Shown: piece by piece, positions 1 to 44,354 of the stretch
Layout of the letters: the number at the start of each line of letters is the position of its first letter
Position numbering within the stretch: the stretch's first letter is position 1
Assembly (NCBI GenBank): GCA_020429745.1
Contig: JAGQKZ010000004.1
Span: forward strand, 1-44,354
Length of the DNA stretch: 44,354 nucleotides
DNA from: a candidate division WWE3 bacterium
Lineage (GTDB): Bacteria; Patescibacteriota; 4484-211; GCA-002791395
Reading direction: 5' to 3'
Notes under the pieces: generated by a model
What the model was told of the DNA's origin: nothing
The model's input: only the letters and a program-made list of their open reading frames with translations
The model's database searches: none
Translations under genes and position numbers: made by a program

Positions 1-97
1 CAGCATCCAAAAGGGTAAATAAGCATTCGGCGAGAGTCTTACCGGCTTCCGCCATAACTTCTATCTCATCCTTTGACTTCAGAATTATTCGGCTCAT
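1..97 (-). CDS. map: Methionine aminopeptidase type I, N-terminal part (runs off the left edge)
   Basis: Only the first 32 residues are inside the window. They begin MSRIILKSKDEIEVMAEAG, which is the characteristic start of type I methionine aminopeptidase (helix with K-S-x-x-E-I-x-x-M-x-x-A-G). The enzyme removes the initiator Met from nascent proteins in the cytoplasm. The metal-binding residues lie outside the window. The ATG (97-95) shares one base with the adk stop codon (TAATG), so translation is probably coupled. The order secY-adk-map is the standard end of the bacterial spc operon, which supports the call. Confidence 0.85.
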   Translation of the reverse strand, partial: MSRIILKSKDEIEVMAEAGKTLAECLFTLLDA

Positions 98-675
98 TAG
101 CGATCGGTTACCTCACGCGTGCTCTTCAGACTTTCTAAAATATCGTCTTGGATATCTTCAATCGATTGAGCTCCGTCAATCTCTATATAAGGAATCTCGT
201 CCTCTTTAAACTTTTCAACGACCGGAACCGTACGAGACAAGAACTCGTCGAGCCGCTCCTGAATGGCCTCCTTGTTTTCATCAGCACGATTCTCTAGCCC
301 ACGACGTTTCTCAAGTCGTCTCCATATCTCATCAATATCAAGACTTAAATAGATCACGGCGTCGATCGCATTAGGGAAGACTTCGTGGACCCACTTGTAC
401 TGCTTAATGTCTCGCGGGAAACCGTCCATAACAAAACCACGACTTACGTCATGGTTTGCAAAGTACTCTTCCACTACCTCTCGAATGATCGCATCGGGAA
501 TAAGTTTACCCTTCTTCCACCATTTCGCCGCCTTTAAACCGATCTCGCTACCCTCTGCCTCAAGCGTGCGCAAAACGTCGCCCACAGAGACAAACGGTAC
601 AGAATACTTTTCTGCGAGCAACTTTCCCTGGGTGGATTTTCCCGATCCTTGCGGACCTGTTATCAAAACTATCAT
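97..675 (-). CDS. adk: Adenylate kinase
   Basis: 192-residue nucleoside monophosphate kinase interconverting AMP, ADP and ATP in the cytoplasm. The P-loop GPQGSGKST is at about residues 7-15. The NMP-binding DGFPRD motif is near residue 85 and the arginine-rich LID region (RRLEKRRGLENRADE) near 118-132. The LID is short with no four-cysteine zinc site, so this is a short-type enzyme, somewhat below the usual 210-220 residues. It starts 17 nt after secY, with a GAGGT-like Shine-Dalgarno about 11 nt upstream, and overlaps map by one base. The secY-adk-map context agrees with the call. Confidence 0.93.
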   Translation of the reverse strand: MIVLITGPQGSGKSTQGKLLAEKYSVPFVSVGDVLRTLEAEGSEIGLKAAKWWKKGKLIPDAIIREVVEEYFANHDVSRGFVMDGFPRDIKQYKWVHEVFPNAIDAVIYLSLDIDEIWRRLEKRRGLENRADENKEAIQERLDEFLSRTVPVVEKFKEDEIPYIEIDGAQSIEDIQDDILESLKSTREVTDR

Positions 676-692
676 AAATAAAGTTTACCTCA

Positions 693-1982
693 TCAGCTGA
701 TGAACTTTTCGTAGCCGCGCATCACCATCATCGACTCCATCGAACGAATCGTCTCAATGGCAACAGAAACTATGATCAGCAGACTCGTGCCCCCGAGCGT
801 TACGATCGATCCGATGTCGGGAAAGACAAACCGCACCATGATCGGCAAGATAGCCACCAAACCTAAAAATATTGAGCCCGGCACGGTGATTCTCGTCAAC
901 AACCGATTTAAGTACTCAGAGGTTGCCTGTCCTGGTCGCACGCCGGGAATGAAACCGCCTTGTTTTTGCAGGTTCTCCGATATTCGATCGGGATTAAACG
1001 TAACCGCGGTATAGAAGAAGGTAAACGCCACAACAAGAATAAAGTACAGCGCCACGTATGTTACACTACCCGAATCAAAGATACGCGCAATACTCGACGC
1101 TACCGACGCCACCTGTGGATACGGCAGTCCGCTCAAGAAGTTCGCAACCGTGCCCGGGATTAGGACCAACGACACCGCAAAGATAATAGGTATCACACCC
1201 GCCTGATTGAGCCTTAACGGAAGATACGTCATCTGACTGGTTGTTTGCGCCCCCCCTCGTACGCGCCTTGCATACTGCACTGGTATCTGCCTAATTGCTT
1301 CATTGACAAGGACGATGCCCGCGATAGTGAGGATCGAGACTCCTAGGAACATCAGCAGCTCCATAGAGTTTTGGCTCGCCTGTGTTCCCAGAAGCTGTGA
1401 GATCTGCGTTGGGAGGCCGGAGATAATACCCACCGTAATCAAAACCGAAACACCGTTTCCGATACCGTACTCCGTTAACAGCTCACCGAGCCACACGGCA
1501 AGCAGTGCGCCCGCCGTCAAGGTTATCACCATCGCCAAAAGATCGTATGCAGAGAGTGATTGAATTATGCTTGACTGACGCAGAATAAAGTACACCGACA
1601 ACGACTGTATCGCAGCGAGCGGAACGGTTAGAAGCCTTTGATACTGATTGAGCTTGCGTTGACCAGCCTCATCCTTTTGCAGTTCCTCGATTTTGGGGAT
1701 TACCATGCCGGCGAGCTGGAAGACGATCGAAGCGTTAATGTACGGATTTAAGCCAAGCGCCACGATCGAAAAATTCGAGAGCGCTCCCCCCGAGAACATA
1801 TTTAGTAGTCCCAGAAACTGCGATTGAGCGAACAACTCACGCAGGGCGGCTAAGTCAACTCCAGGCAAAGGCACGTGTGCAACGATTCGATACACGAAGA
1901 CGATTATTAAGGTAAAGATTATCTTACGGCGAAGATCGGGTGTTGCCCAAGCATTACGAACGATCCGTGTAATATTTTCCAT
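693..1982 (-). CDS. secY: Protein translocase subunit SecY
   Basis: 429-residue polytopic membrane protein forming the protein-conducting channel of the Sec translocon. It starts MENITRIVRNAWATPDLRRK, the usual cytoplasmic N-terminus before TM1, and then has about ten hydrophobic segments. The plug region (near FSGGALSNFSIVALGLNPYI) and the cytoplasmic loop rich in Arg (IPVQYARRVRGG) are clear, as is FNPDRISENLQKQGGFIPG. It heads a secY-adk-map unit. Normally uL15 lies directly upstream, but here uL15 is about 41 kb away and secY has its own -10 element (ATTCTA on the plus strand at 1991-1996) only 8 nt before the ATG. The large exported operon in this window would depend on this translocon. 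Confidence 0.97.
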   Translation of the reverse strand: MENITRIVRNAWATPDLRRKIIFTLIIVFVYRIVAHVPLPGVDLAALRELFAQSQFLGLLNMFSGGALSNFSIVALGLNPYINASIVFQLAGMVIPKIEELQKDEAGQRKLNQYQRLLTVPLAAIQSLSVYFILRQSSIIQSLSAYDLLAMVITLTAGALLAVWLGELLTEYGIGNGVSVLITVGIISGLPTQISQLLGTQASQNSMELLMFLGVSILTIAGIVLVNEAIRQIPVQYARRVRGGAQTTSQMTYLPLRLNQAGVIPIIFAVSLVLIPGTVANFLSGLPYPQVASVASSIARIFDSGSVTYVALYFILVVAFTFFYTAVTFNPDRISENLQKQGGFIPGVRPGQATSEYLNRLLTRITVPGSIFLGLVAILPIMVRFVFPDIGSIVTLGGTSLLIIVSVAIETIRSMESMMVMRGYEKFIS

Positions 1983-1990
1983 GACAACTT

Positions 1991-1999
1991 ATTCTAGCA
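1991..1999 (-). promoter_or_regulatory. Extended -10 promoter of secY-adk-map
   Basis: On the minus strand TGC-TAGAAT lies 8 nt before the secY ATG. The TGn element and near-consensus -10 suggest an extended -10 sigma-70 promoter; no good -35 was seen. The predicted start site falls at or next to the start codon, so the transcript would be leaderless. Confidence 0.55.
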
Positions 2000-2010
2000 T
2001 TTAAATGCTA
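1995..2010. promoter_or_regulatory. Perfect 16-bp palindrome overlapping the secY -10 box (operator candidate)
   Basis: TAGCATTTAAATGCTA is a perfect inverted repeat with no spacer. It overlaps two bases of the -10 hexamer and the whole TGn element of the secY promoter. A dimeric repressor site is a reasonable guess, but an AT-rich 16-bp palindrome can also occur by chance. Confidence 0.4.
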
Positions 2011-2042
2011 TCAGGATCGTTGATATGTTGTTCGCCGACTCT

Positions 2043-2384
2043 TCAGAACCAACCGATAACGTTACCTAGAATCCTTAGCGTATCAAGCAACAGAACAGCA
2101 TTCGCAATTCCGCAAAGCGCCATAATAATGCCGATTAAAAAAGGCTGCCATTTGTATGTTGTTAACGCAAAGAACAGATTAATTGCAACAACTCCGATGG
2201 CAGCTCCCGGCAACAGCCAGATATAAACCTTGTCGGCAAGCTGAGCGATTGGGGTGTTGTTAATAAACCACAGCGGAACCTGCGGCGGTAACTTGTCGGC
2301 GTTTAAAAAGACAACCCAAAAGATTATCTGCGCGATTACAAGCGACACAACGGTGTTGATTAGAACGATCCTGTTTTTAAACAT
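2043..2384 (-). CDS. Small integral membrane protein of unknown function
   Basis: 113 residues, not recognised. Hydrophobic segments at about residues 6-27, 54-74 and 79-104 indicate three or four transmembrane helices, with a short polar loop around residues 30-50 (NADKLPPQVPLWFINN). Basic residues near the start (MFKNR) suggest a cytoplasmic N-terminus. The loop wording PxVPLWF is loosely reminiscent of small membrane proteins of the DUF1648 type, but I do not claim membership. Its start overlaps the last 8 bases of tatD, so the two genes are probably co-transcribed and translationally coupled. Confidence 0.75.
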   Translation of the reverse strand: MFKNRIVLINTVVSLVIAQIIFWVVFLNADKLPPQVPLWFINNTPIAQLADKVYIWLLPGAAIGVVAINLFFALTTYKWQPFLIGIIMALCGIANAVLLLDTLRILGNVIGWF

Positions 2385-3228
2385 TTAAACTGATACCTCT
2401 TATACCAAAGAGTTCGATCGCATTATTTGTTGTTGCTTCGTCAACCTCTTCGACAGTAACGCCCTTTAATAAAGCGATCTTCTCTACCACGTATTGTACC
2501 ATCGCCGGCTCGTTACGCTGGCCGCGATAAGCCTGTGGCGCCAAAAAGGGAGCGTCCGTTTCGGTGAGCAGACGATCTAAAGAAGCTTTTGTCACTGCAT
2601 CCTGTAACTCTTTTGCGGAAGGGTACGTCACGATACCATTAATACCTATATAAAGTCCAAGCTCCAAAGCCTGCTCCAACTGCTGCCAAGCCGATGCCTT
2701 CGCCACATCGAAGTTTTGCGACTGATGTGGAGTAAAACTGTGCCAGACGCCTTTGAACTTTGGATTATCGCAATAATCTGACAGTACGGCTACGGTATCA
2801 TCAAACGCGTCGCGCGAGTGAATAACGATCGGTAGATCTTGATCAAGGGCGAACTCTACCTGCGCTTTAAAACCCTCTTTCTGAAGAACTACCTGCTCTG
2901 GGCCGCTATGCTCTGGCCAATGGTAATCAAGACCAATTTCGCCGATTCCAACAACTCTTTCGTTTTCTGAGACCAATTCGCCCAACATCGACCTTAAATC
3001 CTCAACACTCTTTCCAGACTGCAGCTGTTCCACGACCGACTCAGGATTGAATCCGACAACAGCGTAAAATTTTTCATTATTACGTGCTAGTTCAAGAGCT
3101 TGCATGCTCGTCTCCTCATCCACGCCGATGCTGACTATTGCAGACAATTTTTCATTTGCCCGAGAGATGACCTTGTCGCGGTCATTGTTAAAGTCCTCAA
3201 AGTACACGTGTGAATGTGTGTCGATCAT
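2377..3228 (-). CDS. TatD-family metal-dependent deoxyribonuclease
   Basis: 283-residue TIM-barrel amidohydrolase-fold protein. Metal ligands are visible in order: DTHSH at residues 3-7, the GEIGLDYHW motif, the IHSRDAF motif, WHSFTPH, and TETDAPFLAP near the C-terminus. TatD proteins are Mg-dependent 3'-5' exonucleases or endonucleases linked to DNA repair; despite the name they are not part of Tat export. I chose the ATG at 3228 rather than an upstream in-frame start because MIDTHSHV is the normal family N-terminus and a promoter -10 lies 7 nt before it. The upstream 31 codons would lie inside the promoter region. It overlaps the downstream membrane protein gene by 8 nt. Confidence 0.9.
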   Translation of the reverse strand: MIDTHSHVYFEDFNNDRDKVISRANEKLSAIVSIGVDEETSMQALELARNNEKFYAVVGFNPESVVEQLQSGKSVEDLRSMLGELVSENERVVGIGEIGLDYHWPEHSGPEQVVLQKEGFKAQVEFALDQDLPIVIHSRDAFDDTVAVLSDYCDNPKFKGVWHSFTPHQSQNFDVAKASAWQQLEQALELGLYIGINGIVTYPSAKELQDAVTKASLDRLLTETDAPFLAPQAYRGQRNEPAMVQYVVEKIALLKGVTVEEVDEATTNNAIELFGIRGISLNV

Positions 3229-3235
3229 GTATGTG

Positions 3236-3264
3236 ATTGTAACGCTCTTTGCCGGCGAATTGAA
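3236..3264 (-). promoter_or_regulatory. tatD promoter
   Basis: Minus-strand TTCAAT, a 17-nt spacer, then TACAAT, with the -10 ending 7 nt before the tatD ATG. The expected start site is at or beside the ATG, giving a leaderless mRNA. It is divergent from the promoter of the SpoIID-domain gene. Confidence 0.6.
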
Positions 3265-3299
3265 GCATTCGAGATAACACAGCTTAATAACGGTCGGTT

Positions 3300-3308
3300 T
3301 GCTATGAT
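3300..3308 (+). promoter_or_regulatory. Extended -10 promoter of the SpoIID-domain gene
   Basis: TGC-TATGAT (TGn plus -10) ends 6 nt before the ATG at 3315. No convincing -35 at 17 nt. Predicted transcription start coincides with the start codon. Confidence 0.5.
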
Positions 3309-3314
3309 GAATGT

Positions 3315-5210
3315 ATGCCAAAAAAGAAACTGCTGGCGGTTACCGCCGTCTTTCTATTACTATTGGGAACAAGCGTTGCGACGCGGAGTAACGAGCTTGA
3401 CGATTTGGACAAGCAGTTAACAAATACACAAAAGCTTTTAGAAGATGCCCAGAACAAGCGCGACGCCACCCAAAGCAAGCTTCAACAACTGCAAGACTTA
3501 AAGGCCTATTACGAAGGCTCGCTAGGTGGTCTGCAAAACAGTTACTATCTAACACGTGAGCAACTCGATCTTACGGAACAAACACTTTCGGAAAAAGAGA
3601 CGGAGCTTAATCAGGTCGAGGCCGAGATCGATGCAACACAGAACAACATCGACACGCGTTACACCAACGTTTCTAAACTGATTAGAACCATGTACATCAA
3701 CCAGACACCCGGCTGGTTTGCCGATGTTTTCGCTGCAAGCCACATACAGACATTGATAACGGAGCTAATATACAGAAACGCCGTGATTCAGGGAATTCAG
3801 ACAGACATTGCAAATCTAAAAGAAGAGCTTGTCACTATCGCGGAGATTAAAGATCTGCTGAATCAGGTTCGTACTGAGTTAGAGAACGAAAAGGCGAATC
3901 TGTTAGCACAACAGAGGACTCTGCAAAACGAGATATCAAGTACCAAACAACAGATCTCAAGCACGAGCTCCCAAGCGTCGCAACTCAGCCAATCACTCGT
4001 TGGTATTAACCAACAGATCTCAAGCCTGACGGAAAAACAACAACAAATATTGGCGGCAAAAGCAGCAGCCGCACTCGCCTCAACCACTGTGGGAGATGAA
4101 GAGATCGACAAGGCCGCGATCGAGCAGAGCGCACCAAACGACGGACAGGTCTACTTTTCTTTTTGGACGTACGGATACCCACACCGCGTAGGTATGAGCC
4201 AGTACGGAGCGCTCGGGAGAGCAATGGCAGGACAAACATACAAACAAATATTGAGTGCATATTACTCTATCCCCGTGTCATCAATCGTTGATTGGGACAA
4301 TACAATCATACATGTATATGGCTGCTCTGTTGGATTGCCCCCACAAGCGGGCGGTTGGAGTAAAGAGGAATGCGAACTTGACCGCAATGGAGATAACAAA
4401 CCAGACTATATATTCTACGACGTATCGCGGACTTTGGAGAATTATATTTTACATTTGGGAGAAATGCCCGAAATCTGGGGTGAAAGAGGAGGTATGGAAG
4501 CGCTTAAGGCCCAAGCAGTAGCGGGACGGACATATGCGTTGGCATACACAAACAATGGAAATTCGCCAATCTGTCCGAGTACACACTGTCAAGTTTTCGG
4601 TAACGCAAAAACCGGAAATTGGGGAACAGCGGTTGAACAAACTAGTAACAAAGTAATTGTTTTAAACGGCTCCCCAATAAATGCCTATTATCACTCAACA
4701 GCCGGGGGATTTACGCTTAGCTCCCAAGAAGTATGGGGAGGGTACAGGTCATACGCAATCGGGATTGCCGACTTTGACGCAAACGGCAAAGCCTATGAAG
4801 GCCCGACCTACGCCGACTCCCCGTGGTATCACAAGTCCTGGGGTAACGCCCCTTGGCTTTCAATCGATCAAATCGTAGATTTATTTAACGCGGCACTTCT
4901 ACCCGATGCTTATAACAACCACCTCGCTTTATATGAGAACGGTGGCTACTCCGCCCAACAGATCGTTGACGAACTAACCTCGCTAGGAGTTGAGCCGGTT
5001 ACAGATTTCGACGCAATCGAGATCGTTGATGAGAACGGAGGTTCGGGAGCAAATACAGCACAGGTAGGAAAGGTAAGGATGTACTATCAAAACGGCAAGG
5101 TCGCGGAGGTGACTGGAAGTCGATTTAAGTTTGTCTTCAACCTTCGCTCGCCCGGGACGGATGCTATCTGGACAACGAGATTTGACGTCATAACCGCCGC
5201 CGAGTTGTAA
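3315..5210 (+). CDS. Exported coiled-coil protein with SpoIID/LytB amidase-enhancer domain
   Basis: 631 residues. Residues 4-22 form a hydrophobic signal segment after MPKKK. Residues about 27-245 are a long Gln/Glu/Leu-rich coiled coil like the PcsB/CwlO/EnvC type N-terminal regions. From about residue 275 a SpoIID domain follows: HRVGMSQYGALGRAMAG, then LGEMPEIW with the presumed catalytic Glu, EALKAQAVAGRTYAL, and YYHSTAGGFT. SpoIID proteins are lytic transglycosylases acting on denuded glycan strands, and in non-sporulating bacteria the domain occurs in wall-remodelling proteins. It is probably a surface peptidoglycan-remodelling factor regulated through its coiled coil. It is divergent from tatD and appears to be transcribed alone. 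The domain call is strong; the physiological role is inferred. Confidence 0.88.
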   Translation: MPKKKLLAVTAVFLLLLGTSVATRSNELDDLDKQLTNTQKLLEDAQNKRDATQSKLQQLQDLKAYYEGSLGGLQNSYYLTREQLDLTEQTLSEKETELNQVEAEIDATQNNIDTRYTNVSKLIRTMYINQTPGWFADVFAASHIQTLITELIYRNAVIQGIQTDIANLKEELVTIAEIKDLLNQVRTELENEKANLLAQQRTLQNEISSTKQQISSTSSQASQLSQSLVGINQQISSLTEKQQQILAAKAAAALASTTVGDEEIDKAAIEQSAPNDGQVYFSFWTYGYPHRVGMSQYGALGRAMAGQTYKQILSAYYSIPVSSIVDWDNTIIHVYGCSVGLPPQAGGWSKEECELDRNGDNKPDYIFYDVSRTLENYILHLGEMPEIWGERGGMEALKAQAVAGRTYALAYTNNGNSPICPSTHCQVFGNAKTGNWGTAVEQTSNKVIVLNGSPINAYYHSTAGGFTLSSQEVWGGYRSYAIGIADFDANGKAYEGPTYADSPWYHKSWGNAPWLSIDQIVDLFNAALLPDAYNNHLALYENGGYSAQQIVDELTSLGVEPVTDFDAIEIVDENGGSGANTAQVGKVRMYYQNGKVAEVTGSRFKFVFNLRSPGTDAIWTTRFDVITAAEL

Positions 5211-5221
5211 AAGGGAACGAA

Positions 5222-5249
5222 CGGAGAATCACCATTTGGCGACTCTCCG
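5222..5249 (-). terminator. Hairpin between the convergent SpoIID and 65-residue genes
   Basis: A 9-bp stem with one mismatch (CGGAGAATC and GACTCTCCG) and a 10-nt loop. On the minus strand it is followed by a T-rich stretch (TTCGTTCCCTTTT), so it would work best as a terminator of the 65-residue gene; on the plus strand there is no T-tract. Confidence 0.45.
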
Positions 5250-5274
5250 CGTTCAACTCGTCGCTGCCGATTCA

Positions 5275-5472
5275 TCACTGTACAACACGAACCTTGTCCC
5301 GGTACGATTTCCCAACAGGCTGCCCAACCGGCTGTCCTTGAGAATCAACCGCAACAACAAACGGCCTAGCATCGTTGGTACCTGGACCGATTTGATACAC
5401 GTTAGAATCTCCCTCAAAGGAGAATTGCGTACCTTCTCGCTTCCGCATAACAATCTCCATCAAAGTTTCCAT
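5275..5472 (-). CDS. Small conserved-looking protein of unknown function (65 aa)
   Basis: 65 residues starting METLMEIVMRKREG, with a polar glycine-rich middle (QIGPGTNDARPFVV) and a basic end (GKSYRDKVRVVQ). No signal peptide or membrane segment, so probably cytoplasmic. I do not recognise it. Expression signals are unusually good for this window: a TTGTAA-17-TATAAT promoter at 5517-5545, a leader of about 35-40 nt, and AGGAGGA with 4 nt spacing before the ATG. A hairpin follows the stop. These signals, more than the sequence itself, make me regard it as a genuine monocistronic gene. A role in binding nucleic acid or another protein cannot be judged. Confidence 0.7.
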   Translation of the reverse strand: METLMEIVMRKREGTQFSFEGDSNVYQIGPGTNDARPFVVAVDSQGQPVGQPVGKSYRDKVRVVQ

Positions 5473-5516
5473 GACATCCTCCTACAAAAAACGTGCGACG
5501 ACTGTTTTACGCCCGC

Positions 5517-5545
5517 ATTATAGGATGATCACAAAGATATTACAA
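5517..5545 (-). promoter_or_regulatory. Strong sigma-70 promoter of the 65-residue gene
   Basis: Minus-strand TTGTAA, 17-nt spacer, consensus TATAAT. It lies 44 nt before the start codon, one of the few promoters here that leaves a normal leader with a Shine-Dalgarno sequence (AGGAGGA). Confidence 0.7.
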
Positions 5546-5575
5546 AGCGTATTTGATATTTAAAAGAAAAAACGA

Positions 5576-6334
5576 TTACTCAACCTCGGTTAAACGAAAC
5601 TCAAGCGGAAGATGTAGCATCTGATCCTGTTTTAGCAAACTCGCAGTGCCCTGCACCACAACGTGTACTTGCACTCGCTCTCCCGGGCCTAAGATGAAGC
5701 TTTGCGTTTGTGGGTGCACTAGTGCATCAGCCGTCACCACGATCGACTGCGGATAAACGGTTTCGCCTACAACGTGGTCCTGTTTGAGTGGTTCGACCAC
5801 AAGCTCCTGTGCACCGATCTCGACAACTTGAGCAAGCTCGGTTCCTAAATAAACGTAATCGCCGACACCATAGTAGCTAGTGTTGTTCACGGGAATAACC
5901 GCCGATCCGGCTGCAACATCTGTTGCAAGTGCATTCGTATAATCTCCGTCACCAAGGCTTACGATCAGCGATTCGTACGCATCGCTCGCGCCAGTTAGAC
6001 CCGTGCTGATAAGCTGCAACGAGACCGTCTTGTTGTCGCTTACGTTATAAACGGTATAGAGTCCGCGATAGGTCGCTCTCTGTCTTTGAAATGAGGTCAC
6101 GCCTACTTCGTCACGATACACACCGTCCGCGATCTCACTTGGAGCAAACTCAACATAGCCGTTGAAGTTCTGCACGTTAGGGATAATATTGACGTCCTCC
6201 CCTGTTACCGTATTTGCCCCCGCCACGAAACCTTCAAAATCGGACAAGCTGACAAGACTACCGACGCCTACGACAGGAAGAACAAGTAGACCCAAGAAGA
6301 AAGCCATCAAAACGACGTTCGTTACATGTTTCAT
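5576..6334 (-). CDS. Exported protein of unknown function
   Basis: 252 residues, not recognised. Residues 6-31 are a hydrophobic signal peptide or anchor after MKHVTN. The rest is polar, beta-rich and lacks cysteine, with several NxT/NxS sites and a run of alternating hydrophobic residues near VGDYVYLGTELAQVVEIG, suggesting a beta-sandwich or two. Its ATG overlaps the stop of the 172-residue membrane protein gene (ATGA), and both follow one promoter. The pair might form a small membrane complex, the second partner carrying the extracellular part; this is inference. The stop is followed closely by a T-rich run (TTTTTTCTTTT on the minus strand), a possible terminator, though the stem before it is weak. 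Confidence 0.75.
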   Translation of the reverse strand: MKHVTNVVLMAFFLGLLVLPVVGVGSLVSLSDFEGFVAGANTVTGEDVNIIPNVQNFNGYVEFAPSEIADGVYRDEVGVTSFQRQRATYRGLYTVYNVSDNKTVSLQLISTGLTGASDAYESLIVSLGDGDYTNALATDVAAGSAVIPVNNTSYYGVGDYVYLGTELAQVVEIGAQELVVEPLKQDHVVGETVYPQSIVVTADALVHPQTQSFILGPGERVQVHVVVQGTASLLKQDQMLHLPLEFRLTEVE

Positions 6335-6849
6335 CTTTCACCGACCTCTCTTTCGACATCCGCGACAAAATACCAGGTGGCCACCAAAGAAGCGACTAAG
6401 GCAAAAACAAAAACCCACAGGTAGGTTGCCTGTAAGAAGGTGTGCACGCCGATAAGCAAAACGACAAGCCACATGTACGAGATCCAAACAACGCCCTTGT
6501 TGTACACCTCGTGTGAGCTTGTCATCAAACCCGTTAAGTTCCACGACAGAAGCTGTAAGATCAAGGAGGGCTTAATATGTGTGTCGTGAAAGTGATACGC
6601 CTTGGTTAGAACCCATGCTAAACCGATAATGACAACGACGAAGACGATTAGATTCGAGTAAGAGTTTACAAATACGGTCGCCGCCTTATCGTGTAGTACA
6701 AAGTCCGGGAGCAAGGAGCTTGTGTTTAACTGCCAGGCGATTGAAAAACTCTTGACCAATACGAGTACGCCAATTACCTTTGCTACAACAAGCAAAACTG
6801 CAGGCAGTAATGCCTCGCTTATTAATCGCGTAAGTATTTTGGAAGGCAT
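6331..6849 (-). CDS. Four-helix integral membrane protein of unknown function
   Basis: 172 residues with hydrophobic stretches at about residues 11-34, 60-83, 121-139 and 142-162. Polar loops include WQLNTSSLLPDFVLHDKAA and KAYHFHDTHIKPS, the second carrying three histidines. No family recognised. It has its own near-consensus promoter, separate from the large operon that ends 72 nt upstream, and is translationally coupled (ATGA) to the exported 252-residue protein. The His-rich loop could bind metal, but nothing else supports that. Confidence 0.78.
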   Translation of the reverse strand: MPSKILTRLISEALLPAVLLVVAKVIGVLVLVKSFSIAWQLNTSSLLPDFVLHDKAATVFVNSYSNLIVFVVVIIGLAWVLTKAYHFHDTHIKPSLILQLLSWNLTGLMTSSHEVYNKGVVWISYMWLVVLLIGVHTFLQATYLWVFVFALVASLVATWYFVADVEREVGER

Positions 6850-6861
6850 GTCTCTGCGTTT

Positions 6862-6890
6862 AGTATAGGTGGCTAATTTTCGCCTGTCAA
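6862..6890 (-). promoter_or_regulatory. Near-consensus promoter of the 172/252-residue gene pair
   Basis: Minus-strand TTGACA, 17-nt spacer, TATACT; the -10 ends 12 nt before the ATG at 6849. One of the best promoter matches in the window. It shows that this pair can be transcribed independently of the upstream exported-protein operon. Confidence 0.72.
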
Positions 6891-6920
6891 TCGCAGATTC
6901 AGGGTTGTTTTGCGAAGGAG

Positions 6921-7988
6921 CTAATTCAGACTCTCCTGCGCGTTTACAACCGCACCCTTAGGCGGCATGAACTCCTTAAGAGGATTTATCGCCGAGAAGA
7001 AGCTACCTGCATTTCTCGCAAGATCGGACGTTATGTTCTTGAGATCGGTCGCGCTCGAAACACCCCCCTGGCAGGCTGCGTTGGAGTAGTCCATATAGCT
7101 GGCGGGACAGATGCGTTCGTTGGTCGTATAGGTGTTACTGTTATCGGAGTCCTTCCAGATCTCGTAGTGCGAATGATAGCCTGTTGTGTCGCCTGTTAAG
7201 CCGACATACCCTATCTGGTCCCCTTTATTGACCGTCCATCTCGCCGATTCTCCGTCCGAACTAAGACACTTTGTCCCCAGAGGTCTCGTGAGCGTTCCGG
7301 AATCACCAGGCTGCGCTACCATGTGTGCATAAAGACTCATGTATGGACTATTTTCAACCACAACGTAAACCCCGTAAGACGGCGAGCCCGTCTGTTGCAT
7401 CACGGTATTTACACATCTGTACGCAGTACCCGACATCGTCGCAATCACGGGAAAGGCCAAACCAACGTCGATAGCTGGGTAAGTATGTGAATCGGTTACG
7501 TTAGCACAGTTAGACGCCGGATCGATCGGACCGCTGGGGCAGACAAGGTTCTGACACGCCTGCGTAACGATACGGGAGTCGGTCCTTCTACTTGGCCAAC
7601 CACAGGGGACCTCATCTCCAGGCTGAGCGGCTGCAGTAGTTCCAACCGCGCTACTATTTAGACCCGCAAAAGACACCGGTGGCACCTGAATAAACAAACC
7701 GTTATCGTAGTCGAAGGTGTTGTAATCGCCTGCATCTGCCGACCTTCCTGTACCATCCTTTTGGCCTTCATCCTGATTGGTCGGTGCATTACCCACCCAT
7801 TCCGGTTTAGGAAGGATAAGGATGCTTCCGCACTCGCGACACTCATATCTAAGTGCGTTTGATGATGCGAAAACGTTGAATCCCAAATCTCCGAGCTTGA
7901 CCGCAACCAAACCAAACCAACTAATGCACAACGCAACCAGATATATTGCGATTATCATTCTTTTTGTTACTTTCTTCTTATCAACCAT
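6921..7988 (-). CDS. Membrane-anchored M23-family metallopeptidase
   Basis: 355 residues. Start taken at the ATG at 7988, 12 nt after the upstream stop and preceded by AAGGGG; the longer in-frame form would begin inside the neighbouring gene. Residues about 11-32 form a membrane anchor. A CxxC pair (YECRECGS, near 48-55) follows. The M23 (LytM/lysostaphin-type) domain covers about 160-290: H168 and D174 in SHTYPAIDVG, Y-A-H222, and H272-S-H274 in GYHSHYEI. All zinc ligands and the catalytic His are present, so an active peptidoglycan endopeptidase is expected, although the insertion in SHTYPAID is slightly unusual. It is the last gene of the six-gene exported operon. The downstream part is polar with a possible amphipathic segment. 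Confidence 0.85.
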   Translation of the reverse strand: MVDKKKVTKRMIIAIYLVALCISWFGLVAVKLGDLGFNVFASSNALRYECRECGSILILPKPEWVGNAPTNQDEGQKDGTGRSADAGDYNTFDYDNGLFIQVPPVSFAGLNSSAVGTTAAAQPGDEVPCGWPSRRTDSRIVTQACQNLVCPSGPIDPASNCANVTDSHTYPAIDVGLAFPVIATMSGTAYRCVNTVMQQTGSPSYGVYVVVENSPYMSLYAHMVAQPGDSGTLTRPLGTKCLSSDGESARWTVNKGDQIGYVGLTGDTTGYHSHYEIWKDSDNSNTYTTNERICPASYMDYSNAACQGGVSSATDLKNITSDLARNAGSFFSAINPLKEFMPPKGAVVNAQESLN

Positions 7989-8002
7989 GTTCCGTTTACC
8001 CC

Positions 8003-11000
8003 TTACGGTCCTACGCATACATCTTCTGCGCCAGCACAGATCATCCAACCCGATGCCTGTATCTGACAAGTATCTTGCCAAACGTCATGCGGAGGTTTAG
8101 GAACGGCTGAAGCCGCATAAACGCAGACAGGAGCTCCCGGTGCAACTGTCTGGGCGAAGGTGAAGTCAATTCCCCCCGCATCGGTAAATTGTCGATAGAA
8201 AACACCGATTGAAGTACCTTGAGGGACCTCAGCGGAGAGGTCCCCAAACCCCTGGCAGTAACAAGCCGGGTTGCTAAAATGAGGCGACATATGGGCAGTT
8301 GGATGACCGTCGCAATCAACCGTAACACATAATGTATAACAATCGTGCCAGGCACACCCGGCCGTAATCACCGGCGATGGCCCTGGTACGTCATAAACCT
8401 CCTGCCATACCTTCTCACAGGTAACTGGATGGCGAATAACGTCGTTGCCCTCCACCAGCCAATCGGTCACATCACAGGTAGTGGCTAATGTGTTGGTCGT
8501 TGTTGTCGAACAATGATCTTGTATTGCCTGTTCAAAAGCCGAATAAGCAGCCCTGTGAACACCAGATCCATTCGTAATCCCCCAAGTGCTAGAACCGAAG
8601 TCTCTAATGGCCAGTAGTATTGCGACTTTTACATAACTATACGCGGGAGTAAATAGAGTGTCCAAGGTCTGCTGCAAGTACGCAGCCTGGTTAGCTTCCC
8701 CCACAGCCGAAGCCTCCCATCCGTACTCAGTGATCCAGATCGGTTTCCCTGCAATCGAATGTATCTGGTCAACCCAACCCAGATCAGCCGGGCCGTTCAA
8801 CTCATAAGGATGCACCGAGACCACATCATATGAATGCCCACCTGGTTTTGTATGCATATCGACAAGAAATTGCGCCTCATTAAATGTACCGTCCAAACCA
8901 CCAACGCTTACCTCAATATCCCGATTTTCTCCTTTCAATGTATCGTATGTAACCTTCAACCAGTAGGCGTACTCCGTTACTGATGCATCATCGTACGTGT
9001 CACCACTGCCAACCATAGAACCGTAACTATTTTCCTCATTCCAAAACTCGAACTTTGTTATATAAGGATACTTTTGGACTATCAGTCGTAGGTACTCCTT
9101 ATACTCAGATTCAAACGCAACGTTTGGTAGCCTACGATGGGGAGGCCTTGAATCTCCCGGTGCTGCCCAGCTTGGAGTACCAACAATACTTGCAACGATA
9201 TCAATACCTCTGCTATGGGCATCAGCCATAATAATATCTCTCGCGGCCCAATTATAAAAGTTTATAGCCGGTTCATCGTCGTCCCAACTAAAAGGAAGTC
9301 GCGTCGCTGGGACTCCCAAACTCTCCATTACTGCCATGTCTATGGTAAATGGCCAGTTGCCTGATAATGCCGACAAACGAGCATCGCAGTTCGTGGGGGG
9401 GGTCGGTGGAGTTGCGCCTAGCTGGTTGCGATCGATACCGATGTAATAGACCCTATCCGGGCCACTCTCATTTGCTCCCAAAACGTAAAGTACGTTGTTG
9501 ATAACCCCCGCAACGGAACCCTCAGGGTGGTCTCCGCCCCAAGAAACATTAATCGGTTCAGCCGGAAGTGAAGGCAAGGTTTCCCAAGATCCAGTAGGCA
9601 TCCCGGTAGTAGTATCAATCTTCGCACGATAAAATCGTGTTCCCCTTATAACATACAACCAATCATTATGTCCGATCATCTCCCCCCTGCCCCAGGCACC
9701 TGGATTACTGATCGTTTCCCAACTCCCCTCCGTTTGTCCATTATCGTTCACAACAATACGCCTAATCTCCGACGAATTAACCTTCCCCATGTAAATGAAA
9801 CCTTTATGCGGATCACTTGATTGTACAAAAGCAGCTTTATATTGAGCCTCGTTACCGCTATCAATGCTTCCACCCGTCCAACCATTATTGCCAAGTTCAG
9901 TGAAGTTATTAGCGGAGTTACCCATTGGGACCTCTGCGGAACGCATCATCTGGGTATAGCCACAGTCCTGGTTCGTATTACACTCTGGACCTGTGCCATG
10001 ATAATACCCGCCTAAGTGGAAGAAGAATATTTTTCCACTTGCAAACTCAGCAGTTATCGCATCATCCCATTCCGTATGAAGTCCTTGCATACACGCTCCA
10101 CCAGAACAGAGATCGTTTTGTGTAAAGGTATCTCCACTTGCATTGCCATCGTAACGCATGTAGTGTCCAGTCCTAAATAACCATGGATCACCATTTGCCA
10201 CCGGCAATGCATATCCTTTCTCAGATCCCCCCAGACCTGTAAAAGGCTGCCAGTTGGTGAGGTTTCCATCAATACCGGCCTGCGCATACCAGCCACCTAC
10301 TCCATATCTTTTCACTACATAAAACTTATCCCCGAGAGCAAATGCAGGCGCAGGATTTTCCTCGACCTCAGCTGGTAGAGGATCTGACTTCATCCAAGCG
10401 CCGCCGACGGCATCCGAAGGCGTCGGTGTTGGCGTTGGAGTATCGGTTGGAGTAAGTAGCACACCCATCGCTCCGAAGACAGATGCCAAACTAACTAAAC
10501 CGTGATTAACACCGGCGATGTTTGTTGTGTTGCCTTCTATCAGCGCGCGCACTTCAGTATTGGTAAGCGTTGGGTCTTGCGACAAGATCATCGCAGCAAT
10601 CGAAGCTACCATGGGGGACGCCATCGAGGTCCCCGACCAGGCAACATAAGAGTCGTCGGCTACCGGCCCCTGGTTACCTGAGGTGTCGTACTCATGTGCA
10701 ACCGTCGACGCTATACCTACGCCAGGTGCGGCTACATCAACCCAGCTACCATGCTCCGAAAAATCAGCTAAATCACCGTTTTGATTCGATGCACCCACGG
10801 CGATAACCTTATCGTAAGCAGCAGGATATATTGTAGGATTCGCAGTCGGGCAATCAGGCGGATTGACCATGCCACAGTTACCGGCAGCTGCCACTACCAC
10901 CACACCTGAGCCCCACGCAAAGTTGACGGCGTTTTCTAAAAGATTACTAGGAGTCGGACTACCGACGCTCAGGTTGATCACCTTTACGCCCTGTGCCACC

Positions 11001-11809
11001 AGACCCGCTATCGCCGCCGCGACCCAGTCGTCACGACACGTCCCGTCACTTTCACAGCCGGTTGCACCGATCATATGAATGTTTGCACCGATCGAAGCCA
11101 CACCCTTATTGTTGTCGGTAGCCGCACCGATAATGCCCGCAACGTGCGTGCCATGATCGCCATCCGTCTCGCCGTGATCAGCTAGCTGCATGTCAACCTT
11201 GCCGGCTAGATCCTCCTGCGATAATCGGATCGTGCTGTCGACTACTCCGACGAGTACGTTCTCATCGCCTTGTTCCACACCCCAAACGGTCGGCATATCA
11301 AGAGCCTCCAGCCACCAGGGCGTGCCTAAAGTTGTGTAATCGTTCGGCGGTGGCGTAAACGGCGTGTAAGCCTGCACGGATCTTACAACATTGTAATCCA
11401 CCGAGGCATATCCATCCACACCTTGCATCTGCAAAAACTTGTCTTGAAGATCGGTGCCCGTTGGGAAGTAGATACTCCAGAACCCCTCCATGACCTCCTC
11501 CATGCTCTCCCCACCAATCTCCTTCATCAGCTCCTGGCGCCGTGCCTCGTCAACACCCTCGTCAAAGCTAACAACAAGCATGTCTTTAACCACAACGGTC
11601 TCCTGACCGTCGTAGACAACCTTTGTGCGATCATCCGTCAACGGCACACTAGCCCCCGTACCTGAAAGACCTAAGTCGACAACACTGCTCCGCGACTTAA
11701 AAAACAACGACCATATCGTAAATACAATAACTGACATACATATCAGTCCGGCTACTAATCCAAGGATTATCTTGGTTTTTTTGTTAAGATTTTGTATCAC
11801 GTTTTTCAT
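8003..11809 (-). CDS. Giant anchored subtilase / propeller-like / clan GH-A glycosidase fusion
   Basis: 1268 residues. TM anchor at about 13-37. A propeptide-like region is followed by a subtilisin (S8) domain at about 160-450, with D191 (GVVDST), H219 (DGDHGTH), N311 (AAGNCG) and S395 (SGTSMASP): a full catalytic set. A Thr-Pro linker (453-465) leads to a repeated beta-rich region (about 470-795) resembling a kelch or sialidase propeller. Residues about 805-1095 form a TIM-barrel glycosidase resembling GH39/GH5, with likely acid/base E925 (EFWNEEN) and nucleophile E1028 (WITEYGW). The tail is cysteine-rich (about 12 Cys), probably disulfide-bonded outside the cell. Protease and glycosidase in one chain is an uncommon architecture. 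The GH substrate cannot be told from sequence. Separated by 9 nt from the preceding subtilase and by 14 nt from the M23 gene. Confidence 0.85.
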   Translation of the reverse strand: MKNVIQNLNKKTKIILGLVAGLICMSVIVFTIWSLFFKSRSSVVDLGLSGTGASVPLTDDRTKVVYDGQETVVVKDMLVVSFDEGVDEARRQELMKEIGGESMEEVMEGFWSIYFPTGTDLQDKFLQMQGVDGYASVDYNVVRSVQAYTPFTPPPNDYTTLGTPWWLEALDMPTVWGVEQGDENVLVGVVDSTIRLSQEDLAGKVDMQLADHGETDGDHGTHVAGIIGAATDNNKGVASIGANIHMIGATGCESDGTCRDDWVAAAIAGLVAQGVKVINLSVGSPTPSNLLENAVNFAWGSGVVVVAAAGNCGMVNPPDCPTANPTIYPAAYDKVIAVGASNQNGDLADFSEHGSWVDVAAPGVGIASTVAHEYDTSGNQGPVADDSYVAWSGTSMASPMVASIAAMILSQDPTLTNTEVRALIEGNTTNIAGVNHGLVSLASVFGAMGVLLTPTDTPTPTPTPSDAVGGAWMKSDPLPAEVEENPAPAFALGDKFYVVKRYGVGGWYAQAGIDGNLTNWQPFTGLGGSEKGYALPVANGDPWLFRTGHYMRYDGNASGDTFTQNDLCSGGACMQGLHTEWDDAITAEFASGKIFFFHLGGYYHGTGPECNTNQDCGYTQMMRSAEVPMGNSANNFTELGNNGWTGGSIDSGNEAQYKAAFVQSSDPHKGFIYMGKVNSSEIRRIVVNDNGQTEGSWETISNPGAWGRGEMIGHNDWLYVIRGTRFYRAKIDTTTGMPTGSWETLPSLPAEPINVSWGGDHPEGSVAGVINNVLYVLGANESGPDRVYYIGIDRNQLGATPPTPPTNCDARLSALSGNWPFTIDMAVMESLGVPATRLPFSWDDDEPAINFYNWAARDIIMADAHSRGIDIVASIVGTPSWAAPGDSRPPHRRLPNVAFESEYKEYLRLIVQKYPYITKFEFWNEENSYGSMVGSGDTYDDASVTEYAYWLKVTYDTLKGENRDIEVSVGGLDGTFNEAQFLVDMHTKPGGHSYDVVSVHPYELNGPADLGWVDQIHSIAGKPIWITEYGWEASAVGEANQAAYLQQTLDTLFTPAYSYVKVAILLAIRDFGSSTWGITNGSGVHRAAYSAFEQAIQDHCSTTTTNTLATTCDVTDWLVEGNDVIRHPVTCEKVWQEVYDVPGPSPVITAGCAWHDCYTLCVTVDCDGHPTAHMSPHFSNPACYCQGFGDLSAEVPQGTSIGVFYRQFTDAGGIDFTFAQTVAPGAPVCVYAASAVPKPPHDVWQDTCQIQASGWMICAGAEDVCVGP

Positions 11810-11818
11810 ATTAACTTA

Positions 11819-13252
11819 TCAGTCGCACATATCACAAACCTCGCTTCTTGTCGGCCCAAAATAATCCGGGGTCGGGGTGACTACATTCGCTACTCTGCTC
11901 ACTACCGCCGCTGCATCTACTAAACCGTACCTGCTGACGTAATCCGGTTGCGCCGTTGTCTCAAGCGTCTCAATGAACTCAGGAAGAGGCGTTGTTGACT
12001 TAGCGGCAGAGACCATTAACGCCGCAACACCCGAAACGACAGCAGATGAGATCGAGGTCCCACTCGCAAGTACGTACTTACCTCCCGGATAAGTAGTCAC
12101 GACGTTTACTCCGGGAGCACTCAGCAACGCATAATTCCCCTCTGCACCGACGTTCCCTGTGGCAAAGGTCGCCTTTGTCAACTTATCGGTCAAGGCCGTC
12201 ACACCTACAACCTCGTTGTATGCAGCCGGATACATTACGGTACTATTTTTAGAGTACGGAAAATCGCCATCGAGGTTATATGACCTCGTCTCAAAACAAG
12301 CCGAACTCTGCGTGTCGGCCGCCGCATCCTCCACTGCATTTCCGCAGTTACCTACTGCTGCAACAATAATAGTTCGTTCATTGATGTACATATCGAAGAT
12401 CACGTCATGTAGCACGACATTATCAAACGGAGTACCCATGCTTATGTTGATTACGCGCACACGTTTTTTAACCAGTTCGTTTAGCGCCTCGATCATGCTC
12501 GCAACGGTTGTTCCACCGTTTGCTGCGATGATCTTTGTTGCATAGCCCACCGAAGAGATACCGCGATCGTTATTGGTTGCAGCGGCGATAACACCAGCCA
12601 CCATCGTGCCGTGTGGCGTGCCCTTCTCCTTCGTTAAAGTCTCGACCTTACCTTTTAAATCGGGATGTGTCACATCAACAGGGGTATCGACCATACCGAC
12701 TACAACGTCCTCACTGCCCTTTGTAACGTCCCAGGCCACCGGCGCGTTTATTGCATCAAGCCAGTATGCACTTGTTGTGTCGGTACGTCCCGGATCAACG
12801 GTGAGCTTATCGTAATCATTAGGGACAAAAAATGGCGCAATAGCGTCGTTGAGTTCAGTTGATAACACCGAATCCAGCTTAGCAAGCTCTGACGATTTTG
12901 TCGCAAGATCGGTATCGTCTGAGAACCTAAACAACCAGTAAGTCGGCGATATTTTTCGCTCTGACTCCGCACCAACGTAGTTTGCAAGTTCGCTAATGTC
13001 GGAATCACTCAATGCTGGAACAGGGCGCACAAAAATAGCACCCTTTTCTACAACACGGTACTCTCCTTCGCTCTTTATTATGTACTGCCGATCCTGTGGC
13101 AGCAGCAGTCCACCGTCTATAACACCCGCACTTTCACTCACAACGCCAAGGCTCATGACGAAGATCGCGGTAACGATCGCCCCTACTACACCGGACACGA
13201 TGATAAGCAACCCGCCTACGTTCCAGCTGTGTTGCTTAAGTACTGCTATCAT
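11819..13252 (-). CDS. Membrane-anchored subtilisin-like serine protease (S8)
   Basis: 477 residues. TM anchor at about 13-37, then a region of about 110 residues that looks like an inhibitor-type propeptide, then the S8 domain: D189 (GMVDTPVD), H214 (GTPHGTMVAG), oxyanion N302 (AVGNCG) and S400 (SGTSISSAVV). All catalytic residues are kept. The short tail after a TPTP piece ends in CDMCD. It resembles the protease half of the next gene (8003-11809) in order and spacing of motifs, so the two are probably paralogues by duplication. Its ATG overlaps the stop of the upstream 334-residue gene (ATGA). An extracellular maturation or degradative protease is expected; its substrate may include the other products of this operon. 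Confidence 0.9.
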   Translation of the reverse strand: MIAVLKQHSWNVGGLLIIVSGVVGAIVTAIFVMSLGVVSESAGVIDGGLLLPQDRQYIIKSEGEYRVVEKGAIFVRPVPALSDSDISELANYVGAESERKISPTYWLFRFSDDTDLATKSSELAKLDSVLSTELNDAIAPFFVPNDYDKLTVDPGRTDTTSAYWLDAINAPVAWDVTKGSEDVVVGMVDTPVDVTHPDLKGKVETLTKEKGTPHGTMVAGVIAAATNNDRGISSVGYATKIIAANGGTTVASMIEALNELVKKRVRVINISMGTPFDNVVLHDVIFDMYINERTIIVAAVGNCGNAVEDAAADTQSSACFETRSYNLDGDFPYSKNSTVMYPAAYNEVVGVTALTDKLTKATFATGNVGAEGNYALLSAPGVNVVTTYPGGKYVLASGTSISSAVVSGVAALMVSAAKSTTPLPEFIETLETTAQPDYVSRYGLVDAAAVVSRVANVVTPTPDYFGPTRSEVCDMCD

Positions 13253-14253
13253 TCGTCCGCCGCCTCCACGGCTACAGTAGTATCACCTGACGAAAAGATA
13301 TAAACCGGACTAAGCGTTCTTGTTTTTGATAGGGTGTAGAAGTCCTTCTGATTGATGTAGTAAGCCGGATAGATACTATCGATCAGCCACTGCGTAGAAG
13401 GATCATCTCGCATCTTCACAACCGAAAATTCACCGTTTTGAAACTTTTGTTGTGCACTCGCAAAGCTAAGCACATCCATCTCAGGGTTCGTTTGTTCAAA
13501 GTTAGGGATAAATAGCGACATAAGCTTTATGGTGCCCGTGCCATCGACGTAAACGTAGCTCTCGATCGGCATAATAACCGGCACTCCAGCTATCTCAAAA
13601 GGTATGGTGAGACGAATGAGCGGACCAGTACCTGAGGTAACCTTTGTAACGGTATCGGTCGAATCGAGGTAGTAATACTCCGCCGTCACCGCATCGAGAT
13701 TCATCCCCGTTATAGGAAGTTGCGTCTTGGTGAAGAAGTTATTGAGCGCATTTACCGCAATTTGCTGGGACGGAACGTTAGTGTGGTCTATGTTGCTGTC
13801 CAGGTTAAACGCCGTAGAAAAGTTGATCTCTCCGATATCTTTTGCGATGTAAAGCGAACGCACGTCTTCAAGCCACGCCGGATTCGTACTCGACGGAAGT
13901 ACCACCGCCTTTGAACTAAAACCTAACGCGTCGGCGATCAATACCTGCCTGCTCGAATCGAACCAGTTGTCGACCGGATGCCCCAGCGCAATCTCTGGCA
14001 TCTTGCTTACCACCTTTGTCGAGACTCCACTGTCGACCTTCACATCAACCTGCCCCTTATAAACGGTATCGATGTTTTGTGGTGCATTAACAAACGTGAC
14101 AACCTCCGCCTTGCCACGATTACGGCTAAGAAGGTACATACCAAAGATGATTAAGATAATCACAACCACGCCAAGTGCATACGGCTTGTTGTTTTTAACA
14201 AGTTCGACCAATCTTGATGCAAATTGTTTGAGCAGTTCTTTTATCTTTATCAT
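13249..14253 (-). CDS. Single-pass membrane protein with extracellular alpha/beta domain, unknown function
   Basis: 334 residues. I chose the ATG at 14253 because it overlaps the preceding stop as ATGA and gives a normal anchor: basic residues, then a hydrophobic helix at about 26-42. The extracellular part (about 50-334) has no cysteine and no obvious catalytic motif. It alternates helices and strands in a way that suggests two related alpha/beta sub-domains (one containing QQIAVNALNNFFTK, another SFASAQQKFQNGEF). The pattern recalls YycH/YycI or PepSY-like folds, but identity is too uncertain to name. Being coupled at both ends to enzyme genes, it may be a chaperone, inhibitor or scaffold for the neighbouring proteases; this is inference. 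Confidence 0.78.
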   Translation of the reverse strand: MIKIKELLKQFASRLVELVKNNKPYALGVVVIILIIFGMYLLSRNRGKAEVVTFVNAPQNIDTVYKGQVDVKVDSGVSTKVVSKMPEIALGHPVDNWFDSSRQVLIADALGFSSKAVVLPSSTNPAWLEDVRSLYIAKDIGEINFSTAFNLDSNIDHTNVPSQQIAVNALNNFFTKTQLPITGMNLDAVTAEYYYLDSTDTVTKVTSGTGPLIRLTIPFEIAGVPVIMPIESYVYVDGTGTIKLMSLFIPNFEQTNPEMDVLSFASAQQKFQNGEFSVVKMRDDPSTQWLIDSIYPAYYINQKDFYTLSKTRTLSPVYIFSSGDTTVAVEAADE

Positions 14254-17200
14254 GGTGGATACGCTGGACACCAACCTCCGGAGCCGCTATACAAACCCCA
14301 ACCACCCAGTTTGTTACAAACAAGGTCTGCATAACCCATCTCGTTCTCAGGCGGAACACTAACATCGTGGTCCTTTAGAGGATTGGGGAGAAGTGGACCT
14401 GAAACAGTACCTGGATAAGTAGAGTCAAGCAGGAATGTTGCATCCTGAACATACGCGATTGTAGATCCATTTGGGGCATTGCTCCCCTGATACTTCCAGC
14501 TCGCATCATAGATAACGCCTTGCTCGCTCGGGTCAACTCCGCCGCCCGCTACAACCGTATAGTAATGACCACGTGTGTCTAGTCGAGATGGGGTAATCTT
14601 GCTCAACAAAACCCTTGCCATTAACTCAATCGCATCACTCGTCCTACATCGAGAAAGACGTAATGGGTCAGGGGTAATCGTCGAACCCACGTCGCAGACC
14701 TGTCTGTCGTAAGGTACTCCGCTAGTTTCATAAGCTTCATAATAGTCGTTTGTAACATCATTGTAGGTACCGTCTACTATTTGTGCCGGACCTAATGCTG
14801 TGAAGGTGTTAGGAGTACAGTCAAATGTTGTAGTCCCGACCAGTGTTCTGTTTGTCAAATCAGGAATCGCCTCAATCTCCAAGATCGCCCTCAGCCATCC
14901 CTCGGGCACGTTATATTCACTAGCTGCATGGGCAATCGCGGAGTTGACAGTCGCAATCGATAGATCGTATTTGCAAGTTGCTGGCGTTGGCGTCGGCGTT
15001 ACAGGTCCCAGCGATGGTGTGGGTGTCGGCGTATCTGTTGGAAGCGGCGTTACGAAAGCGCTGTTGACATAAACCGGTCCTCGCACCGCTACCGGTTTCA
15101 AATGATTAACCGGGAAGAAGAAACCAGGCCGTCCCGGATCTTGAATACACGCCTCGATGTAAGGATCCTCAAGACATCCATACACATCAAGACTCGCGTA
15201 ATACAAGTCTCCTACTGTTCTGTCGGTCACGATCTCGTACTGAATATGCCGCCTTCCAGGACTACCTGAATCTCCAACCAATCCTAACAACTGGTTACGA
15301 GAGACGTAGGGGCCAAAACCATAAGGAAGCTTCTCCAATCCTAACGGTATCTCGTTTAAGAAAAACTCCGTAGAGTAACTCAACCTTCTGTTGCGTACGT
15401 CAGCAATAAAGAGGTTATTCGGAACAAGGTGCGTGTACTGGGTTATTACGTCAGGGAAATTGTCGCGGTCTAAGTCGGTCTCAACCTGTACCATCCAACC
15501 CTTCTCCTTGTACTGTGCCGGAGCTGGACCAGCATAAGTTACAAATCCCGCATGCGTGCTGTAGACGAAGTTGGCGCTGGCGTTGCTGTAACTTGGATCG
15601 ATATCAATACCGGGGTGAATGTACCCTTCTCGCGGTGTAACGACCACTGCAGGCGTAGGTGTTGGTACCGCAATCGGTTCACAATAATAAACCCTCGAAT
15701 CCGCTGCGAGTGGTTGCGTTTTTAGTTCGGGGGCAACGACGCGTACCATTGCAAAAATATCGTCGTCTTTCACGGAAGCCGTGGAGGCGGGGTCGCAATC
15801 ACAATTTAAGCGGAAGTCGGTATCTCCATCAAGTCCGTCGTTTAACACAAAACCATTACCTACATTGAAGTTCCACATCTTCTCTTTCCAGAGACCACTG
15901 TCGTTTTTCTGCACGGTCTGTCTACGGACATTACCTGTTTCATCTTCATACTCCAATGAGAAAGTACCCGTCCCAGAGTCTAGGTAATTTACCGTAACAT
16001 TAACGCTCGACGCCGTCGGTATTCCTGTTGCGTTATCCACAACAAACGACATATAGTAACCGTCATTTGCCATATCAGTAGCACGCGCACCGGCAGAGAA
16101 AGGATGTGACAGTTGAGATCCATCAAGATAGCTACTCTGCAACTGAGATCCCGTAATAAATCTTGTATTGTTATTGGGGATATCGTACGCACAATTATTA
16201 ATCGTCGTAGAGTAATTTTCTTGACCATCGGCCAGTACCCCACCTTGATTACGAATTAATGAGGTATCTTCGGTCGCTTCCGGCCGATAAAGATAGAAAT
16301 CCTTATCACCTCTCTCGGTGAATTCGTACGGATAATAGTTCCCAGAACCCGGTACGGCAGGTGGAGGGCTAGAGGGGGGAATAGAGTCGTATTCAGAGAG
16401 AACATCCGCGAAAGCAATCCAGGCGTTTGGAGATTGGTTGGGAGTTTTGCCGATGGAGTCTTCCAGAAGCTCATCGAACCACGTCAGTCCCATATCGTGT
16501 ATCAGCCTGTACTTACGTGCGAAAAATTCACCTTGAAAGCTGAGAACATCACCATTTAACTCCAATGAGTTAATATAATCCCAAAAAGCCACTTGGTATC
16601 GTGCATCTGAATAACAATAGGTGCTACTACAGTGATTATTATCAGGACCTGTTTGCCAATAATACGGCTCAAAGCCATGCGGAAGCGTTAAAGGCGTCAT
16701 CGCAACAAAATCGTAAAAGCCACCTTTTCCACCAGCATCGTAGTTTACCTTCGTATTGAAACTATTCTCACTTGCTGGCGCTAGACCGTTTAACTTAATT
16801 CCAATTCCTAGCTGTTGGGCTCTTGCAGAGTATCTGCTCCTAAGATTTGAAGACGCCGCTGCCGCTTGCAAGAACAAGGGGAACGCCAAACCACTACCCT
16901 CCTGATATGCATTCTTATACCATTGGAGAGATTCAAGAACGTAGTTATTATATGCCGACATTCTCGTTGAATCGTTCACAAATGTGGTTTTGTAAGCGCA
17001 ACCTGATTGATTTACCGTCGGTGTCGATTCGTCACTCAATCCGGTTGACAAGTATACAGCCTGAACAATATCCTTATATGACGACTGTTTTATATGTTCG
17101 GCAAAGGCTGTTATAAATGCTTGAAACTGCTGTTGCCAATAAGAATCTCCATATGCGGGAATCTCCTGGTCGGCACAACCCACCGCAGTAATTTTTAACT

Positions 17201-17750
17201 GAGTAGGATCCACCACATTACCCTTTATGAACTGTGGCGTATAGTCTTTGAATGTTCCCCCCTCGTCGAGATAAAAAGCCACTGAAAGCGTGACCGGTTT
17301 ATAATTTACTGTATTTCCGGAAGCATCCTGAATCGCCATGCTACTGGCCTGTTGCAAAGCAGTGTCGACTCGAGTCCAGTTGTACTGCCCGACTCCTGAC
17401 TGAAGATCGCTCCAGAGAAAATACAACTGACTACCAAACGAACCGTAATAGTAATCGTTTCTTATGGCAGGAAGTCCAAGGAAACAGTCGTCATTTGTAC
17501 CAGCCTTTTTGAGTGTTTTCGGGTCACAGTTGCCTGAATCGTACTGGAGATAGGTGACACTATCGATGTCAAACTTTGAATTGCTAAAAGCCGCTCCTCC
17601 CGCAGCGACAACTTGGTTGTCGGCAAGATTCGGGACTGCAATCTGCGACCGAAGATGCCACTTGTAAACCGCAGTAAAACAAGCCAGAACAAACACAAGC
17701 GCACCAACTCCAAGTATTATCCTGTGTTTTAATATATTTTTAATATCCAC
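14250..17750 (-). CDS. Giant anchored multidomain wall-degrading-type protein (barrel, degenerate M23, lytic transglycosylase-like)
   Basis: 1166 residues, GTG start 2 nt after the preceding stop and no visible Shine-Dalgarno. TM anchor about 9-30. Residues about 60-450 resemble a TIM-barrel glycosidase of the beta-galactosidase-like type (FLWSDLQSGVGQYNW), but the catalytic acids are not certain. A beta-sandwich-like region follows (about 490-690). An M23-like domain (about 705-880) has HPGID (H712, D716) and YTH774, but the HxH motif reads H835-I-Q837, so one zinc ligand is replaced by Gln. After a Thr-Pro linker, about 925-1110 looks like a soluble lytic transglycosylase (YNVPEGWLRAILEIEA with candidate Glu 958 or 960, and ALGPAQI). 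Expected to act on peptidoglycan outside the cell. Substrate and activity of the first barrel are unknown. Confidence 0.75.
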   Translation of the reverse strand: MDIKNILKHRIILGVGALVFVLACFTAVYKWHLRSQIAVPNLADNQVVAAGGAAFSNSKFDIDSVTYLQYDSGNCDPKTLKKAGTNDDCFLGLPAIRNDYYYGSFGSQLYFLWSDLQSGVGQYNWTRVDTALQQASSMAIQDASGNTVNYKPVTLSVAFYLDEGGTFKDYTPQFIKGNVVDPTQLKITAVGCADQEIPAYGDSYWQQQFQAFITAFAEHIKQSSYKDIVQAVYLSTGLSDESTPTVNQSGCAYKTTFVNDSTRMSAYNNYVLESLQWYKNAYQEGSGLAFPLFLQAAAASSNLRSRYSARAQQLGIGIKLNGLAPASENSFNTKVNYDAGGKGGFYDFVAMTPLTLPHGFEPYYWQTGPDNNHCSSTYCYSDARYQVAFWDYINSLELNGDVLSFQGEFFARKYRLIHDMGLTWFDELLEDSIGKTPNQSPNAWIAFADVLSEYDSIPPSSPPPAVPGSGNYYPYEFTERGDKDFYLYRPEATEDTSLIRNQGGVLADGQENYSTTINNCAYDIPNNNTRFITGSQLQSSYLDGSQLSHPFSAGARATDMANDGYYMSFVVDNATGIPTASSVNVTVNYLDSGTGTFSLEYEDETGNVRRQTVQKNDSGLWKEKMWNFNVGNGFVLNDGLDGDTDFRLNCDCDPASTASVKDDDIFAMVRVVAPELKTQPLAADSRVYYCEPIAVPTPTPAVVVTPREGYIHPGIDIDPSYSNASANFVYSTHAGFVTYAGPAPAQYKEKGWMVQVETDLDRDNFPDVITQYTHLVPNNLFIADVRNRRLSYSTEFFLNEIPLGLEKLPYGFGPYVSRNQLLGLVGDSGSPGRRHIQYEIVTDRTVGDLYYASLDVYGCLEDPYIEACIQDPGRPGFFFPVNHLKPVAVRGPVYVNSAFVTPLPTDTPTPTPSLGPVTPTPTPATCKYDLSIATVNSAIAHAASEYNVPEGWLRAILEIEAIPDLTNRTLVGTTTFDCTPNTFTALGPAQIVDGTYNDVTNDYYEAYETSGVPYDRQVCDVGSTITPDPLRLSRCRTSDAIELMARVLLSKITPSRLDTRGHYYTVVAGGGVDPSEQGVIYDASWKYQGSNAPNGSTIAYVQDATFLLDSTYPGTVSGPLLPNPLKDHDVSVPPENEMGYADLVCNKLGGWGLYSGSGGWCPAYPP

Positions 17751-17752
17751 AG

Positions 17753-20700
17753 TTAATTTAAGTCACACGACCATACCGGATCTATATGTTGACCAGCGAT
17801 TACCCCCACGGCATAGCTGTTATCCGTATTGCTACCGTTCTGCCAACCGACCCAACCATAACCCCTAGCAATATAAAAGTTCTCACCTGCACCTCCACCA
17901 TTCAACACCTGCAGGTGCGCAACGTCTGTAAATGTATAACCGTTTGATCCGAAACCAGACCAGGTCGGGAGAATCTCGACCAACTTCATCTCTGAATTTG
18001 TCGTTCCTGTGTACGGTGTTTCACAGCAACCGCAAGTAACCTTGTTAATTCCGACTACGGTTTGTGGCCGTTGCACTGTATCACCAACACTCATAAACCG
18101 GCCGGTCCAGATCCCCCCTTCTGCACCTTGGTTACTGCTGTATGCACCGCATGTATTCTGCGCAGATCCGAAGTTGCCGTTTAGCAATGTGAACGCAGCC
18201 TCATCGCTTGTGCCGTTACACATAACATTCTGGTGAAGGCCGATCGCCCAGGTTGAGTCGGTTAAGTGGTATATGTTTGTATTATCGTAGTTAAACTCTT
18301 CTACGTTAGTGAACGACTGATATCTTTTGGCGATTGAAAAGCCGGTCTTGTTCCTTACAGTTTGTGCAGTCGTACTAAACTCCTCTCCACTTGACATCTG
18401 GATTATTGACGGACTCGACGGTAGATAGTAAGCAAGCAGGTCTACGGTCCCAGTTGGTGGAGTCACAGTAGGTTGAGGAGTTACCGGTGGGATCAACGAC
18501 GCGTTACACAGGGGATCGTTCGTATCGGAGAAAAAGACCGAATACTTATCGCAGTCCCATGTAGGATTCTGCGTAATAGATCCTTGCCAGATTATAAATG
18601 CATCCGCTCCAATAGCCGCCTCATCGGTGGTAAACTGCGCGGCTCTCTCCGCAAGTGCTGTGGCCGAACATCCCCCAATCGTACACGCATGAGAAACACA
18701 GTCTATTCCCTGCGGCACAATCGATGCTTCACCTACGTAAAAGTACTTGCCCGCACCCTGCGTTATCTGGTTCGCCTGAATACAGTTACTGATTATCCCC
18801 GGATCGGTCTGCTGGTTCGGTAGGGTACGGTAGTAGTGACAAGAGTTAGCGGTCATACTTGGAATATTCGTTATCCTCTGATACTCCCCATTCGTTAATT
18901 TCTCTCCTGGATCGTCGATAGCCTTCAAACCAGGAGAAACCAACGTACCGGGATCGAGGCTGTGAATAGTGTTTGCCATATCTACCATGAAGTTATACAT
19001 TGCGTCAGCACACTCTTGTGAAGTATCTCCGTCACATTGAGGTTCGTTCATAATCTCCCAAACCTTGATCTGCTGCTTATTAGCCAATGCTCCGACGACG
19101 CTCATAACGTACTGCTTGTAATTATTCGCTCCCGTTTTGTAACCCGAGGTAAACCAGTCCTTTGCAGAGCTACCACCAAGCACAGTGTTGAAATCTTCCA
19201 GCGCGATAACAAACTCAAGATTTGCCGACTCTGGTGCGTTTAGCACCCGCTCAATTGAAGCCTGTCCGTTAACGTTATGACAACCGTTACATCCCCACAT
19301 GCGAACAAGTTCCAAACCGGCGGCATTAATGCCCTGGTCCAGAGTAGAAGAGATCGTGCCTGAAGATTGGGTACCAAGCCCCCAAAGATTGTACCCATGC
19401 ATCTGAGAGATCGTTAGATTCGTGTTCGTCTGTTGCGTTGCACTACAATACCTGAACTCGCCATAATCAACGCCTGGGTCGCTTCGATACGACCCTTGCT
19501 GCGTGGCCGCGCCGGTGTAACCCCAGTCCTGAGAGATCTCTCCTGTGACCGGATAGCCGTAGGGTCTTGCATCGTCATCGAGAATACGACCACCGATCGG
19601 TATCGACGCCAACAGCTCTGCTCTGCCGGTACGGTCGTCACCCACTCCACCAAAGGCCGCTGAGATTAACATCGGTCCAATTACGGAGTTGTTGGAGGAG
19701 GCGTTGTAACCACACCCCCCTATTCCTGTAACGTCACGATAAACGTCGAAGTACTGATGACCCAACGGCACGATCACCTCAGGATCGGTGCCATCACATC
19801 GGCTCGCCTCCAGAGGATCATCGGGATCACAGACGAAGTTGTAGTCACGTGGATTAATAGCCCCTACCCCAGCAAGGTTTGGAGGCGGAGCACTCTGACA
19901 GGTCACCACACAACCCAATGCATCGGCCGACTCTGTCTGCGGAACAACGCTGCTAAACAAACCGCTTAGTGTGGTAGTATCCGCTTCGGTAAGACGGTTA
20001 CCGGGAACACACTGCCCCTGATCATGACAGTTGGTGCACCCGTAAACGGGATCGAGACATTCATTAGTGATCGCTCCTCCGGGACACGCACTAAGCGAAC
20101 CAGACGTACACGACGAACCCTGGAAACAGTACGGTGGCGGACACCCAGGAACCTGAATACACTGCCCGTCACATATCTTTCCAGCGGCGTCAAACATCTG
20201 ATAGTAAACCTGGCACTGCAGCAACGTCGGATTTGCAACGGGGGCAGCACAGGTAGCACCATCTACTGAGTGGGTTTTGACTTCCGTACATTCGCACGGT
20301 ACATTAGCATACGCCCAGTTATAGGAGATCGGTATAGAGTTTATCGATTCACCCGTAGTGTGCGGAATGGCCTGCGCCTGATCCTTCTCCCAGTTAGGAT
20401 CCTGCAACGGCAACTCTATCTCAGATCCCGCTTCTCCATACGCCGGCACATCAAACGGACCGAAGACGATCTGCGGACCGTAAGCCGCGTCTATCGTGTC
20501 GATCGTCATGGGTATGCCGTTGACCGTACGTGAAACCACCTTATCTCCCAGAGTGCTGCCATGACTGAATTTAAGATCGCTGCCATCTTCGTACGGAAAG
20601 TCGAGGTTGTGTGGGAGCGCATACTCCCCATTGGTAGAGAAACTTTGCGTATTTACGGTAAGCAAAACGTTCTCGACCGGCCTATCTGTTGGGTTCTCCA

Positions 20701-21490
20701 CCTTCACATACATCGAGAAGAGGTTGGAGGTCTCTGCCTCGGTTTGAAACTCAACGTAGTTATCGGTTACACAGGTCACGCCGTCGCATTCGCTCAAACA
20801 TTGATATGCGTAACCGTCGCGACGTATGTACTTGTTAGAGATCGTGTTCGGCAGCGTATTCGTATTGGGCCCTTCCGAGGGAATACTATCCTGTGGAATA
20901 CGCGATTCAACCAGTAAAGTTGGTTCTGCCCCGCACCAGCCTACCAGCACATGCTGCAACCCTTGCATCCTACACATCTCCTGTCGATAGCACAACTCCC
21001 ACTTAGTCGGAAGCGGTGGTTCTCCCGGTCCTGGCGTCGGTATAGACGGCGGCCCTCCCGGAACATCGTAGATGCCCGTCTCGCATGGGCAATGCAAAAG
21101 TGAGATATGTTCCTGCGCCAACGGATCGGCATTTTCCGGATCAACCCCCTCCTTCCCGATGGTGACAGCGTCCCACTCAAAAGACAACTTCAACTGACTC
21201 GTTTGGGCCGGGTCTGGGACATAATCAGGAGGCGTAGGAGGCGTCCACGGACCGGTAGGCGTCGGCGTAGGCGTCAGCGCCGGAACCACCACACCACCCG
21301 GGAACACGTCGCTTAATCCGCTGAAGATACTATCAATACCGTTGGTGATACCGTCAAATATGCTTCCAAACGAACCTCCTTCACCGCCCGAGAAGATATC
21401 CGCCTTAACCGGCTTACTAAAGGTAAGGCTCAACATCGCAAACGCCGACACAAGGACGAAGATTGTTGGCAGTTTTATCTTTTGTTGCAT
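17753..21490 (-). CDS. Giant secreted cysteine-rich protein with GH5-like domain
   Basis: 1245 residues, first gene of the operon. I chose the ATG at 21490: it follows the promoter correctly and yields a standard signal peptide (MQQKIKLPTIFVLVSAFAML..., likely cut after VKA). A longer in-frame form would begin upstream of the promoter. After a Thr-Pro linker come several Cys-rich stretches (about 130-240 and 400-600) with more than 40 cysteines. A short piece (GYPVTGEISQDWGY ... DPGVDYG, about 645-678) resembles the beginning of an M23 domain without its second half. Then a GH5-like barrel (about 700-990) shows acid/base E816 (WEIMNEP) and nucleophile E921 (YFYVGEAS). A last domain of about 220 residues is unrecognised, glycine- and aromatic-rich. 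No membrane anchor besides the signal peptide is seen, so it may be fully secreted. Confidence 0.8.
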   Translation of the reverse strand: MQQKIKLPTIFVLVSAFAMLSLTFSKPVKADIFSGGEGGSFGSIFDGITNGIDSIFSGLSDVFPGGVVVPALTPTPTPTGPWTPPTPPDYVPDPAQTSQLKLSFEWDAVTIGKEGVDPENADPLAQEHISLLHCPCETGIYDVPGGPPSIPTPGPGEPPLPTKWELCYRQEMCRMQGLQHVLVGWCGAEPTLLVESRIPQDSIPSEGPNTNTLPNTISNKYIRRDGYAYQCLSECDGVTCVTDNYVEFQTEAETSNLFSMYVKVENPTDRPVENVLLTVNTQSFSTNGEYALPHNLDFPYEDGSDLKFSHGSTLGDKVVSRTVNGIPMTIDTIDAAYGPQIVFGPFDVPAYGEAGSEIELPLQDPNWEKDQAQAIPHTTGESINSIPISYNWAYANVPCECTEVKTHSVDGATCAAPVANPTLLQCQVYYQMFDAAGKICDGQCIQVPGCPPPYCFQGSSCTSGSLSACPGGAITNECLDPVYGCTNCHDQGQCVPGNRLTEADTTTLSGLFSSVVPQTESADALGCVVTCQSAPPPNLAGVGAINPRDYNFVCDPDDPLEASRCDGTDPEVIVPLGHQYFDVYRDVTGIGGCGYNASSNNSVIGPMLISAAFGGVGDDRTGRAELLASIPIGGRILDDDARPYGYPVTGEISQDWGYTGAATQQGSYRSDPGVDYGEFRYCSATQQTNTNLTISQMHGYNLWGLGTQSSGTISSTLDQGINAAGLELVRMWGCNGCHNVNGQASIERVLNAPESANLEFVIALEDFNTVLGGSSAKDWFTSGYKTGANNYKQYVMSVVGALANKQQIKVWEIMNEPQCDGDTSQECADAMYNFMVDMANTIHSLDPGTLVSPGLKAIDDPGEKLTNGEYQRITNIPSMTANSCHYYRTLPNQQTDPGIISNCIQANQITQGAGKYFYVGEASIVPQGIDCVSHACTIGGCSATALAERAAQFTTDEAAIGADAFIIWQGSITQNPTWDCDKYSVFFSDTNDPLCNASLIPPVTPQPTVTPPTGTVDLLAYYLPSSPSIIQMSSGEEFSTTAQTVRNKTGFSIAKRYQSFTNVEEFNYDNTNIYHLTDSTWAIGLHQNVMCNGTSDEAAFTLLNGNFGSAQNTCGAYSSNQGAEGGIWTGRFMSVGDTVQRPQTVVGINKVTCGCCETPYTGTTNSEMKLVEILPTWSGFGSNGYTFTDVAHLQVLNGGGAGENFYIARGYGWVGWQNGSNTDNSYAVGVIAGQHIDPVWSCDLN

Positions 21491-21505
21491 CTTATATCGA
21501 TAATT

Positions 21506-21535
21506 AGTATACGGGCGTGCAGGGCCTTTGGTCAA
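21506..21535 (-). promoter_or_regulatory. Promoter of the six-gene exported-protein operon
   Basis: Minus-strand TTGACC, 18-nt spacer, TATACT; the -10 ends 15 nt before the ATG at 21490. It lies in the 57-nt gap after the beta-propeller gene. Gaps of -4 to 14 nt between the next five genes suggest it drives all six. Confidence 0.68.
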
Positions 21536-21547
21536 CGAACCACACAA

Positions 21548-22582
21548 TTATTTTATCCCCACCAACTTTATCTCACCGTAATTTGTATTTGTCGCGAGCA
21601 GAAGGTTCTTCCCCGGCGCATAGATGACGATATTTAAACCCGCGACCTTACCGAGCGACGAGTTCAACGGCACAACCTTTACCACCCTCTCCATTGCTAT
21701 ATCGACAACACCGATCTCACCGTCGGTATAACTTGCAACGTATATGCGATTATTATCGGTATCGAGCGAAAAATCGCTGGGGTAGTGCACCGCTTCTATC
21801 GTACCGACTACCTCGTTATTGTCCGACCTCAGGGCGATGATCTGTCCACCGTACTCATCAAGAACAAGAATTAGATCCTGAGGTGTATATGTTATTAACT
21901 TAACCGGACGACCCAATTCTTGAATCGTACCTACAACCGTAAGATTCGAAAGCGCAATCTTCGTGATCGAACCGCTATCATAGTTGGCAACAAAAGCGTA
22001 TTGTCCGTCGGCACTCATCGCAACGTCCACCGGACGTCGTTCGACGGCGATGTATTTAATAGCAACGAGCGTGTCTGGATTTAAGATCGCGACCGAGTCT
22101 GTGTATTCGTTCACAACAAAGAGGTACTTATTATCATTCGTGAGCGCCATCGCATAAGTTCCTTTGGAAACCTTTACCTCAACCTCGGTATCGAAGGTGG
22201 CGGTCGATAACTTGCGCACGATCTCACCGTCAGTAGTATAAAGTACCGACTCATCGGCCGAGAAAAGTAGCCTACTGGGATTGGGGGTCTGGATTGTCGA
22301 ATCGATCTTCCCCGTATCGGGATTAATCACATAAAGGAGACTTTCGTCCACACTCGAAACGTAAAACATCCCCCTGGTGCGCGAGTAAGTTGCATCGGTC
22401 AAATCGTCTTTCGCCTCGACATCTTGCACAGAGATATTTAGCGAAGGTTCCTCGACAACCGGCGTCGGTATTGGTCCTGTGTTTTTATTGCTCGATGTAA
22501 CGCCAAACGCCACGATACCGATGATTACCAAAACGAGGGCAACGATGACGACAACCAACAGGCGAGTAGAGGGCAATTTCAT
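21548..22582 (-). CDS. Membrane-anchored beta-propeller protein (YVTN/NHL-type repeats)
   Basis: 344 residues. Signal anchor at about 8-28, short Pro-rich linker, then about seven repeats of roughly 40 residues covering residues 50-344. Typical units are YLFVVNEYTDSVAILNPDT and YAFVANYDSGSITKIALS, which match the YVTN-type surface propeller repeat. These proteins usually bind ligands or partners at the cell surface and have no catalytic residues. The gene lies 19 nt after ruvX and 57 nt before the exported-protein operon, so it ends the ftsA-like cluster. A TAATAT box 6 nt before its ATG could be an additional promoter, but there is no good -35. Confidence 0.82.
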   Translation of the reverse strand: MKLPSTRLLVVVIVALVLVIIGIVAFGVTSSNKNTGPIPTPVVEEPSLNISVQDVEAKDDLTDATYSRTRGMFYVSSVDESLLYVINPDTGKIDSTIQTPNPSRLLFSADESVLYTTDGEIVRKLSTATFDTEVEVKVSKGTYAMALTNDNKYLFVVNEYTDSVAILNPDTLVAIKYIAVERRPVDVAMSADGQYAFVANYDSGSITKIALSNLTVVGTIQELGRPVKLITYTPQDLILVLDEYGGQIIALRSDNNEVVGTIEAVHYPSDFSLDTDNNRIYVASYTDGEIGVVDIAMERVVKVVPLNSSLGKVAGLNIVIYAPGKNLLLATNTNYGEIKLVGIK

Positions 22583-22601
22583 ATACCTATATTACAACAA
22601 A

Positions 22602-23000
22602 TTAAGACGACAGATAATCATTTATTATCTCGACGGCCGCTTGAACATGGTCGGACAATACAACACCTTCCCGTTCGTTAATATCTTTAAGCGACTGGAA
22701 GGTGCTTAGGTATTCAGAGAACACAACGGGCTTCACGTGTGTTTTGGATTGCAATCGATCTACAAGCATCGCATAGTCTTTCGGAAGTTTTGGCAAACCC
22801 AGATCACCGACCAACAGCACCTCAACGTCGTATTCGCTGATAAGCGTAGTTAACTCCTCTTCCAACTTGTAGACATCGGAAAACTCGACCTGCTTTAACG
22901 GAAAAACACCACGACCGGGTTTAAAACAAGCTAAACCGATATGCTTTTCGCCCAGGTCAAGTGAGAGAATCGTTACGTTTGACTTACTTGCTAGATCCAT
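22602..23000 (-). CDS. RuvX/YqgF-type Holliday junction resolvase-like protein
   Basis: 132 residues with an RNase H-like fold. The first strand ILSLDLGEKHIGLA matches the YqgF signature (D-x-G-x-x-x-I-G-x-A). Further acidic positions are E in FSEYLSTFQS (the family usually has DER) and D in SDHVQAAVEIINDYL. YqgF/RuvX proteins take part in pre-16S rRNA 5'-end processing in E. coli and may resolve Holliday junctions. The family average is about 140 residues, so this is complete. A GTG directly upstream (23003) could also be the start; I chose the ATG. The gene is just 2-5 nt after the baseplate-J-like gene. The replaced active-site residue makes enzymatic activity less certain. Confidence 0.75.
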   Translation of the reverse strand: MDLASKSNVTILSLDLGEKHIGLACFKPGRGVFPLKQVEFSDVYKLEEELTTLISEYDVEVLLVGDLGLPKLPKDYAMLVDRLQSKTHVKPVVFSEYLSTFQSLKDINEREGVVLSDHVQAAVEIINDYLSS

Positions 23001-23005
23001 CACGG

Positions 23006-24580
23006 CTACTTATCAAGAATCTCAACCGACACAGAAAGTCGGTCGGCAAGATGCGGCATGCTGCGAATTACATCAGGTAGTGCCGGCCAAAGGTTGATGT
23101 CGTATCCCTCTAGGTGGTCGATCGACTTCAGATAACCCTCTACTTGTGCTGGCCGTTTGCCCACAAGCTGCGATTTAATCTCGTTTAAGTTAAGAATCGG
23201 GACAACCAGCGTTGTCACGGAGGCCTTAACATTGAGAGTTCCATCAACAACGTTACTCTCCAAAACCTTCACAACCTCATTTTCGTCGGACAACTCAAAA
23301 CCGTTCGGAAGATTGTCGGCTAACGTTTGTTGCAAGACTGATTTGACGTCATCTTCCGAGAACACAATGACATCAGCCGTCATGCCCATCGACACCAAAA
23401 ACTCACTAGCCTCGTCGCCGATCTCCTTGCCAAAGGTGACAAACTGGGTCGCGTAAGATATGTCCTTCTCGTCGAAGATCTCACCTTCCTGCTTGCTCTC
23501 GTTAAGCTTTTCGAGCAACCCTTCCTTCAACGAAGCCACCGCACCGTCCTGCGCCTGTGATTGATCGTCTGATGAAACAACGGTGACCTCGCGCGTTGAA
23601 CCTCCGGTAAACGGCTGCGGATTTGTGGCAAAAACCTCATCGATATCAAAATCTCCCACCTGCATCTTGCGATTAGCAGAAAGATTATACGACTCACCGA
23701 TATCAACCGCCGTAACGTCAACCTGTTGTACACCCGCCTCCATCACGCGCGTCTCCGGATCAGGGTTCGAGACCGTCACTCTTGGCACAGTAATAGCACT
23801 ATCAAGTGTATACGCAAATGTCTCTCCGCCAACGCCAAAGGCGACAATCTGTGTACCGACACCAAGTTGGAGATCGGACTCCGTAAAGTTCTTGACGTCA
23901 ACTATCCCTTGCGCCTCATCACCCACCGTCTTCGTTCCGGTCGCGGTTACCTTCTCCTCATCCTGCATCTCAACGTGAATACGCCTCCCTGGGATAAGAT
24001 TACCCTCCGGAGTCGCTTCTTTAATCGACTCACTCACTTCAATCGTATCGCTTCGGTCGATTACCTTCTGTGCCACATAAAGAGTAACCGTTCCGCGTGG
24101 TAGGTAATACAGCACAAAAAAAGCAGCGCCAACAACGGTAAGCAGTACAAACACAAAAAGCACCATCACGATCTTCTTCGGACTAAACGTTAAACCCTTC
24201 TTCTTGTTTTTCACCTTTGTCTTTTTCCCCTTTTCGCCAGTCTCCCCCTGCTGTGTTAAGACTTCGGTCTGGCTAGTCGGAGTAGCAATAGGCTGCTGGG
24301 TGGAAGTTGCGGTCGACTCTGGCACAGGGGTAGAGACATCAGTTTGTGCTTTGCCGTCGGTTTGACTTAGCTCTGGTTGCGTACTAGCCTCAACCTCGTT
24401 TAAGATCTTTACCTGTTTGCCCAGCTGTTGAGCCGCAAAGCGCATATAGTTGACGTTGACATCGTTTTGGGCAAACGACGAGTCTTTTGGAACGACGAAC
24501 TCTACCGAGGCGTCCAACGACGACTCGATGTTTCGAATAACCTCAAGCATCCTAATGTTTTCCGTCAATATTATTCTCAT
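23006..24580 (-). CDS. Single-pass membrane protein of the CPR 'baseplate J-like' family
   Basis: 524 residues. The N-terminal about 65 residues form a Rossmann-like domain (ENIRMLEVIRNIESS ... VEFVVPKDS ... AAQQLGKQVKILNE). A Gln/Thr/Pro-rich linker and a Lys-rich stretch follow, then a TM helix at about 147-168, and a large extracellular part with beta-rich repeats (TVGDEAQGIVDVKNFT, VGVGTQIVAF). This architecture is widespread in CPR genomes, usually annotated as baseplate-J-like, and tends to lie next to FtsA/PilM-like genes. It probably serves as a bitopic component of an envelope or pilus-type assembly, with the FtsA-like ATPase inside. The function is not established. Start overlaps the ftsA-like stop (ATGA). 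Confidence 0.72.
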   Translation of the reverse strand: MRIILTENIRMLEVIRNIESSLDASVEFVVPKDSSFAQNDVNVNYMRFAAQQLGKQVKILNEVEASTQPELSQTDGKAQTDVSTPVPESTATSTQQPIATPTSQTEVLTQQGETGEKGKKTKVKNKKKGLTFSPKKIVMVLFVFVLLTVVGAAFFVLYYLPRGTVTLYVAQKVIDRSDTIEVSESIKEATPEGNLIPGRRIHVEMQDEEKVTATGTKTVGDEAQGIVDVKNFTESDLQLGVGTQIVAFGVGGETFAYTLDSAITVPRVTVSNPDPETRVMEAGVQQVDVTAVDIGESYNLSANRKMQVGDFDIDEVFATNPQPFTGGSTREVTVVSSDDQSQAQDGAVASLKEGLLEKLNESKQEGEIFDEKDISYATQFVTFGKEIGDEASEFLVSMGMTADVIVFSEDDVKSVLQQTLADNLPNGFELSDENEVVKVLESNVVDGTLNVKASVTTLVVPILNLNEIKSQLVGKRPAQVEGYLKSIDHLEGYDINLWPALPDVIRSMPHLADRLSVSVEILDK

Positions 24581-25713
24581 AACTCCATCTTTGTTAACTC
24601 GTTAAATCCCGATTCCTGATCCGGTAATGTCTCTATCTTAGGAAAAACACCAAACACGTTCTCTTTCGCCCACGGGTGCGAGTTTAATGCTGTAGTCACC
24701 TCCTCCAAGTGACGCGTACCTCCCGAGATTAGAAACTTGGGAGGGAACTGTTTCAGTTTTGTGCTACGACTAGCAATAACAACCGCATCGACGATGTAAC
24801 CCACGACCTCGGAAACTATACCGTGAACGACACGTGCGCGCTCTTGATCTAAATGGCCGCTTGCATAATTTATCTTTATCTGTTCGGCCTGTTCATACCC
24901 AACGGACAGCTCTGATTCGATCGCATGGGTAATATCACGACCACCGATAAATAAGGATTGATCTTCTGCAATCTTGCCGTTGTCGATAACGACGAGTTGA
25001 GTAGTGTCGCCTCCAATATCTAGGAGTACAAAATCACCGTGAGCTTCTGACCAACGCGTAGCAGCGTACACAGCGGTATCGACTAGGCTTACGATCTCAA
25101 GATTTAATTGGTCTGCCAGGCTATTCACCGAACGAACCTTGGACGATTCCATAAAGTAATGCAACACCGTCACCTCAATCTCTGCTCCCGGAATATCAAG
25201 TGGCGTGGTCACCCTGGCCCCATCCATCTGATAGCTTACGAATACGGTCTCAACGCGAACAAACTCCTCTCCGGTCGCTCCGGAAAGCTCAGATTGTGCG
25301 CGATCCATCGTTGTCGACTCGATCTGTCCAGCTAACACCTCAAACTCTTTCTCGCCCATCTTCTCCTCCGGTGCTTCACGTCGGACACGGACGCGATACG
25401 AACGCGGTACCACTACACCACCACTTAGACCTAAAATTGCCCGTTTCGGAGCAACGCTTGCCTTCATAACCGCCTCGTCAAAAGCAAGATTAATAGTCTC
25501 AATCACCGCGTCCAGATCGAGAATCTTGCCACTATACACGCTCGTCCTACCTTGCGGCTGAACACCAACACCAAGAACGGTTCGACTGTTAAGATCATCT
25601 CCTTCACGACAGACGCCCACCGTCACCTCGCTGGTACCGATATCGATCACTGCGTAGTTTGGATCGTGCGACTTGAACAGTCGCGGTAGTTTAAATAGCT
25701 TCGGCAGCTTCAT
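24577..25713 (-). CDS. FtsA/PilM-like actin-fold ATPase
   Basis: 378 residues. The actin-like ATPase motifs are visible: phosphate-1 YAVIDIGTSEVTVGV (about 20-34), phosphate-2 FVLLDIGGDTTQLVV (about 228-242), and the adenosine motif FLISGGTRHLEE (about 328-339). The inserted region around residues 95-175 corresponds to the 1C/SHS2-type domain of FtsA and PilM. An N-terminal basic amphipathic stretch (KLPKLFKLPRLFKS) might touch the membrane. In bacteria such proteins tether FtsZ or organise the type IV pilus inner-membrane platform. The neighbour is a bitopic protein rather than PilN, so I cannot separate the two possibilities. A promoter lies 6 nt before the ATG. Confidence 0.82.
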   Translation of the reverse strand: MKLPKLFKLPRLFKSHDPNYAVIDIGTSEVTVGVCREGDDLNSRTVLGVGVQPQGRTSVYSGKILDLDAVIETINLAFDEAVMKASVAPKRAILGLSGGVVVPRSYRVRVRREAPEEKMGEKEFEVLAGQIESTTMDRAQSELSGATGEEFVRVETVFVSYQMDGARVTTPLDIPGAEIEVTVLHYFMESSKVRSVNSLADQLNLEIVSLVDTAVYAATRWSEAHGDFVLLDIGGDTTQLVVIDNGKIAEDQSLFIGGRDITHAIESELSVGYEQAEQIKINYASGHLDQERARVVHGIVSEVVGYIVDAVVIASRSTKLKQFPPKFLISGGTRHLEEVTTALNSHPWAKENVFGVFPKIETLPDQESGFNELTKMEL

Positions 25714-25719
25714 AGCATA

Positions 25720-25748
25720 AGATTAACTTTTTTGCTGTATTTTCGCAA
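25720..25748 (-). promoter_or_regulatory. Promoter of the ftsA-like gene cluster
   Basis: Minus-strand TTGCGA, 17-nt spacer, TAATCT, with the -10 ending 6 nt before the ATG at 25713. Its -35 overlaps the -35 of the divergent CAP-protein promoter by five bases, so RNA polymerase binding at the two should be mutually exclusive. Confidence 0.55.
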
Positions 25749-25770
25749 TATTAATCTGAGATTGTATAAT
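25742..25770 (+). promoter_or_regulatory. Promoter of the CAP-domain gene
   Basis: TTCGCA, 17-nt spacer, consensus TATAAT; the -10 ends 8 nt before the ATG at 25779, so the transcript start should be within a couple of bases of the start codon. Confidence 0.62.
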
Positions 25771-25778
25771 TCACGAGC

Positions 25779-26417
25779 ATGCAAAAACTAATACTTATAA
25801 TACTGGGCGTTACATTGGTTGCAGCTTGGGCAACGGTTAAGATCGTCAATATACCTCAGGACTCAAACCCGCAGGAATCGACCATCCCATCACCAACAAC
25901 CTCAAGAGCTGCTGCCAACTTAGAACTAGAGCCCATATCATATCCGCAGGTCTTAAGCGTCGAGGATGATCTAGCGCCTTCAAATAACCCGATGTCAGAA
26001 GATCCTCTTGATAAGACGACAACGCTAGACGAGACGAACGATAATTCGGTCGTACTTAATTCTCCCACCCCGCTTCCGACCATAACGATTACCGGATCGT
26101 TAGAGGACGCGATTAATAACACGCGAAACAATACGGGACTCAACTCGCTCTCGACAAACGACGTCGCCTGCGATATTGCAACTCAACGATTGGCCCAGGC
26201 CAAGGCAAACTTAAGTCACCAGGGACTCAGTTGGTTCATGCAGAAGTACAACATAGGTATCGGCGAAACAATCTCCCAGGGTTACACAACCGAAGCATCG
26301 GCGTTTAACGCCTGGATGAATTCACCAGTACACAGAACAACCATCCTCAACGCCGCCTGGAAACATCTCTGCCTTAGTGGCAGCGGCGACCTCCTCATCG
26401 CTATCTTTACTACGTAA
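25779..26417 (+). CDS. Membrane-anchored CAP (SCP/PR1) domain protein
   Basis: 212 residues. Signal anchor at about 3-22, a Ser/Thr/Pro/Asp-rich spacer (25-103), then the CAP domain at about 106-212. Recognisable elements are INNTRNNTGLNSL (helix 1), LSHQG with H147, IGETISQGY with E163, and AFNAWMNSPVHRTTILN with H185. Bacterial CAP proteins occur extracellularly; functions include lipid binding and, in some lineages, envelope biogenesis, but most are uncharacterised. It opens the plus-strand envelope locus, but ends 44 nt before the glycosyltransferase, which has its own promoter. Confidence 0.85.
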   Translation: MQKLILIILGVTLVAAWATVKIVNIPQDSNPQESTIPSPTTSRAAANLELEPISYPQVLSVEDDLAPSNNPMSEDPLDKTTTLDETNDNSVVLNSPTPLPTITITGSLEDAINNTRNNTGLNSLSTNDVACDIATQRLAQAKANLSHQGLSWFMQKYNIGIGETISQGYTTEASAFNAWMNSPVHRTTILNAAWKHLCLSGSGDLLIAIFTT

Positions 26418-26442
26418 TCCCATAGAGTTGTTGGCAAAACTA

Positions 26443-26451
26443 TGGTAGAAT
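26443..26451 (+). promoter_or_regulatory. Extended -10 promoter of the GT2 gene
   Basis: TGG-TAGAAT (TGn plus -10) ends 10 nt before the ATG at 26462. No -35 at the right distance was found. Confidence 0.45.
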
Positions 26452-26461
26452 CGTACACCGC

Positions 26462-27730
26462 ATGAGGGAAACGTTAAAAAACGAGACAAAATCCAAAGCA
26501 ACACAACTCCTAGCATATGTAAAAGACGCACTTAACGTCTTCTACCCACTTAGGAGAGTTTTCTCACATTCCCAAGACGAACGAGGCCCACGTGTAGTCG
26601 CCCTAATCGGCACCTACAAGACCAAGAAAGAGACGATATCGCTTGTCAATCAGCTCCTTTCCCACAATAAAGAGATCGAGGTCCTAATCGTGGATGACAG
26701 CACCCCGAAAGAAGACATGTCGTATATGAACAAGATCAAGCTGATGGCAAAGACGAAAAAACGCCTCAACACCATACGAACCCCGCAGAATAATCTCAAA
26801 GCAGGCGCACAAAACTTTGGTCTTGAACACCTAAAGAAACAGAAAGAGCGCCCCGATGTTGTAGTTACAATGGACGACGACGCAGTGATCTTTGAAGATA
26901 CGATCAGTGAGTTGATTAAAGCACTCTATGCCAACGAGAGACTCGGCGCCGTGTGTTCGTCTGTGATGGTAGAGAACAAAGACCACAACCTCCTCACAAG
27001 ACTGCAGGCACTTGAGTATCACGGTTTCAACATCGCCCGCGCTATGGACGAAGGATTTTTCAAGGGACCACTCGTTATGCACGGCATGCTCTCCGCTTAC
27101 CGCATGGACGCCTTAAACGAAGTAGAAGGCTTTCAGGAGAATCACCTTATTGAAGACTACGACATCACAGCCAGACTAAAGCAAAAAGGGTGGATTGTTG
27201 GTTTTGCGCCAAAGGCGTTAGCCTCGACAGACGTACCACCGTCGTTATCCATACTCTGGAAACAAAGAGTCCGTTGGTATTTAGGAGGACTGTTTGTAGT
27301 TAAAGACAATATCAGGAAACCGATAAATGTAATCCAAGACTTTTTTGGCCATTTCACCTTGATATCAAGTTACCTATTGATCGCCCTCTCCTATCTGTTG
27401 GGCAGATATACACAGATTAACGACACACTCGTCACATTCCTTATTGTACTCGCGCTTTTAAACTTTGTAGTACCTACAATCTTTGGGATTATTACCCTCT
27501 ACTATTATCGTCAAAGAGACATTATCGACGTTCTCATCAGGTTACTGATTATTCCGGAGTTTGTCTACGCCAACATCCTCTCACTTGTCCTGCTGGGATC
27601 CTATTTTTACTTCGTATTTTTAGGTGTTAATAGGTACTTGCAACGCAACAAAATAGGGTCTACAATTGCACAACACATTGACCGCGTGTTCCATAGTATG
27701 GGCTTTTCCCAGACGTGGGGAACACGCTAA
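26462..27730 (+). CDS. Processive membrane glycosyltransferase, family GT2
   Basis: 422 residues. The GT-A domain spans about 40-290: VVALIGTYKTKKETISLVNQ, LIVDDS, the DxD-type VVTMDDDAVIF, the acceptor/base motif LIEDYDITARL, and QRVRW (QxxRW), which marks processive beta-polysaccharide synthases such as hyaluronan, cellulose and chitin synthases. Three or four TM helices follow (about 300-390). It probably makes a beta-linked polymer and moves it across the membrane. A deacetylase three genes on would fit modification of an N-acetylhexosamine polymer, as in PNAG or chitin-type systems; this is inference. A 9-bp inverted repeat lies over the last codons. Confidence 0.88.
   Translation: MRETLKNETKSKATQLLAYVKDALNVFYPLRRVFSHSQDERGPRVVALIGTYKTKKETISLVNQLLSHNKEIEVLIVDDSTPKEDMSYMNKIKLMAKTKKRLNTIRTPQNNLKAGAQNFGLEHLKKQKERPDVVVTMDDDAVIFEDTISELIKALYANERLGAVCSSVMVENKDHNLLTRLQALEYHGFNIARAMDEGFFKGPLVMHGMLSAYRMDALNEVEGFQENHLIEDYDITARLKQKGWIVGFAPKALASTDVPPSLSILWKQRVRWYLGGLFVVKDNIRKPINVIQDFFGHFTLISSYLLIALSYLLGRYTQINDTLVTFLIVLALLNFVVPTIFGIITLYYYRQRDIIDVLIRLLIIPEFVYANILSLVLLGSYFYFVFLGVNRYLQRNKIGSTIAQHIDRVFHSMGFSQTWGTR
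27684..27727 (+). repeat. Hairpin at the end of the GT2 coding region
   Basis: GCGTGTTCC (27684-27692) and GGAACACGC (27719-27727) are perfect 9-bp arms, with a nested TGGG/CCCA stem between them. It sits a few bases before the stop codon and 27 nt before the next ATG. Without a T-tract it may be an mRNA processing or stability element rather than a terminator. Confidence 0.4.
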
Positions 27731-27754
27731 CACATAGGGGGTGACGACACAGAG

Positions 27755-27955
27755 ATGGCATCAACACCAACAACAGGAGGGACAGTACTTGGAGCTTCGA
27801 TTCTGCCCGCAACAACGGCGGCAGGTTTCGTCGCTGCAAAGCTAGGTAACGCTGCTGTAATAGCGGCCTTCATTGCACTAAACGCGGTAATTTTAGTGTG
27901 GCAGGTAGGCAGTATGTTACGTTTTGCGGTAAACAAGCGAAGAGGCGTAGCCTAA
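27755..27955 (+). CDS. 66-residue membrane protein resembling a free-standing sortase sorting signal
   Basis: 66 residues. An N-terminal Ser/Thr/Gly-rich stretch (MASTPTTGGTVLGAS) is followed by LPATT at 17-21, a long hydrophobic segment (about 22-55, one Lys inside), and a basic tail (RFAVNKRRGVA). The order motif-hydrophobic-basic is that of a sortase cell-wall sorting signal, although the motif ends in Thr rather than Gly. No signal peptide and no other domain are present. The next gene, 25 nt on, is a sortase. A good GGGGGTG Shine-Dalgarno, as in tuf, lies 11 nt before the ATG, so this is a real gene. It could be a sortase substrate or tether, a small membrane partner of the glycosyltransferase, or an unrelated membrane peptide. 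Confidence 0.65.
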   Translation: MASTPTTGGTVLGASILPATTAAGFVAAKLGNAAVIAAFIALNAVILVWQVGSMLRFAVNKRRGVA

Positions 27956-27980
27956 ATCACACCTCGACTATTATTAAACC

Positions 27981-28640
27981 ATGATAAACAGGAAACCATT
28001 TACATATTTAGTTTTGTTTGTAATCACAGTCTTCGCTGTGTATAGCCTCGTGTCGTCTGGCGCAAATATAATCTCATTAACAAGAGAGGTTGCTGAGGTT
28101 GAAGCGGTCAATAACACCAACCAAACGACGCCTATTCCAACGCCAACAACCGCTGCAGAGCCGACCTTAAAACTCGAGTCGGTTACCGTGGTGAACGAGG
28201 ACGGCAATGTCTTCCTCCCTGAGTCTGAAGGTATAATACCCGATAAGTTAACCGTCCCGTCGCTTGATCTTATACTGCCTGTTCGTTATGTGCCTCTTGT
28301 TGATGGCACCTGGGAGGTCAATCCCGCGGCGGCAAACTACGCAGAAGGTACAAACCTCATCAACTCTGAGTCGGGTAACGTTGGTTTATTCGGCCATGAC
28401 CGCGACAACGCCTTCCGTAGTATAAAAGATTTAAAGGTCGGAGATAGCGTTATCTTGACCGCTAACCAGTATACGGTATACTACGAGGTAACGGACTCGT
28501 TCGACACCATTCCGGAAGACCTAAACGTCTTCGCACCTACCGACAAACCCACCGTTACATTGTTGACCTGTTCGGGTACACTATCTGAACGAAGATACGT
28601 AGTCGTCGCGGAACTGACAAAGATCGAATTAACTAAATAA
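27981..28640 (+). CDS. Sortase (cysteine transpeptidase)
   Basis: 219 residues. Signal anchor at about 8-26, Thr/Pro spacer, then the sortase barrel from about 85. Catalytic residues: H139 in GLFGHDRDNAF, C197 in TLLTCSG, and R204/R205 in SERRYVV. TLxTC with a nearby Arg is the hallmark of the family. Sortases cut a substrate's C-terminal signal and join the protein to a cell-wall or pilin nucleophile on the outer face of the membrane. The class cannot be assigned securely. Candidate substrate: the preceding 66-residue protein; none of the other large exported proteins here ends in a sorting signal. It lies 25 nt after the 66-residue gene and 6 nt before the deacetylase gene. Confidence 0.88.
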   Translation: MINRKPFTYLVLFVITVFAVYSLVSSGANIISLTREVAEVEAVNNTNQTTPIPTPTTAAEPTLKLESVTVVNEDGNVFLPESEGIIPDKLTVPSLDLILPVRYVPLVDGTWEVNPAAANYAEGTNLINSESGNVGLFGHDRDNAFRSIKDLKVGDSVILTANQYTVYYEVTDSFDTIPEDLNVFAPTDKPTVTLLTCSGTLSERRYVVVAELTKIELTK

Positions 28641-28646
28641 TTAAAG

Positions 28647-30488
28647 ATGAATAAAAAATTACTTGCAACAACTATTGCGCTTTTAGTCCTTGTACCGGTA
28701 GCGTGTTCAAGTGCATTCGCCAATACAGTGGCCTACACACCGGTAGCAACGCCACAAGTTTCTATTACCTTTGATGATGGATATCTCGACACCCTAACAA
28801 ATGCAGCGCCTATTCTTGCCTCACAGAACATAACCGGCACACTCTACGTCACCACCGGCTACATAGGTCAGCCTGGTTACATGACCTGGGACCAGGTACA
28901 CGAGCTTGTAAACGACTACGGCTGGGAGATCGGTTCACACTCAAAAACACATCCTGACTTCGAAACAGTAACCGCAGAGGTTTTGCACGACGAGGTGGTA
29001 GGGGCACTGGATATACTTCAGTCACAGGGCTTTTCGGTTAAGTCGTTTGCGACTCCGTTTGGATCGTACGACAACAACGCTTTGACGGAGATTCGTAGGT
29101 ACTACCCGGCACACCGCACGTTTTGGGATCGTGACGAGTTAAACGCATTCCCCTACAACTCAACGTTGTTGATGGTGCAATCGATCGAGCAGACAACCAC
29201 GGTCGCCGATGTCGCGGGATGGATCGATCAGGCACAGAGTGAAGGAAAATGGCTTATTCTGGTGGTTCACGAGGTTTTACCCGAGCTCGTAGCTAACGAT
29301 GAGTACGTTATAACTACTGACACGCTGCAAAGCGTAGTCGACTATATCGCAAGCAGTGGGATAGGGACGACAACGGTTGGCGAGGTTTACGCAAACACAA
29401 CTCCTGAGCTTTTAACTGACGGCGACTTCACGGGCGATCCATTTACACAAGGCTGGTCAAGGGATGACGCCGGTCTAGTCGTTCACGACGCAACATCGTT
29501 CGGTAGCTACCCTGATCCCGTACATTCAGTCGCGTTCACCGGTTCGACGACGAACGCATTACACCTCTTCTCGCCACGCATTGAGGTAGATAGTGCTACG
29601 CGTTACTCTTTGACCGCTTTTGTAAACACCGACTACCTGTCTGCCGGTGAGTTCGGATTTTACCTTGACGAATACGACACAAACGGCAACTGGACCTCAG
29701 GACAATGGATCGGCTATGTTCCGTTAAACACCGTAACCGACTTCGATTTCGTCTACACACCTTCAAGCGCTTCTGTTGCAACCGTATCGATCCAGAACTA
29801 CCTAACAGCAGGTGCGCGCGGCACTGCTTACGTTGACGGCATCTCAATGCGTGACCTTAACGCTACCTCAGCTACTCCGACACCAACCCCAACTATAGAA
29901 CCAACACCGACGTTGGAACCGACACCTTCGATTAGCATAACACCAAGCCCGACACCAACCCCCACGCCAACGCTTGAGCCAACAGCAACTCCAACACCGA
30001 CAACGGTCCCTCCCACCCCAACGCCTACACCAGCTCCCGTGAATCTACTCACAAATGGTGACTTTGAGACTTCGGACGGTAACGGTTGGTTCGCAAACTG
30101 GACACGCAACAGCAACACACTCGTCGTAGCGGGAACGAATCCGATAAATAGCACACAAGCAGCTAAATTTGAAGCGGGATCTCCTACGCACCATCTGTTC
30201 AGCGAATCTTTAAACGTAAACTCTGCTAACTCATACGTCTGGAGGAGCTTATTGTCGGCACCGAGTCTTAGTGGCGAGTTTGGTTTTTATATTGACGAAT
30301 ACGATGCAGACGGTAACTGGATCTCCGGACAGTGGAAAGGTGCACTCTACTCCGCCTTCCAAGGGAACGCAAGCATCGCTTACACACCGAGCTCGGCTAA
30401 TGTAGTCCGCGCCAGTTTGCAGTACTATTATCTTGGAGGTAACACCGGCGAGGTTTTCGTAGACAACGTTTCCGTCATCGCAAACTAA
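28647..30488 (+). CDS. Secreted polysaccharide deacetylase with two carbohydrate-binding-like repeats
   Basis: 613 residues. Signal peptide about 1-26 (likely cut after AFA). NodB-homology domain about 36-245: TFDD at 41-44 (catalytic D43 and metal D44), HSKTH with H98 and H102, ATPFGSYD (motif 3) and VVHE with H208. The domain removes N-acetyl groups from chitin-, PNAG- or peptidoglycan-type glycans. Two homologous domains of about 150 residues follow (about 254-405 and 463-613), each ending in a segment like YVDGISM or FVDNVSV and containing [22 protein letters not shown]. They look like CBM4_9-type modules joined by a long Thr-Pro linker. It begins 6 nt after the sortase stop and probably shares its transcript. 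It may modify the polymer made by the upstream GT2 enzyme. Confidence 0.87.
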
Positions 30489-30501
30489 GCCTAAAAGATA
30501 C

Positions 30502-31653
30502 TTGAAAACTGCTGACAAATCCACAAAACTGCTTGTTTACGTTACCGTTGCAACCTGCGCCTTGATGGCGTTGACTATTACGATTTTAATCGTCTATAAA
30601 ATCCTCCACGACAGGCAGGCCGACGATAGTGTTCCGAATCCAACACCAACGATTGTTGTGACAGTCACGCCAACGCTTGAGCCATCTCCAACAAATACAC
30701 CAACACCGCAAGCACAACCAACAACGCTATTACAAGCACCAACCACAACTCCAACACCGACGCCCATGCCACAACAAGGCCTAAAGATGATGAAGGACGT
30801 CGGGGAGGCGTACATGGATCACTTTGGGCTAACCGAAGCTGATTTTCAAAATCTCGTTGATCACGATATCGACTTAATTGAAGGTAACTTCGACATCTGT
30901 GCCTACGACGAGGACGTTGAATACTTCCTAGACATGAGTCAAAAATATGGAATTAAGGTTGTTATGAATGCCGGTTCTGGTGAGGCAGAATGGGGTTACG
31001 AGTGTGACGTTAACTGGCCTAAAGACCAAAAGCCGGTCTGGCTGAAAGCCAAGGTACAAGCTTGGGTGAATAAATGGAAATCTTATCCTGCCGTCTATGC
31101 ATGGGATACATCTAACGAGGCGGGTCTTAATTTCCCCAACTCTAATGGTGGCAAGAACACATCAATGTATTTAACGCTCGACCAACTCAAAACAGCCTAC
31201 GCTGATGTTAAGGCGGCAGATCCAAATCACCCGGTGATGATTCGTATGATAGGTTGGGTATTTTACGAGAACGATGGCGACTACTTTAGCTATTCGAAGG
31301 GAAATCCCTACGCGGTGGGTGTTGCAGATATAGTTATGATCAACGCCTACAGTAATGTCGATGATTATTATCCAGATTTTGTCCCCACGGTCCTGCAAAA
31401 AGCGCACGATGCTATTACAGCAATAACCCCAAACGTGAAATTCATCGTCGCCCTCGGAGCGTGGCAGGACACAGATATCTTTGTCAAACCACCCGCGAGT
31501 CATTTACAGATGGATATTTCCGCTGCAGAAAAAACGTTACCTAATGCGCTTGCGATTGGATTCTTCAAATATGGCGCCGAGAACAGCGAGTGGTACATGC
31601 CGGACGCTACGATCGGAGCACCGGATTTATACAACGTAATTAAGAATTACTGA
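30502..31653 (+). CDS. Anchored glycosidase-like TIM-barrel protein, probable missing nucleophile
   Basis: 383 residues from a TTG start, 13 nt after the deacetylase stop and with no clear Shine-Dalgarno; an ATG 21 codons later is an alternative. TM anchor about 9-33, then a Thr-Pro linker (45-90), then a TIM-barrel-like domain. AVYAWDTSNEAG carries E206 where GH5-type enzymes have the acid/base. The expected nucleophile strand reads KFIVALGAWQD and lacks Glu. It is therefore either a non-catalytic glycan-binding barrel or a family whose second acid lies elsewhere. Membership in the same transcription unit as the sortase and deacetylase suggests a surface-glycan role. The gene converges on alaS across a shared hairpin. 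Confidence 0.7.
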   Translation: MKTADKSTKLLVYVTVATCALMALTITILIVYKILHDRQADDSVPNPTPTIVVTVTPTLEPSPTNTPTPQAQPTTLLQAPTTTPTPTPMPQQGLKMMKDVGEAYMDHFGLTEADFQNLVDHDIDLIEGNFDICAYDEDVEYFLDMSQKYGIKVVMNAGSGEAEWGYECDVNWPKDQKPVWLKAKVQAWVNKWKSYPAVYAWDTSNEAGLNFPNSNGGKNTSMYLTLDQLKTAYADVKAADPNHPVMIRMIGWVFYENDGDYFSYSKGNPYAVGVADIVMINAYSNVDDYYPDFVPTVLQKAHDAITAITPNVKFIVALGAWQDTDIFVKPPASHLQMDISAAEKTLPNALAIGFFKYGAENSEWYMPDATIGAPDLYNVIKNY

Positions 31654-31655
31654 TT

Positions 31656-31680
31656 AAATAGAACGTGTATCGTTTTATTT
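31656..31680. terminator. Bidirectional terminator hairpin between the glycosidase-like gene and alaS
   Basis: Ten-pair stem AAATAGAACG / CGTTTTATTT with one G-T wobble and a 5-nt loop. A T-rich 3' arm is present on both strands, as expected for convergent genes. The alaS stop codon is inside the stem. Confidence 0.6.
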
Positions 31681-33507
31681 CGTACGAGCATAGATGCGCC
31701 GGACACCTTTGCCTACTGATTCTTGTTTGTAGATCTCCACATTGCCGATCTCAGATGTGTTTTCAACGTGAGGACCACCACAGAACTCCTTGCTCACAGC
31801 AGACTCCAATGAGCCACCGATAAAGTAGACTTTGACCTGGTCTCCGTACTTTTCGCCGAAAGCATGAATGGCACCGGTCTTTTCCGCCTCGTCTTTCGGA
31901 AGCATGACAAATGATACTGGCAAGGCCGCGTTAATTTTTTCGTTAACTAACTTTTCGACTTCGTGGACCTGTTCGTCCGATAACTTTTCCGGAAAATTGA
32001 AATCAAAGCGCAATCGTTCTCCGGTGATGTTACTTCCTCTTTGAATCACATCAGAACCTAGCACCTCGCGTAAAGCCCAGTGCAAAAGGTGAGTAGCGGT
32101 ATGGTACTTAACCACCTGACCAGAATGATCAGCAAGACCGCCTTTAAACTTCTGCTCTGCCCCGGCACGTGACTGAGATTGATGACCAGCAAAAAGATCC
32201 GCATATGTTTTCTCGAAAACCTTGAGATCAACATTAAAACCGCGGTCATGTGCATCGTCAACGATCATCTCCGGCGGGTAGCCTAGTGACTGATATAGGT
32301 CGAACGCTGTTTCGGCTAACCTTTCGACCGAGCCATCGAAATCGACCAAACGTTTCTCTACTTCACGCACGCCGCGGGTCAAAGTTTTACTAAACTTCTT
32401 CTCTTCGTTGTTAAAGACGTCTCTGATGCTCGGTACCATGCTTGGAAGTTCTGGATAAATCCATGCGATCATATTCGCGGTTACATCGACAAGATTTGAT
32501 GTAACGCCTTCCTGAATATTTAAGTTGCGCGCATAACGAATCATCCTGCGCAACAAACGACGTAACACGTAACCTTGGTCTTTGTTTGAAGGCGCAACCT
32601 CGTCCATCGCTAAAAGCACGCAACCACGAACATGATCGGCCAGTATTCGCATCGCAACCTTAACTTCAATTGAATCGTTGTAGCCGTAACCTGACAGCTT
32701 TTGTAGTTCCTCGATTATTGGCCAAAAACTGTCGGTTTCAAATATGTCATTCTTTTTCTGCACAACCATTGCAATGCGTTCTAATCCGCCCCCAAAGTCA
32801 ACATTCTTTTGAGGCAGTTCTTCCCATCCGTCTTTTGTTTTACGATACTGCATAAAAACGGAGTTACCGATCTCGATAAACTCATCCTCGTTATCTTCAG
32901 GGTTTTGCCCAATTCCATTATTGTCACTACCGATGTAGTAGAAAACCTCACTATCTGGCCCACCCAACTCACCAACCGCATCGCCTCGCTTCCACCAGTT
33001 ACCTTCGTAAGCAAAGATTCTCTCGTTTTCCTTACCTTGTTTTACACCATATTTGTCAAAGATCTCATTCAAGAGAATGATTGACTCCTCATCGCGTGGA
33101 GCATATTGATCACCAATAAATACGGTTCCGTACATACGGTTAATATCGATGCCGAGCTTTTCAACCATAAACTCCCAAAGCCAAGGTAACTGATCCCCTT
33201 TGAAATAGTCACCTAGGCTCCAGTTGCCAATCATGTGAAAGCAAGTAGTATGGCGATTGTCGCCGATCTCGTCAATATCTTCAAAACGAATTGCTCTCTG
33301 AAAGTTAACTAACCTTTTACCGAGTGGATGAGGTTCGCCAGAAAGATATGGAACCAGCGGGAACATCCCTGAGTTGGTGAATAACAAGGTGGAGTCACCG
33401 GAAGGGACTAGAGATACGTTGGGAGTTAGAGCGTGCCCCCGCTCTTTATAAAATTCTAGATAAGCGGTCAAGATCTCCTGCGTCGTCATAGAATGACTTG
33501 CTGTCAT
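31675..33507 (-). CDS. alaS: Alanyl-tRNA synthetase, short form without C-Ala domain
   Basis: 610 residues; the E. coli enzyme has 876. The class II aminoacylation core is intact (YLEFYKERGH, LFTNSGMFPL, GNWSLGDYFK, FGGGLERIAM). The editing domain is present with HTATHLLH and CGGPHVENTSEIG, four metal-binding positions in all. The sequence ends soon after, so the coiled-coil and C-Ala domain that help bind tRNA in most bacteria are missing. The start MTASHS at 33507 is supported by an extended TATAAT box 6 nt upstream; a second Met lies six residues further. It stands alone between uS10 and a convergent gene. Charging of tRNA-Ala is expected. Confidence 0.93.
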   Translation of the reverse strand: MTASHSMTTQEILTAYLEFYKERGHALTPNVSLVPSGDSTLLFTNSGMFPLVPYLSGEPHPLGKRLVNFQRAIRFEDIDEIGDNRHTTCFHMIGNWSLGDYFKGDQLPWLWEFMVEKLGIDINRMYGTVFIGDQYAPRDEESIILLNEIFDKYGVKQGKENERIFAYEGNWWKRGDAVGELGGPDSEVFYYIGSDNNGIGQNPEDNEDEFIEIGNSVFMQYRKTKDGWEELPQKNVDFGGGLERIAMVVQKKNDIFETDSFWPIIEELQKLSGYGYNDSIEVKVAMRILADHVRGCVLLAMDEVAPSNKDQGYVLRRLLRRMIRYARNLNIQEGVTSNLVDVTANMIAWIYPELPSMVPSIRDVFNNEEKKFSKTLTRGVREVEKRLVDFDGSVERLAETAFDLYQSLGYPPEMIVDDAHDRGFNVDLKVFEKTYADLFAGHQSQSRAGAEQKFKGGLADHSGQVVKYHTATHLLHWALREVLGSDVIQRGSNITGERLRFDFNFPEKLSDEQVHEVEKLVNEKINAALPVSFVMLPKDEAEKTGAIHAFGEKYGDQVKVYFIGGSLESAVSKEFCGGPHVENTSEIGNVEIYKQESVGKGVRRIYARTK

Positions 33508-33513
33508 TGTACG

Positions 33514-33522
33514 ATTATATCA
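33514..33522 (-). promoter_or_regulatory. Extended -10 promoter of alaS
   Basis: TGA-TATAAT on the minus strand ends 6 nt before the ATG at 33507. No strong -35. This predicts a leaderless alaS mRNA. Confidence 0.6.
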
Positions 33523-33552
33523 AGGTTGACCTAAAGAAAAACCACATGAAGA

Positions 33553-33864
33553 CTACATCTTAATTTCGATCGAGACACCGGCGGGAAGATCAAGATTCGA
33601 CAACGAATCCAAGGTTTTAGGTGTAGGATCTACAATGTCTATAAGACGCTTGTGGGTGCGCTGTTCAAAGGTCTCCTGGCTCGTTTTGTCGATGTGAGGG
33701 CCTCTAAGCACCGTGAAACGCTCTATACGGGTTGGCAAAGGCACAGGACCAACCACCTCACCGCCTGATTGCAGCACTGCATCAAGGATCTCCTCGGCCG
33801 CTTGGTCGAGGACCTTGTAGTCGTAAGACTTTAATCTGACTCGTATTCGCATTCCTGTTGCCAT
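33553..33864 (-). CDS. rpsJ: 30S ribosomal protein uS10
   Basis: 103 residues. [42 protein letters not shown] and the [14 protein letters not shown] loop (near residues 68-81) are diagnostic. uS10 is a head protein of the 30S subunit and, as NusE, joins transcription antitermination complexes. It is the last gene of the str-type block here and is followed by alaS rather than by uL3, so the usual S10 operon is interrupted after its first gene. There is no good Shine-Dalgarno near the ATG; a GGAGGT lies 34 nt upstream inside a hairpin. Confidence 0.96.
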
Positions 33865-33897
33865 CTTTTTAAACTACTAACTAACAGTTAGTTACTA

Positions 33898-33912
33898 ACC
33901 TCCGCTGGAGGT
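33898..33912 (-). promoter_or_regulatory. Hairpin in the rpsJ leader that pairs a GGAGGT sequence
   Basis: ACCTCC-GCT-GGAGGT: a 6-bp perfect stem with a 3-nt loop. A second tight inverted repeat (TAACTAA/TTAGTTA) lies just downstream, before the rpsJ ATG. Part of a row of hairpins in the tuf-rpsJ gap; a leader control or processing role is possible. Confidence 0.4.
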
Positions 33913-33970
33913 CTCCCGATTTTACCATTTTTAAAGGCAAATCAGAAGACCATCCATCAAAGGCTATGAA

Positions 33971-33987
33971 TTTGGTTTTAGACCAAA
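33971..33987 (-). repeat. Small inverted repeat in the tuf-rpsJ gap
   Basis: TTTGGT-TTTAG-ACCAAA, a 6-bp perfect stem with a 5-nt loop, downstream of the two larger tuf hairpins. Confidence 0.4.
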
Positions 33988-33999
33988 CCTTTGACCTGT

Positions 34000-34026
34000 T
34001 GAGTTTCGATCATTATTCGAAACTCA
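34000..34026 (-). repeat. Ten-bp perfect hairpin downstream of tuf
   Basis: TGAGTTTCGA and TCGAAACTCA (plus strand) with a 7-nt loop. It directly follows the terminator-like hairpin at the tuf stop codon. No T-tract, so an mRNA 3'-end stabiliser or processing site is as likely as a terminator. Confidence 0.55.
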
Positions 34027-34028
34027 TG

Positions 34029-34050
34029 AAATAACCCTTTCGGGTTATTT
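34029..34050 (-). terminator. Hairpin containing the tuf stop codon, GAAA tetraloop
   Basis: On the minus strand AAATAACCC-GAAA-GGGTTATTT: a 9-bp perfect stem closed by a GNRA-type tetraloop. The TAA stop of tuf lies in the left arm. The right arm ends TTATTT, giving weak terminator character; it may limit read-through from tuf into rpsJ. Confidence 0.55.
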
Positions 34051-35229
34051 AACCACCTTCGTAACGACTCCGGCACCGACAGTGCTTCCACCTTCGCGGA
34101 TAGCAAATCGCATACCTTCTTCCAGCGCAACTGGCTGAATGAGTTTTACCTTAAACGTTACGTTGTCGCCGGGCATAACCATCTCCACACCGTCTGCAAG
34201 GGTAACCTCACCCGTCACATCGGTTGTACGAACATAAAACTGTGGCCTATATCCACTGAAGAATGGGGTGTGTCTCCCACCTTCGTCTTTGGACAATACG
34301 TAGACCTCAGATTCGAATTCGGTGTGTGGTGTGATCGATCCGGGCTTGGCGATAACCATTCCACGCTCAACCTCGTCCTTCTTTACTCCACGGAGTAGAA
34401 GTCCAACGTTGTCGCCGGCCATTGCCTCGTCCATCTCTTTCCTAAACATCTCAACTCCGGTCACCACGGTTTTTGTCGTGCTGTCGGAGATACCGACGAG
34501 TTCAACCTCGTCGTTAACCTTAACGGTGCCGCGGTCAATACGACCTGTAACAACCGTTCCACGACCCTCGATCGAGAACACATCCTCAACCGGCATCAAG
34601 AACGGCTTCTCAACGTCACGTTCCGGTACCTCAAAGTACTCGTCCATCGTCTTTACCAACTCCTTAATCGAGTTGATCGCCTCCTCGTCACCCTCAAGCG
34701 CTTTTAGCGCCGAGCCGCGAAGAACGGGCGTTGTAGCTGGATATTCGTACTTCTCCAAAAGCTCCTTTATTTCGACCTCAACAAGGTCAGCGAGCTCTGC
34801 ATCGTCAACCATGTCCATCTTGTTCATGAAGACGATAAGCTTTGGAACGTTCACTTGGCGTGCGAGAAGAATATGCTCACGTGTTTGCGGCATTGGTCCA
34901 TCAGCAGCAGAAACAACGAGAATCGCACCATCCATCTGGGCCGCTCCGGTAATCATGTTCTTGATGTAGTCCTTGTGACCAGGTGCGTCAATGTGCGCAT
35001 AGTGGCGTGCATCCGTCTCGTACTCAACGTGAGTAATATTGATCGTAATTCCACGCTCACGCTCTTCAGGAGCGTTGTCGATGTTCTCAAACGCAGTGTA
35101 TTGCGCTGTTCCCATGTCAGACAAAACCTTAGTAATCGCCGCGGTTAGCGTCGTTTTACCGTGGTCAACGTGTCCGATCGTTCCAACGTTTAAATGTGGT
35201 TTGGTTCGTTCAAATTTTTCTTTTGCCAT
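34045..35229 (-). CDS. tuf: Elongation factor Tu
   Basis: 394 residues, complete. GTP-binding motifs: GHVDHGKTT (G1), the T of GITIN (G2), DAPGHKDY (G3), NKMDMVDD (G4) and GSALKALEG (G5, usually SALK). Domains II and III are complete, ending in [19 protein letters not shown]-Tu delivers aminoacyl-tRNA to the ribosome. Unlike many genes here it has a leader of about 65 nt with a hairpin and a GGGGGTG Shine-Dalgarno 7 nt before the ATG. Its promoter lies 71 nt upstream, after fusA, so it can be made independently of EF-G. The stop codon is built into a hairpin. Confidence 0.98.
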
Positions 35230-35265
35230 ATCTTCTCACCCCCTCTCGTTAGTAATTAAATTGCG

Positions 35266-35281
35266 GAGGCGGTCACGCCTC
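35266..35281 (-). promoter_or_regulatory. Hairpin in the tuf 5' leader
   Basis: GAGGCG-GTCA-CGCCTC, a 6-bp GC-rich stem with a 4-nt loop (extendable by a few pairs with a mismatch). It lies between the tuf promoter and the Shine-Dalgarno sequence and may protect the 5' end of this highly expressed mRNA. Confidence 0.5.
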
Positions 35282-35300
35282 AGCGATCTAATTCATAAGC

Positions 35301-35309
35301 ATTATAGCA
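35301..35309 (-). promoter_or_regulatory. Extended -10 promoter of tuf
   Basis: TGC-TATAAT on the minus strand, 71 nt before the tuf ATG and between fusA and tuf. No -35 with proper spacing recognised. Gives an expected leader of about 65 nt. Confidence 0.55.
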
Positions 35310-35358
35310 TCCGTATTCACAATTTTACCGTTTAGATAAATCACAAAAGCCGAATCCT

Positions 35359-37476
35359 TTACTCCGCGGCTTGAGACACCTTAACGATCTTCTCAACGAT
35401 ATTCGACGGAACAATCTCGTAATGACTTGGAGTCATCATGAAGCTAGCACGCCCCTGTGTCATCGAGCGCAGCGTTGTAGCATAACCAAACATCTCAGCG
35501 ATAGGGACAAGAGCCTCAATCTCGATTGCACTGCCGCGTTGTTTCGTCTCCCGGATCTGCCCTCGTTTACCGGAGAGATCACCGATCACATCACCCATAA
35601 ACTCCTGCGGCGTGACTACCTGAAGCTCCATAATCGGCTCTAGAAGCACCGGAGTTGCACGTCTTACCGCTTCGCGAGTCGCTAAAGCACCCGCCATCTT
35701 AAACGCCACTTCAGACGAATCGACCTCGTGATAAGAACCATCGTGCAGGATAACTCGTACATCCTGAACGGTATACCCTGCTAATACACCGTTGTCCAAC
35801 GTCTCTGTAACACCCTTAGAGATCGGGTTGATAAACTCGTTAGGAATAACGCCACCTTTGATCTTGTTCACGAACTCACGGCCTGTACCACGGTCCATTG
35901 GCTCAATGTCGATCACAACGTCACCGTATTGCCCTTTACCACCACTCTGTTTAATATACTGGCCGCGAATGTCCTTTGCACTGTTGCTAATCGTTTCACG
36001 GTAGGCAACCTGCGGGCGCCCAACGTTTGCCTCAACGTGAAATTCGCGTTTTAAGCGATCAACCATGATCTCAAGGTGCAACTCGCCCATTCCTGAGATT
36101 AACGCCTGTCCTGTCTCCTCGTCAGTCTTTAGCTTAAAGGTGGGGTCCTCTTCCTGGAGTTTTCGCAAACCTTCACCAAGCTTTTCGCGATCAGCTTTGG
36201 TTTTTGGCTCAATGGCTAGCGAGATAACTGGATCGGGAAAGGTGATAGACTGTAGTACGATCGGATGTTCAGCATCGCAAATCGTTTCCGAGGTAACGGT
36301 ATCTTTAAGACCCACAGAAGCGCCGATATTACCGGCCGATAGCTCTGCAACCTCTTCGCGCTGATTTGAGTGCATCAAGAGAATACGTCCGATGCGATCC
36401 TTTTCGCCTTTGCTTGAATTGTAAACCATATCGCCGGACTTAATCTTGCCGGAATAAACCCGAAAATAGGTTAAACGGCCAACGTAAGGATCAGTCTGAA
36501 CCTTAAACGCCAAGGCTGTAAAGGGACCGTTAGGATCCGGAGAACGTGTCTCTTCCTCACCCGTTGAAGTGTTCTCACCATGTGCCGGCTCCACCTCTTC
36601 TGGGGAAGGAAGATACCAGACGACAGCGTCGAGGAGTGGTTGTACTCCCTTGTTACGAAGGCTAGTACCCGCTAAAACAGGCACAATCTGGTTATGTACA
36701 ACCGCCAGGCGCATCGCCTTTTGCAGTTGCTCAAAACTTGGCTCATTCCCTTCAAGATACATACCGAGTAACTCATCATCGGTCTCACAGATCTTTTCGA
36801 TCAACTCCTTGCGTGCTGTATCGACCTTCAGCTTGAGATCGTCAGAGGCATCAACATAGTCAGCAAAAGGGACATGATCGAACTTGGCACCCAACTCGCC
36901 TCCCGACCAAACAAGCGCCTCATTCTTTAAAAGATCAACGACACCGACAAAGTCGTTCTCAGCACCGATCGGATAGTTATAGGCGATAGCCGGAAGATCA
37001 AGGCGCTCGCGAATCTCCTGCACCGTGTTGTCAAAATCAGCGCCAACCTTATCCATCTTGTTGACAAAGAGAATCCGGGAGATGTTGTACTTATCAGCCT
37101 GACGAGAGACCTTCTCAGTCTGCGCCTGTACGCCCTCAGAGGCGTCCAAGACCATAACAGCACCGTCAAGCACACGTAGAGCACGCTCAACCTCAGCGGT
37201 AAAGTCCAAGTGTCCGGGAGTATCGATAATGTTCACGCGGTGATCAAGCCAAAAAGTCGTAGTTGCAGCAGATTGAATCGTAATGCCGCGCTCACGTTCC
37301 TGGTCCATCCAGTCCATGACGGCTTCACCCTCGTGAACCTCACCGATCTTGTATGTCTTTCCAGTGTAATAGAGAACACGTTCGGTCGTTGTAGTTTTGC
37401 CCGCATCTATATGCGCAATGATGCCGATATTTCGGATCTTATCAATTGGCGTGTTTGTGTTGTTAGAATCGGCCAT
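35359..37476 (-). CDS. fusA: Elongation factor G
   Basis: 705 residues from the ATG at 37476. The start is chosen because [19 protein letters not shown] is a normal N-terminus and a consensus promoter ends 10 nt upstream; the in-frame extension to 37557 would cross that promoter. GTPase motifs: [13 protein letters not shown] (G1), RGITI (G2), DTPGHLDF (G3), NKMDK (G4). Domains II to V are present, including the [17 protein letters not shown] segment. It catalyses translocation on the ribosome. The chain has normal length. The gene is separated from uS7 by 133 nt and drives its own transcript. Confidence 0.97.
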
Positions 37477-37486
37477 GACGCAAAAG

Positions 37487-37514
37487 ATTATATCAGACGG
37501 GCAAAAAGTGTCAA
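37487..37514 (-). promoter_or_regulatory. Consensus promoter of fusA
   Basis: TTGACA, 16-nt spacer, TATAAT, with a TGA extended -10. Both hexamers match consensus exactly. The -10 ends 10 nt before the ATG, so the leader is only about 4 nt. It lies inside the uS7-EF-G gap. Confidence 0.78.
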
Positions 37515-37609
37515 TGAACACAAAACATGTTCGTACGTATAAATATTGGAGGCACACTCAATAAAGCATGACAAATTCGGGGAGAGATCTATATGAAGAC
37601 AAACATAAC

Positions 37610-38080
37610 CTACCACTTAAAATGGGCGAAGGCGCGATTTGCCTCTGCCATCTTGTGGACATTTTCTTTCTTCTTTACGGCGTCTCCCTCTTCATTATAA
37701 GCGTTGATTAGTTCTTCGGCCAAATTATCGGCCATCGGCTTGCCCTTACGATTACGCGCCGCTTCGATTAGCCAACGCATCGCTAAAGACTCACCGCGAC
37801 GCTGCGGTACCGGAACAGGGATCTGATAATTGGCGCCTCCAACGCGACGGGAACGAACCTCTACATCGGGTCGAATCACAGCCATGGCCTTCTCAAAAAC
37901 GTTAATCGGCTCATCGCTTACCTTCTGCGAAGCTTTTTCGAGCGCTGTATAGACGATATCTTTAGCCTTATCCTTTTTGCCGTGCAACATGACGTAGTTG
38001 ATAAAACGGCCGATACGATCACTTTTGTACACCTCGTCGGGTTGCACCTTGTTTTTATTGATTCTTCCACCCCTTGGCAT
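37610..38080 (-). CDS. rpsG: 30S ribosomal protein uS7
   Basis: 156 residues, normal length. Recognisable by SDRIGRFINYVMLHGKK, VRSRRVGGANYQIPVPV, and RWLIEAARNRKGKPMADNLA. It is the primary assembly protein of the 30S head. Its ATG shares one base with the uS12 stop (TAATG). Followed by a 133-nt gap and fusA with its own promoter. Confidence 0.97.
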   Translation of the reverse strand: MPRGGRINKNKVQPDEVYKSDRIGRFINYVMLHGKKDKAKDIVYTALEKASQKVSDEPINVFEKAMAVIRPDVEVRSRRVGGANYQIPVPVPQRRGESLAMRWLIEAARNRKGKPMADNLAEELINAYNEEGDAVKKKENVHKMAEANRAFAHFKW

Positions 38081-38526
38081 TATTCTTCATCCTCCTTAGC
38101 GGCCGCCTTGTTGGGCCCACTCGACAATTTCGCACCGTAACGTGACCTAGAAGATTGACGACCGACAACTCCCGCGGTATCTAGTGTTCCGCGCACAATC
38201 GTGTGCTTAACACCTGGAAGGTCACGAACCCTGCCACCACGGACTAAAACGATACTATGTTCCTGAAGGTTGTGTCCCTCTCCAGGAATGTACGCCGTAA
38301 TCTCTTTACGGTTAGAAAGACGTACGCGCGCAACCTTACGTAAAGCCGAGTTCGGCTTCTTTGGCGTCATAGTACGCACAAGCAAAACCACGCCACGCTT
38401 AAAGGGGTTCTTCGTTGGTGTCATGCGGCGCTTGCCAGAATGCCATGTTCCCTTCAATCCCGCAGCCTTGACCTTGTTATTTTTCTTGCTTCGACCTTTT
38501 CTGATAAGTTGGTTAATCGTCGGCAT
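38080..38526 (-). CDS. rpsL: 30S ribosomal protein uS12
   Basis: 148 residues from the ATG at 38526 ([15 protein letters not shown]), the usual uS12 N-terminus. An in-frame extension back to 38580 would run through the promoter. [17 protein letters not shown] and [19 protein letters not shown] are diagnostic; the C-terminal tail is Lys/Ala/Glu-rich and somewhat longer than in E. coli (124 residues). It is part of the decoding centre; K in TPKKPNS is the position at which streptomycin-resistance substitutions occur in other bacteria. It heads uS12-uS7. Confidence 0.96.
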
Positions 38527-38536
38527 TTCGGATGGG

Positions 38537-38566
38537 ATTGTACCACAACGGTGGCCTTTATCGCAA
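38537..38566 (-). promoter_or_regulatory. Promoter of rpsL-rpsG
   Basis: TTGCGA, 18-nt spacer, TACAAT with TGG extended -10; the -10 ends 10 nt before the ATG at 38526. The -35 abuts the RNase J stop codon. Confidence 0.58.
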
Positions 38567-40216
38567 TTAAGCGTCCACAAGGGTCGCTACGACCATTGGG
38601 CGGCGTTTCACCTTAGAGTAGATGTGAGAACCTATCTTCTTTTCCAGCTCGTCCTTGACCTTGTTCCACTCCGCCACCTTACGTTTGCCGATGATCCCCT
38701 TGGCCTGATTTGCAACCGCTGTAATGAGTTCATCCGATTCGGGCTTAAACACAAAGCCCTTGCTTAATATCTGCACGTGGCTATCGAGTTTATCGCCATG
38801 CTTAGCCACGATTACACCCAGCATCCCCTCCTGGCCAAGTTGCATCCGCTCCTCAAGGATGGTCTTGCCGACGTTGCCAACTAAACGTCCATCGACAAAC
38901 ACATCACGAAGCTCAATCGGCTTTCCTGTTTGGGCGTGATTTTGAGTTAGTTGCACGGTCTGACCATCGGTGAGAATAAACACGCTGCGAGGATCAAACC
39001 CCATGTCTTCCACCAGATCTTTATAGCCGTGCTGATGACGTATCTGGCCGCCGATCGGGATAAAGTATTTTGGTCTTGTCAACCCAATCATTATAGAAAG
39101 ATCGCCCTTACTACCGTGACCACTTACATGCATATCATCTTGAATGTCCGAATAGACGACACGCACGCCTCTTGCCATTAAGTTGTCGATCACTGAGCCA
39201 ACCTGATCGTAAACGCCAGGAATCGGATCGGCGGAAAAGATAACAACCGCATTATCTTTTAGGTGCACCATTCGATGCTCACCCCGCGAAAGTCTGTCAA
39301 GCGAAGAACCCTTCTGGCCGAAACTTCCCGCCACGATGTACGTTAGCTTACTTGGTTTCATTCTGCGTGCCTCGTCCATTGAGACAACAACCCCATCCGG
39401 GGCGTTTAGGTATCCAAGCTTGCCAGCTATCTCGATATTTCGCTCGATACTGCGACCCACGGGTACGACTCGTCTGTTATATTTTATCGAGGCGTTAATC
39501 GCCTGCTGAACGCGGGAGATGTTTGAGGACATGGTTGTGATAAAAACCTGCCCCTTGGCGTCGGAAATCTCGTTTTCGAATGCTTTTTGTATGGTGCGCT
39601 CGCTTTGCGTGTATCCTTCGCGCGTCGAACCCAAGCAGTCTGAGATTAAGGTGTGAACACCGTCTTTGGCTAGATCCGTTAACTTGGCGACGTCGAACAA
39701 AACGTTATCAACAGGAGTCCAGTCGAACTTAAAGTCCGGCGAGAAGACGATATTTCCGATCGGAGTCTTGATAAAGTAACCCAATGCATCGGGAATTGAG
39801 TGGTTCACGTGATAAGGATAGATCGTAAAGTCGCCTAGCGTAATTGGGCCCTTTTCTGGCTCAACTAAAACCATCGACTGATTCTTGAGGCGATTATGTT
39901 CTTCCAGCTTGTTCTCTATGAAACCCCTTGCCAATTTGGTCGCATAAATAGGTGGTCGCCCCAGATCTTCGATTAAGTAAGGTAGTCCACCAATGTGGTC
40001 CTCGTGAGCGTGGCTAATCATGATCGCCTTTATCTTTTTTAGTTTCGGATACAGGTAGCTGATGTCCGGGATCACGACATCTACACCGAACTGGTCGGTG
40101 TCAGGAAATCCTATACCTGCGTCGAGGATAATTATGTCCTTTTCGGTTTCTAGAACGTGCATGTTTTGCGTCACGTTTCCAGAACCGCCAAGGGATAAAT
40201 AGGTGACTTTACTCAT
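38567..40216 (-). CDS. rnj: Ribonuclease J
   Basis: 549 residues. Metallo-beta-lactamase/beta-CASP nuclease: the zinc motif [14 protein letters not shown] (near residue 69), [18 protein letters not shown], and the beta-CASP part with [26 protein letters not shown] and [11 protein letters not shown]. RNase J is a 5'-3' exo- and endoribonuclease in mRNA decay and rRNA processing. Length and domain order match the family (about 550). Start from ATG at 40216; a promoter about 47 nt upstream gives a leader of about 40 nt. A 5'-3' exonuclease that prefers 5'-monophosphate ends would matter for the many predicted leaderless mRNAs here. Confidence 0.95.
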
Positions 40217-40263
40217 ATCTTTTCAAACGGTTAACAGGCAGTAGCCGATTAATCACTGCACAT

Positions 40264-40291
40264 ATTATAAGCGATTCGCGCTATAACACAA
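40264..40291 (-). promoter_or_regulatory. Promoter of the RNase J gene
   Basis: Minus-strand TTGTGT, 16-nt spacer, consensus TATAAT, 47 nt before the RNase J ATG. Confidence 0.6.
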
Positions 40292-40309
40292 ATCCTCGAA
40301 CTACTTACT

Positions 40310-40333
40310 GCAAGATGCGACATCGCATCTTGC
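40310..40333. repeat. Eleven-bp perfect palindromic hairpin in the ung-rnj gap
   Basis: GCAAGATGCGA-CA-TCGCATCTTGC: 11-bp arms with a 2-nt centre. No T-tract on either strand. It lies 20 nt upstream of the RNase J promoter. Confidence 0.7.
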
Positions 40334-40365
40334 CAAACACTATATAAAGACTGCCTTCAAACGAA

Positions 40366-40460
40366 GATCTTATTAGTCGAAATTCGTTTTGTTTGCAATA
40401 TTCCTTTAGAAGGTTATTTGAATCACTTGCAAACAACAAGAAGATACAATTAATAAGATC
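40366..40460. repeat. Nested inverted repeats in the ung-rnj gap (possible structured RNA)
   Basis: Three stems are nested around one centre: outer GATCTTATTA (40366-40375) with TAATAAGATC (40451-40460), middle TTGTTTGCAA (40389-40398) with TTGCAAACAA (40427-40436), and inner CCTT (40403-40406) with AAGG (40410-40413). Outer and middle arms are perfect 10-bp matches. The 252-nt gap holds no open frame. It could be a non-coding RNA, the 3' end of the ung transcript, or a remnant small repeat element. Confidence 0.5.
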
Positions 40461-40468
40461 GCGGCATA

Positions 40469-41146
40469 CTAAAAGTCCAGCCAGAAGATTGGTATCTCGC
40501 CACGACTCTCGAGATACTCGTTTGTTTTGCTAAAATGTTTACTGCCGAAGAAACCGTTGTTTGCCGAAAACGGCGATGGGTGGGCCGATTCTAGCACCAA
40601 GTGCTTGTCACGATCAATCTTCGCCCCTTTGTCTTTTGCATACTTACCCCAAAGCAGGAAAACCAATCCTTCTCTCTGCTCCGACAACCTCTCGATCACA
40701 ACGTCGGTGAACTCCTCCCAACCCATATTCTGGTGCGAACCAGCTTGATGTGCCTCAACGGTCAGTGTGGCGTTTAACAAAAGGACACCTTGTTTTGCCA
40801 AATAGGTAAGATCTCCAGACTCCGGAATCGGCTGATCGAGCGAAAGATCGTCAATTATCTCCTTGTAGATATTTTGCAGAGACGGTTGCAGCTTGTTGCC
40901 TTCTGGCACGGAGAACGCAAGCCCCATCGCCTGCCCTGGCGTATGGTAAGGATCTTGTCCTACAACTACAACCTTGACGAGGTCAAAGGGGCACAGATCA
41001 AGCGCATTAAAGATAAGCTTCGCCGGCGGATAGATCTTCTTGTTTTGGTATTCACCTCGTATGAATTCGGCAAGCTGTTTAAACGAGTCACTTTGAAAAT
41101 AATCAGACAGGACGTTCTTCCACGAAGGATGAATCTTCACATCCAT
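40469..41146 (-). CDS. ung: Uracil-DNA glycosylase, family 1
   Basis: 225 residues, standard length. VVVGQDPYHTPGQAMGLAFS (catalytic Asp in GQDPYH), LLNATLTVEAHQAGSHQNMGW and the HPSPFSANNGFFG leucine-loop region identify UDG family 1. It excises uracil from DNA, starting base-excision repair. The ATG lies 6 nt after an extended -10 (TGA-TAAAAT). The gene follows a NUDIX hydrolase by 20 nt; both are sanitation or repair enzymes. Confidence 0.96.
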   Translation of the reverse strand: MDVKIHPSWKNVLSDYFQSDSFKQLAEFIRGEYQNKKIYPPAKLIFNALDLCPFDLVKVVVVGQDPYHTPGQAMGLAFSVPEGNKLQPSLQNIYKEIIDDLSLDQPIPESGDLTYLAKQGVLLLNATLTVEAHQAGSHQNMGWEEFTDVVIERLSEQREGLVFLLWGKYAKDKGAKIDRDKHLVLESAHPSPFSANNGFFGSKHFSKTNEYLESRGEIPIFWLDF

Positions 41147-41152
41147 AGCGCC

Positions 41153-41161
41153 ATTTTATCA
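41153..41161 (-). promoter_or_regulatory. Extended -10 promoter of ung
   Basis: TGA-TAAAAT on the minus strand, 6 nt before the ATG at 41146, inside the 20-nt gap after the NUDIX gene. Predicts a leaderless transcript. Confidence 0.5.
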
Positions 41162-41166
41162 GATAT

Positions 41167-41712
41167 TTAGGCTACGTTTCGCAAGTGCCTACGTACGAGA
41201 TAGAATGCAGCAATAGACGGTCCGTCGATAAACTCACCGTTTTCGATCAACTTATCGATCTCGTCGAAGTCTACCCACATAACCTCGGTTATACCCTCCT
41301 CCGACTGTTTATGGTTCCCAACCTCTTTCAGGCCCTGTGCCAAGAATACATAAACATACTCGTCGCCTATGCCCGCCATCGAGTAAAAACCACCAATCCT
41401 TGTCCACTTTGCCGCCGAGAAACCCGTCTCCTCCCCCAGTTCAGCCTTAACACCAGACTCAGGGTCATCTTTGTCTACACCACCTGAAGGGAACTCCCAA
41501 GTTGCCGTTTGTGTAGGGTACCGAAACAATCTTACAAGAGGAGTTTTGCCTTCGTCGTTTACTGCGACGATATAACCACCATTCGACTTCAGGCTAACAA
41601 CCCCATAAATACCATTACTTCCGTCGGGACGGACCACCTCGTCTTCTACAACCTTTATCCACGAATTCTCATAAACTATCTTCGATGTTCTAGTTATCCA
41701 AGGATTTTTCAC
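41167..41712 (-). CDS. NUDIX hydrolase (ADP-ribose pyrophosphatase-like)
   Basis: 181 residues, GTG start 10 nt after the Lon-like gene's stop, no Shine-Dalgarno. A beta-rich N-terminus (ITRTSKIVYENSWIKVVEDEV) precedes the NUDIX box at about 78-98, GGVDKDDPESGVKAELGEETGF. The metal-binding EExG is intact. The usual Arg of REUxEE is Ala, and one residue is missing in the first half of the box, so it is a slightly divergent box. The overall layout fits ADP-ribose or related nucleoside-diphosphate hydrolases. Substrate cannot be named. Confidence 0.85.
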   Translation of the reverse strand: MKNPWITRTSKIVYENSWIKVVEDEVVRPDGSNGIYGVVSLKSNGGYIVAVNDEGKTPLVRLFRYPTQTATWEFPSGGVDKDDPESGVKAELGEETGFSAAKWTRIGGFYSMAGIGDEYVYVFLAQGLKEVGNHKQSEEGITEVMWVDFDEIDKLIENGEFIDGPSIAAFYLVRRHLRNVA

Positions 41713-41722
41713 TAGTAATTAT

Positions 41723-42895
41723 CTAAACACTCGGCAGGAACTCTTTAATATTTTCGTTCGTGATCTCAAACTTCTCGCCGCGACCTTCCGCCATCCGCAT
41801 CGCCGCTTTGCGCACCACCGAGTTAATCATACGCGACATCGTACGAATACCAGCATCATAGCCAAGCGGACGTGTAATCGCCGGCCACACATCCGCAGCG
41901 AAAGTGATCGCGTCCGGTGGCATTCCAGTAATCTTTAGCTGGCGCGGCAACAGATAATCGCGAGCAATAACAATCTTTTCGTCATCCGTATAACCCGGCA
42001 TCTTGATGAGCTCCATACGATCAAGCACAGCGTTGCTGATCCCCGCCGTGTTGTTGGCCGAGGCCATAAACATCACCTCGGAGAGATCAAACGGAAAGTT
42101 AATAAAGTAATCGGTGAACTCAAAGTTCTGCTCCGGGTCCAACAGCTCAAGTAAAACACCCATAATCTGAGACCTGGCCTGTTCGGCCGTTCTGTCGATC
42201 TCGTCAAGAAGGATAACGGGGTTTTTTGTCTGCGCACGTCGCAAACCTTTTATGACCTGCCCCGGCTCTGCTTCGGGTGTAATACGCGACTCACCCCTAA
42301 GTTGTAGCGCACTTCCCATACCTCCCATCGGGATACGTATAAACTCACGGTTCATCGCCTTTGCCACTGTATAGGCGATGGAGGTTTTACCAATACCAGG
42401 CAAGCCGACTAGAAATAGAACCGGAAAGGCCTGCTCACCTTGTTTTTGGACCTCGCCCACAAGCGCCTGGCGTTCCTTGTCGTCTCGTGCCATCTTTTGC
42501 AAACGCAAGACTGCTATGTATTCAAGTATTCGTTCTTTAATCTTGTCCAGACCGTAGTGGGTTGTTTCAAGAATGTCACGAGCAACGTCGATATCCAGAT
42601 TGTCTTCACTGCGTTTGTCCCAGGGAAGATTCGTGATCCAATCGATGTAGCGTTCGGCATCGTCGTAAGCGGAGTTGTAACCGACCTCGCCGTATTGCCT
42701 ATTTAGGCTTCGAAGTTCTCTATCGACCTTCGCCATAAGAGGAGGCGGTAACTTAACAGTCTGAACCGTCGCGATGAGTTTTTTTACCTCGTCAGCCTCA
42801 ACATCCTCCGAGCGCAAAAAATCGTTATCGATATTCGTCATCTCATTATCAGGAGAATCTCCAACAGGGTTGTCGTCTTTGGACTTGGCAGTCAT
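41723..42895 (-). CDS. Lon-type AAA+ ATPase lacking the protease domain
   Basis: 390 residues. I chose the ATG at 42895 because the promoter -10 ends 11 nt upstream; a TTG four codons earlier is also in frame. An acidic N-terminal tail is followed by the Lon helical segment (RYIDWITNLPWDKRSEDNLD, HYGLDKIKERILEYIAV). The AAA+ module has Walker A GLPGIGKTS, Walker B VILLDEIDR, sensor 1 MASANN, and the sensor-2 region YDAGIRTMSRMI. The chain ends at EFLPSV, where the Ser-Lys protease domain would begin, and the N-terminal substrate domain is also absent. It cannot be a protease alone. It may act as an unfoldase/chaperone, or pair with a separate peptidase. Located between uL15 and a NUDIX gene. 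Confidence 0.85.
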   Translation of the reverse strand: MTAKSKDDNPVGDSPDNEMTNIDNDFLRSEDVEADEVKKLIATVQTVKLPPPLMAKVDRELRSLNRQYGEVGYNSAYDDAERYIDWITNLPWDKRSEDNLDIDVARDILETTHYGLDKIKERILEYIAVLRLQKMARDDKERQALVGEVQKQGEQAFPVLFLVGLPGIGKTSIAYTVAKAMNREFIRIPMGGMGSALQLRGESRITPEAEPGQVIKGLRRAQTKNPVILLDEIDRTAEQARSQIMGVLLELLDPEQNFEFTDYFINFPFDLSEVMFMASANNTAGISNAVLDRMELIKMPGYTDDEKIVIARDYLLPRQLKITGMPPDAITFAADVWPAITRPLGYDAGIRTMSRMINSVVRKAAMRMAEGRGEKFEITNENIKEFLPSV

Positions 42896-42906
42896 AACTA
42901 GATCCA

Positions 42907-42935
42907 AGTATACAAGGGATTAAAAAACTTGCCAA
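42907..42935 (-). promoter_or_regulatory. Promoter of the Lon-like ATPase gene
   Basis: TTGGCA, 17-nt spacer, TATACT on the minus strand; the -10 ends 11 nt before the ATG at 42895. It lies in the short gap after uL15. Confidence 0.65.
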
Positions 42936-42953
42936 GAAAGTTGCAGGAAGAAC

Positions 42954-43364
42954 TTAGGAAACCTTTTCCTGCGCGCGCTTGGAGAAACGCAGATGGTCAG
43001 CAAACTGTACCTTTACCTTAAGTTCTCCAACCCCAAGCACCTTCGCAGCCTTTGCCGTCTTCTTAACAAGTCCTTTCCTCTTAAGACTTGCGAGACTTAT
43101 CTTATCGCCGTCTTTGAAGAACTTGCTGATCTGGGCGAGATTGACGCTTCCTACTTCGATATTACGTGGCTTAAATCCTTTACCCCGGAGAACACGTAAT
43201 CTTTTAATAAGACGTGCTTGCCCCCCTTCAAAACCGGCACGGACATGGTTACGGGCACGCTGCCCATTCATACCGCGACCACTAGTCTTGCCCTTATTAG
43301 AGCCTTTTCCACGACCAACGCGTTTTTTTGATCCGATTTTTATTGACTGCAAACTATCTAACAT
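42954..43364 (-). CDS. rplO: 50S ribosomal protein uL15
   Basis: 136 residues from the ATG at 43364 (MLDSLQSIKIGSKKRVGRGKG), one base after the uS5 stop; an in-frame upstream start would lie inside rpsE. The Gly/Arg-rich GSNKGKTSGRGMNGQ start and FEGGQARLIKRLR are diagnostic of uL15. It is a late-assembly protein of the 50S. uL30, which commonly lies between uS5 and uL15, is absent. The usual next gene, secY, is not here. Confidence 0.96.
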   Translation of the reverse strand: MLDSLQSIKIGSKKRVGRGKGSNKGKTSGRGMNGQRARNHVRAGFEGGQARLIKRLRVLRGKGFKPRNIEVGSVNLAQISKFFKDGDKISLASLKRKGLVKKTAKAAKVLGVGELKVKVQFADHLRFSKRAQEKVS

Positions 43365-43365
43365 C

Positions 43366-43893
43366 TTATTTCTTTTTACTCTTTGTTTCAGACTTTTGGG
43401 TTTTCTTATAAACACGCTTGCTAGGATCCTTTAAACCTGTAAGCGCCGAGATCGTGGTATCGACGTTGGCCTTCTTGTTGCTCGAACCCAGGCGTTTGGC
43501 TACAACGTTGGCTACACCTGCAACCTCTAATACAGAACGAACCGCACCACCTGCACGAATACCTGTTCCTGCAGGAGCAGGCTTAAGCATAATCCTGCTT
43601 GCACCGTTTGCGACCTCGATCTCGTGCGGAATAGTCTTTGCCTTTCCAACTAGAGGGAAGCTCACCATGCTGTTTTTAGCCTTACGCATAGCCTTTTGTA
43701 TCGCAGGACGGACTGACGGCGCCTTCCCAAGACCAGCCCCAACCTGACCTGCCTTATCTCCTACAACCGCCAAACAGGTAAAGCCCAGACGGTCACCACC
43801 CTTTGTCTTTTTAGAGGTGCGTTTAATCTCCACCACAACCTCTTCATACTCTTGTTCCTGCTCTTGATTGTTATCCTTAAACTTATCGTTCAT
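43366..43893 (-). CDS. rpsE: 30S ribosomal protein uS5
   Basis: 175 residues. Central GDRLGFTCLAVVGDKAGQVG, GLGKAPSVRPAIQKAMRKAK, and GTGIRAGGAVRSVLEVAGV are clear. An N-terminal Gln/Glu-rich tail (NNQEQEQEYEE) and a Lys-rich C-terminal tail are extensions. uS5 shapes the mRNA entry channel and affects decoding accuracy. It starts 2 nt after the uL18 stop. Confidence 0.96.
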   Translation of the reverse strand: MNDKFKDNNQEQEQEYEEVVVEIKRTSKKTKGGDRLGFTCLAVVGDKAGQVGAGLGKAPSVRPAIQKAMRKAKNSMVSFPLVGKAKTIPHEIEVANGASRIMLKPAPAGTGIRAGGAVRSVLEVAGVANVVAKRLGSSNKKANVDTTISALTGLKDPSKRVYKKTQKSETKSKKK

Positions 43894-43895
43894 AC

Positions 43896-44264
43896 TTAAA
43901 ATACCAGTCCTCCTTCCCTTGCTCCTTCTGCCAATGCTTTAACGCGACCGTGGTAACGATATCCTCCACGATCGAACACAACCGCCTCGATACCATTCCG
44001 ACGTGCGCGCTCAGCCAGCTCTTTTCCGACTCTGCGTGCAGCCTCCATCGTGCGCATCGATTTAAGTTCGCCCTTTAACCCCGTATCCAACGTCGACAGG
44101 GCGATAAGCGTCACACCACTACCATCGTCGATCAGCTGAGCATAGGTCTGATTGTTTGATCTGTACACGCTAAGTCGCGGGCGCTGTGCCGTCCCAATAA
44201 TCTTCTTGCGAACGCGGATTCGCCTTTTTGCCATTATCTCTTTACGGGTTTTTCTCGTCTTCAT
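43896..44264 (-). CDS. rplR: 50S ribosomal protein uL18
   Basis: 122 residues. [21 protein letters not shown] near the N-terminus, [10 protein letters not shown], and [21 protein letters not shown] at the end are diagnostic. It binds 5S rRNA. The start at 44264 gives the usual distance to RPRLSV; an internal Met ten residues on is less likely. One base separates it from the uL6 stop. Confidence 0.96.
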
Positions 44265-44265
44265 A

Positions 44266-44354
44266 TTACGCTCCTACCTTTGCCGCCTTCCCCGGCTTTA
44301 GTTTGACTACCTCGCCAACGTAGCGAACCCCTTTGCCTTTGTAAGGCTCCGGTG
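44266..44354 (-). CDS. rplF: 50S ribosomal protein uL6, C-terminal end (runs off the right edge)
   Basis: The last 28 codons read [20 protein letters not shown] then GKAAKVGA and stop. [11 protein letters not shown] is the diagnostic uL6 C-terminus. uL6 precedes uL18 in the spc operon, which fits. The rest is outside the window. Confidence 0.92.

Follow-up and report, generated by a model that had tools for sequence, protein, structure and literature searches.

Six consecutive genes of a candidate division WWE3 (Katanobacteria) bacterium encode very large exported proteins with glycosidase, subtilase and M23 peptidase domains. The question raised by this locus is whether the genes form a degradative system of their own or belong to a larger machine. 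They lie on contig JAGQKZ010000004.1 of assembly GCA_020429745.1, of which 44,354 nt were analysed ('the window' below). The genome (G000) comprises 972,760 bases in 86 contigs and is 82% complete. An earlier note, made from the sequence alone, had placed this DNA among the CPR bacteria, which agrees with the label 'candidate division WWE3' carried by its relatives. The interpretation that we favour, with a probability of about 0.64, is that the six genes are a wall- and surface-acting arm of the WWE3 type IV secretion system (T4SS), relocated to the region between ruvX and secY and expanded with additional enzymes.

The six ORFs are all on the minus strand (21490-6921) and total 4,845 aa. From the first gene (giant1) to the last (encoding a 355-aa protein) the spacings are 2, -4, -4, 9 and 14 nt, and each of the six proteins starts with a hydrophobic segment (signal or anchor), as the original description of tightly packed exported genes had it. 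That description also included a single promoter before the set. A consensus site does exist at this position but the FtsA/PilM-like, 524-aa, ruvX and beta-propeller genes upstream are co-oriented with the set and separated by gaps of at most 57 nt, so that transcriptional read-through into the set is possible. With a second site in front of the next unit, the six genes would be bounded by promoters on both sides. Sigma-70-like sites are as numerous across the region as in shuffled sequence, and both promoters are therefore to be read as consensus matches backed by position; the second is additionally backed by its conservation in two other genera of the window's family (family f1, genomes G001 and G002). 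The unit that it precedes (5576-6849, minus strand) encodes a 172-aa protein with four transmembrane segments, which all nine of the relatives checked possess (35-65% identity), and an exported partner of 252 aa, whose gene adjoins the 172-aa gene in the window and in G001, G002, G003, G005 and G006. The coordinates of all features are listed in the table.

Table. Features of the six-gene set, its surroundings and the T4SS genes found elsewhere in the same genome (positions are those of the window except for contig 85)
Feature	Position	Strand	Evidence or remark
Beta-propeller gene, anchored, associated with the set	21548..22582	-	Pfam Lactonase 6.9e-11; follows the M23 gene in G001 and G002 (synteny)
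Sigma-70-like promoter, TTGACC-18-TATACT	21506..21535	-	About 15 nt before the giant1 ATG; sequence scan, consensus only
giant1, 1245 aa from ATG	17753..21490	-	Signal, cysteine-rich core, N-terminal piece of M23-like domain, GH5-like barrel, C-terminal module X
First half of split M23-like domain (PYGYPVTGEISQDWG...FRYC), giant1	19445..19570	-	Runs without a break into the giant2 half in five relatives
GH5 mannanase-like barrel, NEP and GEAS glutamates, giant1	18434..19435	-	PDB 3ziz mannanase 1.8e-11; Pfam Cellulase 3e-4
Module X, giant1 C-terminus	17765..18442	-	At the giant2 N-terminus in G002; 43% identity, E 1.9e-45
giant2, 1166 aa	14250..17750	-	Anchor, uncertain barrel, second M23-like half, putative transglycosylase-like C-terminus
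Second half of split, degenerate M23-like domain (YIHPGIDI...YTHL...HIQYE), giant2	15051..15641	-	57-63% identity to G001/G002, 42% to G004
334-aa single-pass protein, predicted YycI/YycH/YpeB-like fold	13249..14253	-	AlphaFold and Foldseek; homologous to T4SS-locus protein
477-aa anchored subtilase (S8), triad intact, lineage-specific	11819..13252	-	Pfam 2.3e-31; catalytic residues
1268-aa anchored subtilase with kelch-like region and GH39/PslG-like glycosidase	8003..11809	-	Pfam S8 1.1e-44; PDB PslG 1.6e-5
355-aa anchored M23 peptidase	6921..7988	-	Pfam 1e-8; fused to kelch-like region in G001 and G002
Promoter of the next unit (172-aa and 252-aa genes), TTGACA-17-TATACT	6862..6890	-	11/12 consensus; recurs in G001 and G002
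T4SS pilin	Contig 85 (L073), 1195-1515		T4SS_pilin 1.2e-9
VirB6-like polytopic protein, 1445 aa	Contig 85 (L073), 1561-5898		Seven transmembrane segments in addition to the signal; homologues adjoin PrgI

The domains first attributed to the set from its translations are largely, but not entirely, borne out. The GH5-like barrel, a degenerate M23 domain, two subtilases and a complete M23 peptidase are all present, while neither the glycosidase identity of the giant2 barrel (residues 40-500) nor the transglycosylase identity of the giant2 C-terminus is supported by Pfam or PDB. The additional barrel that had been listed also exists, but within the protein of the second subtilase, where it occupies residues 820-1155 of 1268; it is GH39/PslG-like, with both glutamates kept. 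The D, H and S residues are intact in both S8 subtilases, and the 355-aa protein carries the complete M23 metal/catalytic motif (H168..D174, YAH, HSH). The kelch-like region of the 1268-aa protein (a name given by eye) also occurs in G001 and G002; compared with the neighbouring beta-propeller, it is not the same. A structure model of the giant1 core was too poor for use (pLDDT 37.5).

Searching with the 334-aa and 1166-aa proteins as seeds, a check proposed in the earlier note, finds the core together in three f1 genera and in four WWE3 order-mates from other families (G003, G004, G005 and G006). In all four order-mates the core directly precedes PrgI-TrsD-VirB4 in the same orientation and consists of the giant1 core joined to the M23-like module, an anchored protein of about 334 aa and a third large exported protein. 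The full order is the giant, the anchored protein (326-346 aa), the large exported protein (with M23 detected in G004 and G006), a smaller anchored protein, PrgI, a carboxypeptidase-regulatory-like protein, a TrsD-like protein and VirB4; in G004 a contig end cuts the TrsD-like gene and VirB4 sits on another contig. The 334-aa homologue is 4.2-5.8 kb from PrgI in each of the four genomes, which are about 1 Mb in size. Outside the order, one genome (G014) has a cluster of pilins, a VirB6-like protein, a giant and a 374-aa homologue at 18 kb from PrgI. Contig C81 of G004 carries three pilin-like genes, a VirB6-like gene and then, at the contig end, the N-terminus of giant1, and contig C78 opens inside the same giant; the two contigs presumably join. 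The cysteine-rich core of giant1 is kept in all T4SS-linked relatives. PrgI itself is present in 106 of the 116 relatives and VirB6-like homologues adjoin it in seven of 12 other sampled genomes, 'VirB6-like' being a label based on position and topology to which Pfam gives no match. The set cannot, then, be called an undescribed stand-alone system, since its core in the order-mates is part of the Patescibacteria T4SS locus. The proposal that it is a functional unit with a role at the surface of a host or neighbour or in an envelope machine is supported.

Not every component shares this linkage. None was found for the subtilases or the propeller in the relatives compared, and the propeller of the window showed no signal of homology to anchored propeller-like proteins beside PrgI. 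A separate observation concerns gene 3 of the T4SS-linked sets (L022 2678-3916, L025 13181-14440, L027 11796-12908), in which glycosidase-like motifs occur in swapped order, with LTEIGWY before GPNEP. At the level of these motifs, gene 3 is possibly a circularly permuted barrel.

The 334-aa protein gave no match in Pfam or PDB when searched by sequence. Its AlphaFold model, built from four sequences (pLDDT 74, pTM 0.70), predicts a YycI/YycH/YpeB-like fold with a single N-terminal anchor: Foldseek retrieved 9a5d (2.3e-5), 2o3o (6.9e-5) and 5boi (4.6e-4) with a probability of 1.00 and TM scores of 0.33-0.53 by target, and the significant PDB matches among those listed are YycH, YycI and YpeB only. 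Identity with VirB8, which has an NTF2-like periplasmic fold, was also considered and is rejected on this fold search, there being no VirB8 among the matches listed. The likeness to YycI, YycH and YpeB extends to the single anchor and the predicted fold; unlike them, the 334-aa family is linked to T4SS or gltX genes rather than to WalKR or SleB, and no sequence similarity was found. The closest relative outside the window's own 334-aa family is the T4SS-locus protein of G004 (74.5 bits), whereas gltX-linked paralogues reach at most 23 bits, which disfavours orthology to the latter. These paralogues adjoin gltX in several other Patescibacteria (L055, L056, L057, L061, L062, L063), away from any T4SS gene, and indicate that such a fold also exists outside T4SS loci. 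A profile comparison of the window's 334-aa family with the T4SS-locus group (families A2 and A3) gives an alignment with an E value of 2.6e-14.

The M23-like module of the giants provides a second link. Core and module form one ORF in five relatives (G003-G006 and G014), where PFGWPxxGVIxQDWG... runs straight into a (W/L)HxGIDI-like sequence. In the three f1 genomes the module is split at an identical point: the first half ends in giant1 and the second sits in giant2, with other modules (including glycosidases) and a new anchor between them. For the part of giant1 that holds the first half, identity is 57% with G001 and 46% with G004. The module is degenerate, HxH being replaced by HxQ in the window's family with other losses in f2, and the complete zinc/catalytic set (HxxxD...H...HxH) is not found on one chain in giant1 or giant2. 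Retention of both halves suggests that they still pair.

Within f1 the set recurs in both sister genera, with its modules shuffled, between ruvX and secY/adk. The left flank there is alaS, an FtsA/PilM-like gene, a 524-aa gene and ruvX, and the right flank is the 172-aa gene, the 252-aa gene and SpoIID. The order is giant1, giant2, the 334-aa protein, a single protein combining the kelch-like region and M23, and the propeller; the part from giant1 to kelch/M23 is fixed across the three genera at about 30-60% identity. The GH39 domain is carried by giant2 in both sister genera, as is module X in G002. One subtilase occurs in G002, none in G001 and none in the set of any other relative, and on this comparison the subtilases are lineage-specific additions. 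As a conserved unit the six genes thus stand only in their core, the subtilases being nearly private to the window and the glycosidase modules moving between genes. The FtsA/PilM-like-524 block and the 172/252 pair exist in the order-mates and more widely too, but there they are either separated or placed on different contigs, so that the ruvX-secY position of the set is, as far as gene neighbourhoods tell, derived. The gene after ruvX in G004 encodes an anchored protein of 332 aa, MltG-like by eye (L096 245-1629), at the spot held by the relocated set or the propeller in the window's family.

A rival reading is that the set parted from the T4SS on relocation and is now an independent secreted operon degrading walls or host surfaces, for nutrition or predation. 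It is in keeping with this that the set is apart from virB4 in the two f1 genomes that have both (about 55 kb away on the same contig in G001, on a separate contig in G002), that it has a candidate promoter of its own together with added subtilases and glycosidases, and that searches of the window's own genome (82% complete) found neither PrgI nor VirB4, although both are present in G001, G002 and the order-mates. This last absence is probably an assembly gap, suggested rather than proven: PrgI-VirB4 adjoins rnpA-yidC in G001 and G002, and the yidC orthologue that flanks them there is missing from the assembly too, which holds only a 22%-identical YidC paralogue. Contig 85 of the same assembly carries a pilin gene followed directly by that for the 1445-aa VirB6-like protein, whose exported N-terminal part is very large. 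It speaks against independence that the sister genera or the window's own genome still have the T4SS core, pilins and VirB6-like genes, and that both M23-like halves are conserved, which fits a structural partner better than free enzymes. We consider an independent operon unlikely, if still the most serious of the rival explanations.

Somewhat less probable again is that the set builds or remodels the cell's own envelope (S-layer, capsule or septum), the PslG-like GH39 domain trimming the cell's own polysaccharide while the M23 peptidase and the YycI/YpeB-like protein control wall turnover. YycI, YycH and YpeB folds control wall hydrolysis in Bacillus, and PslG acts on self-made Psl. The 1268-aa protein resembles PslG (GH39) in its barrel and both glutamates; unlike PslG, the barrel is fused here to a subtilase and in the sister genera to giant2, and the window contains no psl operon. 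The surroundings could also be taken to favour an envelope function, as FtsA/PilM-like and ruvX genes adjoin the set and exported envelope genes are near (25779-31653, plus strand: CAP, GT2, sortase, polysaccharide deacetylase and a 383-aa anchored protein). However, the order-mates have the core at the T4SS locus rather than next to FtsA/PilM, and in other families the FtsA/PilM-524 block stands without the set. The exported genes at 25779-31653 lie between alaS and the FtsA/PilM-like gene; as the latter directly follows alaS in G001 and G002, this stretch looks like an insertion of roughly 6 kb private to the window. Finally, it is scarcely credible that lineage-specific surface enzymes with no function in common have simply accumulated in this operon: domain content does vary between genera and the subtilases are nearly private to the window, but the conserved order from giant1 to kelch/M23 in three genera, with a core common to four more genomes, already disfavours this.

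The T4SS of WWE3 bacteria, presumed to act on host cells, is homologous to the conjugation machines of monoderms. The loci compared here, in order-mates and sisters, are like known Patescibacteria T4SS in their PrgI, TrsD, VirB4, VirB2-like pilin and VirB6-like genes, their chromosomal location, their rnpA/yidC context (G001 and G002) and the wall hydrolases alongside. They are unlike those surveyed in having a large conserved exported arm with glycosidase, subtilase and split M23-like parts which, in f1, is far from virB4. The survey of these MPF-FATA-like systems (Quinonero-Coronel et al. 2025, PMC12102498) describes VirB6 as rare among Microgenomatia and VirB8 as almost restricted to ABY1; in most classes VirB1 shows no high association with VirB4, and a PrgB-like adhesin was not found. 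It also reports that epibiotic growth requires T4SS genes in the single species that was tested. A literature search found no paper on a Katanobacteria T4SS of this type.

In monoderm T4SS the VirB1 enzymes are anchored and consist of several domains; in PrgK, LytM and CHAP have a regulatory role, and it has been suggested that VirB1 homologues without activity serve as adhesins (PMC12857230). Like PrgK (pCF10) and TraG (pIP501), proteins of the set are membrane-anchored and multi-domain, and include a LytM/M23-like domain that is non-catalytic and, possibly, a transglycosylase-like one. They differ in being far larger, in spreading the M23-like domain over two genes and in the addition of glycosidase barrels. 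No CHAP domain was found in the set, a profile search of PDB sequences gave no match to PrgK or TraG, and no set protein has a sequence match to VirB1, VirB8 or an adhesin. By analogy the set would fit the VirB1/surface-arm slot; we do not claim that it includes VirB1 or VirB8. Its parts (a non-catalytic M23-like scaffold, an active M23 peptidase, a YpeB/YycI-like restraint, glycosidases and proteases) would match the positions that the survey leaves vacant.

Under the favoured interpretation, that of a relocated T4SS arm, the set would have left the T4SS locus for the ruvX-secY region and gained extra enzymes. giant1 and giant2, formerly one polypeptide, would be exported and pair through the split non-catalytic M23/LytM-like domain as a scaffold on the outward side of the channel. 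The YycI/YpeB-like protein in the membrane may hold or restrain wall hydrolases, while the complete M23 peptidase, perhaps with the C-terminus of giant2, would open peptidoglycan, either that of the cell itself or that of the host, to make way for channel and pilins. The GH5 and GH39 barrels and the subtilases would trim polysaccharide and protein on the partner surface. The function that we infer for the set is thus to clear the cell's own wall and to bind or digest the host surface; the observations behind it are the gene order, the homology chain, the split domain, the conserved motifs and the T4SS linkage in order-mates, whereas pairing of the halves, membership of a common complex, the targets and host contact are parts of the model. 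A more specific form of it, which we put forward tentatively, is an extracellular T4SS head resembling a drill head, in which the two giants are joined by the split non-catalytic M23 domain and carry swappable glycosidase and protease modules that open host polysaccharide and wall.

If the interpretation is correct, the wall-side and surface-side slots of the T4SS in WWE3 would be filled by a conserved exported module, and the YycI-like protein would be a new T4SS-linked component. The specificities of the glycosidases would then give a clue to the hosts that these bacteria attack.
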